This document shows, in pieces, positions 1-64,000 of a stretch of 64,000 bases of DNA. Each line of letters begins with the position of its first letter. Position 1 is the stretch's first letter. Position numbers and translations under genes: made by a program. The stretch is taken from the NCBI RefSeq assembly GCF_024699965.1, contig NZ_JAJOMZ010000004.1:2106001-2170000 (forward strand), read 5' to 3'. The notes beneath the pieces were generated by a model. That model saw only the letters and a list, made by a program, of their open reading frames with translations, ran no database searches and had not been told where the DNA came from. The DNA is from Flavobacterium sp. J372. GTDB lineage: Bacteria; Bacteroidota; Bacteroidia; Flavobacteriales; Flavobacteriaceae.

Positions 1-93
1 ACCGGCAGGTAAGGTGAAGGCGGCCTTGGTTGTATATCCGCCCTGCTCCGGCAGCTCCCGAGAAGGTATTGCAGTAATTAGTATAGTTGGGGG

Positions 94-288
94 CTAATTA
101 TGCTTAGAATTTAAAATTAGGAACTTTGCTCTGTCAATGACATTTATAGCCGACTGTTCTGCATCATTATTAACCATCATCATTATCATAGCGTACACAG
201 CGGCTTCGTCATAAAATTTTTCAACATCAACTCCTTTATCACTCCACTCCTGCTGTTTTCCTTCCCTGAACATAGTTGTCGTTATCAT
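94..288 (-). CDS. Small hypothetical protein
   Basis: A 64-residue reading frame begins with ATG at the high-coordinate end. The product is hydrophilic and rich in acidic residues, with a run of methionines in the middle and no signal peptide or membrane segment. I recognise no family. It faces away from sdaA, and the 236 bases between the two genes could hold both promoters. It could be a real small cytosolic protein or chance; only the intact frame and plausible composition support it. Confidence 0.4.
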   Translation of the reverse strand: MITTTMFREGKQQEWSDKGVDVEKFYDEAAVYAMIMMMVNNDAEQSAINVIDRAKFLILNSKHN

Positions 289-478
289 AAGTTAATTGCT
301 TTTGATGTTGTAAAATTCTATAAATGGCACCACCCGGCTATACGTATAAATTCGGAATTTTAATCAGCAGGTGTTTTTACATTCAGTTATCGGGTTCTAA
401 ATGTTAAGAAATCGAGTTGTTATTTGGAATTTGTTATTTCCCTGCTCAATCGTTTTAGCATTATCATTCCTTCAATTT

Positions 479-504
479 TTGGTGCGGGTTTTGCATTATA
501 TTTG
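479..504 (+). promoter_or_regulatory. Possible Bacteroidetes-type promoter of sdaA
   Basis: A TATATTTG box at 497-504 matches the flavobacterial -7 consensus TAnnTTTG and lies 20 bases before the sdaA ATG. The nearest TTG (479-481) is only 15 bases upstream of the box, shorter than the usual 17-23, so the -33 element is uncertain. I see no other feature in 289-478. Confidence 0.4.
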
Positions 505-524
505 CACAAAACCATGCTATTGCT

Positions 525-1948
525 ATGAATGAGTGTATTTCCGTATTCGATATGCTGAAAATAGGCGTTGGACCGTCAAGTTCCCATACACTGGGGCCAT
601 GGCGCGGCGCCGAACGTTTCCTGAATGAACTTCGGGCGGAGGGCTTATTCGAAAAGGTTGAGCGTGTAAAAGTCGATCTTTACGGTTCATTGTCGCTTAC
701 AGGTAAAGGGCACGCAACAGATCTTGCTGTAATGCTTGGGCTTAGTGGCGCTGACCCGGAATATGTTCCCATAGATGATATTTCAGGCATAATTGACGAT
801 ATAGCAATGAACCGCCAGCTTTTTCTTGGGGGTATTAAAGTGATACCTTTTATCATAGGTAAGGATATTGTTTTCAACAAAGATTTCCTTCCATTCCATG
901 CTAACGGATTTACTTTTACAGCATATACCAAAAGCAGCGAACATACTTCTACTTTTTATTCAATAGGTGGTGGTTTTGTAGTTAAGGAAGAGCGGGTTAT
1001 GGCAAAAATAAAAGCAGAAATAAAATGCGCATTCCCCTACCCAGTTGATAAAGCTGATGAACTTTTAGCTTATACTATTTCACAACAAAAGAAGATATCT
1101 GAAATAGTATATGAAAATGAGAAATCAATTCGCACAGAAGATGAAATTCACCACGAATTGATGCGGGTGTGGAATACTATGCTTGAATGTATGTATACAG
1201 GCTGCCATACCGAAGGTACGTTACCCGGCGGGCTCAATGTGCGGCGAAGGGCTTATGACATGCACAAAAACCTGATTGGTGAAGCAGATTACAATTCGCC
1301 GCAGGAATGGCTGCACACTATACGAAAGACTGAAGTAAAATTCAGGCAAATATTAAAATGGGTAAGCTGTTTTGCCCTCGCGGTAAATGAAGTAAATGCC
1401 GCCCTTGGCCGTGTTGTTACTGCCCCAACCAATGGCAGTGCCGGGGTTATACCTGCCGTGCTTATGTATTATATGGTGATAGAAAACCACGAGGCTGACG
1501 AGCGGCATATAAAACAATTCCTGATGGTGGCCGGTGAAATTGGTAGTATATTCAAAAGGGAGCTACAATATCAGCTGCAATGGGTGGATGCCAGGCTGAA
1601 ATTGGCGTATCATCTGCAATGGCTGCTGCAGCGCTTTGTGAAGTAATGGGTGGTACCCCCGAACAATGCCTTATGGCTGCTGAAATTGCAATGGAGCATC
1701 ATCTTGGCATGACGTGCGACCCGATAGGCGGACTGGTACAGGTGCCTTGTATTGAACGAAATACAATGGGTGCGATTAAAGCCATTAACGCCGCTGAACT
1801 TGCGCTGGAAACTGACCCTAAGAATGCTAAAGTGCCACTTGATAAGGTTGTTGACACAATGTGGAAAACCGCTCAGGATATGAACAACAAGTACAAGGAA
1901 ACATCTGAAGGAGGCCTTGCCGTGACCGTAAACAACGCGGATTGTTAA
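525..1948 (+). CDS. sdaA: L-serine ammonia-lyase (single-chain), frameshifted
   Basis: Deaminates L-serine to pyruvate and ammonia using a 4Fe-4S cluster, in the cytosol. The N-terminal part shows the family motif [10 protein letters not shown], followed centrally by [12 protein letters not shown]. The C-terminal part holds [12 protein letters not shown], which supplies cluster cysteines. The frame breaks at 1554-1557: the A4 run in ttcaaaaggg should be A5 to read [17 protein letters not shown]. Both halves together give the usual length of about 475 residues. I treat it as one gene with a probable one-base sequence error; a real null mutation is the alternative. Confidence 0.9.
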
Positions 1949-1978
1949 TAGCCCCCCTTTACCCCAAACAGAGAATTC

Positions 1979-2433
1979 CTATCGTTGTTCCTCCTTCGGG
2001 GGCTGGGGGGCTCTCCTCGTATCAACGATATAAATTATCTTCCAGATATTATCTTCTTTATAAAGCATAAACGAATTTACGCCTTTGTGGCTCAGCTTGC
2101 CATTGATGTAAAATTCATAAGGTGTCCATACATGCGCCATACTTCCGTCCTGCTGTATGTTGTAGCTAAGCAGCCTCTCCTCTATCTTCATGTCTTTAGG
2201 GATTGATGCGATAGATTTATAAAATTCTCTGGTATCATCCTGCGAAAGTTTCTTTTTGAGCCGTCGGCAATTGTTTGCAATATCATTGTTTTGTGCGTAA
2301 CCGACTGAATTTTTAAAGTATCAGCAGTATGCATTCCTTCAAAAAATGTCTGTATAGATTTTTTAATGTCGCTCTCTTGTGCAAAAGCAAAATTAACTGC
2401 AAGTATTGCTGCAAAAAGTGATAGTTTTTTCAT
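1979..2433 (-). CDS. Secreted NTF2-like (SnoaL/DUF4440-type) protein, frameshifted
   Basis: The gene opens with a signal peptide (MKKLSLFAAILAVNFAFAQ). A short alpha/beta domain follows that reads like the NTF2-like fold: an IxxFFxGMHTAD helix, then strands ending in SFMLYKEDNIWKIIYIVDTR. The two parts lie in different frames. The break is at 2253-2257, where an A5 run on the coding strand should be A6 to give DGSKKKLSQDDTREFYKS. After correction the protein is about 150 residues, normal for the family. The substrate is unknown; many such proteins are periplasmic or bind small ligands. Confidence 0.7.
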
Positions 2434-2561
2434 GCTTGTTATGTTTTACTTATAAGTGATGAAATATTTATAATTGTTACATGTCATGCTGCAATAAAAG
2501 CAGAACACCGGCTGCGGTTATACCCCAATTTATTACTTTTACCTTTCCAAATTATTACAAT

Positions 2562-3379
2562 ATGTCTGTCGCAAAAAAGATTACAAGCGTATCACCACCC
2601 GGTCACTTATAGAAATGAAAGCCAATGGCGAAAAAATTTCCATGCTTACGGCATATGACTTCACCATGGCAAAAATTGTAGACACTGCCGGTGTAGATGT
2701 AATTTTGGTAGGTGATTCAGCATCAAACGTTATGGCGGGGCATGAAACAACGCTGCCTATAACGCTTGACCAGATGATATACCATGCATCGTCAGTTGTG
2801 CGTGCCATAAACCGTGCACTTGTAGTGGTAGACCTTCCCTTCGGAAGCTACCAAAGTGACCCTAAAGAAGCCTTGCGTTCATCTATACGCATCATGAAAG
2901 AAAGCGGCGGGCATGCTGTAAAACTTGAAGGCGGCAGCGAGATTAAGGACTCAATAAAGAAAATCCTGAACGCAGGTATACCCGTCATGGGCCACTTAGG
3001 CCTTACACCACAGTCTATTTATAAATTCGGGACTTATAACGTTCGCGCAAAAGAAGAAGCCGAAGCTGAAAAACTGCTTGAAGATGCGATGATGCTGGAG
3101 CGTATCGGTTGCTTTGCCCTTGTGCTTGAAAAGATACCTGCTGCGCTTGCTAAAAAGGTTGCTGACAGTATTTCTATCCCGGTTATAGGCATTGGCGCGG
3201 GCGGCGGTGTTGATGGGCAGGTGCTTGTAATACACGATATGCTGGGTATGAACAATGAGTTCAGTCCGCGCTTTCTCCGCCGGTATATGGATTTATATGA
3301 TGGAATGACAAAAGCCATAGGCCAATATGTAACAGATGTAAAGAGCAGTGATTTCCCGAATGAAAAGGAGCAGTATTAG
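2562..3379 (+). CDS. panB: 3-methyl-2-oxobutanoate hydroxymethyltransferase, frameshifted near the N terminus
   Basis: First committed step of pantothenate synthesis: transfers a hydroxymethyl group from methylene-tetrahydrofolate to 2-oxoisovalerate. The frame from 2615 shows the TIM-barrel signatures [41 protein letters not shown] and [12 protein letters not shown]. The natural start is the ATG at 2562 ([20 protein letters not shown]). Reading through from there needs A7 where the sequence has A6 at 2573-2578. With that base restored the enzyme is about 272 residues, the usual size. Without it translation would have to begin at the ATG at 2615, losing 18 residues. Confidence 0.92.
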
Positions 3380-3421
3380 GAGTGATTGTTAGTATTTTAG
3401 TATTTTGGAATATTAGACGTT

Positions 3422-3776
3422 ATGCATAGATTTAAAGATTTAGAGGTATGGAAGCAAAGCAGGATTTTTTGTAGTGATGTATATTCGGTGACGTCATCAT
3501 TTCCTGAATCAGAAAAATTCGGGCTAACAAATCAGCTTCGTCGTGCTGCTGTTTCAATTCCATCTAATATTGCAGAAGGCGCTTCACGAAGTTCTTCGAA
3601 AGATTTTTTCAAGGTTTTTAGAGATTGCTATTGGGTCGGCTTACGAATTGGAAACACAACTTTTAATTGCATCAGATTTAAAATTTATCCAACTTGAAAG
3701 TTTAGAATTATTAATTACAAAGATTGATGCGATTGTAAGAATGGCTTCAAGATTGCGTTCTACTTTGCCCGCATAG
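3422..3776 (+). CDS. Four helix bundle protein (23S rRNA intervening-sequence family), frameshifted
   Basis: The first half carries the family signature FKDLEVWKQSR ... SFPESEKFGLTNQLRRAAVSIPSNIAEGASR. The second half, in another frame, continues with FLEIAIGSAYELETQLLIASDL. The break is a T6 run at 3604-3609 that should be T5 to give SKDFSRFLEIAIGSAYE. Corrected length is about 118 residues, normal for the family. These proteins form pentameric helical bundles of unknown function and often sit as single genes between housekeeping genes, as here between panB and an rluA-like gene. Confidence 0.8.
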
Positions 3777-3810
3777 TCTAAAATTCTAATAATCTAAAAT
3801 TCTAACAATC

Positions 3811-4500
3811 TTGAAGACAATCAGCACCAAAGAAAACCTTCAGGTTCTTTATGAAGACAACCACATCATTGCTGTTAATAAGCGTGTTGGCGATATCGTG
3901 CAAGGTGATAAAACCGGTGATAAGCCATTAAGTGATGTTGTAAAAGAGTATATTAAGGGCAAATACAATAAGCCTGGCGAGGTTTTTTTGGGTGTGGTAC
4001 ACAGGCTTGACAGGCCTACAACAGGTATTGTAGTTTTTGCACGCACGTCTAAAGCACTGACGAGGCTTAACGAACTTTTCAAAAATCGTGAAACACAAAA
4101 AACATATTGGGCTGTAGTTAAAAATAAACCTCCGCAAAATTCTGCTACCCTGACCCACTACCTTAAACGAAATGAAAAGTCAAACACGTCCAAAGCGCAT
4201 GTAAATGAAGTACCTGACAGTAAAATCGCCAAACTTGACTATAAGGTAATTAAAGAACTTGACAGTTACACGGCTCTCGAGATTAACCTTCACACCGGCC
4301 GCCATCACCAAATCCGCGCACAGCTTTCAGCAATTGGCTCGCCTATAAAAGGTGACTTAAAATATGGCGCATCACGAAGCAATCCAGACGGCGGTATACA
4401 TCTTCATGCAAGGAGACTTTTCTTTATACATCCTGTGTCTAAAGAAGCGATAACAATTATTGCGCCCGTACCTGATGATAAGGTTTGGAGTGCAATATAA
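3811..4500 (+). CDS. RluA-family pseudouridine synthase
   Basis: Isomerises uridine to pseudouridine in structured RNA. The protein has no S4 domain. It shows the RluA core: an LYEDNHIIAVNKRVGD strand pair near residue 12, the catalytic motif VVHRLDRPTTGIVVFA with its aspartate near residue 67, and LHTGRHHQIRAQL near residue 165. At 229 residues it is a catalytic-domain-only member. The start is a TTG; no in-frame ATG lies close enough to retain the first strand. The target site in rRNA or tRNA cannot be told from sequence. Confidence 0.9.
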   Translation: MKTISTKENLQVLYEDNHIIAVNKRVGDIVQGDKTGDKPLSDVVKEYIKGKYNKPGEVFLGVVHRLDRPTTGIVVFARTSKALTRLNELFKNRETQKTYWAVVKNKPPQNSATLTHYLKRNEKSNTSKAHVNEVPDSKIAKLDYKVIKELDSYTALEINLHTGRHHQIRAQLSAIGSPIKGDLKYGASRSNPDGGIHLHARRLFFIHPVSKEAITIIAPVPDDKVWSAI

Positions 4501-4565
4501 ATCCGTATAAAATTTTCTTAAATATTGTTTTATTTGTTAACTTTCAGGTAACGAAAACAAATGAT

Positions 4566-5936
4566 ATGAAAACACCATTACTATTACTAACTACTATGTT
4601 ATGCGCAGGTAGCGCCATTGCACAAGAGCACTTTACCGGCATAAGTACCTCGAGAAGGGGTGGCTTGCTAAATGCATCTTTAAACCCGGCAGAGCTTACA
4701 AACCAGCAAACGGCATTTGATGTTAATGTATTTAACTTTGGAATTAATGTAGCGAATAATAAAATTTCATTCGGCGACCTTGTAAGCGGCAATGATTTTG
4801 ACAGGCTTATATTTGAAGGTGGCGAACCCACAAACTTACGCCTTGATGCCAAAATATTAGGCCCGGCACTTTCAGTTAAAAGAGGCAGCTGGGCTTTTGC
4901 ATTTACAACAGGCGCTAATGTAAAAGCCGATTTTGTTGATGTTGATACAGGTTTGGGTAATGCTGTAACCAATGGCAATATACCGGGAATAACTGAATTT
5001 TATAATATCAACGCAGGTTACAATCAGCGAGTTTCAGGTACATCATGGGGTGAGATTGGCCTTACTGTTGCTCACGACTTCTTTAATAATGATTTGCATA
5101 AATTCAGCGGAGGTGTTACGGGTAGACTGCTTTTCCCCGGGACTTATGCCAATATAGCATTAGGACAATTTCGTGGGCGTATTGATAACATAAATGATAA
5201 TGTATATCTTAATGATGCCAGTGCAAATATTAATATTGCTTATTCTGGTTCACTTGCAGAAGATTTTACGGACAGCGGAAACTTTACCGATTTCTTTGCA
5301 GGCGGTTTGAATGGGTTTGCAGCTGATATAGGTGTAAATTATCAGTTGAAGGACATTGTTTCAGATGACAGCACAGCTGTTTCGAATTACAGGCTTAATG
5401 TTGGGGCATCAGTGCGTAATTTGGGGAGTATGACATTTAAAGATGATAACAACCGCAATACCAATTATGTGTTGGATATACCTAACGGGGTAGCTCCTGC
5501 AGGGCTTAACCTTAACCAGTTTGAAGACGTAAGCGATATAAGACAAATTGAAGATATACTTCGCAACTCGGGCTACCTTACAGGCGAAAGTGTTAGCAGA
5601 GACTTCAAAGTAAAATTACCTGCTACACTATCATTATATGCTGATGTAAAAGTTATAAGCCGTTTTTACTTTACGGCTTTTACACAACAAAGATTATCTG
5701 ATGATAGTGATAATGAGCAGATTACAGCCCAAAGAATATGGACATTTACCCCCCGCTACTCTACCAAATGGTTTGAAGCTTACGTTCCTGTAACAAATAG
5801 CGATATTTCAGATACTAATGTTGGAATTGGTTTTCGTGTCGGAGGGTTCTTTATTGGGTCGGGATCAGCAATAACAGCGCTTCTTAGCGACGCAACACAG
5901 GCAGATGCCTATTTTGGCTTTAGGTTTGGGATTTAA
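4566..5936 (+). CDS. DUF5723 family outer-membrane-type protein
   Basis: A 456-residue secreted protein. ATG 4566 starts a clean signal peptide (MKTPLLLLTTMLCAGSAIAQ). The mature part opens with HFTGISTSRRGGLLNASLNPAEL, typical of DUF5723, and continues as alternating beta strands with aromatic residues, ending in a glycine- and phenylalanine-rich strand (YFGFRFGI). That layout suggests an outer-membrane beta barrel. An upstream in-frame start at 4485 would bury the signal peptide and is rejected. A strong terminator follows at once. The function is unknown. Confidence 0.8.
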   Translation: MKTPLLLLTTMLCAGSAIAQEHFTGISTSRRGGLLNASLNPAELTNQQTAFDVNVFNFGINVANNKISFGDLVSGNDFDRLIFEGGEPTNLRLDAKILGPALSVKRGSWAFAFTTGANVKADFVDVDTGLGNAVTNGNIPGITEFYNINAGYNQRVSGTSWGEIGLTVAHDFFNNDLHKFSGGVTGRLLFPGTYANIALGQFRGRIDNINDNVYLNDASANINIAYSGSLAEDFTDSGNFTDFFAGGLNGFAADIGVNYQLKDIVSDDSTAVSNYRLNVGASVRNLGSMTFKDDNNRNTNYVLDIPNGVAPAGLNLNQFEDVSDIRQIEDILRNSGYLTGESVSRDFKVKLPATLSLYADVKVISRFYFTAFTQQRLSDDSDNEQITAQRIWTFTPRYSTKWFEAYVPVTNSDISDTNVGIGFRVGGFFIGSGSAITALLSDATQADAYFGFRFGI

Positions 5937-5960
5937 CACCTTATTGATTTATAACTGCAT

Positions 5961-5987
5961 ATCCGCCACACCAGGCGGATTTTTTTA
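5961..5987 (+). terminator. Rho-independent terminator after the DUF5723 gene
   Basis: A 7-bp stem ATCCGCC / GGCGGAT (5961-5967 with 5974-5980) encloses a 6-base loop and is followed by a run of T. Confidence 0.85.
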
Positions 5988-6063
5988 TTTTATTAAAAAA
6001 ATTTTTACGTTAGTGTAACATATCCAGTATACGGCAGTCATTACTATAAACCGGTTAACCAAG

Positions 6064-6618
6064 TTGTACAACAAGCATACAGATATAGATATCTTAATTT
6101 CTCTTTGCAGGAAGGGAGACCGCAGTGCGCAGTTTGAAGTGTATAACCGGTATTACAAAGCAATGTTCAATACAGCGCATCGCATAGTGAATGATACACA
6201 TTGGGCTGAAGATGTTATGCAGGAAGCTTTTTTGAAAGCTTTTACAAAACTCGACAGTTATAAAGGTGAGGTTGCATTTGGGGCATGGCTTAAAAAAATT
6301 GTGGTAAACCACAGTCTTGACAATTACAAGAAGTTGAACAAGCAAGCCATGGATTGCCTGGACGACATTTTGTATAAAGTTGAAGATAATGAAAGTGCTG
6401 AAGCAGAAGCAAAAATTGATTTTGAACAAACACAGGTGCAACAGGTTACAGCGGCAATTCAGCAGCTTAACGAGAATTACAGGCTCATACTCAACCTACA
6501 TTATATTGAGGGTTATGACCAGGAAGAGATTTGCACTATACTTAATATAACAGCAGGCAATTGCCGCACAACAATAAGCAGGGCCAGGACAAGCCTTCTT
6601 CAAAAACTGAAAGGATGA
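6064..6618 (+). CDS. ECF-type RNA polymerase sigma factor
   Basis: A 184-residue sigma-70 family protein. Region 2 shows VYNRYYKAMFNTAHRIVNDTHWAEDVMQEAFLKAF (about 27-60). Region 4 ends with EGYDQEEICTILNITAGNCRTTISRARTSLLQKL, a helix-turn-helix for -35 recognition. The start is a TTG that keeps region 2 whole. The next gene overlaps its stop by 4 bases and encodes a membrane-anchored anti-sigma-like protein, so the pair is probably co-translated and regulates the two beta-rich surface proteins downstream and possibly other envelope genes. Confidence 0.88.
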   Translation: MYNKHTDIDILISLCRKGDRSAQFEVYNRYYKAMFNTAHRIVNDTHWAEDVMQEAFLKAFTKLDSYKGEVAFGAWLKKIVVNHSLDNYKKLNKQAMDCLDDILYKVEDNESAEAEAKIDFEQTQVQQVTAAIQQLNENYRLILNLHYIEGYDQEEICTILNITAGNCRTTISRARTSLLQKLKG

Positions 6619-7178
6619 TGAACATGAACGAGAAAAAAATTGATGAACTTTTTAGCCGCCTGCACGGCCAATGGGATGAACATGAACCTGAAGACGGGCA
6701 CCAGCTGCGTTTTCTTGACAAACTTCAGCCAAAGGTTCAGGTTAAGAAAAAAGCCAAAATCTGGCCGGCACTTTCTATAGCTGCAACGATAATTTTATTG
6801 CTTGGCATATTCTTTATCTATGAGCAGGGTACACAAAACGTTTCATCACAAGAAGCTTTAGCAGGAATATCACCAAAAGCCCGTGAAGCACAAGACTATT
6901 TTGCTTCAGTAATACAAAGTGAACTTGCTAAAGTTGAGAAAGAAAAATCACCTGAAGCAAGACGTATTGTAAAGGATGCCCTTTTCAGGATGCAAAAGCT
7001 GGAGAAAGATTATGATGAGCTTGCCCAGCAACTAATAAAAGATGGCGAAAACAGGCAATTGCTTAGCGCCATGATTACCAACCTGCAGACAAGGATATCA
7101 TTTTTGCAGGATGTGATGACACAAATTGAAAACACTAAAAAGCTAAAACAACAGCAAAATGAAACTAATCAACTGTAA
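6615..7178 (+). CDS. Putative membrane anti-sigma factor / regulator
   Basis: About 187 residues with an acidic cytoplasmic N-terminal region (EKKIDELFSRLHGQWDEHEPEDGHQLRFL...), one hydrophobic segment (IWPALSIAATIILLLGIFFIY) and a long charged, probably coiled-coil C-terminal part. The ATG at 6615 overlaps the sigma stop (ATGA). Position after an ECF sigma gene plus one transmembrane helix is the usual pattern for an anti-sigma factor. It lacks an obvious zinc-binding HxxxCxxC motif, so the role is inferred from layout. Confidence 0.65.
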   Translation: MMNMNEKKIDELFSRLHGQWDEHEPEDGHQLRFLDKLQPKVQVKKKAKIWPALSIAATIILLLGIFFIYEQGTQNVSSQEALAGISPKAREAQDYFASVIQSELAKVEKEKSPEARRIVKDALFRMQKLEKDYDELAQQLIKDGENRQLLSAMITNLQTRISFLQDVMTQIENTKKLKQQQNETNQL

Positions 7179-8210
7179 ACTAATTATTATAGCCCTTTTG
7201 TTCCTGCCTTATGGAATGTGGGCTAATGATAATGGAAAGTTTAAAAAAGAAAAACAATACGCAAGGCTTATAATGTAAGCGGGAATGTACTTATGGATAT
7301 TGGCCATAAATATGGCATGATAACAGTTACCACCTGGGACCAGAACAGGGCAGAAATAGATGTTCTTGTAAGAGTTACAGGAAATAATGAAAAAGAGGTA
7401 AACGAAAGATTTGATAAAATCGGGGTGGACTTCAAAACAGGTAATAATTCTGTGATTGCACGTTCATCAATGGGAGGTTACGCTTGTAATCAAAATATTA
7501 CCACTCAAGTTAACTTTATAGTAAAGATGCCTAAAAGCGGGCGCGTAAAACTTGACAACGAATACGGCCATATAAGGCTTAGTGAGGTGGATGGCCCAAG
7601 CACGATAACCTGCAGGTACGGGCAGATAAATGTCGACGCCCTTAATAATACTGCGAATACAGTTAAAATTGAATACTCCGGCGGGTGCAGGATAGGTTAT
7701 ATGAAAGGTGGCAGCCTTACCGCACAATATTCAGATATTATGCTTGCCAATTCTGAAAAAGTTACAGTTACAGGGGAATACAGCAATGTAAAGATGAAAA
7801 ATGTTGATGACATGAAGTATAAGTGCAGCTATGGTGAGATTAATGTTGAGAATGCTGATATTGTTACCGGCCGTGGAGATTATGCAACATCACGATTTAC
7901 CGTTATAAAAAAGCTGGCTAACCTTACTGCTGATTATGGCCACATAAATATTGGCAACGTAGAAAGAACTGTGAAAAATATTGCCATCACATCAACCTAT
8001 ACATCGGTTAACATAGGCTATGATGACGATTATCCGTTTGATTTTGAAGTTTACCTAAAATATAATGGCCTACAAGCACAGGGATTAAAATATACAACCA
8101 GTATTGAAAAAAATGAAAACTCCTATTATAAAGGTTATAATAAAAACAGCGGCATAAATAAGATCTTCATCAAATCTGAATATGCTCCTGTAAAATTTAT
8201 CAGAAAGTAA
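7159..8210 (+). CDS. Secreted beta-helix-like protein (DUF4097-type), frameshifted
   Basis: The ATG at 7159, overlapping the previous gene by 20 bases, starts a signal peptide (KLIIIALLFLPYGMWA). The frame then breaks around 7243-7255 in two short A runs; one extra A gives KEKTIRKAYNVSGNVLMDIGHKYGMI. The rest is a repeat-rich beta sheet protein in which strands such as DNEYGHIRLSEVDGP, CRYGQINVDAL, TADYGHINIGNVE recur about every 20 residues, as in DUF4097 adhesin-like beta solenoids. Probably envelope-associated and under the neighbouring sigma/anti-sigma pair. Confidence 0.7.
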
Positions 8211-8277
8211 AATCACATACAACCATTTCAAATTTAATTACGTCTTAATATAAATCATCAATCAAAAATCAATCATC

Positions 8278-9000
8278 ATGAAAAAAGCAATTTTTTTATT
8301 AGCTGTGCTATGCTGCACACTAACCGGTGCGGCGCAGCAGAAATCTGACGTTACTCTTGGCAACGGCCATCTTGAACGTAAATCACGCGATGTACAAAAC
8401 TTTACAAAGCTTAAGGTATCAGGACCTTTTCACATAAACCTGATACCTGACGAAAAGCCTAAAGTTACCATTGATGCCGAATCAAACCTCCAAGATTTGG
8501 TTGAAACGGAAATTGACAACGGTACACTTGTTATTAAACCAATTGACGGCAAGCTTTACAGAGCCAGCAATGGCAACAAGATTACAATCAAAGTATATTA
8601 TTCTAATCTTGAAGAAATTGCAATGCTTGGTTCCGGTAGCCTTAAATCGTCAAAACCATTAAAAGGTGATATGAAAATAACACTTGACGGTTCGGGAAAC
8701 GCAGACCTAAAGTTGGAGTGCAAAAACGTACAAGCTAATATTTTAGGTTCAGGAAACATCAGCCTTTATGGTTCAACAGAAAATTTTAAATGTAAAGTTG
8801 TTGGTTCGGGCGAAGTTAAAGCAGAAAGCCTTGATGCACAGACAGTAGTAGCAGTTGTGTCAGGCTCCGGCAACGCAAAAGTAAAGAGCCGCAAGGCATT
8901 AGACGGTACAATATCCGGTTCAGGTAATATAGCGTTTTCAGGCGAGCCTGAACAAAAAGACCTGAAGCGTACAGGTACGGGAGAGTTTAAGGTTATGTAG
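8278..9000 (+). CDS. GIN domain-containing protein (DUF2807)
   Basis: 240 residues with a signal peptide (MKKAIFLLAVLCCTLTGAAQQ). The DUF2807 beta-solenoid follows: FTKLKVSGPFHINLIPDEKPKVTIDAE, then repeated SGSG-type turns (MLGSGSLKSS, LDGSGNADLK, VSGSGNAKVK, ISGSGNIAFSG) that give the domain its name. It follows the DUF4097-like gene and the sigma/anti-sigma pair and is probably an envelope protein in the same stress regulon. A terminator follows directly. The ligand is unknown. Confidence 0.85.
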   Translation: MKKAIFLLAVLCCTLTGAAQQKSDVTLGNGHLERKSRDVQNFTKLKVSGPFHINLIPDEKPKVTIDAESNLQDLVETEIDNGTLVIKPIDGKLYRASNGNKITIKVYYSNLEEIAMLGSGSLKSSKPLKGDMKITLDGSGNADLKLECKNVQANILGSGNISLYGSTENFKCKVVGSGEVKAESLDAQTVVAVVSGSGNAKVKSRKALDGTISGSGNIAFSGEPEQKDLKRTGTGEFKVM

Positions 9001-9020
9001 CTTTTCCACTTCGAAGGAAA

Positions 9021-9046
9021 GCCGTCTCAGTTGAGGCGGCTTTTTT
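9021..9046 (+). terminator. Terminator after the GIN-domain gene
   Basis: A 9-bp stem (GCCGTCTCA with TGAGGCGGC, one G-T pair) at 9021-9040 is followed by six T. Confidence 0.8.
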
Positions 9047-9071
9047 CGTTTTGCATATTTTGAAATAAAAA

Positions 9072-9094
9072 AACTCCGGATATAATCCGGAGTT
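9072..9094 (-). terminator. Terminator of the cysteine synthase-like gene
   Basis: A 10-bp perfect stem AACTCCGGAT / ATCCGGAGTT. On the minus strand it is followed by a T run, so it serves the gene ending at 9116. Confidence 0.8.
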
Positions 9095-9115
9095 CAATTT
9101 TATTTATATTGGAGC

Positions 9116-10156
9116 TTATTTTATGAATTCAATTTTTTGTGCCTCTTCAAGGTTCACACTGTCAAAAAAGCCCTGTTCATTCATCCACTCATCGCTAAAT
9201 ACTTTGCTCATATAACGCGAACCATGGTCAGGGAAGATAAGTACAACGTTACTGTTAGCATCAAATTCACCTGCTTCAGCATATTGCTTTACAGCCTGTA
9301 ATGCAGCTCCGCTTGTATAACCTACAAAAAGGCCTTCGGTTTTAGCAATGCTTCTTGCTGCATGGGCGCTGTCTTCGTCATTAACTTTAATGAATTTGTC
9401 AATCGCGTCAAAATCTGTTGCTGTAGGTATAAGGTTTTTACCAAGGCCCTCTATCCTGTATGGGTAAATCTCCTCACTATCAAATTCTTTGGTTTCATGG
9501 TATTTTTTAAGTACCGAACCAAAGGCATCAACACCAAGAATTTTGATGTTTGGATTTTTCTCTTTAAGAAAACGCGCCGCTCCTGATATTGTGCCGCCCG
9601 TACCACTGCAGGCTACAAGATGTGTGATCTTGCCATTTGTCTGTTCCCAAATTTCAGGGCCTGTGGTTTTATAATGAGCGTCTATATTAAGGTCATTAAA
9701 ATACTGGTTAATGTATACCGAGCCTTTTATTTCTTCATGAAGCCTTTTGGCAACACTGTAGTAAGAACGGGCATCATCTGCAGATACATTTGCAGGGCAC
9801 ACATAAACTTTTGCACCCATAGCACGTAACATATCAATCTTATCTTTTGATGATTTAGAACTTACAGCAAGTATGCAGTCATAACCCTTAATAATACTTA
9901 CCATAGCCACACTAAAGCCTGTATTACCCGAGGTTGTCTCGATAATTGTGTCGCCTGGTTTAAGGATTCCCCTTCTTTCAGCTTCTTCAATTATATATAG
10001 TGCAATCCTGTCTTTAGTAGAATGGCCCGGATTAAAAGCTTCTACTTTTGCGTAGAAATTCCCTTTTAAACCTTCAGTAACCTTATTGAGCTTAATTAGT
10101 GGTGTATTTCCAATTAATTCCAATACATTATTATAGGCTTTTATTTCTTCTTTCAT
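9116..10156 (-). CDS. PLP-dependent cysteine synthase / cystathionine beta-synthase family enzyme
   Basis: A fold-type II PLP enzyme of 346 residues. N-terminal [15 protein letters not shown] (about 10-24) is followed by the lysine motif [15 protein letters not shown], where STKDR holds the PLP lysine. Next come the substrate loop [12 protein letters not shown] and the phosphate-binding [13 protein letters not shown]. The C-terminal region has [17 protein letters not shown], as in O-acetylserine sulfhydrylase relatives. No CBS regulatory domains are present. Likely makes cysteine or cystathionine; exact specificity is open. ATG 10156 is chosen because the upstream extension adds nothing conserved. 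Confidence 0.88.
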
Positions 10157-10236
10157 AAAAAATAAGTTAGTCAAGGCGCTCTGCGTTGGTTTGGTTAGCA
10201 ACCTTAAGACCTTGCAAAGCTAACAAAAAAAATCAA

Positions 10237-12369
10237 TTAGTTTTTAATTCCTTCCAAATCGAGTAAAAAACTGTACTCTTTTGCAACCTCTTTTAATGCC
10301 TCAAATCGCCCTGAAGCACCGCCATGCCCTGCGTCCATGTTTGTATCCAGGAAAAGCAGGTTATTATCAGTCTTCATGGTTCTTAGCTTAGCAACCCATT
10401 TAGCCGGCTCCCAGTACTGCACCTGAGAATCATGAAGGCCTGTAGTTACAAGCATGTTAGGGTATTTTTGAGCTTTTACATTATCATATGGCGAATATGA
10501 CTTCATATACTCATAATACTGCTTATCATTCGGGTTGCCCCATTCGTCATACTCCCCCGTAGTAAGCGGTATGCTGTCATCAAGCATTGTCGTGATTACA
10601 TCAACAAACGGTACCTGTGCAATAACACCACGGTACAGTTCAGGAGCCATATTCACCACAGCGCCCATAAGCAATCCGCCGGCACTGCCGCCTTCAGCAT
10701 ATAAGTGCTCAGGCGAGGTATAATTTTCAGCTATTACAAATTTCGAGCAATCAATGAAATCGGTAAATGTATTTTTCTTTTTAAGGAGCTTACCATTTTC
10801 ATACCATTCGCGTCCCAGGTCTTCCCCACCCCTTATGTGTGCTATAGCATAAATAAAGCCCCTGTCAAGCAGGCTTAGTCTTATCGATGAAAAATATGCA
10901 TCCATAGATGCTCCGTAAGATCCGTAAGCATAAAGCAGTAATGGATTTTTACCATCTTTCTTAATGCCTTTGCGATATACCATAGAAATCGGAATCTTCG
11001 TACCATCCTGTGCAGTAGCCCAAACACGCTCTTCAACATAATTGTTTTTGTCGAATTTACCCCCAAGTACTTCCTGCTCTTTCAATATAGTCTTTTCTTT
11101 TGTCTTCATGTTGAAGTCAATAACTGATGATGGCGTGGCAAGTGACTGGTAGCTATAACGCACAATATCCGTGTCGAAATCTACATTCGTAGTTGTACCG
11201 GCCGAATATGTCTCGCTGTCAAACGGCAGGTAGTACTCCCCTTTTCCGTTCCATGGCATTATGCGCAGTTTGTAAAGGCCGTTGTTTCTTTCGGTTACAA
11301 CAAGGTAATTTTTAAAGATTTCAATATCTTCAAGCAATACATCTTTACGGTGAGATATAAGGTCTTTCCAGTTTTCTTTAGTTGTAGCTGTTTCGGGCGC
11401 GGTCATCAGCTTAAAGTTGGTAGCCTTATCTTTGTTAGTCACTATGTACCATTTGTCGCCATAGTGCGCAATGCTATACTCCAATCCGCGGGTACGTGGC
11501 TGGAAAACTTTAAATTCACCATCAGGCTTTTTAGCATCAAGTATACGGTATTCAGAGGTTAATGTGCTGCCGGAGCCGATAACTAAGTATTTCTTTGATT
11601 TTTCTTTATAAACAAAAGTATTATAGGTGTCATCTTTTTCATGAAATACCAATACATCGTTTTTTACATCAGTCCCTAATTTGTGCTTATAAATTTTATC
11701 TGAACGCAGCGTAACAGCATCTTTACGTGTATAGAAAAGTGTTTTATTGTCTCCTGCCCATGTAGAGCCTCCTGTTGTATTCTCAATCTTTAGCGGGAGT
11801 ACCTCATTGGTTTCAAGATTCTTTACCTGTATGGTATATTGCCTGCGCGATACAGTGTCTATGCCAAAGGCAGCCCACTTGTTATCTTCGCTTATATTCA
11901 TTCCGCCGAGATGGAAATAAGCATGTCCCTTTGCAAGTTCATTACAGTCGAAAAGAATTTCTTCTTTTGCGCTCATACTGCCCTTTTTTCGTGAATATAT
12001 AGGATAATCTTTTCCTTTTTCAAATCGGGTTATATAGTAATATCCATTATAAAAATAAGGTACAGATGAGTCGTCTTCCTTTATCCTTGCTTTCATTTCC
12101 TGAAAAAGATCTGCCTTCAGCTTGTCGGTGTGGGCCGTCATCTTTTTGTAGTACTCATTTTCTTTATTCAGGTAATCAATTACTTCTTTATTTTCGCGCT
12201 CATTGAGCCAATAGTAATTATCTGTACGCACATCACCGTGCTTTTCAAGTGTTTTAGGCTTTATAGCAGCCTTAGGCGGAGTAATGTTTACGCTCATTTG
12301 AGGTTTGCTGGTTTGGGCATTTGTGGCAAAAATAACACAAACGCAACTTACAAAAAGGTGTTTTTTCAT
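10237..12369 (-). CDS. S9 family peptidase (oligopeptidase B-like), secreted
   Basis: 710 residues. ATG 12369 starts a signal peptide (MKKHLFVSCVCVIFATNA). The beta-propeller opens with EKHGDVRTDNYYWLNERENKEVIDYL and runs to about residue 430. The alpha/beta hydrolase domain then shows the nucleophile motif GGSAGGLLMG, an aspartate in TGLHDSQVQYWEPAKW and the histidine in DAGHGGASGRF, completing Ser-Asp-His. It cleaves short peptides, after basic residues in classic oligopeptidase B. The longer start at 12429 would place 20 odd residues before the signal and is rejected. Confidence 0.92.
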   Translation of the reverse strand: MKKHLFVSCVCVIFATNAQTSKPQMSVNITPPKAAIKPKTLEKHGDVRTDNYYWLNERENKEVIDYLNKENEYYKKMTAHTDKLKADLFQEMKARIKEDDSSVPYFYNGYYYITRFEKGKDYPIYSRKKGSMSAKEEILFDCNELAKGHAYFHLGGMNISEDNKWAAFGIDTVSRRQYTIQVKNLETNEVLPLKIENTTGGSTWAGDNKTLFYTRKDAVTLRSDKIYKHKLGTDVKNDVLVFHEKDDTYNTFVYKEKSKKYLVIGSGSTLTSEYRILDAKKPDGEFKVFQPRTRGLEYSIAHYGDKWYIVTNKDKATNFKLMTAPETATTKENWKDLISHRKDVLLEDIEIFKNYLVVTERNNGLYKLRIMPWNGKGEYYLPFDSETYSAGTTTNVDFDTDIVRYSYQSLATPSSVIDFNMKTKEKTILKEQEVLGGKFDKNNYVEERVWATAQDGTKIPISMVYRKGIKKDGKNPLLLYAYGSYGASMDAYFSSIRLSLLDRGFIYAIAHIRGGEDLGREWYENGKLLKKKNTFTDFIDCSKFVIAENYTSPEHLYAEGGSAGGLLMGAVVNMAPELYRGVIAQVPFVDVITTMLDDSIPLTTGEYDEWGNPNDKQYYEYMKSYSPYDNVKAQKYPNMLVTTGLHDSQVQYWEPAKWVAKLRTMKTDNNLLFLDTNMDAGHGGASGRFEALKEVAKEYSFLLDLEGIKN

Positions 12370-12380
12370 TCTTTTAAGAA

Positions 12381-12412
12381 TTGGGATATAACTTTGCAAT
12401 TTAATACATTTG
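12381..12412 (+). promoter_or_regulatory. Promoter of ybaB
   Basis: TTG at 12381-12383 and TACATTTG at 12405-12412 with a 21-base spacer fit the Bacteroidetes consensus. The gene starts at 12444. Confidence 0.65.
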
Positions 12413-12443
12413 TAAATATATATTAACAATAAATTCTGTAAAA

Positions 12444-12766
12444 ATGTTCGGAGATATCATGGGTATGATGGGTAAACTGCAGGAAACCCAGAAAAAAATT
12501 GAAGAGACTAAAAAAGGCTTGATACCGTACTTGTTGATGAGCAAAGCACTGATGGCCTCATGAAGGTTACGTTAACTGCAAATCGCGAAATAAAATCTGT
12601 AAATATTGACGATTCTCTGCTTGAAGATAAAGAACAGCTTGAAGATTATTTGGTGCTCGTGCTTAATAAAGCCATAGCTAAAGCAACATCTGTAAATGAA
12701 GCCGAGCTTGGCGCTGTTGCAAAAGACGGGATGCCGAATATTCCGGGGCTTGATCTTTTTAAATAA
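12444..12766 (+). CDS. ybaB: YbaB/EbfC family nucleoid-associated protein, frameshifted
   Basis: A small DNA-binding protein of about 107 residues that dimerises and coats DNA. The start [24 protein letters not shown] is typical of the flavobacterial form. The downstream frame continues [39 protein letters not shown] ... GLDLFK. The two join if the A6 run at 12510-12515 is A7 ([20 protein letters not shown]). No recR/dnaX neighbour is seen. The break is more likely an error than a loss, since both sides are fully conserved. Confidence 0.88.
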
Positions 12767-12787
12767 TAAATTAAACCAAATAAAATT

Positions 12788-14058
12788 GTGAAAAAGTTAA
12801 GTAAAATCTGCCTTCTGGCAATCCTCGGATTATTGTCCTGTAATGATGATGACAGCGGCACTCCTGCACCAAATGAGCCTGTACAACTTACTGAAAATGT
12901 AGAAGTGTATAATGGCGCTCTTATTGATGACAGCTATGCCTTAGCTATAGAACTGGGGCAAAAAAAGTGTATTTGCTCAACAAGCAGGGCGAGAAAAAAC
13001 GCGAATGGAATTTTGACCTCAATACCGGTAATGATGTTGAGCTTCTGGATAACGGGAAACTAATGGCTATGTTCCGCTCACCTAACACAGCGTTTTCTTT
13101 TGGAGGATTCGGAGGCGTTTTAAAAGTAATTAACCCTGACGGAACTACTGACTGGGAAATGACTTATGCTGATGAAAACAAGCTTGCCCACCATGATTTT
13201 GAGCGATTACCAAACGGCAACTTTCTTTTAATCGCGTGGGAAAAAGTATCTGCGGATGTGGCACAGCAAAACGGTGCAAATACACAAAACCCTATTTATC
13301 CTGAAACAATTGTTGAAATCAACCCTGCAACTATGCAGGTTGTATGGGAGTGGCACAGTTTTGACCATATAGTGCAAGATCATGACAGTACAAAAGATAA
13401 TTTCGGTGTGGTTGCAAATAATCCGCAACTGATCAATATAAATTACCAAATGGCCGAAAATGGCAATATTATGCATGCCAACGGTATTGATTATGATGCC
13501 CAGCGTGATGTTATTTACCTCTCTGTAAATTTCTTTAGCGAAGTTTGGGTTATAGACCATAGCACCACAACAGCTCAGGCAGCATCACATTCCGGCGGTA
13601 ATTACAATAAAGGCGGAGATTTGCTATACCGATTTGGCAATCCGGAGGCTTATAACAATACCCATGGTACACGTATGTTCTACAGCGTTCACCATCCTAA
13701 TTTACTCGGTACAAATGTGCCCGGAAGCGGAAACATACTTATTTATAACAATGGCAGTAATATTTCACAGTCAAAAGTATACGAATTGAAAATGCCCACC
13801 ACTTTTAACCTACTGCCAAACACAAATAATGAACCTCAGGTAATATGGAGTTTTACCGACCCTGAACTTTTCTATGACAGGGTTTCCGGTGCTGTAAGGC
13901 TAAAAAATGGCAACACACTTATTTGTGAAGGCGGTTATGGCTTTTGGGAAGTTGCACCCGACGGTACTGTAGTTTGGAAATACAAAGGCGAAGTGCCGTT
14001 TTGGCGAGTATACGGTATTGAGAAAAATTCTCCGGGCATACAGGCTTTAGGATTGTAA
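12788..14058 (+). CDS. Arylsulfotransferase (ASST)-like lipoprotein, frameshifted
   Basis: A GTG start gives a lipoprotein signal ending in LLSCNDDD (lipobox cysteine near residue 20). After the break the protein reads as a beta-propeller with ASST-family features: GEKKREWNFDLNTGNDVELLDNGKLMAM, HHDFERLPNGNFLLIAWE, VVWEWHSFDHI, ENGNIMHANGIDYDAQRD and a final ICEGGYGFWEVAPDGTVVWKY. Frames join if the A7 run at 12960-12966 is A8 (QKKVYLLNKQGEKK). Corrected length is about 423 residues. Arylsulfotransferases move sulfate between phenols; I cannot say if this one is active. Confidence 0.78.
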
Positions 14059-14081
14059 TTAACCTCGAGTTAGAAAAATTT

Positions 14082-14120
14082 AAAACGCCCGGGAGAATTA
14101 ATTTCTGTCGGGCGTTTTTT
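14082..14120 (+). terminator. Terminator between the ASST-like and threonine aldolase genes
   Basis: A 10-bp stem AAAACGCCCG / CGGGCGTTTT (14082-14091 with 14109-14118) is followed by T residues. It lies between convergent genes and may work both ways. Confidence 0.75.
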
Positions 14121-14126
14121 ATGGAT

Positions 14127-15152
14127 TTATAGTGTAAGTTTACTAAACGTTTCCAGCACATACTGGTGCATTACTTCCTTATAGTCCAGATGGGTAACAA
14201 TACGCATTTTGCCGTGGCCCATTGTGCTTATATGGATGTTCTTCTGCTTCAGCTTTTCTATCAGCGCTTTTTCATTGTATTGTGGTTGTATTGCAAAAAT
14301 AAGTATGTTGGTCTCAACGGGTTCTACGCTTGCAATCCAAGGCAATTGCTCAAGGAAATGTGCAATTTCTTTGGCCCTTCGATGATCTTCTTCAAGTCGG
14401 CTTACGTTGTTTTGAAGGGCATATAATCCGGCTGCGGCAAGATAGCCTGCCTGCCTCATACCACCACCCAAAATTTTGCGAATGCGCAACGCCTTATCCA
14501 TATCCTTTTTGTCGCCTATAAGCAGCGAACCTACCGGCGCACCAAGTCCTTTACTCAGGCAGACTGATATTGTATCAAATAACTCCCCAAACTGTTTAGG
14601 GTGCTGCCTTTTGGCCACAATCGCATTCCAGATCCTGGCGCCGTCAAGGTGGTATTTCAGGTTGTTTTGTTTGCAGACTTCGCGAATCTGCTTCATCGCT
14701 TCAATATCATAGCAAGCTCCCCCACCCTTGTTGGTAGTGTTTTCCAGGCTTACAAGAGATGTAAGCGGGCTGTGGTAAAAATCAGGAGGGTTTATAGCTA
14801 CAGCTACCTGTTGGGCCGTGATCATGCCCCTGTGGCCGTCTACAAGCGCACAAGATACACCGCTGTTAAAAGATGCACCACCCCCTTCATAATGAAAAAT
14901 GTGCGCCCATTTATCGCAAATAACCTGCTCACCCGGGTTGGTATGCAGCTTTATAGCAGTTTGGTTGGCCATGGTACCCGATGGAAAAAATAAAGCAGCC
15001 TCACGCCCGAATAGTGATGCTACGGTTTCTTCAAGCTCATTTACGGTTGGGTCGCTCTTGTACACATCATCACCCACTTTTGCCCTGAACATATGCTGCA
15101 GCATTTCGTGCCCGGGACGTGTTACCGTATCGCTTACTAAATTTATTTCCAT
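14127..15152 (-). CDS. ltaE: Low-specificity L-threonine aldolase
   Basis: Cleaves threonine (and allo-threonine) to glycine and acetaldehyde with PLP. 341 residues starting MEINLVSDTVTRPGHEM. Family motifs follow: VGDDVYKSDPTVNELEE, ALFFPSGTMANQTAIKLH, HIFHYEGGG, LHLDGARIWNA (read here as YHLDGARIWNA) and the PLP lysine in ISVCLSKGLGAPVGSLL. The C-terminal small domain ends near TMGHGKMRIVTHLDY. ATG 15152 fits the family; 12 upstream residues are not conserved. It is divergent from prfB with only 50 bases between starts. Confidence 0.93.
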   Translation of the reverse strand: MEINLVSDTVTRPGHEMLQHMFRAKVGDDVYKSDPTVNELEETVASLFGREAALFFPSGTMANQTAIKLHTNPGEQVICDKWAHIFHYEGGGASFNSGVSCALVDGHRGMITAQQVAVAINPPDFYHSPLTSLVSLENTTNKGGGACYDIEAMKQIREVCKQNNLKYHLDGARIWNAIVAKRQHPKQFGELFDTISVCLSKGLGAPVGSLLIGDKKDMDKALRIRKILGGGMRQAGYLAAAGLYALQNNVSRLEEDHRRAKEIAHFLEQLPWIASVEPVETNILIFAIQPQYNEKALIEKLKQKNIHISTMGHGKMRIVTHLDYKEVMHQYVLETFSKLTL

Positions 15153-15202
15153 ACTTTTTGAAAAGGATAGCTTACTTTTGCAATACAAAACTACATTAAT
15201 TT

Positions 15203-16301
15203 ATGACAAATACCGAACAAATAAAAGGTATTATAGAGCGCCTTGGTGCGCTGAGGAGGTATCTTTGACATCGATAGAAAGCTCATTGAGATAACCAACG
15301 AAGAAGAGAAAACCTACGCCCCTGATTTTTGGAACAATGCCAAAGAGGCTGAGCTAATCATGCAGGGCCTGCGCTCAAAAAAGAAGTGGGTAGAAGATTA
15401 CAATAAAGCCAATAACCTGGCAGAAGAGCTACAGATTGTATACGAGTTTTTTAAGGAAGGCGATGCCACCGAAGAAGAACTTGATAGCCAGTATGAGCAG
15501 ACTGTGGAGCACCTTGAAAACCTTGAATTCCGCAATATGCTTAGCGATGAGGGCGACAGCATGAGCGCGGTATTGCAGATTACTGCAGGAGCCGGGGGCA
15601 CTGAGAGTTGTGACTGGGCCAGTATGCTTATGCGCATGTACATGATGTGGGGCGAAAAACAAGGCTACAAGATTAAAGAGCTAAACTACCAGGCGGGTGA
15701 CGTGGCGGGAATAAAAACCGTAACGCTTGAGTTTGAGGGAGAATATTCTTTCGGCTGGCTTAAGGGCGAAAATGGCGTACACAGGCTGGTACGCATATCT
15801 CCGTTTGACAGCAATGCCAAGCGCCATACTTCGTTTGCATCTGTGTATGTCTACCCGTTGGCTGATGATACAATCGAAATTGAAATTAGCCCGGCAGACA
15901 TTTCCTGGGAAACCATGCGAAGCAGCGGCGCCGGAGGTCAGAACGTAAACAAGGTGGAAACTGCAGTACGGCTGCGCCACCACCCTACCGGAATTATTAT
16001 TGAAAACTCTGAAACACGCTCACAGCTTGATAATAAAACTAAGGCAATGCAGCTCTTAAAATCTCAGTTATATGAGATTGAACTTAAGAAACGGCAGGCC
16101 ATGCGTGATGAAATAGAGGCTAACAAGATGAAGATTGAGTGGGGTTCACAGATACGTAACTATGTTATGCATCCCTACAAATTAGTAAAAGATGTACGGA
16201 CACAATATGAAACCAGCGATGCTGAAGGAGTAATGAACGGAAATCTTGACGGCTTCCTGAAAGCATATCTTATGATGATGGGGCAGCGGACAGAAGATTA
16301 A
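15203..16301 (+). CDS. prfB: Peptide chain release factor 2 (programmed +1 frameshift)
   Basis: RF2 recognises UAA and UGA and triggers peptide release. The gene starts [21 protein letters not shown] at 15203, meets an in-frame TGA at 15266-15268, and continues one base further as [22 protein letters not shown]. The body shows [15 protein letters not shown] and the catalytic GGQ motif in [20 protein letters not shown], which is the peptidyl-tRNA hydrolysis loop. About 365 residues. The frameshift here is natural autoregulation, unlike the homopolymer breaks elsewhere in the window. Confidence 0.96.
15251..15269 (+). promoter_or_regulatory. RF2 programmed frameshift site
   Basis: An internal Shine-Dalgarno-like AGGAGG is followed by TAT CTT TGA C. 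The ribosome pauses at the weakly terminated UGA when RF2 is scarce, and the CTT tRNA slips +1 to TTT. The layout matches the classic prfB site; AGGAGG replaces the E. coli AGGGGG. Confidence 0.93.
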
Positions 16302-16316
16302 GTACATTAACCATAT

Positions 16317-16352
16317 AATCCGTACAAAAACTTATATTGTACGGATTATTGT
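16317..16352 (+). terminator. Terminator after prfB
   Basis: An 11-bp perfect stem AATCCGTACAA / TTGTACGGATT (16317-16327 with 16337-16347) followed by a short T-rich tail. Confidence 0.75.
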
Positions 16353-16468
16353 TTTTAAAGGTTATGTTTTATCACCTGTTAGGTTACAACATTTTGCCAT
16401 TTAACAGTTTATTACAAATAATGTGTTAATTTCGTACTACACCACTTTTAGGAGTTGTAAACCTCTTT

Positions 16469-17691
16469 ATGCCGTATAAGCAAATAGTATCTTTAATCCC
16501 GGAAAATGATGCCGCCAGGCTAGAAAAGCTCTATGAGTATCGTATACTTGATACACACAGCGAAGATACTTTTGATAAAATAGCCCTTATGGCTGCCCAG
16601 ATATTTGACGCCCAAAGCGCATTTATTGTTTTTGTGGATAAAGAGCGTGTTTTTATTAAATCAAATTTAAGCGCACTCCCTTTGTCTGAAGTGCCGCGGA
16701 ACGAAAGTCTTTCGTCGGTAACAATATTACGTGACGAGCCAACCGTTATTAACGACACAACTAAAGAGAATTTCCTAATCAATAACCCTATTATCGCCCT
16801 TGAGGGAGGTATCCGCTTTTTTGCAGGTGTGCCTCTAAAAACTCCTGAAGGATATAATGTGGGCGTAATATGTGTATGTGATTCAGAACCACGTGATGCT
16901 TCTGAAAAACAGCTTGACATGCTTGGGTCTCTGTCAAGAATAGTGATTGACAAGCTTGAAAACCGCCTGCGCTACCGTAAAACTGTTGAGTCTCATGTTG
17001 ACCTGATGAACATAGCGCTGCACGAGATAAAAAATCCGTTGGCATCCATAAACCTTGCGAATGATATCATGGCTAAAGATGCCACATCTGTAATACGCAT
17101 GACCGATATGATAAAATCGGCAGTCGGGAGGATACAAAGTAAGTTAACCAGCTTACTGAAACATCATGAGCATGAAGAAACGGAGCTTAAACTCTCTATT
17201 GAGGAAATTGACCTTAAAAAATGTTTGTGAGGCTAATACATAATTTTGAATTACTTGCTTTTCGTAAAAATCAGCGTATAATTCTTGATTGTGAAGATGA
17301 CGTACCACTTATATCTGCCGACTGGGGCAAAATAAGTGATGTTATGCATAACCTTCTCAGCAATGCGATAAAATACTCATATCCTGATTCAACCATACAT
17401 ATTATCTGCCGCAATGATGATGACAGGGTTTATATTGAGGTAAAAGATGAAGGACAGGGATTAAGTAGTGACGACCTGGAGAGGCTTTTTACAAAATTTG
17501 CAAAACTAAGTTCTAAACCAACAGGCAGGGAAACCTCAAACGGCCTGGGGCTTTCAATAACAAAGTCTTTGGTTGAGCTGCACAACGGGTCTATCGAAGC
17601 TATTAGTGAAGGTAAAGGCAGAGGTACATCTTTTATTGTAAGGCTGCCGTACCAGTATCATAAAATATCTAACATGGCCGGGGTGGCTTAA
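16469..17691 (+). CDS. GAF-domain sensor histidine kinase (copy 1), frameshifted
   Basis: A soluble sensor kinase of about 408 residues. The N-terminal GAF domain (about 20-170: YRILDTHSEDTFDKIALMAAQIFDAQSAFIVFVD) is followed by a HisKA helix with H-box LHEIKNPLASINLAN. The ATPase follows with N-box NLLSNAIKYSY, G1 DEGQGL and G2 NGLGLSITKSL. The break lies in the A6 run before ATGTTTGTGAGG (about 17217-17222); A7 reads DLKKMFVRLIHNFELL, matching the paralogue downstream. No receiver or transmembrane segment. The partner regulator is not adjacent. Confidence 0.85.
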
Positions 17692-17729
17692 ATTTAAATC
17701 TGTATCTTTAGGATAAAATAAAAAACTGA

Positions 17730-18944
17730 TTGGGCACTAAAAGCGACATACAATATATAAAGCCGAAATCTATCATTCCTGAAAATGAAAAAGAAAGGCT
17801 TGAAAAGCTACGCGATTATGACGTGCTTGATACATTTCCGGAAGAGGTGTTCGACAATCTTGGCCGGCTCGCAGCACAGGTTTTTGATACACCAAGCGCA
17901 TTTATAACCTTTGTAGATGAAAACCGGGTTTACTTCAAATGCAATATAAGCCCATTACAGGCCAGTGAAGTACAGCGCGGCGACAGCCTTTGTTCACTTG
18001 CTATATTACAGGATAATGTGATGGCCTTTAATGATACACATGATGTACCTGAGCTGATGGAAAACCCATATGTGGCTGCTGAAGGCGGTATACGTTTTTA
18101 TGCCGGGGCTCCACTTAAAACGCCTGAAGGCTATAATGTTGGTACTATTTGCGTTACAGACTCTGTTGAACGTACAGCGACACCAGCACAGCTGGAAATG
18201 CTTTCAACCCTTTCACAGATAATTATTGACAAGCTGGAGAACCGCCTGCGTTACCGAAAAAGTATTGCCGTACAAAACAATCTTATGAATATTGTGCTGC
18301 ACGAAATAAGGAATCCGCTGGCATCAATAAATCTTGCAAATGACATTATAAGGGCTAAAAATCGTGCTTCTGAAAAAATGACGCTGTCTATAAAACAATC
18401 TGTTAACCGTATACAAAAGAAATTATCAGGGCTTTTAAGGCAGGCAGAACTTGATGCTACGCAAGAATTGCTATTTGAAGATATTTCGCTAAAAGAACTG
18501 CTGGTACATATCATGGCCAATTTTGAACTGCTTGCTTCAAGAAAACAACAAAAGTTTGATTTAAGCCTTACTACTGATATTGTACTATATGCTGACAGGG
18601 CAAAAATGACCGATATACTCAACAACCTTATCAGTAACGCAATAAAATATTCATACAAAGGCTCTGTGATTCATATATCAGCTGAAGAAAATGATAAAGA
18701 AATTATCATTGAAGTACGAGATGACGGCCAGGGCCTTGAAGATGCTGATGTGCCAATACTTTTTAAAAAATTTGCCAAGCTCAGCTCCCGGCCTACAGAC
18801 AAAGAATCATCATACGGGCTGGGACTTAATGTAACAAAATCATTGGTTGAGCTTCATAGCGGCACAATCGAGGCTGCAAGTGAAGGTAAAGGCAAAGGTA
18901 CAGCCTTTATAATAAGGCTTCCTAAGCTACATAAAACAGAATAA
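17730..18944 (+). CDS. GAF-domain sensor histidine kinase (copy 2)
   Basis: 404 residues, a close paralogue of the preceding kinase with the same layout: IIPENEKERLEKLRDYDVLDTFPEEVFDNL then a GAF domain, H-box LHEIRNPLASINLAN (about 185-200), N-box NLISNAIKYSY, G1 DDGQGLE and G2 YGLGLNVTKSL. It lacks transmembrane segments. The start is a TTG 38 bases after copy 1, so both are probably one operon from a tandem duplication. Its intact frame gives the reference for repairing copy 1. Confidence 0.88.
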   Translation: MGTKSDIQYIKPKSIIPENEKERLEKLRDYDVLDTFPEEVFDNLGRLAAQVFDTPSAFITFVDENRVYFKCNISPLQASEVQRGDSLCSLAILQDNVMAFNDTHDVPELMENPYVAAEGGIRFYAGAPLKTPEGYNVGTICVTDSVERTATPAQLEMLSTLSQIIIDKLENRLRYRKSIAVQNNLMNIVLHEIRNPLASINLANDIIRAKNRASEKMTLSIKQSVNRIQKKLSGLLRQAELDATQELLFEDISLKELLVHIMANFELLASRKQQKFDLSLTTDIVLYADRAKMTDILNNLISNAIKYSYKGSVIHISAEENDKEIIIEVRDDGQGLEDADVPILFKKFAKLSSRPTDKESSYGLGLNVTKSLVELHSGTIEAASEGKGKGTAFIIRLPKLHKTE

Positions 18945-18945
18945 A

Positions 18946-18980
18946 AAAACTGCTGATTACAATCAGCAGTTTTATTTTCT
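18946..18980. terminator. Bidirectional terminator between the kinase and PiT genes
   Basis: Stem AAAACTGCTGATT / AATCAGCAGTTTT with a short loop, A-rich on the left and T-rich on the right, between convergent genes. Confidence 0.75.
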
Positions 18981-19007
18981 CTGTAAGGAAAATTATCAGG
19001 TAGATTC

Positions 19008-20063
19008 TTAAAACAAACTTATCAATGAGTATACCAAGGCTGCAATAACAGCTGATACCGGTATTGTAAGTACCCATGCCCAAAGCAGGCTTATGGTTAC
19101 CCCCCATCTTACTGCAGAAACCCTTTTAGTGATACCCACACCGATGATAGAACCGGTAATGGTATGCGTTGTTGAAACAGGTATACCTAAATGCTCTGAT
19201 GTATAAAGGGTTATAGCGCCCGCTGTTTCGGCAGCAACACCCTCAAGCGAAGTCACTTTTGTAATTTTTGACCCCATGGTTTTTACAATCTTCCAGCCAC
19301 CGCTCATTGTGCCAAGTCCAATCATAAGGAAACTTACCAGTGGCACCCAGCCCCAATGCGACACAAAATATTTAAATGGATCTTCCGCATTAAGATAATT
19401 AGGGTCAACATCAATATTTGTATGATAGTAAATAACTGCCGCCCCAATAATACCCATCACCTTTTGGGCATCATTAGCGCCATGCCCAAGGCTGAATAGC
19501 GCTGACGATACAAGCTGCAGCCTTTTAAACCATTTATCCGCTTTTGACGGAACCGCTTTCCGGCATATATGCAATATTATAACCGTCAGAAAATAAGCAA
19601 CAAACATACCAATGAGCGGTGCACAAAATATAAAAAGTATGATAGGGATTACCTTTGCGTAGTTAATTACAGTATCAAGATCTCCCCCTATTTTTATGGC
19701 ATGAGCAAGTGCAGCACCCATAAACCCACCGATGAGCGTATGGGATGATGATGATGGTATACCCAGTTTCCAGGTTGCAAGGTTCCACGTAATAGCAGCA
19801 ATAAGCCCGGCAAATATAACTTCAAGCGTGATAAAATCAACACTTACTGTTTTAGCTATAGTGTTACCAATCTTAAACTCACCAATCCAATACTTTGAAA
19901 TAAAATACGCAACAAAGTTAAAGAATGCAGCCCAAAGCACTGCCTGAAACGGCGTAAGTACTTTTGTTGCTACAATGGTTGCAATAGAGTTTGCCGCATC
20001 ATGGAAGCCATTTATGTAGTCAAAAATGAGGGCAAGGACAATGATTATGATAAGAAGCGTCAT
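19008..20063 (-). CDS. PiT-family inorganic phosphate transporter
   Basis: 351-residue inner-membrane protein with about ten hydrophobic helices. Two inverted PiT signatures are visible: FDYINGFHDAANSIATIVATKVL near the N terminus and SLGHGANDAQKVMGIIG in the middle. GIPSSSSHTLIGG and GIPVSTTHTITGSIIGVG are the paired substrate-path motifs. It carries phosphate with protons or sodium. The adjacent upstream gene (25-base gap) encodes the DUF47 partner, the usual pair, so the two are one operon. Confidence 0.93.
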   Translation of the reverse strand: MTLLIIIIVLALIFDYINGFHDAANSIATIVATKVLTPFQAVLWAAFFNFVAYFISKYWIGEFKIGNTIAKTVSVDFITLEVIFAGLIAAITWNLATWKLGIPSSSSHTLIGGFMGAALAHAIKIGGDLDTVINYAKVIPIILFIFCAPLIGMFVAYFLTVIILHICRKAVPSKADKWFKRLQLVSSALFSLGHGANDAQKVMGIIGAAVIYYHTNIDVDPNYLNAEDPFKYFVSHWGWVPLVSFLMIGLGTMSGGWKIVKTMGSKITKVTSLEGVAAETAGAITLYTSEHLGIPVSTTHTITGSIIGVGITKRVSAVRWGVTISLLWAWVLTIPVSAVIAALVYSLISLF

Positions 20064-20087
20064 ATATAGTCAGGTAGATTAGCTTCT

Positions 20088-20735
20088 TTATGAATGTTTT
20101 ACAGCTATAGATTCAAGCACATTTGCAACGCTTTTGCACTTGTCAGTTGCTGTTTCAAGAGCCGAAAGCACTTCTTTATACTTGATGATGTTTTTTGCGT
20201 CAGTCTCATTTTCAAATATATCGGCAACAGCTTTATCAAAAACGTTATCAGATTTATTTTCAAGCTTGTAAATCCTTTTACTTGCATCGGCAATACCTTT
20301 AAGGTTTTTCATGTCTTTAAGGTCAACAATAGCCATCTGTATCAGCTGTACAGCTTCAAGATTAATCTCTGTCATTTTCCTGATAGATTTCGTAATCTTT
20401 TCTACCTGGTACAGGCGCATACGGCTCGCGGCACCATACATATAGTCAGCCACATCGTCAATTGCCGAAATTAAGGCGTGTACATCTTCCCTGTCAAACG
20501 GCGTGATAAAGTTTTTACTAAGCTCAATGTTGGTTTTATGGGCAATTTCTTCAATTACGCTTTCAAGTTCCTCTATTTTCAGGTAATATGCATCCCTCTC
20601 CTTTTTTGGCGCATTTACAGCTTCATGCAGAGTAATAGCCATATCGGTAAGGTTTTTAGTAGCTTCTTCAAATAGCGGGAAGAACTTTTTATCTTTAGGG
20701 ACAAGAAATTGAAAAATACTGTTTAATGATGCCAT
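20088..20735 (-). CDS. DUF47 / PhoU-like phosphate transport accessory protein
   Basis: 215 residues, all helical, related to PhoU. FFPLFEEATKNLTDMAITLHEAV and ITPFDREDVHALISAIDDVADYMYGAASRM are the characteristic helices, with the DUF47 metal-site-like acidic cluster. It is first in the two-gene operon with the PiT transporter, where DUF47 proteins modulate uptake. ATG 20735 gives MASLNSIFQFLVPKDKKFF, the conserved start; the longer start at 20756 adds seven unconserved residues. Confidence 0.9.
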   Translation of the reverse strand: MASLNSIFQFLVPKDKKFFPLFEEATKNLTDMAITLHEAVNAPKKERDAYYLKIEELESVIEEIAHKTNIELSKNFITPFDREDVHALISAIDDVADYMYGAASRMRLYQVEKITKSIRKMTEINLEAVQLIQMAIVDLKDMKNLKGIADASKRIYKLENKSDNVFDKAVADIFENETDAKNIIKYKEVLSALETATDKCKSVANVLESIAVKHS

Positions 20736-20929
20736 TAGTATGTTTTTAAGCGGCAAAGGTATTCAGGCTATGTTAAGAAATAGTTAAGCAATTATAAACA
20801 ACAAGTTATCAAATAAATTAGTGCAAACAGTAATAAAGATTGCATTAATTTACGGCATTCTTGTATTATCAATCGATTTCGTATTTTAGCAGGCAAATTG
20901 CCTTTAACCCAGCAAATGTATAACCAATT

Positions 20930-22558
20930 ATGGATATTAACTTCAATAAAAACGAAGACCACAACAAACTTCTTCTTTCAGAAATGAAACAAAAACTTAC
21001 CAGGGTAAAACTTGGCGGAGGAGAAAAAAGAATAGAAAAACTTCATGGAGAGGGGAAAATGACTGCCCGCGAGCGTATAGAATACCTCCTCGACAAAAAC
21101 AGTAAAAGTATTGAAATCGGAGCTTTTGCAGGTGACGGAATGTATGCCGAACATGGCGGATGCCCATCTGGCGGCGTGGTGGTTAAGATTGGATACATCC
21201 GCGGTAAGCAATGTATAGTTGTTGCAAATGACGCTACCGTAAAAGCTGGGGCATGGTTCCCTATTACAGGTAAAAAAAATCTGCGGGCACAGGAAATTGC
21301 CATGGAGAACCGCCTTCCAATAATTTATCTGGTTGACAGCGCCGGGGTATACCTGCCAATGCAAGATGAAATTTTTCCTGACAAAGAGCATTTTGGACGT
21401 ATATTCCGTAACAATGCCATAATGAGCAGTAAAGGCATAACTCAGATTGCCGCTGTTATGGGCAGTTGTGTGGCAGGAGGGGCATACCTGCCAATAATGA
21501 GTGATGAAGCTCTTATTGTAGATAAAACTGGGAGTATTTTTCTTGCAGGAAGTTATCTTGTAAAAGCCGCGATAGGTGAAAGCATAGATAATGAAACGCT
21601 TGGCGGCGCCACAACGCATTGTGAAATATCAGGCGTTACCGATTATAAAGCCAAAGATGACAAGGATGCTCTTGACACAATTAAAAATATTGTAGACAAA
21701 ATCGGTGATTTTGATAAAGCCGGATACAGCCGTATAAAACCTGAAAAACCTGCATTGCCGGAGGCTGATATTTATGGGATATTGCCTAAATCACGTGCAG
21801 AGCAATACGACATGATGGAGATTATTACCCGCCTTGTTGACAATAGTGAGTTTGAAGAATATAAAGCCGGATATGGACAGACAATAATTACCGGCTACGC
21901 CCGTATTGACGGATGGGCGGTAGGCATTGTGGCCAACCAGCGCAAGGTTGTAAAATCTAAAAAGGGCGAAATGCAGTTTGGAGGGGTTATCTACAGTGAC
22001 AGTGCCGACAAGGCTACCCGTTTTATAGCCAACTGCAACCAAAAGAAAATTCCGCTTGTATTCCTTCAGGATGTTACCGGATTTATGGTAGGCTCAAAAA
22101 GCGAACACGGCGGCATAATTAAAGACGGCGCCAAGATGGTAAATGCCGTGAGCAATTCGGTAGTGCCTAAATTTACAGTAGTTGTGGGCAATTCTTACGG
22201 AGCCGGCAACTATGCCATGTGCGGTAAAGCTTATGACCCTCGGCTTATCTTTGCATGGCCAAGCGCAGAGCTTGCCGTAATGGGCGGTACGCAGGCAGCT
22301 AAAGTCCTGATGCAGATTGAAGCATCATCACTGAAAGCAAAAGGCGAAGAAATCACCCCTGAAAAAGAAGAAGAATTATTCAATAAAATTAAAGTACGCT
22401 ATGATGCACAGGTGTCGCCTTATTACGCTGCATCGCGTATATGGACAGATGCTATAATAGATCCGCTTGATACCCGCAAGTGGATATCTATGGGTATTGA
22501 AGCTGCTAACCACGCACCCATTGAAAAGCAATTTAATCTTGGTGTGATACAGGTATAA
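20930..22558 (+). CDS. Acyl-CoA carboxylase carboxyltransferase (beta) subunit
   Basis: 542 residues with two crotonase-like halves. The N half has GKMTARERIEYLLD, GAGWFPIT-like AGAWFPITGKKNLRAQEIA, and VDSAGVYLPMQDEIFPDKEHFGRIF. The C half has QDVTGFMVGSKSEHGGIIKDGAKMV and GNSYGAGNYAMCGKAYDPRLIFAWPSAELAVMGG. This pattern is closest to the methylcrotonyl- and related branched acyl-CoA carboxylases of leucine breakdown. The biotin subunit is not adjacent, so the substrate cannot be fixed. Confidence 0.87.
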   Translation: MDINFNKNEDHNKLLLSEMKQKLTRVKLGGGEKRIEKLHGEGKMTARERIEYLLDKNSKSIEIGAFAGDGMYAEHGGCPSGGVVVKIGYIRGKQCIVVANDATVKAGAWFPITGKKNLRAQEIAMENRLPIIYLVDSAGVYLPMQDEIFPDKEHFGRIFRNNAIMSSKGITQIAAVMGSCVAGGAYLPIMSDEALIVDKTGSIFLAGSYLVKAAIGESIDNETLGGATTHCEISGVTDYKAKDDKDALDTIKNIVDKIGDFDKAGYSRIKPEKPALPEADIYGILPKSRAEQYDMMEIITRLVDNSEFEEYKAGYGQTIITGYARIDGWAVGIVANQRKVVKSKKGEMQFGGVIYSDSADKATRFIANCNQKKIPLVFLQDVTGFMVGSKSEHGGIIKDGAKMVNAVSNSVVPKFTVVVGNSYGAGNYAMCGKAYDPRLIFAWPSAELAVMGGTQAAKVLMQIEASSLKAKGEEITPEKEEELFNKIKVRYDAQVSPYYAASRIWTDAIIDPLDTRKWISMGIEAANHAPIEKQFNLGVIQV

Positions 22559-22560
22559 TT

Positions 22561-23481
22561 ATGAAAAAGATATATTTACTATTGGTTATTGCAATTTCTG
22601 CTTTTACTACTGATGTATCAGCGCAGGCAAAAGGGACGATAATAAAACTTGAGAATGTTAAGTCAAAGCATGTTGCGCCACGCAATGTAGAAATATACCT
22701 GCCCTCCGTTTATTTTACTGAACCCAAACGCAGGTTTCCGGTTCTATACATGCAAGACGGGCAGAATGTATTTAATTCTGAAACCGCCGGGTATGGAATC
22801 GCGTGGGAAGCAGGCAGGGCGGCCGACAGTTTGATTAATTCCGGCAAAGTTCAGCCCTTTATAATTGTTGCAGCATGGAATACAATTAATACTAGGTATA
22901 TGGAGTATTTTCCTGAAAAGGCTTTTAACTACTTCAAGCCTGAAGATAAAAAAACCATAGATGACCTTGCAATAAGCATGGGTGTTGAACCAAACTGGCT
23001 GGCTGATGAATACCTGAAATTTATTGTTGAAGAGCTAAAGCCTTATATTGACCAAAGCTATAACACACTTACCGACCAGATAAATACCGCTATTTGTGGG
23101 AGTTCAATGGGTGGATTAATATCCATGTATGCCATAAGTGAATATCCCGGCGTTTTTGGACAGGCAGCTTGTATATCAACACACTGGCCTGTTCTTTTTG
23201 ATAATACAAACATGGGCCCGTCGCAAGCTGTACGAGATTATATGGCTAAAAAACTGCCATCACCAAAAAATCACCGCATATGGTTTGACTATGGTACTGC
23301 CACACTTGACCAATACTATGAAGTCCACCAAAAAATGGTTGATGAAATGATGAAAAACAAAGGCTATAAATTTGGCCTGAACTGGGAAACCCGGAAATAT
23401 GAAGGTGCGGAGCATAATGAAAAAGCATGGCAGAAAAGATTCGGTGACATACTAACATTTCTGTACGCGAAAAACAAGTAA
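22561..23481 (+). CDS. Secreted esterase-like alpha/beta hydrolase (esterase D family)
   Basis: 306 residues with a signal peptide (MKKIYLLLVIAISAFTTDVSA). The body matches the putative esterase family: RNVEIYLPSVYF, FPVLYMQDGQNVF, then the nucleophile motif CGSSMGGLISMYA (serine near residue 181) and the terminal histidine in GAEHNEKAWQKR. The catalytic acid is probably in the DYGTATLDQYY segment. It starts 3 bases after the carboxylase stop, so it shares its transcript. Natural substrate unknown; members cleave acyl or siderophore esters. Confidence 0.82.
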   Translation: MKKIYLLLVIAISAFTTDVSAQAKGTIIKLENVKSKHVAPRNVEIYLPSVYFTEPKRRFPVLYMQDGQNVFNSETAGYGIAWEAGRAADSLINSGKVQPFIIVAAWNTINTRYMEYFPEKAFNYFKPEDKKTIDDLAISMGVEPNWLADEYLKFIVEELKPYIDQSYNTLTDQINTAICGSSMGGLISMYAISEYPGVFGQAACISTHWPVLFDNTNMGPSQAVRDYMAKKLPSPKNHRIWFDYGTATLDQYYEVHQKMVDEMMKNKGYKFGLNWETRKYEGAEHNEKAWQKRFGDILTFLYAKNK

Positions 23482-23482
23482 A

Positions 23483-24133
23483 ATGAAATTTACAGAAGCT
23501 GAACTGCAGCAACTTGCAAAACAACTGCGATGCCCTGACGAAAATGATGGGTTAAAGGTCGCAGAAATGATGAATGTTACAAATGCAAACATGATATCAA
23601 AAGCTATAGCTTCTTTAAATCTTCAACCAGGAGATGCAGTACTTGAGTTAGGTCCCGGCAATGGAAAACATATTGAGGAAATATTTAAGATTGACAATAT
23701 AAAATACTTTGGGGCAGATATTTCTGAAACTATGGTAGCTGAATGCAATAGACGGTTTAAAGTATTTAACAACGTAAATGTAGTATTAGCTGATGGCCTG
23801 ACACTCCCCTTTCCTGACAGTTCTTTCAACAAGATTTATACAGTAAATACCATCTATTTTTGGCAAGATGCTAGTAGTTACACTTCGGAAATTTTCCGTG
23901 TTCTGAAATCAGGGGGATTGCTCAGTATTGCTTATATACCTGAACGAATTATGCAAAACATACCTTTCGCTAAATATGGGTTTAACCATTATAGTGAAAG
24001 CCGGCTGAAAAGCTTACTTCTGGAATCGGGCTTTATAATCCGGGATGAAATGATAGAAAATGAATTAATTACAGGTAATACCGGTCAGCAGATTCAGCGT
24101 GAATTTGTAATAATCACAGCATCTAAAGGTTAG
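23483..24133 (+). CDS. Class I SAM-dependent methyltransferase
   Basis: 216 residues with the Rossmann motif I GDAVLELGPGNGKHIEEIF (about 53-70), motif II IKYFGADISETMVAECN, motif III LADGLTLPFPDSSFNKIYTVNTIYFW and motif IV FRVLKSGGLLSIAYIP. It is of the UbiE/Methyltransf_11 type. One base separates it from the esterase stop, continuing the same operon. No C-terminal substrate domain indicates the acceptor. Confidence 0.85.
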   Translation: MKFTEAELQQLAKQLRCPDENDGLKVAEMMNVTNANMISKAIASLNLQPGDAVLELGPGNGKHIEEIFKIDNIKYFGADISETMVAECNRRFKVFNNVNVVLADGLTLPFPDSSFNKIYTVNTIYFWQDASSYTSEIFRVLKSGGLLSIAYIPERIMQNIPFAKYGFNHYSESRLKSLLLESGFIIRDEMIENELITGNTGQQIQREFVIITASKG

Positions 24134-24181
24134 CACGTAACTTTTTAGTATTTTTCATGACCAATACTCAAACAACACCTC

Positions 24182-25804
24182 ATGAAAAAATTTATACTGG
24201 CAGCGGTCATTATACTCCCAATGCTTTTATCGGCACAAAGCATTACACGCCGTGACACCCTGCAGGGTGGCCTTCGCCCCGAACGTACAAGTTTTGACGT
24301 ACAGCGATATGACCTTAATATTACCATTGATCCTGATAAGCGCTACATTTCAGGATATAACGATATCACATTTGGTGTTGTTGAAAAAACACAGAAAATA
24401 CAGCTTGACCTCTTTGAAAACATGAAGGTTGACAGTATTGTTTTTGAAGGTAAGAGGCTTACGTACAAACGTGATAATGATGCGGTTTTTATAACTTTCC
24501 CAAAACAACTTAAGAAAGGTAATGAATATGCATTGCGGTTTCATTATTCAGGCAAGCCGCTGGTAGCAAAGCGCGCACCTTGGGATGGCGGCTTCGTGTT
24601 CAGCAAAGACGGCAACGGAAAGCCGTGGATTGCAGTAGCAGTACAAGGCACAGGCGCAAGCCTTTGGTATCCGGTAAAAGACCACCAGACTGATGAGCCA
24701 GACCGTGGAGCAAGCATTAAAGTGGCTGTGCCAAACGGGCTTATGAATGTGAGCAACGGCCGCCTGAAAGGCAGTACCGACCTTAAAAATGGTTATACAC
24801 GCTGGGACTGGGAGGTGAAAAATCCTATAAATAATTATTGTATTACTGTAAATATTGCAGATTACGCTCACATTCACGAAAGCCATAACGGACTTGATCT
24901 TGATTATTATGTATTGAAAGCCAATGAGGAAACTGCCCGCAAACACTTTGAGGAAGTTAAGCCGATGATGGATTGTTTCCAGAAACATTTTGGGCAGTAC
25001 CCATTTTATGAAGACGGATATAAACTGGTGGAAACACCATATTTGGGTATGGAACACCAAAGTGCCGTAGCTTATGGTAATAAGTACAAGAAAGGCTATA
25101 TGGGATATGATGCCACAATGACGGGCATCGGGATGAAGTTTGATTACATCACCATACACGAAACCGGGCATGAGTGGTTCGGCAACAGTATCACTTCAAA
25201 AGACATTGCCGATATGTGGATACACGAAGGCTTTACCACGTATAGCGAATCAGTTTTTGTGGAATGCCGTTTTGGATATGACGAAGCCATGAAATACATC
25301 AACGGACAGCGTAACAGCGTAAGCAATGATAAGCCTGTAATTGGCATTTTCGGTGTAAATAAGCATGGCTCCGGCGATATGTATTACAAGGGCGCGCTAA
25401 TGCTGAATACACTTCGGCATATAATTAATGATGATGCCAAATGGTGGGCTATGATATTAAAATACAGCGAAACTTTCCGCAAAAAAATAATTGACACCGA
25501 AACTGTTGTTGAATTTTTCAATAAAGAAAGCGGTATGAACCTTACACCCGTTTTCAATCAGTATCTGCGTTACAAAGATATTCCTGTACTTGAACTAAGA
25601 ATGTGCAAAGGCCTTCTTTGTAGTCGCTGGAAAACTGACGTAAAAGACTTTGCAATGCCTGTAGATGTAATGGTTGATGGCAAACAAATAAGGCTATACC
25701 CAACAACCACAGGTTGGGAAGAAAAATTTTTAAAAGATGTAGACAGTACTGATGATGTTGAAGTTATGACAAAAAAATTCTTTATAAAAGTTGAAAAAAC
25801 CTAA
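24182..25804 (+). CDS. M1 family metallopeptidase (secreted aminopeptidase)
   Basis: 540 residues beginning with a signal peptide (MKKFILAAVIILPMLLSAQ). N-terminal beta domain FDVQRYDLNITIDPDKRYISGYNDITF; the exopeptidase motif appears as GMEHQSAVAYG (the Bacteroidetes variant of GxMEN). The zinc site is HETGHEWFGNSITSKDIADMWIHEGF, an HExxH-x18-E arrangement. It is shorter than E. coli PepN and ends after a small C-terminal beta domain. Probably digests peptides in the periplasm. Its last 4 bases overlap the menE end on the other strand. Confidence 0.92.
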   Translation: MKKFILAAVIILPMLLSAQSITRRDTLQGGLRPERTSFDVQRYDLNITIDPDKRYISGYNDITFGVVEKTQKIQLDLFENMKVDSIVFEGKRLTYKRDNDAVFITFPKQLKKGNEYALRFHYSGKPLVAKRAPWDGGFVFSKDGNGKPWIAVAVQGTGASLWYPVKDHQTDEPDRGASIKVAVPNGLMNVSNGRLKGSTDLKNGYTRWDWEVKNPINNYCITVNIADYAHIHESHNGLDLDYYVLKANEETARKHFEEVKPMMDCFQKHFGQYPFYEDGYKLVETPYLGMEHQSAVAYGNKYKKGYMGYDATMTGIGMKFDYITIHETGHEWFGNSITSKDIADMWIHEGFTTYSESVFVECRFGYDEAMKYINGQRNSVSNDKPVIGIFGVNKHGSGDMYYKGALMLNTLRHIINDDAKWWAMILKYSETFRKKIIDTETVVEFFNKESGMNLTPVFNQYLRYKDIPVLELRMCKGLLCSRWKTDVKDFAMPVDVMVDGKQIRLYPTTTGWEEKFLKDVDSTDDVEVMTKKFFIKVEKT

Positions 25805-26844
25805 TTAGCAACATTCTCTTCACGGATTATCTTACCGGAAGTTGTTTCGGCAAACTGAGGAACAAATAGTATTTCTTTGGGTTTTTCAAACTTACTTAGC
25901 TTTGAAAAAATAGCCTTGTCAACATCAAAAGGCTCTCCTTCAATAACTAGTATCAGTTTTTCGCCCAGTTCCTCATCCGGCATCCCTTTCATGAAAAACC
26001 TCCGACTAATTTTGCCGGCCAGCTTCTCCTCTATCTGTTCAGGAAAAAGCTTTACACCTCCGCTGTTCACCACATTGTCATACCTCCCCAGCCAGATAAA
26101 TTCATTTTCATTAAGCACCTGAACCACATCATTGGTAACTACCGGCTCGTCACAAATTGCTTCAGCATCAACAACAAGGCAATGCCTGTCATCTTCTTGT
26201 ATTTTTACATGAGGCAGTGTTTTAAAGGCCTCCTCGCCTACTCTTTTGCTGCAATATGCGTAATGGTCTCTGTCATGCCATACGTTTCGTATATCTCACT
26301 ATTCACAGCCTGCAGCTGTCCTGCCAGTGCAGCGCTTACTTTTGCCCCGCCTAAAATCAGTTTTTTTTACAAAGCTTAATTTTTCGATACTGTGCTGTGC
26401 CTGAAGAGGTACCATCGCTGCAAAATCGTACTGGGTATCAATCCGCTCCAGGGGCGTTGATGAAGGTGCAACAAGGTCAAGCTCCCACCCCAGGATAAAG
26501 GCACGAACCAGCATCATCTTTCCGGCGACATACTGTGTTGGAAGGCAGTGCAGCGCTTTTATTCCTGCCTCAAGATCAAAGAAAGCGCCGGTGGCTAAAG
26601 CAGAGTTTACCATAGCCTGCTTATCAATCCTGATGGTTTTAGGCGCTCCTGTTGTGCCTGATGTCTGCATCTCGATAGATGTATCAGCATCAAACCAGTA
26701 CATAAGGAAATCACCTACTGCCTTTTCGAAAGGTTCACCTTCTTTTATAAAACTGTAAGCAATACGCAGCAGGTCATCTTTTGTGAGATGGAAACCGTTG
26801 AGTTTAAAGGCGGGGTGTACAAAATTGTAATCAGGATTGGTCAT
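25801..26844 (-). CDS. menE: O-succinylbenzoate-CoA ligase-like AMP-binding enzyme, two frameshifts
   Basis: A short AMP-forming ligase of about 347 residues, the compact flavobacterial MenE type of menaquinone synthesis. The N part has the P-loop MQTSGTTGAPKTIRIDK and HCLPTQYVAGKMMLVRAFILGW. The middle reads LILGGAKVSAALAGQLQAVNSEIYETYGMTET in a second frame. The C part has FIWLGRYDNVVNSGGVKLFPEQIEEKL and TSGKIIREE. Breaks: T8 at 26361-26368 should be T7, and T4 at 26244-26247 should be T5 (plus-strand). No other men genes are near, so function rests on the family. Confidence 0.82.
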
Positions 26845-27794
26845 ATCTCTGTGTTGTTTGGTATAGTGTTGTTTGCAGGACTTTCAAGTTTACCGGTCAG
26901 TTTTTCGTTCCATGAGTGCCATTTATATTTTCTGCTGAAAATAAAGAGGATGATTGGATATATTACCAGCAACGGAACAAATATATCCCAGCTTGCGGTA
27001 GGTTCAGAAACATCTTTAAATACTGATGGTGTACGGAAGGCAGTCCAGTCGGCAGTAACCATAAGTGCTGCGGTAAGGTTATTTGCGGCGTGAAATCCCA
27101 ATGCCAGTTCTGTACCTTCATCCATCAGCGTCATAATTCCTAATGCCAGGCCTGTGCCAACATAATAAAATGTAACTACATAGCCCATTTTCCCCACTTC
27201 AGGATTAGCAAGATGCATACCGCCGAAAATAAGCGAAGTCATTATAAGCGGAAACCACTTGTTTTTAGCCAATAAACCAAAGCCCTGCATTAAATAACCA
27301 CGGAAAACAAGCTCTTCCACAGAGGTTTGTACGGGAATAAGTGGCACAGCAATGAGGGCGAGTATTAAAAATTTATCCCAGTTAAACTGGTAAATATATT
27401 TGCCGGGCTCAGCATAATATGCAAGCAAAAGAGAACCAACAGAAAATATTGTCCACAGAACAAAAGCAAACATGATTCTGCCCCAGTCGGTTTTCGGCCT
27501 TGCAGTAACAATGTCTTTAAAAGGCTGTTTGTGAAGCTTTTTCACAACAATAATTAACCCAACCATTGCAAACGCAAAAGATATAAGTATCAGGAAAAGC
27601 GTAAGGTTCATGTCGAGAAAACCCATCATGGCGTCTTGCGTGGTTGGCATAGGCCTTCCGGAAGACATAGTTTCAGCGGCGATTGCAAACATAAGTGGCA
27701 CTTGCCCGAAAAAGGATGCCATTATAACAATAAATGAGCCTAAAAGATACTTCCAAAATCTGTTTTCAGGAATAAAGCCTTGTTTTATAAACAT
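26841..27794 (-). CDS. CPBP family intramembrane metalloprotease
   Basis: 317 residues with about eight hydrophobic segments. The CPBP (Abi) motifs are clear: EELVFRGYLMQGF (motif 1, the two glutamates and arginine), FGGMHLANPE (motif 2, histidine) and LGFHAANNLTAALM (motif 3, histidine and asparagine). Members include CAAX prenyl proteases and immunity proteins. The stop overlaps the menE start by 4 bases, so they are co-transcribed. The substrate is not evident. Confidence 0.88.
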   Translation of the reverse strand: MFIKQGFIPENRFWKYLLGSFIVIMASFFGQVPLMFAIAAETMSSGRPMPTTQDAMMGFLDMNLTLFLILISFAFAMVGLIIVVKKLHKQPFKDIVTARPKTDWGRIMFAFVLWTIFSVGSLLLAYYAEPGKYIYQFNWDKFLILALIAVPLIPVQTSVEELVFRGYLMQGFGLLAKNKWFPLIMTSLIFGGMHLANPEVGKMGYVVTFYYVGTGLALGIMTLMDEGTELALGFHAANNLTAALMVTADWTAFRTPSVFKDVSEPTASWDIFVPLLVIYPIILFIFSRKYKWHSWNEKLTGKLESPANNTIPNNTEI

Positions 27795-27880
27795 TGTATT
27801 TGCTGATGTTTTATGTATTTCTTAGCACTAAGTTACTTTAAATTTCAGATAATAATGGCTTTCTTTGCAAAAAGAATTTG

Positions 27881-28222
27881 ATGATAACCATTTATCACAA
27901 CCCGCGTTGCAGCAAATCACGTGAAGGCCTGGAGTTACTTGAAAAAACTGGCAAAGAATATTCTGTTGTGAAATATCTTGACACGCCTCTTACCAAAATT
28001 GAGATTAAAGATTTGCTGAAAAAACTGGGAATAAAACCCTTAGAGCTTGTAAGGCAGAAAGAAGATATCTGGAAGGAGCATTTCGCTGCTAAAAAGCTAA
28101 CTTCTGTACAGATAATTAATGCTTTGGCAAAGTACCCTCAGCTTATTGAACGGCCAATTATTGTAAATGGAGACAAAGCTGTTATTGCCCGACCTGCTGA
28201 GAAAGCTAAAGAAATATTTTAA
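27881..28222 (+). CDS. arsC: ArsC/Spx-family thioredoxin-fold protein
   Basis: 113 residues from ATG 27881. It opens with ITIYHNPRCSKSREGLELLEKTG, the CxxS active site of arsenate reductase (glutaredoxin type), and ends with ERPIIVNGDKAVIARPAEKAKEIF, the conserved RPI segment containing the cis-proline. This form reduces arsenate with glutathione or glutaredoxin. There is no arsB or arsR nearby, so it could instead be a YffB-like member. Confidence 0.85.
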   Translation: MITIYHNPRCSKSREGLELLEKTGKEYSVVKYLDTPLTKIEIKDLLKKLGIKPLELVRQKEDIWKEHFAAKKLTSVQIINALAKYPQLIERPIIVNGDKAVIARPAEKAKEIF

Positions 28223-28300
28223 CAAACATTTAAGATTATCGAGTTAAACTAAAATCCAACTTTTGCGTCTAACACATCATTACATACTACAAATACTTTC

Positions 28301-30864
28301 ATGAAAAACATTTTAAACGCCTTATTACTTATTCTATTCGTTTCAACAACTGCATTTGCACAGGGAAATAAAATTAAAATTACAGGAAAGGTAACTGAGC
28401 AGGGTTCTAACCAGCCGCTTGAATTTGCTACAGTAAGTGCATTATCTACGGCGGGTACCGTTGCAGGCGGCGGGCTTACCGATGCCCAGGGTAACTATGA
28501 TTTTGAAGTAGCTCCCGGACCTACAGCATACAAATAGATTTCATATCATTCAAATCAACTGTAATACCGGCAAAGTCGTATACCGAAAATACAAATCTTG
28601 GCGCATCTGCTCTGGCTCCTGATGCCGAGCTGCTGCAAGCAGTAGAAATTGTTGGCGAACGCACCACGGTAGATATAAAGCTTGATAAACGTGTATATAC
28701 AATCGGTAATGACATGATGGTGAAGGGCGGTACCGTAAGCGATGTGCTTGACAATGTACCGTCGCTCTCAGTTGACAGTGAGGGTAACGTGGCGCTTCGT
28801 GGCAACCAGGGTGTAACTATACTTATTGATGGCCGCCCTTCTACACTTGCGGGATCTAATGTGGCTGAAGTATTGAGGCTGCTACCGGCAGATTCTGTTG
28901 ACAAAGTCGAAGTTATAACCAACCCGTCAGCGCGATATGATGCTGAGGGTGGCGGTGGTATAGTGAATATCATCCTTAAAAAAGGTAAAGCAGACGGCTT
29001 TAATGGTTCGATTACTGCAAATACCGGGACACCTGATAATCATGGCTTTGCAGCAAACCTTAACTTGCGCAGCACAAACTTTAATTTTTTCAGCAATCTT
29101 GGTTATAACTATCGACTAAATCCGGGTAACTCGTTCACCAATAGTCGTTACCTCAATGAGGACACAAATGAGACAGAAAGTTTCACAAACGAAACCCGTG
29201 ATAATGAGCGCCTTCGTAAAGGCTATAACGCAAGCTTTGGCCTGGAATGGTTTCTTGACAAGACAATCACATGGACAAACTCAGTAAACTTCCGCAGGAA
29301 CACAGGGGGTAATAAAGTTGATACTTACTTCGATAATTTTAATGCCGATGGAAGTTTTATAAACAGGATATACAGATATAATAACCAGGACGATCGTGAT
29401 GTTAACGTAAATTTCTCGTCAAGCCTTACCAAGAAATTTAATGACAACGGCCATGAACTTAGAGTTGATGCCTCGGTGTCAAAAAGCATTGATGATGAAA
29501 ATGCAGTTATAAACAACACAACGCTTGCCGGTGCAGGATCTGCTGACACTTTTGAGCATACAGTGAATGATGAAAAGCAGGACAGGCAATTGCTGCAGGC
29601 CGACTATGTATTGCCTATTGGAGAGAACACCCGCTTTGAAGCCGGTTATCGCGGAAGTTTTACCACACTTGAAACTGATGCACAGGCTGAAAGGCTTAAC
29701 CCTACAACCGGGGTTTGGGAAGACAACCTTAACTTTACCAACTTTCTACAATATAAAGAAAATGTAAATGCGCTATATGCCCAATATGGCTCTAAGATCA
29801 ATAAGTTTTCGTATATGTTTGGCCTGCGTTGGGAAGATTCAAATATTGATGTGAATTTAATTGACAGGAATGAGTACAACAATAAACGTTATAATAACTT
29901 CTTCCCTAGCGCATTTTTAAATTATGAATTTAGCGAGAGCAGCAACGTGAGCCTCAGCTATAGCCGCCGCATAAACAGGCCGCGCGGAAGGTTCCTGAAT
30001 CCCTTCTCAGGGCTTGAAAGTAACATAAACGTTTTCCGCGGTAACCCGGACCTTGACCCAAGTATGACTAACGCTTTTGACTTAGGATACTTAAAGCGCT
30101 GGGGTAAAGTTACGCTGAATACATCTGCTTACTTAAATATAACTACTGACAGCTACCAGTTTATAAGGCGCCAAAACGGTGAATTTGTAACACAGATAGT
30201 AGGAGGTGAAGATATTGTTGACCCGGATACGGGGGAAATTACCCCAGTTGATGAGCTGGACGTGCGCACACCGGTAACTACTACCACCCCGATAAACCTT
30301 GCTAAAGAATATCGCTTTGGGCTTGAGTTCAATATAAACTACAACCCGTTCAGGTGGTGGAGGATAAACAGCAACTTCAACTTCTTCCGTAACCAGACCG
30401 ATGGTGACTATACATTTACTTACATTAATGAGAACAATGAAATAGTTAACGATTACCAAAACTTTGACTTCACGGCATACGCCTGGACTACGCGTATAAA
30501 CAGTAAAATTAACCTTCCGTGGAAAATAGACTGGCAGTTGAACGGAAATTATGAAGGCACACAAAAAACCGCACAGGGAAGCCGCCGCGGCGTAGCGAGC
30601 GCTAATACAGCGCTAAGTAAAGACTTCCTGAAAGATAAGGCTACCATAGCTTTGAACGTGCAGGATATCTTCAACTCCAGGAAAATGAAGATCGAAACCT
30701 ATATACCATACAATGTACAATCATATGGCGAAATGCAATGGAGAGAGCGCCAGATAACACTTTCATTCACCTACCGCTTTAACATGACAAAAGCCGACAG
30801 GCAGAAAGAACAGCAGCAAAACCGCCAGCAGCAGGATGACGGCGGCGAATATATGGGAGGATAA
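28301..30864 (+). CDS. TonB-dependent-receptor-like outer membrane protein, frameshifted
   Basis: Signal peptide (MKNILNALLLILFVSTTAFAQ) and a carboxypeptidase-like domain (KITGKVTEQGSNQPLEFATVSAL) precede a plug with GGTVSDVLDNVPSLSVDSEGNVALRGNQGVTILIDGRPS and a 22-strand-type barrel of about 600 residues ending in ITLSFTYRFNM. It fits the flavobacterial OMP_b-brl_3/SusC-unrelated receptor type. The break is at 28517-28518: ccGGacc should be ccGGGacc to read APGTYSIQIDFISFKS. Corrected length is about 855 residues. The ligand is unknown; no susD partner is present. Confidence 0.85.
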
Positions 30865-30900
30865 AACAAAAGAAGCTTTCGGGCTCCTTTTTTGTTGGGT

Positions 30901-30995
30901 TTCCATTTCGAGCGAAGCTTGCGGAGTCGAGAATCTCAACTCTTAAATTTTAAATAGAAATTTCTCAGTTCCGCTACGCTGCATCCGAAATGGAA
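30901..30995. repeat. Imperfect inverted repeat of the flavobacterial intergenic type
   Basis: Ten-base perfect outer arms TTCCATTTCG (30901-30910) and CGAAATGGAA (30986-30995). Inside them lie related segments such as AGCGAAGCTTGCGGA and CCGCTACGCTGCATC, and gagaatctc against gaaatttctc. This looks like the dispersed palindromic elements seen between genes in Flavobacterium. The rest of 30865-31079 holds a weak T-tailed hairpin near 30870 and nothing else I recognise. Confidence 0.65.
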
Positions 30996-31079
30996 CTTCA
31001 GTGTAAATCTAAACCTCTGTGTCGCTCTGTGTGTTCTTTGTTAACCTCTGTGAAAAAATTATGTAACTCACAATCTTTA

Positions 31080-31535
31080 TCACTCTCCCCTCCCCGCTGC
31101 TTCAAAAGCTGCACGGTCAATTTTGGGTGAATAATCTTTAGTGCCGTCTACCAAATTACGGATGAGCACAAATGTACCAATACCTGCCATGGCTGCGCCA
31201 ACAGCTGCATCACCGCGATTGCATTGGTTATCGTAATAGTTCCAGATTGGGTCGGGCAATGCATTGGGAATATTCTGAGTGCCGTTGCTATAAAATCGGT
31301 CATCTGAGCTTACATATATTTCACGGCTTTTAAAAGCCATGGTATCAAACGTATATTGCTCACGCCCGAAAATCTTAAAGTAATTTGTTGAATAATAGGA
31401 CAGGTTCGCCGAAGGTAATGATACTTGTACAGAAAAAGAATTTTCTTTCAGCGCAGTTGATAAATTTGGGCTTATATCTTGCGCAAATCCACAAACCCCT
31501 GTAAACATCAAAAAGGTATAGAGTACATTTTTCAT
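31080..31535 (-). CDS. Secreted hypothetical protein
   Basis: 151 residues with a signal peptide (MKNVLYTFLMFTGVCGFAQ) and a mature part rich in serine, tyrosine and asparagine. One moderately hydrophobic, glycine- and alanine-rich stretch (AAVGAAMAGIGTFVLIRNLV) near the C terminus could be a membrane helix. No family recognised. It lies downstream of gdhA but a terminator separates them, so it probably has its own promoter. Confidence 0.6.
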   Translation of the reverse strand: MKNVLYTFLMFTGVCGFAQDISPNLSTALKENSFSVQVSLPSANLSYYSTNYFKIFGREQYTFDTMAFKSREIYVSSDDRFYSNGTQNIPNALPDPIWNYYDNQCNRGDAAVGAAMAGIGTFVLIRNLVDGTKDYSPKIDRAAFEAAGRGE

Positions 31536-31571
31536 AAGTGGCTGATTTGATGGTTACTCAAATATAATAAA

Positions 31572-31602
31572 AAAGGCGCTCGTAATGAGCGCCTTTAAAA
31601 AT
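31572..31602 (-). terminator. Terminator of gdhA
   Basis: A 10-bp stem AAAGGCGCTC / GAGCGCCTTT with a 5-base loop; on the minus strand a T run follows. Confidence 0.8.
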
Positions 31603-31616
31603 AACTTATATATCCA

Positions 31617-32891
31617 TTAAGGGAAAATACCCCTTTGTTTGTAAGCCAGTTCTATGCGTGTAAGGGCTACAATGTAAGCGGCAGTCCTCCAGTCAGTCTT
31701 GTACTGTACCGAAGCGCTTATAACTTTGCTGAAAGCTTCTTCAAGCTTTTTACGAAGCTTGATAATCACATCATCCATGTTCCATATCTCACCGTTACGG
31801 TTCTGAAGCCATTCGAAGTAGCTGCCAATAACACCGCCAGAGTTACAAAGAATATCAGGGATTATATCAATGCCGTTCTTAAGCAGTATTGTTTCACCTT
31901 CAGTATCGGTAGGGCCATTGGCGCCTTCAGCTATAACCTGTGCTTTTATGGTAGCAGCATTTTCCTCAGTAATCTGGTTGCCAAGTGCAGCAGGTATCAC
32001 GATATCACAGTCAATCCCGAAGAACTCTTCAGAAGCATAGTCCTGAGAGTTTTTGAAACCTGTGATAGTAGCATTATCAGCCTGGAAACGAAGCAATGCT
32101 TCAGGGTCTATACCTTCAGGGTTATAGATAGTTCCAGTAGCATCTTGTACGCCTACCAGTATAGCGCCATTCTTGTTCATAAAGTGTGCCGCCCAATAGC
32201 CTACGTTACCAAAGCCCTGCACTATATAGCGTTTGCCTTCAAGGCTTGTGCCGCGAAGTTTAGCCCATGCCTCAAGTGTAACCACAACGCCAAAGCCCGT
32301 GGCACGGTCACGCCCTTCAAGCCCGCCGCTGCCTACCGGCTTACCGGTAACAACATGCTGGTTTTTAGAACGTTCAGACGGAGATTTTGTCGACATATAC
32401 GTATCGGCAATCCATGCCATCATCTGTGCATTTGTATTCACGTCCGGGGCAGGGATATCATGCTCAGGGCCGATGTTGTCTCCAAGAGCAAAAGTGAAGC
32501 GGCGTGTTATACGCTCCAGCTCACCCTGCGAGTATTTTTTAGGGTCAATTTGTATACCGCCTTTACCACCGCCATAAGGCAGCCCTGCAAGCGATGTTTT
32601 CCATGTCATCCAGGTAGCCAGTGCGCGTGCAGCATCAATGTCTACAGTTGGGTGGTAGCGCAGGCCGCCTTTGTACGGGCCAAGCGCGTTATTATGCTGT
32701 ACGCGGTAGCCGGTAAACACTTCTACCTGGCCATTGTCCATCTTCACCGGGAAGTGTACAACAATTTCATTATTAGTAATTGAAAGAATTTTTTTAACGC
32801 TTTCATCAAGGCCCATAACGTAAGCAGCTTTCTCAAACTGGTTTTTTACGTTTTCATACATGCCCAGGCGGGGCTTTGTCGCTGTTGCCAT
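31617..32891 (-). CDS. gdhA: Glu/Leu/Phe/Val family dehydrogenase (glutamate dehydrogenase)
   Basis: 424 residues. The substrate domain has GYRVQHNNALGPYKGGLRYHPTVD and LPYGGGKGGIQIDPK, where the second lysine is catalytic. The Rossmann domain starts at GKRYIVQGFGNVGYWAAHF (GxGxxG) and includes VIAEGANGPTDTE. This is the hexameric short form interconverting glutamate and 2-oxoglutarate. The upstream 295-base gap on the high side holds its promoter region and nothing else clear. Confidence 0.92.
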   Translation of the reverse strand: MATATKPRLGMYENVKNQFEKAAYVMGLDESVKKILSITNNEIVVHFPVKMDNGQVEVFTGYRVQHNNALGPYKGGLRYHPTVDIDAARALATWMTWKTSLAGLPYGGGKGGIQIDPKKYSQGELERITRRFTFALGDNIGPEHDIPAPDVNTNAQMMAWIADTYMSTKSPSERSKNQHVVTGKPVGSGGLEGRDRATGFGVVVTLEAWAKLRGTSLEGKRYIVQGFGNVGYWAAHFMNKNGAILVGVQDATGTIYNPEGIDPEALLRFQADNATITGFKNSQDYASEEFFGIDCDIVIPAALGNQITEENAATIKAQVIAEGANGPTDTEGETILLKNGIDIIPDILCNSGGVIGSYFEWLQNRNGEIWNMDDVIIKLRKKLEEAFSKVISASVQYKTDWRTAAYIVALTRIELAYKQRGIFP

Positions 32892-33186
32892 TGCTATTTA
32901 ATTTACAACCTGTTATTTAATATTAAGCGCTCATTTAAAAAAAGCGTACAAATATATGTTGTTGCCGTTAAATGCTGAAACCTTTTCATTAATAATTTCT
33001 TAGAAATTTCAAGTTAAAATAACCTATACGGCAAAATAAGAACATCAAAAGGCATACCGAATTGCATATGTGATAATTTTAATAAATCAACATCTATGTA
33101 ATCATCTAATAGTCAGTCTTATAAATTGTGGTGTAACTAAAACGTTTTTTCTTGCAAAATTCTCTGTTGCTAAATATATTATCTTA

Positions 33187-33996
33187 GTGGCAAAACTATC
33201 AGATTTGGAAGCAGTTTTAGGCTATATAGGCGCATTTATAATCGGACTAATTCTCGGGCTCATGGGCGGCGGCGGCTCTATACTTACCGTGCCCCTGCTT
33301 GTTTACGCATTGGGTGTATCACCTGTTATTGCAACCGCCTACTCACTATTTATTGTAGGAACAACATCTGCTTTTGGCGCTGCGCAGAATTATTATAAAG
33401 ACAATTTAGCTGTAAAAACAGGCCTGATGATTGCTTTGCCATCATTTATTGCAGTATATCTTACACGAAGATACATTGTTCCTGCCCTTCCCGAAATATT
33501 GACCTATGTTGGCAGTGAACCTGTGTACCGCGACCCGTTTATCATGGTGCTTTTTGCCCTGATAATGACAGGTGCTGCAATATCACTTATTTTTAAGAAA
33601 AGTGATGAATCTGCATCTGTAAAAAAATTAAGCTACATTTATGTATTGCCTTTAGTCATACTTATTGGTGCAATAATGGGGCTCGTAGGCTCCGGCGGAG
33701 GCTTTATGTTTATACCCATGCTTGTTTTCTTTGGTGGATTGCCTATGAAAAAAGCTGTCGGCACCTCGTTGTTGATAATAGCTCTAAATTCACTTACAGG
33801 CTTTATTGGCGATTTGCAGAACATTAGTATCAACTGGTCTTTTCTCCTGTCCTTTTCTGTGGTCTCAGTTTTTGGTATATTTGCAGGAAGCTACCTGCAC
33901 AGGTACATCAATGAAAACCAGCTCAAGCGTGGTTTTGGTTGGTTTATACTGCTAATGGCAGCCTTTATACTGGCAAAAGAATTTATAGGGTTTTAA
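33187..33996 (+). CDS. TauE/SafE family sulfite exporter / permease
   Basis: About 269 residues with seven to eight hydrophobic segments. The two internal repeats have the signatures GLILGLMGGGGSILTVPLLVYALGVSPVIATAYSL and GAIMGLVGSGGGFMFIPMLVFFGGLPMKKAVGTSL, the hallmark of the family. The GTG at 33187 (MAKLSDLEAVLGYIG) is chosen; extension to 33070 adds an unlikely leader. It precedes a persulfide dioxygenase-rhodanese gene by 24 bases, so it probably exports sulfite or thiosulfate made by that enzyme. Confidence 0.87.
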   Translation: MAKLSDLEAVLGYIGAFIIGLILGLMGGGGSILTVPLLVYALGVSPVIATAYSLFIVGTTSAFGAAQNYYKDNLAVKTGLMIALPSFIAVYLTRRYIVPALPEILTYVGSEPVYRDPFIMVLFALIMTGAAISLIFKKSDESASVKKLSYIYVLPLVILIGAIMGLVGSGGGFMFIPMLVFFGGLPMKKAVGTSLLIIALNSLTGFIGDLQNISINWSFLLSFSVVSVFGIFAGSYLHRYINENQLKRGFGWFILLMAAFILAKEFIGF

Positions 33997-34020
33997 CCCA
34001 ACTCACAAAACAAAAACATT

Positions 34021-35427
34021 ATGAAAATAGAACAAATATATACCGGATGTATAGCACAGGCCGCTTATTACCTTGAAAGCAATGGCGAGGCCGCAATCTT
34101 TGATCCTTTACGTGAGGTTCAGCCTTATATTGACAAAGCTGCCAAAGACGGTGCAGAAATTAAATATATTTTTGAAACTCATTTTCATGCCGATTTTGTC
34201 TCGGGACATTTAGACCTTTCACAAAAAACGGGTGCGCAAATTGTTTACGGCCCAACGGCAAAGCCGGGTTTCAGCGCGCATATTGCCACAGACGGCGAAG
34301 AATTCAAAGTCGGGAAGTATACTGTAAGGGCTATCCACACCCCGGGGCACACAATGGAAAGCACCTGTTACCTGCTGATTGATGAAAATAATAATATACA
34401 CGGAATTATAACCGGCGATACATTGTTTATAGGCGATGTAGGAAGGCCTGACCTCGCGCAGGGACTTACCCTAGAACTGACACAGGAAGTGCTTGCAGGC
34501 CATTTATATGATTCGCTGCGTAATAAAATAATGCCGTTGCCGGATGATATTACAGTATATCCAAGCCACGGCGCAGGCAGTGCTTGCGGCAAAAACATGA
34601 GCAAAGAAACGACTGATACATTGGGTAACCAGAAAAAAGTGAATTATGCCCTGCGTGCAGACATGACTAAAGAAGAATTCACCAAAGAACTTCTTGACGG
34701 CCTCGGCGCTCCCCCGGCCTATTTTCCTCAAAACGTGATGCTGAACATAAACGGTTACCAAAGCCTTGATAAAATTATTGAGCGCGGCAGCAGGGCACTT
34801 TCTCCTGAGGAATTTAAACAAAAAGCAGGTGACACAGAAGCTATAATTCTTGATGTTCGCCATGAAGATGATTTTTGTGAAGCACACATACCTGGTTCAA
34901 TATTTATAGGCCTGAACGGAAATTTTGCCCCATGGGTTGGTGCACTTATCATGGATGTTAACCAGCCATTACTGCTTGTAACCCCTGAAGGTAAAGAACA
35001 GGAGGCCATAACCCGCCTGGCCCGCGTTGGGTTTGATAATACATTGGGGTATCTTAAAGGTGGAATTTCAGCCTGGAAAAATGCAGGTTTTGAGACTGAC
35101 AGCCTTGCAAGCATATCGCCGGAAGAATTTGAATCAGCCATAGCCAATGAGGAGCATACAATAATTGATTCACGCAAGCCCGGGGAGTTTTCCGGCGGGC
35201 ATATACTTGAAGCTGTGAATATTCCGCTTGATAATGTAAATGAAAGATTAAATGAAATACCTGACAGGCATTTCTATATTCATTGTGCAGGCGGCTATAG
35301 AAGTGTGATTATGGCCAGCATACTTAAGGGCCGCGGAATACATAACATGACTAACGTACAAAAAGGTTTTGCGGGTATTAAAAACACCAATATACCAACA
35401 ACGCTTAACAGTGCTGCCTGCAGCTAA
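34021..35427 (+). CDS. Persulfide dioxygenase-like MBL protein fused to two rhodanese domains
   Basis: 468 residues in three parts. The metallo-beta-lactamase part (1-250) has the ETHE1-like metal site THFHADFVSGH and HTPGHTMEST, DTLFIGDVGRPDL. Rhodanese 1 (about 255-350) lacks a catalytic cysteine: its loop position reads LLVTPEGKE. Rhodanese 2 (about 360-455) has an active-site loop HCAGGYRS. It would oxidise persulfide to sulfite and move sulfane sulfur, so the upstream TauE gene is a sensible partner. Confidence 0.9.
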   Translation: MKIEQIYTGCIAQAAYYLESNGEAAIFDPLREVQPYIDKAAKDGAEIKYIFETHFHADFVSGHLDLSQKTGAQIVYGPTAKPGFSAHIATDGEEFKVGKYTVRAIHTPGHTMESTCYLLIDENNNIHGIITGDTLFIGDVGRPDLAQGLTLELTQEVLAGHLYDSLRNKIMPLPDDITVYPSHGAGSACGKNMSKETTDTLGNQKKVNYALRADMTKEEFTKELLDGLGAPPAYFPQNVMLNINGYQSLDKIIERGSRALSPEEFKQKAGDTEAIILDVRHEDDFCEAHIPGSIFIGLNGNFAPWVGALIMDVNQPLLLVTPEGKEQEAITRLARVGFDNTLGYLKGGISAWKNAGFETDSLASISPEEFESAIANEEHTIIDSRKPGEFSGGHILEAVNIPLDNVNERLNEIPDRHFYIHCAGGYRSVIMASILKGRGIHNMTNVQKGFAGIKNTNIPTTLNSAACS

Positions 35428-35500
35428 TTATTTCAATCGCAAAATATCTTAATGAAGTAATTTTAGATACATTTGCACCATAACAAATACAGAAAAATAA

Positions 35501-36670
35501 ATGAAAAAGTACATTTTATTTTTTGCTGTAGCAGGCATGATAGTATCATGTAACAAGCTGGCAGAAAATGAGTTTGAAATTACAGGGAAAATTGACAAGT
35601 CACTTGACGGTAAAAATGTAATTCTGGAAAAACAAGGCGGAATGATGGGCTTTGTACCTGTTGATACCGCAAAGGTTGAAAATGGTAAATTTACTTTTAA
35701 AGGTACAGTAACCGACCCCTCTCTACACGTTTTAAATGTTGACGGTATGGTTGGCAAAACAGAGATTATTCTTGAAAACGGCGAGATAGAACTTGATGTT
35801 GACAAAGATTCAATCTTCAAGACAAAGCGTAGCGGTACATTCAACAATGATAAGCTTGATGAGTACTACACCAGCATAAACAAGATGCGCCGTGAAATGA
35901 TGGACTTCCAGAAGAAGAACAAAGATGCAATGATGAAGGCTTATCAGTCTCAGGATACTGTTGCTATGAATAAACTTAACAAGAAGTATCAGGAACTTTC
36001 TAAAAGAATGCAGGATAATGCGATTGATTTTGTTGAAAAAAATCCTAAGGCATATATAAGTGTGCTGCTTATAACACAGATGGTTAGCATGCAGACAAAA
36101 CCGATAACTGAACTTAAGAAATACTACGATAAGCTTGATGCTGACCTGAAGAAAACCAAAGAAGGCAAAGAGCTTGCTGAAATGATTAAAAACAATGGTA
36201 TGCCTGCACCTATGGCACCACAATCTCCGGAGGGCAAAGCGGCTGCACAGCCGGGAAAGCAGGCAGCGGGGTTTAGTGCGCCAAACCCCGACGGAAAAAC
36301 TGTTTCACTTAAAGAAAGCCTTGGTAAAGTAACCATTGTAGACTTTTGGGCATCATGGTGCGGCCCATGCCGTAAAGAGAATCCAAGTGTGTTGGCGCTT
36401 TATAACCGTTACCACAGCAAAGGCCTTAATATCATAGGCGTTTCGCTTGATGATAATAAAGAAAGCTGGAAAAAAGCCATTGCTGCAGATAAGCTTGAAT
36501 GGACACATGTAAGCAATCTTAAAAAATGGGACGAGCCTATTGCCAAGCTATATCGTGTTGAAAGTATACCTGCCACATTTATACTTGATGCAAAAGGTAA
36601 CATAGTTGCTGAAAACCTTCGTGGATCTGACCTTGAAGCTAAAATTAAAGCACTGATTGAGGCCAAATAA
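35501..36670 (+). CDS. TlpA-like disulfide reductase lipoprotein with DUF4369 domain
   Basis: 389 residues. Lipoprotein signal with lipobox VSC (MKKYILFFAVAGMIVSCNK). The DUF4369 domain (about 25-120) starts FEITGKIDKSLDGKNVILEKQ. A helical linker follows, and the thioredoxin domain (about 255-389) has the active site WASWCGPCRKENPSVLALY and the cis-proline VESIPATFILD. Anchored in the envelope, it reduces disulfides. A TACATTTG box at 35468-35475 is the likely -7 promoter element. Confidence 0.9.
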   Translation: MKKYILFFAVAGMIVSCNKLAENEFEITGKIDKSLDGKNVILEKQGGMMGFVPVDTAKVENGKFTFKGTVTDPSLHVLNVDGMVGKTEIILENGEIELDVDKDSIFKTKRSGTFNNDKLDEYYTSINKMRREMMDFQKKNKDAMMKAYQSQDTVAMNKLNKKYQELSKRMQDNAIDFVEKNPKAYISVLLITQMVSMQTKPITELKKYYDKLDADLKKTKEGKELAEMIKNNGMPAPMAPQSPEGKAAAQPGKQAAGFSAPNPDGKTVSLKESLGKVTIVDFWASWCGPCRKENPSVLALYNRYHSKGLNIIGVSLDDNKESWKKAIAADKLEWTHVSNLKKWDEPIAKLYRVESIPATFILDAKGNIVAENLRGSDLEAKIKALIEAK

Positions 36671-36691
36671 TTTCTTTAAATATTTATATTG

Positions 36692-36718
36692 AAGGCTGCC
36701 ATTGAGCAGCCTTTATTC
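36692..36718 (+). terminator. Terminator of the TlpA gene
   Basis: An 8-bp stem AAGGCTGC / GCAGCCTT around a 6-base loop, followed by TTTATTCTT. Confidence 0.7.
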
Positions 36719-36776
36719 TTAAACAGCTTCACTCCCAGCCTATTAAAAAATACTTATTAAAATACCTTACAATATC

Positions 36777-36807
36777 TTTGTTTTACCTGAAAAACAATAT
36801 ATATTTG
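36777..36807 (+). promoter_or_regulatory. Promoter of tRNA-Tyr
   Basis: TTTG at 36777-36780 and TATATTTG at 36800-36807 with a 19-base spacer, ending 13 bases before the tRNA; a good Bacteroidetes promoter. Confidence 0.75.
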
Positions 36808-36820
36808 CAACCGCTTATGA

Positions 36821-36901
36821 GGGGAGATACTCAAGCGGCCAACGAGGACGGACTGTAAATCCGTTGGGAAACCTTCGCAGGTTCGAATCCTGCTCTCCCC
36901 A
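36821..36901 (+). tRNA. tRNA-Tyr (anticodon GTA)
   Basis: An 81-base class II tRNA. Acceptor GGGGAGA pairs with TCTCCCC and the discriminator is A; CCA is not encoded. The anticodon stem is ACGGA/TCCGT with loop CTGTAAA, anticodon GTA at 36855-36857. A long variable arm is followed by T-loop TTCGAAT. It is the insertion site of the element that follows, whose integrase gene begins about 290 bases downstream. Confidence 0.96.
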
Positions 36902-36968
36902 CGAAATGGGTTAAAATACGGAAAAACAAGCTTTTCCAAATTTTTCAAAAACCCTCAAAAAAACGTGT

Positions 36969-37004
36969 AAAACCTGCAAATTCAAGGATTTGCAGGTTTT
37001 TTTT
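36969..37004 (+). terminator. Terminator downstream of tRNA-Tyr
   Basis: A 13-bp perfect stem AAAACCTGCAAAT / ATTTGCAGGTTTT (36969-36981 with 36988-37000), then more T. Confidence 0.85.
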
Positions 37005-37046
37005 ATTTCCTGCACTCTACCAGATTTTTCAAAAGGCAGCAAAAGT

Positions 37047-37093
37047 TTTGTGGCAAAATCGTGGCACATTTGCCCGACAAAAAAAAGTGCCAC
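37047..37093. repeat. GTGGCA repeats and inverted repeat near the left element end
   Basis: GTGGCAAAAT and GTGGCACATT occur as a direct pair near 37050 and 37061, and GTGGCAC (37061-37067) is inverted as GTGCCAC (37087-37093). They sit between the tRNA 3' end and the integrase start, where arm-type integrase or excisionase binding sites are expected. The role is inference. Confidence 0.4.
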
Positions 37094-37194
37094 AGAATTG
37101 CATGTAAAACCCTGTATATCAACCAGTAAAACAGGTTAACGACTTGATTTTGAGACGCTGTATTTCTACATTTATTAATCTAAAAAGTTGAATT

Positions 37195-38505
37195 ATGTTA
37201 GAGAACAGTTTTGGGTTGTCCTTCTTTCTGAAGACACCCCGCAATGCAAGCAATGTCAGGAACATCTACCTTAGGATAACCGTTGACGGCATTCCACGGG
37301 AAACTTCTACCAAAAGGAAGTGGGATGTCAACCGGTGGGATCAGAATTCCGAAAGGGCTGTAGGAAACAAAGAGGATGCAAGGGCATTGAACTTTTTCTT
37401 GGACTCCCTGCTGATGAAAGTAAATGAATGCAAGACAGAGCTTTTTTACAGCGGCAAACCGGTCACCTCTGAAAAGATTATGGATTATATCTTGGGGAGG
37501 ATTACGCCCCGTGTAAAAGTCCTCGAAGAGTTCGAATCCCACAACCGGGAGATGGCTGCACTTATCGGAAAGGGGTACGCCGAAGGTACGCTCGACAGGT
37601 TTAGCATTACCATTAACCACCTAAGGGAATTCCTGCGCATTAAATTCAATCGCGTGGATATGGAATTCGCGGACCTTGATTTGCAGTTTATAAAGGATTT
37701 TGAATTCTATCTGAGGTCGGTAAGGAATTGCAGCAACAACACCACGCTAAAATACCTGGCCAATTTCAAAAAAATTGTGCTTCGTGCAATTGACAAGGAA
37801 ATAATACTGAAGGATCCGTTTAAGAATTTCAAGGGCCGTAAGACAAAAATGATTAAGAAGCCTCTATCAAGCCAGGAGCTATACGCGTTGGAGAATCATT
37901 ACTTTACTACAGACAGGCTTGACGTGGTAAGGGATGTTTTCGTATTCCAATGCTATACTGGCCTCGCTTACATTGATGTTTACCAGCTAAAGAAGACAGA
38001 AATAAAAGAGGGTATTGACGGCAAACCATGGATCATTTCTGCCAGGCAGAAGACCGGCTCAGAAACGAATGTCCCCTTATTGCCTCAGGCGCTAAAGATA
38101 ATTGAGAAGTATAAGGATAACGCGCTATGCCGCCAGCGCGGTACTGTACTACCCGTTTCGTCAAACCAAAAAATGAACGAATACCTTAAGGAAATAGCCA
38201 ACCTGTGCGGTTTTCCCTTTACCCTGAATACGCACATGGCAAGGCGCACCTTCGGTAGCACTGTCACGCTCGCGAACAATGTGCCCATCCATGTAGTAAA
38301 GGAAATGCTGGGCCATGCATCTGTGAAACAGACGGAAGCTTATGCTATTACTGAACAAGCTTCTATAGGAAGGGAAATGGCATTGCTTGACAAAAAGCTT
38401 AATAAAAATGATAACAAGATGTCTAAGGCTGATATTGCCATATTGGGCAAGCTGGAAAAGGAAATCCGTATGATAAAGGAAAAGTATAATATCCACACTG
38501 TATGA
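37195..38505 (+). CDS. Tyrosine recombinase / site-specific integrase of the element
   Basis: 436 residues. An arm-binding N-terminal domain (about 10-95) and SAM-like core-binding domain (110-215) precede the catalytic domain. Catalytic residues visible: K286, H347 and R350 in HMARRTF, H374 in LGHASVKQ and nucleophile Y383. The first conserved arginine is replaced: the box reads FQCYTGLAYIDVYQL (A258), a known feature of IntDOT-like Bacteroidetes integrases. It excises and inserts the element at the adjacent tRNA-Tyr. It is transcribed away from the tRNA and is followed by a strong terminator. Confidence 0.93.
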   Translation: MLENSFGLSFFLKTPRNASNVRNIYLRITVDGIPRETSTKRKWDVNRWDQNSERAVGNKEDARALNFFLDSLLMKVNECKTELFYSGKPVTSEKIMDYILGRITPRVKVLEEFESHNREMAALIGKGYAEGTLDRFSITINHLREFLRIKFNRVDMEFADLDLQFIKDFEFYLRSVRNCSNNTTLKYLANFKKIVLRAIDKEIILKDPFKNFKGRKTKMIKKPLSSQELYALENHYFTTDRLDVVRDVFVFQCYTGLAYIDVYQLKKTEIKEGIDGKPWIISARQKTGSETNVPLLPQALKIIEKYKDNALCRQRGTVLPVSSNQKMNEYLKEIANLCGFPFTLNTHMARRTFGSTVTLANNVPIHVVKEMLGHASVKQTEAYAITEQASIGREMALLDKKLNKNDNKMSKADIAILGKLEKEIRMIKEKYNIHTV

Positions 38506-38512
38506 CCTCACA

Positions 38513-38546
38513 AAAAAAGCAACCTTATTTACAAGGTTGCTTTTTT
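38513..38546. terminator. Bidirectional terminator after the integrase
   Basis: A 14-bp perfect stem AAAAAAGCAACCTT / AAGGTTGCTTTTTT with a 6-base loop, serving convergent genes. Confidence 0.88.
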
Positions 38547-38833
38547 AAATCCAGTTCGCTCCGGACTCCCGGGTGATACGAGGGCCGGTACACAATGTAG
38601 CCCAATTGTTGCAGGCTTTTAAAGTATTTGTGGTATGTAGGCAGCGTAGTGATGTGGGCAAGGCGCATAATCCTGCTCCGGCTGACTTTTACAGCTTCCG
38701 CCCTGCCCTGCTTCAGTGCGAGGAACAGTATTGCCGTTAACAGGCAAAGGTGCCACGCGGTAAGCCTGTTGTCTTTTTCAATCGTTGCGATGAAGCGCAG
38801 AAGTTCATTGGTTGTCATGGTCAGGATTTTCAT
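38525..38833 (-). CDS. Small element-encoded protein with winged-helix-like look
   Basis: About 102 residues: TTNELLRFIATIEKDNRLTAWHLCLLTAILFLALKQGR, then SRSRIMRLAHITTLPTYHKYFKSLQQLGYIVYRPSYHPG. The second half reads like a replication-initiator style winged helix (transcriptional accessory) common beside integrases in Bacteroidetes elements. Its start overlaps the end of the next upstream gene by about 28 bases, so the two are co-translated. The start could also be 38818. Exact function unknown. Confidence 0.65.
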   Translation of the reverse strand: MKILTMTTNELLRFIATIEKDNRLTAWHLCLLTAILFLALKQGRAEAVKVSRSRIMRLAHITTLPTYHKYFKSLQQLGYIVYRPSYHPGVRSELDLKKQPCK

Positions 38834-39092
38834 CAAATAAACGCATAAGGTCCTCTTTACTGTAGTAGTAGGAACCCAACACCTTCTTGAAACGTACTTT
38901 GCCCGTTATCCTCAAATTTTGCAACGTTCCAGCCGATATATCAAGCAGTTTCCTGACTGCCCTGCTTTTCAGCCATTCCGGATCGGCCTTTTCCTTCCTT
39001 TCCCCCTTAGCGCCTTCGATGATCTTGCGGACGGTGCCGATCAGTAACGCGCCGAATTGCTGGAGGTCTTCTTTTGTGATTCCGTTCTCCAT
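38805..39092 (-). CDS. Helix-turn-helix (MerR/excisionase-type) protein
   Basis: 95 residues: after a charged N-terminal half, WLKSRAVRKLLDISAGTLQNLRITGKVRFKKVLGSYYYSKEDLMRLFDE is a winged HTH of the helix_turn_helix_17 / excisionase kind. In these elements such proteins act as recombination directionality factors or local regulators. It lies close to the integrase but on the opposite strand, in a three-gene leftward group. Confidence 0.8.
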   Translation of the reverse strand: MENGITKEDLQQFGALLIGTVRKIIEGAKGERKEKADPEWLKSRAVRKLLDISAGTLQNLRITGKVRFKKVLGSYYYSKEDLMRLFDENPDHDNQ

Positions 39093-39119
39093 AGTCTGAT
39101 TCTTTTATGCTTGCAGTGC

Positions 39120-39395
39120 TTAGTCATTAAAATGTATGGTGCTGGCCCTATTCTTCTTTTTCGAAGGTTTGTAGTTCAGGTACCCATAGTCGCTCAGGTC
39201 GTGCATGCAGCGGCTGTAGGTTCTGAGCGCTGATATCCTGGCAATCTTCATGATTTCATAGCTGAATGCCCTGATGGGATTAGAGCATCCCCTGTCAGCA
39301 CTGTATTGTACCAAAGCGGCAAATATCCCGATGTGGGTTGTGCTGATGCGATGGTCGTCCTGGCTTCGGCCAAGAAAGGCTGACAAGGGATTCAT
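39120..39395 (-). CDS. Small element-encoded hypothetical protein
   Basis: 91 residues: HRISTTHIGIFAALVQYSADRGCSNPIRAFSYEIMKIARISALRTYSRCMHDLSDYGYLNYKPSKKKNRASTIHF. The pattern resembles the winged-helix type of the 38.5 kb gene (RISALRTYSRCMHDLSDYGYLNYKPS against HITTLPTYHKYFKSLQQLGYIVYRPS), so the two are probably distant paralogues. It starts the leftward group after the truncated DUF3945 gene. Function unknown, probably DNA-binding. Confidence 0.65.
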   Translation of the reverse strand: MNPLSAFLGRSQDDHRISTTHIGIFAALVQYSADRGCSNPIRAFSYEIMKIARISALRTYSRCMHDLSDYGYLNYKPSKKKNRASTIHFND

Positions 39396-39398
39396 AGG

Positions 39399-39839
39399 CT
39401 ACATCTTTTGCGTTTTGCGGCGCTGCTTCTTTTCCTGCTGCTCACCCGGTATGTCTTCTTCACCAGCGGACTGCTTCGCTTTTGTATCCTGCTTTTTGGA
39501 GATGTCAGTTTTTTGACCCTGCTCCTGCTCCTTCGCCTGGCGCGTGTCAAGTCGCTTTTGGTTGGCATCGTAAAGGGTAAGCGTCTTGAATTGCGGGGTT
39601 GCCTCGATGTATTGTTTCACTTCCTGGCCATCCTTTACAAAAGTCGCGGACTGTCGGTTGCCTTTTTTAAGGGAATTGATTAGGTCGTCTTTGTGGGAGT
39701 CGTTGCCCAACTCCTTGATGGGATGCTTTGACAGCACGGCTTCGATATCATACCCGTAATTCTCATGGTAATGCTTCTGGCGGAAATTCCCATTGGCATC
39801 AGCATCCTTAAAGTCCAGCTCGACCCCGGCATACCTCAA
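39399..39839 (-). pseudogene. C-terminal fragment of a DUF3945 (DUF4099-type) protein
   Basis: The preserved part reads YAGVELDFKDADANGNFRQKHYHENYGYDI, SHKDDLINSLKKGNRQSATFVKDGQEVKQYIEATPQFKTLTLYDANQKRL and a lysine/glutamine-rich tail, typical of the C-terminal end of DUF3945 proteins encoded in Bacteroidetes conjugative elements. The N-terminal several hundred residues are missing: before about 39,840 the coding strand becomes antisense MobC. No start codon belongs to the family part. See the junction finding. Confidence 0.8.
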
Positions 39840-40692
39840 CGATGTAATGGAACAATTGGAAGGGCAGATCGCCTCTGCCAAGATTGCCCTGGCCAGGCTG
39901 TCCTCTCCCCAACTCTACTATGTGCTTTCAGGGAATGATTTTACCCTGGACATCAATAACCCTGATTACCCCAAGATCGTCTGCATGGGCAATAACCCGC
40001 AGAAGATACAGATATACGGAGCGGTGCTGTCACTCTATGTCACCCGGCTTGTAAAACAGGTGAACATGAAAGGAAAATTAAAGAGCAGCCTTGTCTTCGA
40101 TGAGTTCCCTACCATCTACCTCAACAATATGGACAGCCTTATCGCCACCGCACGCAGCAATAAGGTCGCAACATGCCTGGGCATACAGGATTTCAGCCAG
40201 CTCCGTAAGGATTATGGGCGGGAACAGGCCGATGTGATCATGAATATCACGGGGAACATCATAGCGGGCCAGGTAACCGGCGATACGGCCAAGCAGCTCT
40301 CGGAACGCTTCGGGAAAATCATGCAGGACAGGGAAAGCCTTTCCATCAATAGCAACGATACTTCCATCAGCCGCTCAAAGCAATTGGATGCGGCTATCCC
40401 GCCCTCTAAAATTGCAGCACTAAGCTCAGGGGAATTCGTGGGTATGGTTGCCGATGACCCCTTATGCAAGATTGACCTGAAGGCTTTCCATTGCGAAATA
40501 CTCAATGACCATGAAGCTATAAAAAAAGAAGAGGAAACGTATCAGGAGATCATGCCGGTAAGGAAAATAGATAACCTGATGGTGCAGCGGAATTATGAGC
40601 AGGTAAAACAGGATGTGCAGGAAATAATACAGTCGGAAATGGAGCGGCTTCTTGCCGACCCGGCGCTGGCGCATCTTGTGGTCAGGAAATAA
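39830..40692 (+). pseudogene. mobC: C-terminal fragment of conjugative coupling protein MobC (TraG/VirD4 family)
   Basis: From about 39,832 the frame reads YLNDVMEQLEGQIASAKIALARLSSPQLYYVLSGNDFTLDINNPDYP and goes on to SSLVFDEFPTIYLNNMDSLIATARSNKVATCLGIQDFSQLRKDYG. That is the Walker B and C-terminal ATPase part of MobC/TraG type coupling proteins. The N-terminal membrane segments and Walker A are gone. It ends normally at 40692. Without the N-terminal half the protein cannot couple DNA transfer. Confidence 0.85.
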
Positions 40693-40701
40693 GAACTAAT
40701 A

Positions 40702-41712
40702 ATGGAAATTATGATACAACAACAATTCGAGGAAGTTGCCGGGCTCATAAAAGCTGCCCGCAGCAATGCGCTTAAAGCCATAAACAGGGAAATGATTGAC
40801 CTGTACTGGAATATTGGCCGGTATATCAGCGAACGTATAGAAAGCGCTGAATGGGGGCAGTCTGTAGTGGAGGACCTGGCCGGCTGGCTACAGTCCAAAC
40901 AGCCGGAGCTCAAGGGGTTCTCCGGTTCAAACCTGTGGAGGATGCGGCAGTTTTATACCGCATACAGGGATTTTCCAATTCTCGCACCACTGGTGCGGGA
41001 AATTAGCTGGACCCATAACCTTGCCATATTTTCACGGTGCAAGGCTCCTGAAGAACGTGAGTTTTATATCCGCCTTTCCAAAGAGGAACGCTATAGCAAG
41101 AGGGAACTGGAAAGGCAGATATCAGCAGGGCTTTTTGAAAGGACAATGCTTGGGAATGCAAAACTCGCACCGGTGGTGCGGGAATTTCATCCCGAGGTGG
41201 CGAACGCTTTTCGGGACAGCTATATTTTCGATTTCCTGAATCTGCAGGAGCCCTATGATGAAAGCGATTTGCAGCAGGGGCTGGTCAGCCAGATGAGGAA
41301 CTTTATCCTGGAATTAGGAAAAGACTTCCTGTTTTTCGGGGAGCAATACAAACTGCAGGTCGGCAGCAGCGATTTCTATATCGACCTGCTCTTTTACCAC
41401 CGTAGCCTGCAATGCCTGGTAGCCTTTGAACTGAAGGCCGATAAGTTCCGCCCGGAGCACATCGGGCAGCTGAATTTTTATCTTGAGGCCCTGGACAGGG
41501 ATGTAAAAAAGGCGCATGAAAATCCCAGCATCGGAATATTGCTCTGCAAGGATAAGGATAATGAGGTTGTGGAATATTCCCTTAGCCGCAGCCTTTCCCC
41601 TACCATGGTTGCCGAATACAGGACCAGGCTGCCGGACAAGCGCATGCTCCGGGATAAGCTGCACGATATCTTCAGCCAGATTGATGAAGGGGATAAAAAT
41701 GAAAAGAAGTAG
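40702..41712 (+). CDS. PDDEXK nuclease domain-containing protein (DUF1016, YhcG family)
   Basis: 336 residues. The N-terminal DUF1016 part has IDLYWNIGRYISERIESAEWGQSVVEDLAGWLQ and GFSGSNLWRMRQFYTAY. The C-terminal nuclease has LGKDFLFFGEQYKLQVGSSDFYIDLLFYHRSLQCLVAFELKADKFRPEHIGQLNFYLEAL: D in FYIDLL and ExK in FELKADKF form the PD-(D/E)xK centre. It starts 9 bases after mobC and ends inside its terminator. Family members occur in defence islands and with restriction systems; role inferred. Confidence 0.9.
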   Translation: MEIMIQQQFEEVAGLIKAARSNALKAINREMIDLYWNIGRYISERIESAEWGQSVVEDLAGWLQSKQPELKGFSGSNLWRMRQFYTAYRDFPILAPLVREISWTHNLAIFSRCKAPEEREFYIRLSKEERYSKRELERQISAGLFERTMLGNAKLAPVVREFHPEVANAFRDSYIFDFLNLQEPYDESDLQQGLVSQMRNFILELGKDFLFFGEQYKLQVGSSDFYIDLLFYHRSLQCLVAFELKADKFRPEHIGQLNFYLEALDRDVKKAHENPSIGILLCKDKDNEVVEYSLSRSLSPTMVAEYRTRLPDKRMLRDKLHDIFSQIDEGDKNEKK

Positions 41713-41732
41713 GTACATCCTACTTCTTTTTT
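41702..41732 (+). terminator. Terminator of the DUF1016 gene
   Basis: A 12-bp stem AAAAGAAGTAGG / CCTACTTCTTTT followed by T; the stop codon TAG lies inside the stem. Confidence 0.85.
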
Positions 41733-41775
41733 GCTCTTAAGTTCTTCTTCCCTATACGTGGCTTTTAGTACGCCT

Positions 41776-42018
41776 TCAGCTAAGCACTGATACTACACCC
41801 TCAAGCCGTGCCTCATCCCGGTAGGCTGCTATGAGGCTCAGGGCCTCGGCATGCGATTCAGCTAAAAAAGTGTTGATGTAATGCTCCTCCCCTTCGTCAC
41901 TGATATGGATGATATCGGTAAACCCCTGTCCAATGAGGGCACCCTTCAGGCGGATGACCTGCTTTTCCTGTTCCCTTGTAAGTTCCTTTTTGATCTTAAG
42001 GCGTATCGTTTTTTCCAT
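41776..42018 (-). CDS. Small hypothetical protein of the repair cassette
   Basis: 80 residues: KTIRLKIKKELTREQEKQVIRLKGALIGQGFTDIIHISDEGEEHYINTFLAESHAEALSLIAAYRDEA. Alpha/beta pattern with no recognised family. It follows the S24 repressor on the same strand with a 13-base gap and is probably its co-transcribed partner. Confidence 0.55.
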   Translation of the reverse strand: MEKTIRLKIKKELTREQEKQVIRLKGALIGQGFTDIIHISDEGEEHYINTFLAESHAEALSLIAAYRDEARLEGVVSVLS

Positions 42019-42031
42019 TTTGGCTGGTATG

Positions 42032-42796
42032 CTAATTTTTATCTTTCAATTGTACTATCTCATTACGGAGTCCCTGAAGTAGGCTCCTGATATCCTCCTT
42101 AGAGATATCTTCCCTTTCAAAGTCTTCCGTTTCGATGCTCCCGGCGTATTTCCATATCTCCAAAACCTCTGAGAGATGGATGGTATAGGGCTGGTAAAAA
42201 GGGTTGTCTGACTCCAGGGTGAGCAAATTGCCCTCACTTTTGCCAACCCTCTTATACACTATCCCTTCGTCGCTGGTCAAAAGCACATATGTTTTACCTT
42301 CCTTAATGTCACTCCTGTCTTCCAGGTATTTCCCGATGATATAGGAACTGTCCCTGTGCGGGGGCATGGAATCCCCATCGATGGGCAATGCCCTGAATTT
42401 ACCGCTTCCCAGAAACGGCAGTGAGATATGGGGCAGCTTTTCAATGAATCCCGGGTCACTATAGCCTGTAAGGTAGCCCGCCTTTGCTTTGTGCGGTACG
42501 ATCTCTATGATATTCTCCCCGTTTTTGTCTACAGCGATAGGAAGCAGGATCCTGTTATCGTCAAGCTTCAGCAGGTTGTCCAAATCTATCTTCCTGATGT
42601 CAGTGGTCAAAAGAAGGTCTATGCTCATATGGTAATACTGCGACAGCTTGACCAGTATCTCAAAAGGGGGCTGTGACTTCCCTTCTTCATATTTTGCAAG
42701 CCTGTCACGTGTAATAGAAAGACTCTCAGCCACGATTGACTGGGAAACCTCTTTTTTCATCCTGAGATGCCTGATGTTGTCAGAGAATAGAGACAT
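42032..42796 (-). CDS. XRE-S24 LexA-like autocleaving repressor
   Basis: 254 residues. An XRE helix-turn-helix at about 6-61 (LRMKKEVSQSIVAESLSITRDRLAKYEEGKSQPP). A likely Ala-Gly cleavage bond is in KAKAGYLTG (106-107), and the S24 catalytic dyad is Ser143 in GDSMPP and Lys182 in VYKRV. This is the LexA/CI design: RecA filaments trigger self-cleavage on DNA damage. It is divergent from dinB-dnaE-alkB, with 87 bases between, and so should repress that cassette and itself. A C-terminal coiled tail of about 30 residues follows. Confidence 0.9.
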   Translation of the reverse strand: MSLFSDNIRHLRMKKEVSQSIVAESLSITRDRLAKYEEGKSQPPFEILVKLSQYYHMSIDLLLTTDIRKIDLDNLLKLDDNRILLPIAVDKNGENIIEIVPHKAKAGYLTGYSDPGFIEKLPHISLPFLGSGKFRALPIDGDSMPPHRDSSYIIGKYLEDRSDIKEGKTYVLLTSDEGIVYKRVGKSEGNLLTLESDNPFYQPYTIHLSEVLEIWKYAGSIETEDFEREDISKEDIRSLLQGLRNEIVQLKDKN

Positions 42797-42883
42797 ATGC
42801 GTTTTGGGATTATTTATCGCAACAAATATAATAAGTTTTGGTAATATCTGTCCTAATTTTGTTCAGTACAAAAATGAAGGATT
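42797..42883. promoter_or_regulatory. Divergent control region, repressor / dinB-dnaE
   Basis: On the minus strand TATATTTG (plus 42823-42830 as CAAATATA) and on the plus strand TAATTTTG (42854-42861) match the TAnnTTTG box. Their -33 elements overlap (TTTTGG at 42836-42841 is on the plus side). The region is too short to hold more than overlapping promoters and the repressor operator. No clear palindrome can be fixed by eye. Confidence 0.5.
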
Positions 42884-44041
42884 ATGGAACGCTCGATTGT
42901 ACATATGGATTTAGACACGTTTTTTGTGTCCTGCGTGAGGCTGCAAAACTCGGCCCTTGAGGGCATTCCGCTTATCGTTGGGGGCGGTGACCGGGGCGTT
43001 GTGGCGTCCTGCTCGTATGAGGCCCGAAGGTTCGGCGTTCACTCGGCCATGCCTATTAAGATGGCGCTGAGGCTCTGCCCTGAAGCCAAAATAGTAAAGG
43101 GGGACATGGAATTATTTTCCCGCTATTCCAATACCGTATCGCAGATCATCGAGGAGAATGCGCCTGTAATGGAAAACGCCTCCATTGATGAATTCTATCT
43201 GGATATAACCGGGATGGACAAATTTCATGGTTCCTATAAATGGACCAATGAGCTCGTGGCGAAAGTCACCAAAGAGACGGGGCTTCCTTTAAGCTTTGCG
43301 CTGTCGGTAAATAAGACAGTCTCCAAGATTGCCACAGGCGAAGGCAAGCCCAAAGGAAACCTTGAGATACCCAAGCCCCTTGTGCAGCAGTTCCTGAACC
43401 CGCTTTCCATACGCAAGATACCGATGGTGGGCGATGCAACCTTCAAGCTGCTCTCGCGCATGAGCATCCGCAATATCCAGACCCTTTCAGAGATACCCGC
43501 TGAAGCCTTACAGGAAATGCTGGGTAAGAACGGCTTGGAATTATGGAAGAAAGCCAATGGTATTGACAACACCCCTGTCGAGCCGTATCGTGAGCGCAAG
43601 TCGCTATCCACAGAAGATACCTTCCACCAGGACACTACTGACATCCTGTTCCTGCGGGCAGTATTGTGCGGTATGGTGGAAAAGCTTGCCTACCAGCTCC
43701 GCAGCGAAGGCTGGCTGACTTCAAATATTACGGTGAAGATCAGGTATTCCAATTTCGATACCGAAACGCGGCAGGTCACCCTGCCCTATACAGCGGCGGA
43801 CCATACCCTTACCCGCGCGGTGCTCGAGGCTTTCGAAAAGCTTTACCAACGCCGTATGAGCCTGCGCCTTGTTGGCGTGCGCTTCGGCAGGCTCGTGCGC
43901 GGGTCCTACCAGATCAATATTTTTGAGGATACACAGGAGATGATGTCCCTGTACCAGGCAATGGACAGGATAAAGAACCGCTTCGGCAGTACAGCTGTGA
44001 TGCGCTGCAGCGGTGCTTTTTTAAAACCTAAAGTGATATAA
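42884..44041 (+). CDS. dinB: Y-family DNA polymerase IV-like
   Basis: 385 residues. Palm motifs: VHMDLDTFFVSCVRL with metal aspartates near 8-10, and ASIDEFYLDITG with the second acidic pair near 103-105. The finger and thumb are present (VVASCSYEARRFGVHSAMPI, IPMVGDATFKLLSRM) and the little finger follows at about 240-385. It lacks the C-terminal beta-clamp motif QLxLF. It is first in a rightward cassette controlled by the S24 repressor; with the next gene it resembles ImuB-DnaE2 type mutasomes. Confidence 0.9.
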   Translation: MERSIVHMDLDTFFVSCVRLQNSALEGIPLIVGGGDRGVVASCSYEARRFGVHSAMPIKMALRLCPEAKIVKGDMELFSRYSNTVSQIIEENAPVMENASIDEFYLDITGMDKFHGSYKWTNELVAKVTKETGLPLSFALSVNKTVSKIATGEGKPKGNLEIPKPLVQQFLNPLSIRKIPMVGDATFKLLSRMSIRNIQTLSEIPAEALQEMLGKNGLELWKKANGIDNTPVEPYRERKSLSTEDTFHQDTTDILFLRAVLCGMVEKLAYQLRSEGWLTSNITVKIRYSNFDTETRQVTLPYTAADHTLTRAVLEAFEKLYQRRMSLRLVGVRFGRLVRGSYQINIFEDTQEMMSLYQAMDRIKNRFGSTAVMRCSGAFLKPKVI

Positions 44042-44042
44042 T

Positions 44043-47000
44043 ATGTACCTGAATTGCCATTCTTTCCACAGCCTCCGTTATGGCACAATACCGGTCGATG
44101 AGCTTGTACTGCTCGGCAAAGCCTGTGGTGTCCGGGCTATGGCGCTCACCGACATCAATACGGTTACAGGTATTTATGAGTTTTACAAAGCCTGCAATGG
44201 ATCCGGAATTAAGCCTTTGGTGGGCATGGAATTCCGTGAGGGCCAAAAAATGCTGTTCGTAGCCCTTGCCCTTAACCGCAAGGGGCTTGGCGAGATCAAC
44301 CGGCTGCGTACAAAGCATAACCTAGAAAGCACTCCTGTTCCTGCACTGGCACCGGGTTTTGAAAATGTTGCGGTCATATATCCTATGGAAAATGCACCGT
44401 CTTCATTAAGGCCAAATGAATACATCGGCATCAGGCCTGATGACCTTTCCCTGCTGATACGCCCGCAATGGAAAACAAGGCTTGATCGTATGGTTGCCCT
44501 GCAGCCCGTTACCGTCCAGACAAAGACTGAGCATAACCTGCACAGGATACTCCGTGCCATAGACCTCAACACGCTGGGAAGCAAACTCAGTCAGGACGAC
44601 TACTGTGCTGCAGGTGAGATGATGGTGCCTATAGAAGTATTGACAGGTAAATACAGCCAATACTCCCAGATTCTACACAATACCGCTACGCTGATTGATC
44701 AATGCAGTTTTGACTATGAGTTCGGGGTGCCCCGAAACAAAAAACACTATACCGCCGGGAGGGAAACGGACCTTGAGCTCCTTACCGGCTTAGCGCACCA
44801 GGGGCTGGCCAAAAGGTATGGAAGTGATAATGCTGCCGCGGCAGCGCGTGTAGAAAAAGAACTGAAAGTGATCCACCAGCTGGAATTCAGCGGCTATTTC
44901 CTTATCACTTGGGACATCATCCGCTACAGTAACTCCATGGGGTTCATGCACATCGGGCGCGGCAGCGGCGCAAACAGCATCATTGCCTATTGCCTTGGCA
45001 TCACCGACATCTGCCCCCTTGAGCTTGACCTGTATTTTGAGCGGTTTTTAAACCTTAATCGCAAAAGCCCTCCTGATTTTGATATTGACTGGTCCTGGAA
45101 AGAACGGGACGTGATACTGGATTATATCTTTAAGCGCTATGGTGCGGACCATGTAGCATTCTGCGGCACCAATGTTGAATTCAAGTACAAATCCATATTA
45201 CGTGAGGTGGGCAAGGTCTTCGGGCTGCCAAAAGAAGAGCTGGATGCCCTATCCGGCACTCCTATGGACCGGCATGACAAGAATGAAGTGGTGCAGTTGG
45301 TGCACCGCTACGGGATGATGCTGGAGAAATACCCGAACCAGCGCTCGATGCATTCCTGCGGTATCCTGATTTCTGAAGACCCGATTACGGATTTTACAGC
45401 CCTGGAGATGCCCCCTAAAGGATTCCCTATCGTTCAGTTTGATATGCATGTGGCGGAAGATATCGGGTTTGACAAATTTGATATCCTTTCGCAAAGGGGT
45501 ATCGGGCATATTGATGAGTCTGTTAAGATCATAAAGAAGAATCGTGGTATTGATGTCAATATCAGGGATACTTCCATCTCAAAAGATGAGGCTTCCTGTA
45601 ACGAATACTTAGGGCAGGGCAAAACCATCGGTTGCTTCTACATTGAGAGCCCTGCGATGCGCGGCCTCCTGCGGCGGCTCAAATGCAATAATTACAAGAT
45701 TTTGGTGGCAGCCTCGTCAATCATCCGCCCCGGGGTCGCCCAAAGCGGCATGATGAAAGAATACATTTTCCGCCATAACTATCCGGATAAGTTTGAATAT
45801 TTTCATCCTGTTTTTGAAGAGCAGCTGGGCGAAACTTATGGCATCATGGTATACCAGGAAGACGTGATCAAGATTGCACTGCATTACGGCGGGGTTGCCG
45901 CAGCCGACGGGGATATCCTTCGACGTGCCATGAGCGGCAAAGGGCGTTCAAAGGCAGCCTTGCAGAAAGTGAAGGATAACTTTTTTGCATCCTGTGCTGC
46001 CAAAGGGCACCCCGAACAGCTGAGCGCGGAAATTTACAGGCAGATCGAATCCTTTGCCGGCTATTCCTTCTGCAAGGCCCACTCGGCTTCTTATGCTGTA
46101 GAAAGCTATCAGAGCCTTTACCTGAAAGTACATTACCCTGTTGAATTCATGGTGGCGGTCATCAACAACCAGGGAGGCTTCTACCGCACGGAAGTATATG
46201 TACACGAAGCGCGCATGTCCGGTGCTGCCATCCATAATCCCTGCATCAACAAGAGCGAGGTGGAAACTACCCTATATGGCAAAGATATTTACCTGGGATT
46301 TATGCACCTTCAGGGATTACAGGGTGAAGTCGCCCATAAGATAGTACAGGAGCGGAATGAAAATGGCAGTTACACTTCCCTCGAGGATTTTATCAACCGT
46401 GTGCCGATTGGCATTGAAGGCCTTCAGCTGTTGATTTACATCGGCGCATTGCGTAGCACAGGCAAGGCAAAGAATGAGCTGCTGATTACGGCAAGGCGCA
46501 TTATGATTAATTTTAAGCCTGAAAACCGCCAACCCCAGCTCATCTCCCAGCCGGCACGTGAGTTCAGGCTGCCCGAGCTTAAGCGCTCGCCGTTTGAGGA
46601 TGCTTTTGATGAGATTGAGCTGTTGGGTTTTCCCGTATCGGTAACACCGTTTAACCTTCTGAAAACATCCTATCGTGGGGATGTGATGGCATGTGATTTG
46701 GTTAATCACCATAAAAAGCAGGTAAGGATGCTTGCTTACCTGGTCTCACGCAAGCATGTCCCAACCAAGATGGGCGCTATGTATTTCGGGACTTGGATCG
46801 ATGCCAAAGGGGATTTTTTTGACACGGCACATTTTACAGGAAGCCTGAAAGAATATCCTTTTAAGGGAGGCGGTTGCTATCTTCTCTTAGGTACTGTCGA
46901 GGTGGATTACCACTTCCCCACCATCACCATATCCAAAATGGAAAAAATGCCCTTTATGCCCGATCCGCGCTACAGGGAGACTGATGCCGAGAGTTCCCGG

Positions 47001-47108
47001 ACACAGGAGAAGCTGCGCGAGGATGTATCGATGACCCAACGGGCACCCTACCCACAGGAGCAGGAAATCAACCTTCCGAGGCATAAGATGAAAACAGTGA
47101 TTAATTAA
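44043..47108 (+). CDS. dnaE: DNA polymerase III alpha subunit, error-prone DnaE-type
   Basis: 1,021 residues, shorter than replicative DnaE (about 1,150-1,450). PHP domain at the N terminus (MYLNCHSFHSLRYGTIPVDELVLL, ALTDINTVTG). The palm has GRGSGANSIIAYCLGI, the catalytic acidic motif PPDFDIDWSWKER and LNRKSPPDFDIDW context, and HSCGILIS. Later motifs include RRAMSGKG and AHSASYAVESYQSLYLK. Two bases separate it from dinB and its stop lies 11 bases before the ATG of alkB, so all three are one operon. Replaces or helps Pol IV in lesion bypass. Confidence 0.9.
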   Translation: MYLNCHSFHSLRYGTIPVDELVLLGKACGVRAMALTDINTVTGIYEFYKACNGSGIKPLVGMEFREGQKMLFVALALNRKGLGEINRLRTKHNLESTPVPALAPGFENVAVIYPMENAPSSLRPNEYIGIRPDDLSLLIRPQWKTRLDRMVALQPVTVQTKTEHNLHRILRAIDLNTLGSKLSQDDYCAAGEMMVPIEVLTGKYSQYSQILHNTATLIDQCSFDYEFGVPRNKKHYTAGRETDLELLTGLAHQGLAKRYGSDNAAAAARVEKELKVIHQLEFSGYFLITWDIIRYSNSMGFMHIGRGSGANSIIAYCLGITDICPLELDLYFERFLNLNRKSPPDFDIDWSWKERDVILDYIFKRYGADHVAFCGTNVEFKYKSILREVGKVFGLPKEELDALSGTPMDRHDKNEVVQLVHRYGMMLEKYPNQRSMHSCGILISEDPITDFTALEMPPKGFPIVQFDMHVAEDIGFDKFDILSQRGIGHIDESVKIIKKNRGIDVNIRDTSISKDEASCNEYLGQGKTIGCFYIESPAMRGLLRRLKCNNYKILVAASSIIRPGVAQSGMMKEYIFRHNYPDKFEYFHPVFEEQLGETYGIMVYQEDVIKIALHYGGVAAADGDILRRAMSGKGRSKAALQKVKDNFFASCAAKGHPEQLSAEIYRQIESFAGYSFCKAHSASYAVESYQSLYLKVHYPVEFMVAVINNQGGFYRTEVYVHEARMSGAAIHNPCINKSEVETTLYGKDIYLGFMHLQGLQGEVAHKIVQERNENGSYTSLEDFINRVPIGIEGLQLLIYIGALRSTGKAKNELLITARRIMINFKPENRQPQLISQPAREFRLPELKRSPFEDAFDEIELLGFPVSVTPFNLLKTSYRGDVMACDLVNHHKKQVRMLAYLVSRKHVPTKMGAMYFGTWIDAKGDFFDTAHFTGSLKEYPFKGGGCYLLLGTVEVDYHFPTITISKMEKMPFMPDPRYRETDAESSRTQEKLREDVSMTQRAPYPQEQEINLPRHKMKTVIN

Positions 47109-47118
47109 AGTGACCGCT

Positions 47119-47757
47119 ATGATTTTATTTGACCAGACTGATATATTTACAACAGGGACGGCTGGCAGGAAAATATTTGACCTGCCGGACCTGGAACTCA
47201 TGCAATATGATGGATTTATCCCAAAAGCGCATGCTGACAGCTATTATACTATACTGCTCAGCAATACCCCCTGGCAGGAATACCAGATGCCGATGTATGA
47301 CAAAATGGTTACGGCTCCCCGGATGATCGCATGGTATGGCGAGCAGGAAGAAGCCGGCGAAACTGCCTTGCCATGGACACCTGAGCTGTTGGAACTTCGG
47401 GATCAGGTCCAGCAGGAAACAGGGCTTAGGTTCAATGCAGTGCTGCTGAACCTGTATCGTAACGGCAATGATAGTGTCGCCTGGCATTCGGATAGGGAGC
47501 ATAAGATCGGCAAAAATCCTAACATAGCCTCAGTGACATTTGGCCAGACCAGGCCTTTCAGGTTCCGGCACAAGAACAACAAAGAGGTTGGGCAATTAGA
47601 GATCCCGCTGCATCACGGGACTTTATTGCTGATGTCAGGCACGACCAATACTTTTTGGGAGCATCATATCCCTAAGTCGGCAAAAAACATGCTGCCAAGG
47701 ATTAATTTAACTTTCAGGCAGGTAAGAAACAATGGAAATTCGAACGGCCTGAAATAG
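47119..47757 (+). CDS. alkB: AlkB-type 2-oxoglutarate/Fe(II) dioxygenase
   Basis: 212 residues. The jelly-roll core shows Fe ligands H and D in VAWHSDREHKIGKNP and the distal H in FWEHHIPKSAKN, then the 2OG-binding R in LPRINLTFRQV; RFNAVLLNLYRNG precedes. It directly repairs alkylated bases (1meA, 3meC). The ATG at 47119 is chosen over the GTG at 47110. It ends the dinB-dnaE operon, putting bypass and direct reversal of damage under the same repressor. Confidence 0.9.
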   Translation: MILFDQTDIFTTGTAGRKIFDLPDLELMQYDGFIPKAHADSYYTILLSNTPWQEYQMPMYDKMVTAPRMIAWYGEQEEAGETALPWTPELLELRDQVQQETGLRFNAVLLNLYRNGNDSVAWHSDREHKIGKNPNIASVTFGQTRPFRFRHKNNKEVGQLEIPLHHGTLLLMSGTTNTFWEHHIPKSAKNMLPRINLTFRQVRNNGNSNGLK

Positions 47758-48123
47758 GAATGCTTATATTTGGGTATCTAAAATATTGGGATTAAAAGTA
47801 GGTTTTGCTCTTTTATCACATTGGGCCTTCGGGGTGGCGTTCTCTGGCGTGTTAATTCACTCCCTGTTAGAAATGATTGTTGAACACATAAAACGAAGAA
47901 TTATGGAAAAAGGACTGAACACAAAACGTGGAATTTTAACTTTAATCAAAAAAATCTTAGGTGGGGCCCTTTCGGGAAGCACGCTGTGGAGCGCCACCCC
48001 AAGATAGCTGAGTGTGATGGAGATAAAAGCATGCTTACTTCCCGATTTGAGGGCCCGGGGGTTCGATTCCCCCGCTTCCTGCCTCGCTACTGAACAATTT
48101 GAGCAATATTGATTGATTTTACT
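47758..48123 (+). ncRNA. Unassigned structured interval with a tRNA-like 3' end
   Basis: At 48057-48080 the sequence forms a canonical tRNA T-arm and acceptor: stem GGGGG, loop TTCGATT, stem CCCCC, then GCTTCCT, with G as discriminator. GGGAAGC at 47974-47980 pairs with that acceptor (7 bp). No convincing D-arm or anticodon arm lies in the 76 bases between. GGGGTGGCG (47831-47839) pairs with CGCCACCCC (47992-48000). A TATATTTG box is at 47765-47772. A 34-codon frame (47903-48007) is possible but weak. It may be a tRNA remnant or an RNA gene. Confidence 0.4.
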
Positions 48124-48336
48124 ATGAATCCTGAAGAGGTTAAAAGATATTTTGAAAAGAACCCTCCCCCGCAGGAAGTTGCCTGGAAACCATGGGTAAG
48201 GATTACCGATACGCAGAAATTTCTGAACAGCTGCTATGTAACTATTGGCGGGTTTAAAGGAAATATTGAGGCCTGCCCTTCATGGTGGCACCTTAAAGAG
48301 TTTTATCAGGATATGCTGGAAAAATCCAGGCAATAA
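48124..48336 (+). CDS. DUF6965 family small protein
   Basis: 70 residues: MNPEEVKRYFEKNPPPQEVAWKPWVRITDTQKFLNSCYVTIGGFKGNIEACPSWWHLKEFYQDMLEKS. The EVKRYFEKNPPP start and WVRITDTQKFLNS middle match the DUF6965 pattern of Bacteroidetes. Function unknown. It stands alone 43 bases after the tRNA-like segment. I see no structure in the 218 bases before the helicase gene other than AT-rich DNA. Confidence 0.65.
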   Translation: MNPEEVKRYFEKNPPPQEVAWKPWVRITDTQKFLNSCYVTIGGFKGNIEACPSWWHLKEFYQDMLEKSRQ

Positions 48337-48554
48337 TCTACCGTGATGTAATTACCGTTCCACAGCTATCTGAAATGAACAATCACAACCGCAGGATAAG
48401 ATTAACATTACTGCCCTATTGGTCGCGTTTCTCAAACCTTAAATAGCTTATTGCGAAACTGTTCTAGCCCATACCAGGGATAAATAATCCGGGCTGCATT
48501 TGGTTAATTATTCCAATTTTACTTTCTTGCTGTGAAATTTACCTTACCAGTACG

Positions 48555-51092
48555 ATGTCCACAAAGCGTAACAATAGTTTTTTGTCTGTAATATATATTA
48601 TACTGTTGTGTCTGTCATTTTTTGGCATTTGGCTACTATACAAAAAATATATACTCCAAAAAAAACAAAGACAACTCCTAATATCCTATAAGGAAAAAAT
48701 CAGCGAGGCTAATCACTATGGTAACAACCTTTTGGGCTTTCAAAAATATTTTGCCCGGTGGGATGAGCAACAGTATGCCCAAAAATTCAAAGACTTGCGT
48801 AAAGTAATCAAGCCGGGGTACGAAAATTTAGGATTAGATGAACAATATATAGCAGCCATTGAAAAATTCACCTGCACTTTCGATGAAATTAGTGAAATTC
48901 GAAAGGCATACAATGACGAGTTTGTAATAAAGGACAAAAAAGCATATCAACATTTGTTTGACAGCCTCGAAGAATATCCTCTATCAGCAGATCAGATAGA
49001 GGCTGTCATCCGTGACGAAGACAATAACCTTGTGTTAGCTGGCGCTGGTACCGGTAAGACAACAACCATATCAGCAAAAGTAGCTTACATCCTTGAAAAG
49101 AAACTGGCCTCACCCCAGGAGCTCCTGATCATCTCCTTTACCAATAATGCCGTGGAGGAAATGCGCGAAAGATGTAGGAAGTTTTGCAAGCATATCCCAG
49201 GGGCTGAAGATCTTGACGTAAGGACATTCAACAGTTTTGGATACCTGGTCAACCGACAATGTTCAAAACAGGAACTTCACCTTGCTTTTGGAGGTAAAGA
49301 GGACGCCGCAAAAGCATTCCTACAGGAAAATTTTGATAAACTATTTCTCGAAGATGCAGATTTTCAGCGAAAGGCCACCAACTTTATCGCCTTTTTTAAC
49401 AGACCGGATCGTGATGAATTCAAATTTGAAACAAAAGACGATTTCATAAAGCACGAGCAAAGCTTCAAAAATGAGACACTTGATGGAAAGAAAGTCAATA
49501 GTAAAGAGGAAATGGAGATCGGAAATTTCTTTTGTTTATTCGGAATCAACTATGAATATGAGAAGCATTATCCATTAGAACCTGATGATCGTAACGCTGA
49601 TTACAGCAGTTATCATCCGGATTTTTTCCTGACCGATTACAATATTTGGCACGAGCACTTTGGTGTGGACCGTGAAGGCAATGTACCCAATTGGTTTAAA
49701 ACCAAGTCTCCATACCCCACGGCTAAGGAGTATTATCAGGCAGGAATGAACTGGAAGAGGGGCATCCATGCCAAATACGGAACATCCCTCATCGAATCGT
49801 ACTCCTTTGAAAATGCGGAAGGCAGCCTAATCTCCAATTTAAAGCAAAAATTAGTGCAGCACGGAGTGATTCTTGAACCCCGAAAACCGGAAGATATTCT
49901 GCCCTTGATAAAGAAATCGGCATATTATGAGGACTTCATAAACCTTTTCTATACTTTCCTCGGGCTAATGAAGTCAAACGCGAAAGCACCAGATGACATT
50001 ATCGCTAAAAGCCGTGACCGCAGGCTAAAAATATTTATGGATGTGTTCAAGCCGGTTTACCATCATTACGAAACGCAGTTACGTAACCGATCACATGTAG
50101 ATTTCAACGATATGATTAATCATGCAGCGGACTATATAGCCACTGGGAATTACAGTAAGCCTTATAAGTACATTCTGGTTGACGAGTTTCAGGATATGTC
50201 CCTTGGAAGGTACGAACTTTTAAAAAGCTTAAAAAAGCAAAATCCCGGACTCAAACTATATGCCGTTGGTGATGACTGGCAGTCCATTTTTCGTTTTACT
50301 GGCAGCGATATTTCCATCATTACCGAGTTCGAGAAACATTTTGGATTTACCAGTACAACGGCTATATTTCGTACGTACCGCTTCAACGATGAGATTTTAG
50401 AGCTTTCCAGCAGCTTCATCCAGAAAAATCCATCGCAAATACGCAAAACCCTGATTTCGGAACGTGAGGCGGAAGAAAAGAGTTTTGCTTTCATCGGGTC
50501 GGAAATTACTGGTAACCGCGACGCTCACCAGGAAGCAAAAGAGCTGGCCATACGCTCCGTACTTCAGGAAATCAGCACTTTAAAAAAAGATGCAAAGGTT
50601 TTTCTGATTGGGCGCTACCATCATAACATACCGGCGGGATTCAAAGCACTGGTAAAAGACTATCAAGCGCTAAAAATTGAATATTACACGAGCCATGGTG
50701 TTAAGGGGATGACTTGTGACTACGCTGTCGTACTGGATGTAAATTCCGGCATTCTCGGCTTCCCTTCAGAAATGGCCGATGATCCATTATTGGGCTTTTT
50801 GCTCCATGAGGGGGACAGCTTCGAAAATGCAGAGGAACGCCGAGTATTTTATGTAGCGATCACCCGTGCCAGGCATAAGAATTTCCTCTTATACAATGTG
50901 CTTAACCCCAGCAAATTTCTTATTGAGATTATGGGGGAAACGGATGCCCCAGGCTCAATGGCAGGCAAATGCCCGGACTGTTCAGGCCAACTGGTCGAAC
51001 GTAAAGGCCCCTATAGCGCATTTATAGGATGCTCAAATTATCCCCAATGCGATTTTAGGACGAGGAGTACAATTGCAACCAACAATGCTTAA
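48555..51092 (+). CDS. Membrane-anchored UvrD/HelD-type helicase with C-terminal zinc finger
   Basis: 845 residues. One transmembrane helix at 9-29 (FLSVIYIILLCLSFFGIWLLY) and a charged linker precede an SF1 helicase: Q-motif LSADQ (143-147), Walker A LAGAGTGKTTT (161-171), motif Ia SFTNNAVEEMRERC, Walker B ILVDEFQDMS, motif III VGDDWQSIFRFTGSD, motif IV FRTYRFNDEI, motif V SHGVKGMTCDYAVVLD, motif VI RRVFYVAITRARH. The C terminus has a topoisomerase-type C4 zinc finger (CPDCSGQL ... CSNYPQCDF), as in helicase IV. It precedes the AAA-HEPN gene by 45 bases; see findings. Confidence 0.9.
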   Translation: MSTKRNNSFLSVIYIILLCLSFFGIWLLYKKYILQKKQRQLLISYKEKISEANHYGNNLLGFQKYFARWDEQQYAQKFKDLRKVIKPGYENLGLDEQYIAAIEKFTCTFDEISEIRKAYNDEFVIKDKKAYQHLFDSLEEYPLSADQIEAVIRDEDNNLVLAGAGTGKTTTISAKVAYILEKKLASPQELLIISFTNNAVEEMRERCRKFCKHIPGAEDLDVRTFNSFGYLVNRQCSKQELHLAFGGKEDAAKAFLQENFDKLFLEDADFQRKATNFIAFFNRPDRDEFKFETKDDFIKHEQSFKNETLDGKKVNSKEEMEIGNFFCLFGINYEYEKHYPLEPDDRNADYSSYHPDFFLTDYNIWHEHFGVDREGNVPNWFKTKSPYPTAKEYYQAGMNWKRGIHAKYGTSLIESYSFENAEGSLISNLKQKLVQHGVILEPRKPEDILPLIKKSAYYEDFINLFYTFLGLMKSNAKAPDDIIAKSRDRRLKIFMDVFKPVYHHYETQLRNRSHVDFNDMINHAADYIATGNYSKPYKYILVDEFQDMSLGRYELLKSLKKQNPGLKLYAVGDDWQSIFRFTGSDISIITEFEKHFGFTSTTAIFRTYRFNDEILELSSSFIQKNPSQIRKTLISEREAEEKSFAFIGSEITGNRDAHQEAKELAIRSVLQEISTLKKDAKVFLIGRYHHNIPAGFKALVKDYQALKIEYYTSHGVKGMTCDYAVVLDVNSGILGFPSEMADDPLLGFLLHEGDSFENAEERRVFYVAITRARHKNFLLYNVLNPSKFLIEIMGETDAPGSMAGKCPDCSGQLVERKGPYSAFIGCSNYPQCDFRTRSTIATNNA

Positions 51093-51137
51093 CCTGTAGC
51101 CGCACACTGTTCAGCGGCTGCATTACCATATTTTATT

Positions 51138-53482
51138 ATGAAACCAATCGATATTATCGGATTAAAGAACTTCAGGATTTTTGATTTCACAACCGGCTTT
51201 TTAGGCGAATTATCATCAATTAATATTTTGACCGGCGCCAATAATTCCGGAAAGAGCTCTATTATAAAAGCCTTGCAAATGCTCAAAAACAGCAGCAAAC
51301 AAAATCAATTTCCATTACAGCTGGATTTAAATCAGCAGGAACACTTTTAGGCGATTTCAATAATGTCCTGTTTGATAACAAATATCGGGACCTTACGGTT
51401 TCGCTTCCTTTCACTTTCCTGGGGATGAAAAATATTTATGTCGCTCTGAAATATGAAGTCCCTGCTTCCAAAAACACTTTTACGGCAAGCCTAAGGGCAA
51501 TACAGGTCGTGGATAAATCTGATCAAAGTATTGTATTCTCCTTTACCTACAGGGATGCCACAGACCAGGAAAAACAAGATCATAGGGCTATTTTCGATGC
51601 TGAGATGACCGAGTATGAAGCACAGAAAGGAGAGACTACTGACTTGATGACCGCATTCATCAATGGTAATAGCCGTTGGCTCATACCTCCCCATCAAAAT
51701 CCACTGGAAGGCTATATTGAGTGGTCTATGAACCTTGAAAAGCTAAAATCCTATTTGTCGAAACTCAGAAATTTTTACCTCTTGTATATTGAAAACAAAG
51801 GAAAGTGGATTGGTTTAGACAAGATTGATGATCGTGCCCACGATATATTCTTTATACCTTCTGTTTTGGTAAATTCTTTCACTAAGGATATTGGGCCGGA
51901 ATCCTGGAATGACTTCATTGACAATGTCATTGGAGACCTAAAAAAAATTGAAGGCAAGGAGAAAATTGGACAAGATGCCTTCGAGTCGGATGAATATTTT
52001 TTGCCCCGTCCCGAAATTGAGGAGGTACTCTACTGGGAAACCTTAAAAATTTTCAAAAGCAAATTAGTATGGAATATTACTGATGATGAAGGGGCTAATC
52101 ATTCCATTATGGCGAACAGTTTTGAGAGTAGCTGGAAAGCTTTAGCGCAACGGATTAGTACAATAAGCTATGTTTCAAACATAAAAGAGGAAAATGCCAG
52201 GATTTATAATGCTAATGTAAATTCGCCTTTTATAAATCTTCTGAAAGAATACAGCAACCTGGGCTATAAGGAAACAGACTTCATCCGAAAATATTTGAAG
52301 ATATTTGATATAGGTAACGATATCAAAATTGATTATGATCCTAAATACCAGTTGATAAAGGTTATCATAGTTACATTCGATGGTATCGAAAGGGAACTTA
52401 TTGATTTTGGATATGGCATAAAACAGTTGATACTTATTTTGATCCAGATCAGTATTCTGGCACAGAAGAGTAAAGACTTAAGGCAGGAATATGATGAAGA
52501 ATACGGCGAGGTTTTTAACGATTATTATGCCCCGGGTATTTTGCTTATCGAGGAGCCGGAATCTAACCTTCACCCTAAATGGCAATCGGTTATGGCAACA
52601 ATGTTCGCTGAGGCCAACAGCGAATTCAAAATTCAGCTCATCGTTGAAACGCACAGTGAATACCTGATCAGGAAGCTACAGAATTTAGTAGCTGATGGTG
52701 AGTTAAAACCACAAAGCGTTAAAATATTCTATCTCAGAAACCTTCATAAGATTGAAGTGGGAAAGGGGCAGGTCGAAAGCCTGTTTATCCAGGATGACGG
52801 CAGTATCGATTATACTATGTTTGACAGCGGTTTTTTTGATGAAAGCACTAATTTGGAATTCAGCTTGCTGAATATCCGCCGTGAAAATTTCATAAAGGAA
52901 TTTGAAGATTTAAAACAAAATAATGACGACAACGTAGATAAAATTGCCGAACTGCAGCAGAAAGTTGATGCCTACACCGACAAGGTAGACCTAAATGCAT
53001 ATAGCCTAACGATTCATAGGCGATTTGACACCTCTAAGCTATCACCCGTAAGCGTCAAGTACCTTGTATCAGGCCAATACCTTTTAAGCAACATCAGTGC
53101 AGGAGATGATTTTTCGCCGGTAATCCTCCAGTACGGAAGGACTATTGAGAATGAGCTCCTAAAACTCTTTAACCGGGTTGATTCAAACGGGAACTGGTCT
53201 ATTGGCAAAATGCAGGCGGCAATGGAACATGCACTTTCACGTAGAGTAATTTTGCGAGGAGCCTTAAATGATGTAACAACTGCACAACGTACCGCTTTGG
53301 GAACGCAGCTCCGCAGTACATTTGTTAACCATACAAATTTAAAGGTAGGTTTACTTGACCGCTTGCGAAAAAGACGTAATGAATCCGGACATCCGGGGCA
53401 TACCAAAACACGGCAAGACGCTGTGGACTACATCCGTGATGCTAACGACTTTCTGGATAAGTGGATTGGTGAAATGCGGTAA
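51138..53482 (+). CDS. OLD-like AAA ATPase with C-terminal HEPN-like motif, frameshifted
   Basis: After repair about 781 residues. N-terminal: IIGLKNFRIFDF and Walker A ILTGANNSGKSSIIKALQML (about 31-49). Then a long middle insert, then LLIEEPESNLHPKWQSVMATMF (signature plus Walker B) and LIVETHSEYLIRKLQNL (switch), the OLD/DUF3696 ABC-ATPase pattern. No TOPRIM (no ExxxR-DxD) is seen. The last 230 residues are helical and contain QYGRTIENELLKLF and RNESGH (53376-53393), an RNxxxH HEPN RNase motif. The break is at 51345-51348, T4 for T5 (EHLLGDFNNVLFDN). Confidence 0.8.
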
Positions 53483-53628
53483 AAATAGTATTAAGCAATC
53501 TATAGCGATGGCCCTATAATCAAGGTAGAATCGTGCAAGTATTCTTTTTGATACTGATATCACGATACATAATGGCATACCTTATTCAGTTACATTGAAA
53601 TTAATGGGTCAGCGCTATTACTTATAGT

Positions 53629-54936
53629 CTAAGGCTTGGCAGCATTTTTTTTTATTTCTTCCTGTACCCATGTGCTAAGCCTTCCACTTTTATTTTCAGC
53701 GGCGTAAATTTTTCCGTTGGGCAGGATAACGCATTGGCACTTATCGATCAGCAATTTCAATTTTTGATTTTCCTCAAACACCAACCCGGTATTTTTCAAT
53801 GATGTAATAAAATGATCGAGGCTATCGTAATTACCCTCCATTACAAATTCCTCTATGTTATCATCGGAACCAAGATCAATTTCACCATTTCTGCAGAGCT
53901 CAGCAATGATGACGTGCTGCTTCTCGTCAATCTCAACCGGTAACCATTTTGAATACGCTAAATCCGCCTTAAAAAATTCCTCACCTGGAGAAAAAGCATG
54001 ATAATGCCATCCCTTGTGTCCCTGCAATTCACCATAGGTAGCATCCATAAAGGCATTCACCTGTTCAACCACCAGGTCATCACCGAATATTTCCGGATCA
54101 ATACTTTCAAATCTGTATGTCAGCCTGGTCCATAGGACCTCCAGAAAAAATTTCGCAGCATCACGCGATGAACTGGTATAAAATGGCCAGGACCCGTCTT
54201 CAAATAGTGGTGCAGCGAAAGGCATTCCATTTTGTTTGTGCATTGTAAACCTATTGCAAATGATGAGATTTGGAAAATTATGCGGACCATAATGCCCTAT
54301 TATATTTGATACATCAGTTGTGATATTTTCAGCAAGATGCGAATACAGCGATTCCCTGAAATTACGCTCACTGGCAAATCCGTTAAACCCCCAAACAATT
54401 CTCGCCGGCAGTAATGCATCAGCACGCAAAGATTGGTATATTGCCTTTTCAGCATCATTTAAGGTACTATAGCTTGTGATGTCTTTGCGGCAGATTGACC
54501 GGAACCCATCACGTAGCAACCTGACCATGTAAGGCTCGAGATCCCGATTCTCGTAATAGTCCAATATCAACTTCAAGTTACCATAACTCTCCTTCATATC
54601 AGCCGAATACAAATTCTTTTTTACCCCGATTATAGCAATTACCTGATCCGGCCTGCAAACGTATCTGTCGCTATACGGCAATTTGGATGCCTGTCCTTCA
54701 ATAAGCATAACATCAAATTCCGTTGGGCAGCCCTCTATGAAACTATTGGTTACAACTTGTAAGTCAAGCGATGTAAAAATCGACTTATTCAGAATTTCTT
54801 GTGTCAGCCCTTCGTACATTGTGCCAATGGTTACAGGATGTGTGATGTTTTCATCTATAATCGCCTGCTCGATTTCGTTCATTCCTTGCGGGATAAATTT
54901 TGTTAGCAGGTCTGCTAATGTGTTTATCTGGATCAT
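53629..54936 (-). CDS. DUF6602 family nuclease-like protein
   Basis: 435 residues. The N-terminal domain follows the DUF6602 plan: GTMYEGLTQEILNKSI, VVTNSFIEG, TEFDVMLIEG (Asp75) and VIAIIGVKKNLYSADMKESYGNL. The family usually has E-V-K where this has G104-V-K106, so the PD-(D/E)xK glutamate is missing. The middle and C-terminal parts have no known motif. The SEC-C gene lies 28 bases upstream on the same strand, so the two are probably one operon, convergent with the AAA-HEPN gene. It could be an inactive or partner subunit. Confidence 0.65.
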   Translation of the reverse strand: MIQINTLADLLTKFIPQGMNEIEQAIIDENITHPVTIGTMYEGLTQEILNKSIFTSLDLQVVTNSFIEGCPTEFDVMLIEGQASKLPYSDRYVCRPDQVIAIIGVKKNLYSADMKESYGNLKLILDYYENRDLEPYMVRLLRDGFRSICRKDITSYSTLNDAEKAIYQSLRADALLPARIVWGFNGFASERNFRESLYSHLAENITTDVSNIIGHYGPHNFPNLIICNRFTMHKQNGMPFAAPLFEDGSWPFYTSSSRDAAKFFLEVLWTRLTYRFESIDPEIFGDDLVVEQVNAFMDATYGELQGHKGWHYHAFSPGEEFFKADLAYSKWLPVEIDEKQHVIIAELCRNGEIDLGSDDNIEEFVMEGNYDSLDHFITSLKNTGLVFEENQKLKLLIDKCQCVILPNGKIYAAENKSGRLSTWVQEEIKKNAAKP

Positions 54937-54964
54937 ATCTGTAAAATTCAGTTTAAATTTTCAG

Positions 54965-57900
54965 CTACATTCCATCCTGAAATAATAGCTTAACATCTCT
55001 TTTGAGCTCAGGAAAAGCAAGTATCGGCATCGGAAGTGCTCCCGCCCTGATGTACGGCGTTGGAATTACCTGAGAAGATACCATAAGCGATTTTACTTTC
55101 ACAGTGCCCTCCGCTTTAAATAATCCCTGAAGTTGTCCTGTGTTGGCTGTTAGCCATTGGTGTCTCTCCAGATGCTTATGCACCATGCCTTCTTTACCAT
55201 CCCTGCCAAGATACCTGTCCATTTCTGTCTTCATTTCATGTATATTCTTGGCCTGCGTAGTATTTTTGCATTCGATGCTAAAGACCACACCTGTGGGCTC
55301 ATGAAGGGCAAGCACATCGACATCGCCGTAAGGCTTATCGGTGTTCAGTGTTCCTCCTGGAGACATATCGACTTCATGGCTGATTACAATGAAATCAGGC
55401 TGCGCTGATAGCCATTCATATACGATCCTTCGAAAACGGTCGCCCCTTTCTTTGGTATACGACCCTAAAAGCGCATTGATCTCTTTCTTGCCATTATTAA
55501 GCCTGGCTCCTTCAAGAAGGCTGTTTAATTGGTGTTCCGCACCGCTTGCTGCCCGGAATCCCCATGTAAGAAGCGGCTCTCCGGATTTGTCATGATGCCT
55601 TATCAGGAAACGACGCAACAGGCTAAACTCACGATTGTACTTCCACGGAAAAACCTCGTTGTTTTGGAATCCCTCCGGTGCCTTCAGATAAGATTCTCGT
55701 GGGGAAAGGCTTAGCCGTTCAATGCCACACATAATTTCAGACTCTGGTATTTGTGTCTTTTCAAGCAGTTTTGAAATGAAATCTTTTTCAGGCATTGTAA
55801 TCACAGATGTCTCCGCTTCAATGCAGAATACTACAGCAAAATGAAACAACAGGTGCATATGGCTCCAACTGATTCCCCAATCGGCCAAAAACGCTTTATC
55901 ATGCCGGGCAACGGTTTCCAGCACTTCTTCAGAAGGTTCGCCACTTGGGGGAACGTATATCTCAAATTTGTCAGCAAAATTATCAATTTTTCTATCAATT
56001 TCTGCCTTTGTATTGGCAATCCCATACGGCGCAATTTTTTCTGAAAATAATAGGGACGTAAAACCTATCCTGCCCGACGGCAATAAACCTACTTCCGGGT
56101 CATCCATCTTAAAATGCACTGCATCACTCATCATTCCAAAATTGGTAATCTCATGCATTATTGCCAAGAGCCTGTCTACATCATCAAGCCCGGCGCGCTG
56201 TGTACCTTTACTTGGTACGGCAGCAAGATATTCAACAAGGTTTCGAAGCGATACGGAGGTTCTTGTAACTTTTGCCTGTTCAGCGTGAATCTTATCGACT
56301 TTATTTTCCAAATCCCCAAAGCAAATTAGTTGAGCCGGGGTGATTGTATGGTCATAATCCCGCTTCTGCACAATTGCTTCATGAAGGTTCAGCAGTAGGG
56401 TAAGCAACAATGCATTATCAAATTTACCAGCCTCTTCAGCCAGCTTTTCCAAAAGTACGGATGTTGCTGTATTAAAGAGTGCGCGCTTATCCTCTCCCGA
56501 GTCAATTTTTTCAGCTATGGGCATCTTTGCAGCAATTAGTCCCGGAAGCTCATCCATAAGCAATTCAGTCTCGGCATCCTCCATCAGAAATGCAGGCAGA
56601 AGCCAGCGCCTGTCTATCATTATATCTTGTTGGCTGTCAGATATCAAAATCATCTTAGCTGGTCCGAGCGGCATGTGACTGTCCAGCAGTTCTTCAATTT
56701 GGCGATCGTCTATTGCAACGCCTTCCAGTTCGTTGAAGGTTTTCAGGATATGGCTCATCATCCTCCTTTCACCCTCATTGGTCGGCCCGCTGAAAGAAAG
56801 TAGTGATGAAGCAGGTATTCCGATAGTGAGGATATAATTGTTGTAGCCGACAGTATAATCATCCTTATTTCGGTCGGCCATTTCACTAAATGTCAATAGT
56901 TTAAAAATATCCTCATGTAGCTGTATCCGCACTTCCAGCGGAAAATCCAGTCCTGGATCAAGCAGCATCCTCAGGGATGGCTCCATTTTGTACAGCCAAA
57001 AACCAATTGCATTTGTAAAAAGTCTTAACGTCCCGGCCATTGAATCGTTTCTTATCTGCCTGCTGACGAACCAAATTGGATTCCTATAAAGGTCCAATGC
57101 TTCTATAAAATATCCGACATGCTTATAGGGCTTGTATATTGGAGCATAATCAGCGCAGGATACTACCGGAAAGTATCCCATAACGCCTTTACTCAGAGCA
57201 GGTAGTGCCTTGAAGTTTTCCTGTCTTTTAGCATGCTTAATTAATTCAGCGCCTTCGTTAGTACCTGTTATCATAAAATCAGGCGTACGCTCATCGGAGA
57301 AATAAAAACTGGAACTCTTTTGTTTGTAGAGGCTATATAGCTCAAGGGTTCCCGCCATACTTTGTGTCTTTCTCAAAAAGATATCCAGCGCTTTGGCAAA
57401 CTTCCATAGGCTTAGGCTTTCCCAATCCTCCCCTTTTGAAAGGTTTACAAAGTCATGGATGTTAAACGGCAAGCGATATTCTCGTTCGCCGGGTTTTTCA
57501 ATACTGCCGAGATAGAAGCGTCCGCACGAATCGTATAGATGCAATACTAAGAACTCGTAATCCTCAAACCCTGGCTTTGCCTTAAGTTCTGCCATGACAG
57601 CTGCAATTCGTTCAGGAATTTTATCGGATACGCTGACAGCTTCGGGATTTTTCCAGTAGTCATCCAGACTCACCGGGCTGTCAAGCACAACATATGCGAT
57701 ACGATTTGTATCAAATTGCAGGATCGCTTCTGTAAGATTTGCTATTTTACTGCCGCTAATGGCAATATCCGTCAGTGCCCATCCCATTTGCCTACAGCAT
57801 TCAAGAAAATGCCCCCAAGATTCAGCACGGTAGGCATCCAAAACCGGTTCCTGACAATTAAATTTCCTCGCCGCCCTTAAAATAAACTCATTAAGGCTGT

Positions 57901-58708
57901 TGAGTTGGTTGGATGGCAATACGAAGTAATACTTGCCATCGTACTGAATTATGGGATAAAATAGCAGAGGTGAATCCATTCCGCTTTGTTCAATGGAAGC
58001 CTTCCTTTCTTCCGTCAGGACAAAGTCTTTTACAATCCTGATATCGATACCGAGGCTACTACAAATAGTTTGAAGATCCTCATAAGCAATACCGTAATCA
58101 TTGCCATCGGGCCCGAGTGATAATAATCCGTCCCCCTCTTCCGATTGCATGTAGCTTGTTAGGCCAGCTTGATTTGCGTACAGGTCAGCCAGATATAAAA
58201 GCAAAGTTACGCCGTGAAGGATTCCTTGGATGAATGCAGGTGGGAGTGCAATACCGCTATTAAAAATTACCTGCGTGAGTTGCCTGAAAATTTCATTGCT
58301 ATGGTTAGCTATTCCCGGGAACACAATATTATTACCATGGTAAAAGACAGCGTTTTCCGTAAAAAAACCGCCCGGAGGGTCTTCATTATAATCAAAGGAA
58401 TGTTCGCTGTCCAGGAAGCTTTTTAGTTCTTTTCTGTCCACATCTTTCCCAGGGCCTAAAGTCTGTAACGCTATATCTGCCAAGGCTTCAATCCTCATGT
58501 TCTTACCATGATTTTCAGCTACAAGCTGAAGGCCTATTATCTCGTTTAACACATCATGCGAATCATGTATGACAAAAAAGCTTTCAGTCAACGATACTGC
58601 GGACTGATGCTCTCTTTCGTGTTCAGGTAGTTTTTCCACATTGTGGCATTTTTTATTTTTTAAGCCTGATCCACAGGGACAAGGATCATTTCTTCCTATT
58701 TTTTTCAT
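54965..58708 (-). CDS. Giant SEC-C motif protein with C-terminal PD-(D/E)xK nuclease
   Basis: 1,247 residues from ATG 58708. The start is a SEC-C zinc motif, IGRNDPCPCGSGLKNKKCHN (about 3-22). About 1,100 residues of unassigned, mostly alpha-rich protein follow. Near 1,100-1,165 is a nuclease: VISHEVDMS, KPYGDVDVLALHE and VFSIECKNTTQAK give D ... ExK spaced as in PD-(D/E)xK folds. The tail KVKSLMVSSQVIPTPYIRAGALPMPILAF follows. The gap to ssb (58709-59019) holds a start-extension frame and nothing conserved. It resembles large nucleases of defence islands, but I know no named system with this layout. Confidence 0.75.
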   Translation of the reverse strand: MKKIGRNDPCPCGSGLKNKKCHNVEKLPEHEREHQSAVSLTESFFVIHDSHDVLNEIIGLQLVAENHGKNMRIEALADIALQTLGPGKDVDRKELKSFLDSEHSFDYNEDPPGGFFTENAVFYHGNNIVFPGIANHSNEIFRQLTQVIFNSGIALPPAFIQGILHGVTLLLYLADLYANQAGLTSYMQSEEGDGLLSLGPDGNDYGIAYEDLQTICSSLGIDIRIVKDFVLTEERKASIEQSGMDSPLLFYPIIQYDGKYYFVLPSNQLNSLNEFILRAARKFNCQEPVLDAYRAESWGHFLECCRQMGWALTDIAISGSKIANLTEAILQFDTNRIAYVVLDSPVSLDDYWKNPEAVSVSDKIPERIAAVMAELKAKPGFEDYEFLVLHLYDSCGRFYLGSIEKPGEREYRLPFNIHDFVNLSKGEDWESLSLWKFAKALDIFLRKTQSMAGTLELYSLYKQKSSSFYFSDERTPDFMITGTNEGAELIKHAKRQENFKALPALSKGVMGYFPVVSCADYAPIYKPYKHVGYFIEALDLYRNPIWFVSRQIRNDSMAGTLRLFTNAIGFWLYKMEPSLRMLLDPGLDFPLEVRIQLHEDIFKLLTFSEMADRNKDDYTVGYNNYILTIGIPASSLLSFSGPTNEGERRMMSHILKTFNELEGVAIDDRQIEELLDSHMPLGPAKMILISDSQQDIMIDRRWLLPAFLMEDAETELLMDELPGLIAAKMPIAEKIDSGEDKRALFNTATSVLLEKLAEEAGKFDNALLLTLLLNLHEAIVQKRDYDHTITPAQLICFGDLENKVDKIHAEQAKVTRTSVSLRNLVEYLAAVPSKGTQRAGLDDVDRLLAIMHEITNFGMMSDAVHFKMDDPEVGLLPSGRIGFTSLLFSEKIAPYGIANTKAEIDRKIDNFADKFEIYVPPSGEPSEEVLETVARHDKAFLADWGISWSHMHLLFHFAVVFCIEAETSVITMPEKDFISKLLEKTQIPESEIMCGIERLSLSPRESYLKAPEGFQNNEVFPWKYNREFSLLRRFLIRHHDKSGEPLLTWGFRAASGAEHQLNSLLEGARLNNGKKEINALLGSYTKERGDRFRRIVYEWLSAQPDFIVISHEVDMSPGGTLNTDKPYGDVDVLALHEPTGVVFSIECKNTTQAKNIHEMKTEMDRYLGRDGKEGMVHKHLERHQWLTANTGQLQGLFKAEGTVKVKSLMVSSQVIPTPYIRAGALPMPILAFPELKRDVKLLFQDGM

Positions 58709-59019
58709 GGGGATGTAAAAAGCTAAAAGTAAAAAAATTCGCTCAGCCTGCAATACGTGAAATTACCTGTTTCATAGTGTAAGACACATTTCCAATGCGA
58801 AAACGGCTTAAAAGGGCAGCTAAGTTAGCGGGCGACGTGCGCTGCATGCGCATAATGGCCCCGCAATCGCGTGCCCACCCTTCGGGACTTATAGCACTCC
58901 GCGCCCTTACCGCCCGCTTTCAACTGGCTTTCTTTTTTTCCGTTTTTTCTTTTGGAAAATGTTATGCGGGATTTGAGGGAGCAGATGGGATTGAATGTCG
59001 AATTAAAAACTTTTACATC
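58709..59019. other. Interval between the cargo block and ssb
   Basis: About 310 bases without a recognised gene. Composition changes here from AT-rich on the left to GC-rich on the right, starting near 58,800. An open frame runs through it in phase with ssb (from 58795) but encodes an unconserved, arginine-rich leader. It may hold the ssb promoter and a module boundary. Confidence 0.5.
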
Positions 59020-59442
59020 ATGGAGATTACAGGAAGGTTGACAGGGGATGCGGTAGTGCGCAGCCTGTCAGAAGACAGGAAAGTAGTGAACTTTTCGGTG
59101 GCGGTCAACGACAGCTACAAGACAAAGAACGGCGAGCGGGTTACGCAGACCGAGTTTTTCGATTGCTCGTACTGGTTGGGCACAGGGATAGCCCCGTACC
59201 TGACCAAGGGCAAGATTGTGGAACTCTCGGGGCGTGTGAGCGTACGGGCATGGATTGACGGGGGCGGTCAGGCTAAGGCAGGGCTGAACTTCCACACAGC
59301 GAAGATAACGCTGCACGGCGGTGGGCAGGCTGTCGCAAATGAAGGCACGGGAAAACCACAGGAAGCGAAAGCGGCGGCGATGGAAGTGAATGCCGAAGTG
59401 GTACAGGGCAAGGAAGAGGAACACGATGACCTGCCTTTCTGA
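59020..59442 (+). CDS. ssb: Single-stranded DNA-binding protein
   Basis: 140 residues from ATG 59020: MEITGRLTGDAVVRSLSEDRKVVNFSVAVND, then TEFFDCSYWLGTGIAPYLTKGKIVELSGRVSVRAWID, an OB fold of the SSB family. The tail is acidic and ends EEEHDDLPF, the partner-binding tip. An in-phase longer start at 58795 adds an unlikely leader and is not used. It begins the PRTRC-associated module and is typical of Bacteroidetes elements and plasmids, where it protects single-stranded DNA during transfer or replication. Confidence 0.9.
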   Translation: MEITGRLTGDAVVRSLSEDRKVVNFSVAVNDSYKTKNGERVTQTEFFDCSYWLGTGIAPYLTKGKIVELSGRVSVRAWIDGGGQAKAGLNFHTAKITLHGGGQAVANEGTGKPQEAKAAAMEVNAEVVQGKEEEHDDLPF

Positions 59443-59480
59443 ACAGAACGTATTGTGTTTAATTTTTAAATCAGAACATC

Positions 59481-60524
59481 ATGGCACATAACCTGAATTT
59501 CAACGAACGTACGCAGGAATATTCTTTTTTCAGCGTGAAGCAGCCTGCATGGCACAGCCTTGGGCAGGTAGTGCAGGATTACCCGACCTCCCGCGAGGCG
59601 ATAGCCTTTGCAGGGTTGGATTACCAAGTGGTAAAAGCCCCGCTTTTTGCCAAGACCGCCGAGGCGGGTGTTGATTTTGCCGTACCCGACCAGTACGCCA
59701 CCCTGCGCACCGATACCAATGCCGTTTTCGGTGTGGTGGGCAAAGACTACCAAATCGTGCAGAATTCCGATGCCTTCGCTTTCTTCGATGCCATCGTGGG
59801 CGGCGGGGACGGCATCCTGTACGAGACCGCAGGGGCTATCGGGCAGGGCGAACGCATCTTCATCACGGCAAAGCTGCCCGGCTATATCCGCGTGGGCAAC
59901 GGAGACGATGTGACGGAAAAGTACATTTTCCTGACGACCTCGCACGATGGCTCGGGAAGCATTACAGCCGCCTTTACCCCTATCCGTATCGTATGCCAAA
60001 ACACCCTGAACGCCGCAATGCGCTCGATGTCCAATGTGGTGCGCATACGCCATACCGCAGGGGCAAAAGAACGCTTGGAGCAGGCTCACAGGGTCATGGG
60101 CTTGGCGGACACCCTTGGCGTTCAGCTTGAAAATGTATTCAACCAGTGGGCTAAAGTCAGGATTGAGGATAAGGAAGTCAAAAAACTGATACAGTTGGCA
60201 CTATGCCCCAATACAGAAACCTACAACCTTTTGAAAAAAGGTGCGGAAGCGGAACTCTCAAGCGTATTCAAAAATGCCTGTGATGCCGCTTTCGGTTATG
60301 CGATGGCGAGCGAGGCGCAGCAGCTGCCCACCACTAAGGGGACAGTATTCGGGGCATACAATGCCGTGACGGGCTACTACCAAAACGTGCGCAATTTCAA
60401 GAGCGACACCGACAAGATGAAATCACTCTACCTCGGCGGCAAGGGGCAGGCACGGGCGCAGAAAGCCTTTGACCTCTGTACCGCGTTTGCCAAAAGCGGG
60501 GCGGCTGCCCTGCACCTGAACTGA
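59481..60524 (+). CDS. DUF932 domain-containing protein (phage/plasmid-like TIGR03299)
   Basis: 347 residues: QPAWHSLGQVVQDYPTSREAIAFAGLDYQVVKAPLF, FGVVGKDYQIVQNSDAFAFFDAIVG, GERIFITAKLPGYI, then SHDGSGSITAAFTPIRIVCQNTLNAA and VRIRHT. These are the DUF932 / TIGR03299 signatures. The family occurs in plasmids, phages and integrative elements, often with PRTRC genes. Its role is unknown. GC content is clearly higher than in the host part. Confidence 0.9.
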   Translation: MAHNLNFNERTQEYSFFSVKQPAWHSLGQVVQDYPTSREAIAFAGLDYQVVKAPLFAKTAEAGVDFAVPDQYATLRTDTNAVFGVVGKDYQIVQNSDAFAFFDAIVGGGDGILYETAGAIGQGERIFITAKLPGYIRVGNGDDVTEKYIFLTTSHDGSGSITAAFTPIRIVCQNTLNAAMRSMSNVVRIRHTAGAKERLEQAHRVMGLADTLGVQLENVFNQWAKVRIEDKEVKKLIQLALCPNTETYNLLKKGAEAELSSVFKNACDAAFGYAMASEAQQLPTTKGTVFGAYNAVTGYYQNVRNFKSDTDKMKSLYLGGKGQARAQKAFDLCTAFAKSGAAALHLN

Positions 60525-60573
60525 TGTTTAACCGCAGTCCCCGCCTTTGCGGGTCTGCACAAATCCTATAATT

Positions 60574-60972
60574 ATGAAACCACTTCAAAGCATGAATAAC
60601 GTGGACAAGGGCAAGCTGCTCGCAAGCCTTTTCCCTGAACATCTGAAGGGCATACTGGACAGCCTGACCGCAGGGTATGCTTTCCTGACAGCGAATGAGG
60701 AAGCCCTGCGCAGCACATGGGACAATGAACTGCTGACCTTCGACTTTTGGTACGTGCAGGCAGCAGAAGTTGCCAATACCGTAAACAGGCACAGCCGCGC
60801 ACTGACCAAAAGCAGCAGCCTTTTTGCCGACCAGTTGTTTGACGGGTACAATGCCATCTTTACCATTGACTGCATCGTAAAGCAGGCGGCGGCATTGCCT
60901 CCCCTGCCCGAAAACCAACGCTACGGGCTTGCCGTGCAGCTGCTGTTTAACCATTACACCGCAATGCCATGA
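60574..60972 (+). CDS. Hypothetical protein of the PRTRC region
   Basis: 132 residues from ATG 60574: MKPLQSMNNVDKGKLLASLFPEHLKGILDSLTAGYAFLTANEEALRSTWDNELLTFDFWY, then alpha-helical to the end. No family recognised. The ATG at 60574 is preferred over 60547 because the latter adds a leader of poor quality. Its stop overlaps the next start (ATGA). Confidence 0.6.
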   Translation: MKPLQSMNNVDKGKLLASLFPEHLKGILDSLTAGYAFLTANEEALRSTWDNELLTFDFWYVQAAEVANTVNRHSRALTKSSSLFADQLFDGYNAIFTIDCIVKQAAALPPLPENQRYGLAVQLLFNHYTAMP

Positions 60973-61151
60973 GCCGCCTGACCGATATAACCGAACAGGC
61001 AGCCATCAGGGTCATTGAGGATATACTCACCCGCTTTGAGGATTTGGATGGTTTGGGCGTAAGTGCCGAAGATGCCTTTGAAATCCGCAAGGCGGAAAAC
61101 CTTTTGAGGGCGGTTGCCGAGAGCAGCCCCCATTACACGAAACGTAAATAA
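60969..61151 (+). CDS. Short hypothetical protein of the PRTRC region
   Basis: 60 residues: MSRLTDITEQAAIRVIEDILTRFEDLDGLGVSAEDAFEIRKAENLLRAVAESSPHYTKRK. Alpha-helical, no known domain. The ATG overlaps the previous stop by 4 bases and 7 bases separate its end from the prtE start, so it belongs to the same operon. Confidence 0.6.
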   Translation: MSRLTDITEQAAIRVIEDILTRFEDLDGLGVSAEDAFEIRKAENLLRAVAESSPHYTKRK

Positions 61152-61158
61152 CACGATT

Positions 61159-61780
61159 ATGGCAATGACTAATTTTTTTCAGCCAGGTGGCAGCCCTCAA
61201 GTTCGAGGGTTGCCTGAACCTGACCCTAAAGAAGGAGGGCGAGCAGCTGACCGTGTCGGTACTGCTGCAAAACCCTGCCTGCGGGGACAATGCCAAAAGG
61301 CACATACCCCCGCTTATCCTGAAAGGTACGCCCAAGGAACTGGGCGAAGGCTTCTTTCCCAATATCGCCGAGCCTGTACAGGCTACCTCGCAGGTACTCG
61401 TCAATATGGAGCAGTTCCTAAAAGGACAGGAAGAAGCTAAGAAGCAATCCGCACTCGAGAAGAAGAAAGCGGAAAAGACCGAAAAACCTGCCACGCAAGA
61501 CCCCAAGGAAAAGAAATACCTTGAGGCGATGGCGCAGGTGGACAAACTGGAGCAGGAGGGCAAATTTAAGGAGGCATGGAGCAAAGTGCCGCAACCGTCC
61601 GACTATCCCGACCGCGCCGAGGCACTGCGCGAGCGCAGGGCAAGCCTTTCCAAGCAGTTCGCCCCCGACCTGTTCGGCGGGGAACAGCCACAGAACGTAG
61701 CACCTAATACCCAAGAAGATGATAACAGCACAACTGATGCCGAGGCTGTTCCTGATGAAGGACAAGGGGCAGGAGATTGA
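61159..61780 (+). CDS. PRTRC system protein E, frameshifted
   Basis: Starts MAMTNFFSQVAALKFEGCLNLTLKKEGEQLTVSVLLQNPACGD and continues with ...ILKGTPKELGEGFFPNIAEPVQATSQVLVNMEQFLKGQ, then a lysine/glutamate-rich linker and LFGGEQ near the end. This matches PRTRC protein E. The two frames join if the T7 run at about 61173-61179 (aatttttttc) is T6. The corrected length is about 207 residues. PRTRC is a six-gene plasmid/element set of unknown function named after ParB-related, ThiF-related and Clp-like members; here it follows DUF932. Confidence 0.8.
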
Positions 61781-61937
61781 ACTCGCCGACCCCGACAGCA
61801 ACTGGAGCGTGGACGCGGTAATGCAGTTCTACGCCAATACCTACCCGATACTCACGACCGCAAAAGTCAGCGGCCCTGTGATTGATAACGATGCGGTGCA
61901 GTACCGCTTTGAGGGCATGATGGGAACGAAAGGATAA
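61719..61937 (+). CDS. PRTRC system protein C
   Basis: 72 residues: MITAQLMPRLFLMKDKGQEIELADPDSNWSVDAVMQFYANTYPILTTAKVSGPVIDNDAVQYRFEGMMGTKG. The ISPTKL-like YPxLTTAxVSGP core and GTKG end fit PRTRC protein C. It overlaps the end of protein E by 62 bases in another frame, so expression is coupled. Function unknown. Confidence 0.85.
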   Translation: MITAQLMPRLFLMKDKGQEIELADPDSNWSVDAVMQFYANTYPILTTAKVSGPVIDNDAVQYRFEGMMGTKG

Positions 61938-61953
61938 ATTAAGAATATGGACT

Positions 61954-63113
61954 ATGCAACAGCACATCGCAGGGCAGCTACGGCTGCCCAAAAGCAAAAG
62001 GCAGCAACTGCTCCACCAAAGCGCGGGGCAGTTCCTGCTCGGGCTAAACCGCAGGCGGGATGCCGCCGAGGTGCAGCGCGACAGGATGCAGGCAGCCCCT
62101 GCGGGGCTGCTGCCTATGGTTTTCTGAAATGCCGCTTCCTGCCCCACTATACGGGCGAGGGCAAAGCAGCAGCACCGCAGCAGGAAACGGATTTCTTTGG
62201 GTCGCTTGCGCTGCTGTGCGACCACTATGGCATCCGCCCGATGGACACCCGACACCTTGGCTACCCCTACAGCCGCGAGGTCGCCCTGTGGGATGCGCAG
62301 CGGAAGCTGCGCACTGCCTGCGAGCAGGGCGTGGAGATTGGCACAGTAGAAAACGCGGGGAGGCTATACCTTACGGCAACCGAAAATTACCGTACAGGCA
62401 ACACGCTTTACTACATCCCTGTCGTGCCGCTGCACCGCCTTATGCGCTCCCGCACCACCCGAAAGGGCGCACAGCTGCTGCTCGGGGTCTGCGCCTACCT
62501 CTACCATGTGGCAGGCGTGCCGTTCTACCGTGATGAGGATAGCTACCTTTCTTGGCAATATGACATGATTGGGCAATGGGTTGAGGATGACCCCGAAGGA
62601 TGGGAACAGGAACACTATTGGCAAAACCGTTCACAGCTGCACGAAGCTACCCACATCGGGAATGTGATGCTGCGCAGGCTAAAGCATGGGTTTCATCCTG
62701 TGAGGCTCTCCGCAGCTGCTGATGCCTTTCTGCCGCCCGACCTGTTCGGCAGCAGCTGCCTTGACCTTGCGACCGATGCCCTTCAACTGTGGCGGGATTA
62801 TCCCGAGGCGCACCTGTGGTGGCATGCCGATACGAGCATATTGCCCGACCCTGACGATTACGATGGTGCGGAATGCATCACGATGGAAAAGTACATCGGC
62901 TTCTGCGCCGATACGGCAGGGTGGCTCTACACTACCCTCGCCGAATGCGTGAACAACGAGTTCAACGAATGCAGCGACATACAGGAACCCGTGCTGCACC
63001 GCACCTTTGACGGAAACGCGCAGGACGACAGCCTCGACTTTGAATGCAGGCTATTCCGCCTGATAAATAACCTGTGCGAACTGCTAAACGACACCGACAA
63101 TGGAAACAGCTGA
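61954..63113 (+). CDS. PRTRC system protein F, frameshifted
   Basis: The start is ATG 61954 (MQQHIAGQLRLPKSKRQQLLHQSAGQFLLGLNRRRDAAEVQRDRMQAAP). The frame meets a stop after VF at 62125 unless the T4 run at 62120-62123 is T5, giving FLKCRFLPHYTGEG. It then continues SLALLCDHYGIRPMDTRHLGYPYSREVALWDAQRKLR to the end, LCELLNDTDNGNS. That matches PRTRC protein F in length and order (about 387 residues). A different start in the second frame (61947) gives a low-complexity leader and is rejected. Confidence 0.83.
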
Positions 63114-63804
63114 CACCCTCTACCACCCCACTGCAGCACTCGTGCTGTTCAAGCCCGAAGGAAGCGATACCGATTTGTATATCGAGTACTATGATATGGA
63201 CGTAAACGGCGTTCCCGTGAACCCCCGTCCCCTGACGGTGCGGCAGGCGCAGGGGCTGTCAAAAGCCCTTGACACCTCCAAAGAAGTGGCAAAGGCATTC
63301 CTCAAGCCAAAGGGCATCGTGCCATCCAAGGTGCTGCACTTTAACCCTGCTGAAAACGGCAGCGCAGTATGGTACACCAAGCCAATGTGCCAAAAGCTGT
63401 ATTTCTCGCAGCACCTTGGGCTGCCGAGCGGAAAGGTCACCCTGCCTGCCTTGGTGTGGGCAGCAAACAGGCAGCAGCTGCATATCTATGCACTTAAAGG
63501 CAAAGGCAAGCCACGGCTCTCCACTCCCCTTTTCCACGCCCCATTCCTAAACCTGTACCATAACGGGAACGTGTGCATGGGCAATGTCGATGTACGGATT
63601 TCAAAGGCGGCTTCGCTTGAGGATTTTATGGCGGGATGGGAAGGGTATTTTTTCGGGAGTTATTTCAGCCACCTTATCAACACGCATAATCCCATCAAGG
63701 GCGACCTTATCGCCCTTTATAGCCAACTTATGAAAACGGAAGAAGCTTTCCCTGTGGAAGAACTTCTGCCTGTCGGTAAAAACCTTCAACAACTATTGCG
63801 ATGA
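63100..63804 (+). CDS. PRTRC system protein B
   Basis: 234 residues: LYHPTAALVLFKPEGSDTDLYIEYYDMDVNGVPVNPRPLTVRQAQGLSKAL, GIVPSKVLHFNPAENGSAVWYTKPMCQKLYFSQHLGLPSGKVTLPALVWAANRQQLHIYALKG, TPLFHAPFLNLYHNGNVCMGNVDV. This is the PRTRC protein B plan; its C-terminal half has an E2-like (ubiquitin-conjugating) look next to the ThiF/E1-like protein that follows. It overlaps protein F by 14 bases and its stop overlaps the next start (ATGA). Confidence 0.85.
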   Translation: METADTLYHPTAALVLFKPEGSDTDLYIEYYDMDVNGVPVNPRPLTVRQAQGLSKALDTSKEVAKAFLKPKGIVPSKVLHFNPAENGSAVWYTKPMCQKLYFSQHLGLPSGKVTLPALVWAANRQQLHIYALKGKGKPRLSTPLFHAPFLNLYHNGNVCMGNVDVRISKAASLEDFMAGWEGYFFGSYFSHLINTHNPIKGDLIALYSQLMKTEEAFPVEELLPVGKNLQQLLR

Positions 63805-64000
63805 AAACGAAAGCGCACTTCATAGCCCCCGAACTTTTGAACCCAACCAACCCCATAGAGGTATGCCTTATCGGGGCAGGCGGCACAGGTTCGCAGGTGC
63901 TGACGGGCTTGGCACGGATGAGCCACAGCCTTATTGCCCTCGGGCATGCAGGCTTTCAGGTAAGCCTTTGGGACGATGATGTAGTAACCGAAGCCAATCT
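63801..64000 (+). CDS. PRTRC ThiF family protein (E1-like), 5' part only
   Basis: The frame starts MKTKAHFIAPELLNPTNPIEVCLIGAGGTGSQVLTGLARMSHSLIALGHAGFQVSLWDDDVVTEAN and runs off the window. GAGGTGSQ is the adenylation-domain nucleotide-binding glycine loop and DDDVV the following acidic motif, as in ThiF/UBA proteins. In PRTRC operons this protein pairs with protein B. The catalytic cysteine lies beyond the window. Confidence 0.88.
   Translation, partial: MKTKAHFIAPELLNPTNPIEVCLIGAGGTGSQVLTGLARMSHSLIALGHAGFQVSLWDDDVVTEAN

Follow-up and report, generated by a model that had tools for sequence, protein, structure and literature searches.

Does a helicase gene lying directly ahead of an OLD-like ATPase gene form a two-gene defence system with it, or do two independent genes simply stand next to each other? 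The question is raised by a locus at positions 48555 to 53482 of a 64,000-nucleotide stretch of Flavobacterium sp. J372 (contig NZ_JAJOMZ010000004.1, positions 2,106,001 to 2,170,000; hereafter the window), for which the original prediction had proposed a Gabija-like pair. The layout on which that proposal was built is as described, with a UvrD-type helicase ORF on the forward strand (48555-51092) followed on the same strand, 45 bases later, by the start of the ATPase gene at 51138. Our analyses favor a different reading of it, namely that a defence-type cargo region here most likely holds two independent, neighboring genes, of which the second encodes a stand-alone ABC-ATPase-HEPN protein.

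Pfam, NCBIfam, hydropathy and a relatives search describe the first gene product as a helicase-IV-like SF1 (UvrD-type) helicase of 845 aa that has both the N- and C-terminal UvrD domains. At its C-terminus is a Top1-type C4 zinc ribbon (residues 804-836; Zn_ribbon_Top1 E 1e-12), which bears out the zinc finger that had been predicted, and the predicted membrane anchor holds as far as an N-terminal hydrophobic segment is seen (about residues 8-30, including a 19-residue stretch of mean hydropathy 2.57). The best NCBIfam match was DNA helicase IV (PRK11054, E. coli HelD type) at 396 bits, below the 543-bit cut-off, and the window protein adds to that family the hydrophobic segment and the zinc ribbon; going by these profile scores, it is a relative of DNA helicase IV and not an equivalog. 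Among 8000 scored candidates we found 843 helicase relatives, several of which carry the source name "DNA helicase-4" or "DNA helicase IV". The window helicase has an AlkB gene 0.8 kb away. A conserved helicase and AlkB pair was considered and set aside: genome G825 carries an AlkB relative (79%) about 6.7 kb from a 71% relative of the helicase, and two cases that differ in spacing and strand prove nothing.

The second gene was predicted to be an OLD-like ABC/AAA ATPase without TOPRIM running from 51138 to 53482, and Pfam agrees on its type, with AAA_15/AAA_21 matched by the window protein and by all 49 family members. The start and strand were also correct, but the gene is not one open frame. 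A first piece of 70 aa (51138-51347, forward strand) holds the P-loop at about 51234-51257, matches AAA_15 (E 2.6e-9) and, at 82%, the first 71 residues of the intact relative P0008; it stops, and the remainder continues in another frame, the break falling near 51,345. This remainder, defined from ORFs, Pfam and the alignment, is a 685-aa forward-strand ORF at 51425-53482, its frame open from before 51425, with a Walker B region (EEPESNLHP, about 52541-52576), a coiled-coil-like stretch and a C-terminal domain. The motifs of an ABC-type head, GxNxxGKS, EEPExNLHP and ETHSEY (P-loop, Walker B, H motif), occur in 47/47 aligned members, the window copy's P-loop being in the piece upstream of the break. 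The complete Pfam match list of the window ORF (E <= 1) does not contain TOPRIM, which was also not among the 25 listed of 60 Pfam families for the 49 members.

The copy in this assembly is thus frame-broken, either genuinely or through sequencing error. That it is a true pseudogene, leaving the helicase as the only functional gene, is a possibility we take seriously without favoring it, since the frame does break after only 70 aa. On the other side, the serine dehydratase gene sdaA in the same window (525-1948) is likewise split, within SDH_alpha, and genome completeness is 95% even though a single contig holds 3.32 of 3.53 Mb, which together suggest indel errors in the assembly. The residues invariant in the family are also kept in the remainder of the window gene, and the break may therefore be an assembly error.

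What the ATPase carries at its C-terminus was evaluated in an alignment of 49 sequences, the window copy and 48 relatives. The C-terminal HEPN-like domain (residues 515-685 of the ORF; 52967-53482, forward strand), as delimited from alignment A2, a HHalign match to DUF4145 and weak Pfam matches in some members, contains the RNxxxH motif that had been predicted as R651-N652-x3-H656 (53375-53392), together with an upstream acidic residue, E575 (53147-53149). Both of these predicted HEPN sites are invariant in 49/49 sequences, and in the numbering of the intact relative P0002 they correspond to R743-N744-x3-H748 and E671, each kept in 47/47, with the glutamate in an Ex3[KR]-type context across the 47 aligned members. 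All 47 thereby show the combination of Rx4-6H, a polar residue after the arginine and an upstream acidic residue that the available part of PMC3710099 gives for such domains.

Profile comparisons point in the same direction. Pfam matches to the HEPN clan were recurrent but weak (DUF4145, HEPN_Swt1 or HEPN_Apea in some members, best E 0.0014) and confined to a minority of sequences (15, 5 and 4 of 49), and HHalign with the C-terminal profile gave 88% for DUF4145 against 0.1% for OLD-TOPRIM. The DUF4145 match spans 40 columns around the motif and scored 42.1, whereas the highest score was 19.2 among 200 column shuffles and 33.1 among 100 block shuffles. A PDB sequence search with the same profile returned unrelated proteins and no HEPN chain; a genome search for HEPN_Swt1 was uninformative, finding it neither in 21 genomes nor in the controls, and HEPN_Apea, matched in 1 of 23 genomes, was not used further. 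In two further subfamilies the motif recurs as RNCAGH, RNNAGH or RNNAAH in 10/10 members, although the tails of the second subfamily taken alone gave no DUF4145 match (HHalign 0.1%). The predicted replacement of TOPRIM by HEPN is accordingly borne out at the level of motif and profile, where the invariant R, N, H and E and a DUF4145-type rather than a TOPRIM match make the assignment well supported, while the fold itself stays a prediction; the tail is a probable HEPN RNase. That the tail has kept a HEPN-like helical domain but lost RNA cutting, and serves instead in dimerization or binding, is in our judgment unlikely. Some HEPN families are indeed listed as inactive (PMC3710099, available part), but the same text attributes inactivity to a lost motif and expects RNase function wherever the motif is retained, and in the window family 47/47 aligned members keep R, N, H and E, with RN..H again in 10/10 distant members.

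Comparison with Gabija, in which a UvrD-type helicase and an OLD-like ATPase are likewise encoded side by side, revealed differences at each level. Gene order in the window is reversed, TOPRIM is lacking, and the helicase carries a zinc ribbon and a hydrophobic segment. The best GajB model reached 144 bits on the window helicase, in three stretches and below the 151 bits of the RTasHel model, and GajA models reached about 36 bits on the window ATPase, in the ATPase part only (53 bits on the intact relative P0002). At locus L013, by contrast, where an ATPase relative adjoins a genuine GajA/GajB pair, those two proteins scored 998 and 718 bits, the GajB match covering residues 4-560 of 561. Conserved linkage was sought among relatives as the original prediction had proposed, with lack of co-occurrence named there in advance as what would refute the pair, and no co-occurrence was found within the relatives searched: the helicase was absent from the available flanks of 15/15 non-redundant ATPase relatives and the full-length ATPase from those of 22/22 helicase relatives, many of these flanks being short. 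The helicase was also absent at 10/10 loci of two related ATPase subfamilies. Against this, 2 of 398 genus genomes held both genes at E <= 1e-100, the window's own and G769, though in G769 they lie about 126 kb apart.

A Gabija-like system, with DNA sensing by the helicase and the ATPase-HEPN protein as effector, would explain the shared strand, the 45-base gap and the domain-level likeness of the two proteins to GajB and GajA models, but with no second instance of the pair in the available flanks, low model scores and no TOPRIM match in the window ORF we reject it as very improbable. The same strand and gap could instead reflect an operon that arose recently in this strain, in which unrelated defence genes were joined by insertion and are co-transcribed without acting together, and the sporadic occurrence of both genes at E <= 1e-100 (helicase 15/398, ATPase 5/398 genomes) would fit this. 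We hold this as conceivable but somewhat doubtful; it is compatible with two independent neighbors and adds only co-transcription, which the spacing and strand would still allow in this one genome. Under the preferred reading of two independent genes, the helicase is apparently a resident in its own right, found separately from the ATPase.

The ATPase itself has a scattered distribution. Counting its own genome, it was present in 5/398 genomes of the genus sample and 2/395 of the phylum sample, and full-length genes occur in Flavobacterium, Pedobacter, Chryseobacterium, Bacteroides and others. At least three subfamilies were distinguished (about 775, 965 and 775-815 aa), all with the coiled coil and the RNxxxH tail. 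At three loci, whose defence neighbors were picked by eye before scanning, relatives adjoin a full GajA/GajB pair, a CBASS cyclase/E1-E2/JAB set and a phospholipase effector. A single-protein query of genome contigs found no relative and an alignment query was used instead. On viral contigs the alignment matched at 21 loci, of which L096 alone was full length, and the helicase was not found in the viral contigs scan. Among plasmids, 23 records matched the ATPase, none over 80% of its length, and 1331 matched the helicase, 81 over at least 80% and all of these below 60% identity. The ATPase is a stand-alone family of Bacteroidota, seen several times in defence islands. Its surroundings in the window make the predicted element cargo slot plausible, with a TraG-like fragment at 39793-40692 and a phage/plasmid-type DUF932 gene at 59481, but the edges of an element were not found: a tRNA-3'-end-like stretch at 48057-48085, considered as a possible att site, was not found again in the genome when up to 3 mismatches were allowed, and direct repeats at least 20 bases long were absent from 38000-64000. 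Shuffled sequences held more promoter-like sites on average (15.3, against 11 observed) and a similar number of terminator-like ones (5.7, against 7 observed).

Proteins of this general kind are known. ABC-ATPase-HEPN fusions were described in 2013, including PrrC, RloC and the APECO1_4465 and ERFG_01251 groups (PMC3710099, available part), and calling an ATPase-coupled RNase a new combination was too strong for the ATPase alone. Like those proteins, the window family joins an N-terminal ABC-type ATPase, with P-loop, Walker B and then H motif in 47/47, to a C-terminal HEPN-like domain with Rx4-6H, and the same source notes that RloC lacks a link to an R-M system and that some such proteins lie in islands or prophages. 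The heads are set apart by their descriptions, those of PrrC and RloC being SbcC/Rad50-like (PMC3710099, available part) and that of the window protein AAA_15/OLD/AriA-type with a DUF3696-like segment, and the window tail is similar to the DUF4145/Swt1 types of HEPN. Among the matches listed for the window ATPase and its family there was no model of PrrC or RloC. The head is shared with PARIS AriA, retron-type PtuA and NsnB / PDC-M55A (PADLOC), of which the NsnB, PDC-M55A and AriA models match 47/47 members at domain level, but in P0002 these matches end at residues 511-572, leaving the coiled coil and HEPN tail beyond the models. For the protein no curated name was found in Pfam, NCBIfam or PADLOC family sets, and our literature search on DUF3696 and NsnA/B/C found nothing useful.

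Taken with the precedent for ABC-HEPN fusions and their control logic (PMC3710099, available part), the protein is most likely a stand-alone member of the known ABC-ATPase-HEPN kind that senses infection through its ATPase and cleaves RNA. From N- to C-terminus, an ABC ATPase head of AAA_15/OLD type would be followed by a DUF3696-like segment, then a coiled coil and finally a predicted HEPN RNase. ATP binding and hydrolysis in the head would most likely restrain the RNase, as in RloC and PrrC, until an infection signal, perhaps DNA ends, altered nucleotides or a phage protein, frees it; the freed RNase would then cut RNA, and translation and phage growth would be halted in an abortive outcome like that of RloC and PrrC. 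Whether the family amounts to a single-gene defence class of Bacteroidota, with a HEPN RNase on an OLD/AriA-type ATPase where relatives carry TOPRIM or nothing, and so to a second, independent ABC-HEPN lineage beside PrrC/RloC, seems to us evenly balanced. What these comparisons do is remove a false system of helicase plus ATPase and leave a one-gene target with invariant predicted catalytic residues. If ATPase-controlled RNA cutting holds true, the OLD-type ATPase sensor would be a module that accepts RNase as well as DNase effectors.

The host genome comprises 3.53 Mb on 7 contigs, and within the window (C4:2106001-2170000, C4 being the contig) the gene for an SF1 helicase of 845 aa (48555-51092, + strand) is followed after 45 bases by the ATPase gene, which starts at 51138. 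Pfam models identified UvrD-helicase (E 8e-47), UvrD_C, and Zn_ribbon_Top1 (E 1e-12) in the helicase, its top NCBIfam match was DNA helicase IV at 396 bits (under the family cut-off of 543), and a hydrophobic segment lies at its N-terminus. We also observed a conserved insert in this helicase (49410-49754, residues about 286-400) with PDF and EHxG, where E358 and H359 were invariant and D347 nearly so across 34 sequences (numbering of the helicase relative P0121), and which matched a PHROG annotated as Holliday junction resolvase (E 1.3e-5); judging by its motif, it may be a nuclease-like domain. By ORF reading, the ATPase gene begins with a 70-aa piece (from 51138, +) that holds the P-loop and ends at a stop, and the remainder is a 685-aa ORF in another frame (from 51425, +); these pieces were searched separately with the frame left unmended. 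Elsewhere in the window, a serine dehydratase gene (525-1948) is split into two frames inside SDH_alpha, which suggests indel errors in the assembly, and because this gene is similarly split, the broken ATPase frame could reasonably reflect a sequencing indel instead of a genuine pseudogene.

Searches with the 685-aa ORF revealed 383 matching proteins among 8000 scored candidates, and a profile search returned 495 proteins, with most relatives among the matches listed being ~770-800 aa long. We used one alignment of 49 sequences, including the window copy, drawn from the best 120 of the 383 relatives, and a second of 47 full-length relatives with the window copy left out. Invariant across all 47 (numbering of the intact relative P0002) were P-loop residues G33, N35, G38, K39, and S40, the stretches E472-E473-P474-E475, N477-L478-H479-P480, and E504-T505-H506-S507-E508-Y509, as well as R743, N744, H748, and E671, whose counterparts in the window ORF are R651, N652, H656, and E575; a K or R stands four positions past E671 in at least 38 of the 47.

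As described in the sections of PMC3710099 drawn on here, the HEPN site reads Rx4-6H, the R usually being followed by a polar residue, and many HEPN families carry an additional acidic residue within an Ex3[KR] motif; every HEPN sequence feature given in those sections was found at the C-terminus of the ATPase family. Among 49 members, weak Pfam matches to HEPN-clan families were seen for DUF4145 (15 members, best E 0.0014), HEPN_Swt1 (5, best E 0.0044), and HEPN_Apea (4, best E 0.028), and no TOPRIM appeared among the best 25 of the 60 Pfam families matched. HHalign placed the C-terminal alignment with DUF4145 (profile of 7 matches, one under the Pfam cut-off) at 88%, with a score of 42.1 over 40 columns, and with OLD-TOPRIM (16 of 17 matches, the below-cut-off one left out) at 0.1%, with a score of 8.7. 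The DUF4145 score exceeded all controls, which reached 19.2 at most in 200 column shuffles, 33.1 in 100 shuffles of 8-column blocks (none at 80%), and 18.2 for the reversed alignment. Counting against HEPN, a sequence search of the PDB with the C-terminal profile found no HEPN chain. The original prediction of a HEPN-like tail in place of TOPRIM is supported by sequence, and we regard the C-terminal domain as having a putative HEPN fold.

Ten loci with longer or more distant ATPase relatives (L017-L024, L046, and L082) all encode tails ending in RNCAGH, RNNAGH, or RNNAAH. The tails of the eight long proteins aligned with the window family at 99.6%, and by themselves had no match to DUF4145 (0.1%). 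Of six such proteins scanned, only two from Bernardetia matched HEPN_Swt1, weakly, and one of these likewise matched DUF4145. Two other inspected AAA_15 relatives (L029 and L031) stop just past the ATPase part, without a HEPN-like tail.

Evaluating the proposed resemblance to Gabija, the window helicase scored 144 bits and the window ATPase about 36 bits against Gabija models, whereas the GajB and GajA of our positive control, locus L013, scored 718 and 998 bits; the intact relative P0002 reached 53 bits. Nor was the pairing found again in the flanks available. No helicase relative (tblastn E <= 1e-10) was found in the available flanks of full-length ATPase relatives at 15 non-redundant places (L006-L016, G095, two in G769, and G696), with flanks short on both sides at L006 and on one side at L010, L014, and L015. 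These places exclude G988 and G796 (contigs equal in length to those of L010 and L011) and L096 (neighbours common with L008), and represent about 12 independent contexts because islands are common to L014 and G095, to L010 and G696, and to the two G769 copies. The ten further loci also had no helicase, some with short flanks. Conversely, none of 22 helicase places outside the window had a full-length ATPase in the flanks available (at least 3.4 kb per side at 6, ~1.5 kb or less at the rest). The closest helicase relative (G825, 71% identical) has other genes on its flanks, and the remaining relatives are 30-37% identical. At E <= 1e-100, the helicase type occurred in 15 of 398 genomes of the genus sample and the ATPase in 5, with both in the window's own genome and in G769, where the copies lie ~126 kb apart; the helicase was found in 1/296 genomes of the order sample (E <= 1e-150) and 9/395 of the phylum sample (E <= 1e-120). 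On these scores and in the flanks available, the proposed two-gene system is not supported, and the window helicase is most plausibly a gene of its own.

Some members of both families were seen in the company of defence genes. Ten neighbours of ATPase relatives were picked by eye (at L144, L013, L016, L012, L010, and L009), and 6 matched defence models strongly, including a CBASS cyclase (550 bits), E1-E2 (840), and JAB (182) adjoining an ATPase-HEPN relative (L144:5806-11689, an island also present in L014) and a phospholipase effector at L016 (390 bits); one match was weak (L012, 45 bits), and three neighbours had none (two L010, one L009). The other two strong matches are the GajA/GajB pair of Chryseobacterium indologenes (L013:5633-12019), which lies ~0.3 kb from an ATPase-HEPN relative. 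Integrase-like genes, judged by sequence reading, adjoin the ATPase in L007, L008, and G769. Near three helicase relatives, 5 of 7 chosen proteins matched defence models (one weakly) and 2 did not. In the window itself, downstream genes on the minus strand encode a DUF6602 protein (53629-54936), which weakly matched a PD-(D/E)xK-type PADLOC model, and a 1262-aa protein with a SEC-C motif (54965-58753), a distant relative of anti-phage Upx whose 154 bits fall far short of the family cut-off of 1900. Upstream, 42032-47757 looks like a mobile DNA-damage cassette, with an HTH/S24 repressor-like gene (-) followed by consecutive genes (+) for a Y-family polymerase, a DnaE-like polymerase, and an AlkB-like protein, the polymerase names being read off the sequence. 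Between AlkB and the helicase lies a stretch resembling a tRNA 3' end (T-arm; 48057-48085), for which no second genomic copy was found at <= 3 mismatches and no tRNA was called at the site.

Scans of Pfam, NCBIfam, and PADLOC gave no curated name for the ATPase family among the matches listed, and in our literature search no title or abstract opening pointed to it; a 2020 classification of ABC ATPases might include it. The predicted ABC-HEPN architecture is shared with the PrrC, RloC, APECO1_4465, and ERFG_01251 groups, the known fusions named in the consulted sections of PMC3710099. As a kind, such fusions are already known, and the window family is a variant for which we found no curated name. 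In PrrC and RloC, the same sections describe a C-terminal HEPN RNase regulated by the ABC head, and by analogy the ATPase head here would restrain the predicted HEPN RNase until an infection signal arises.
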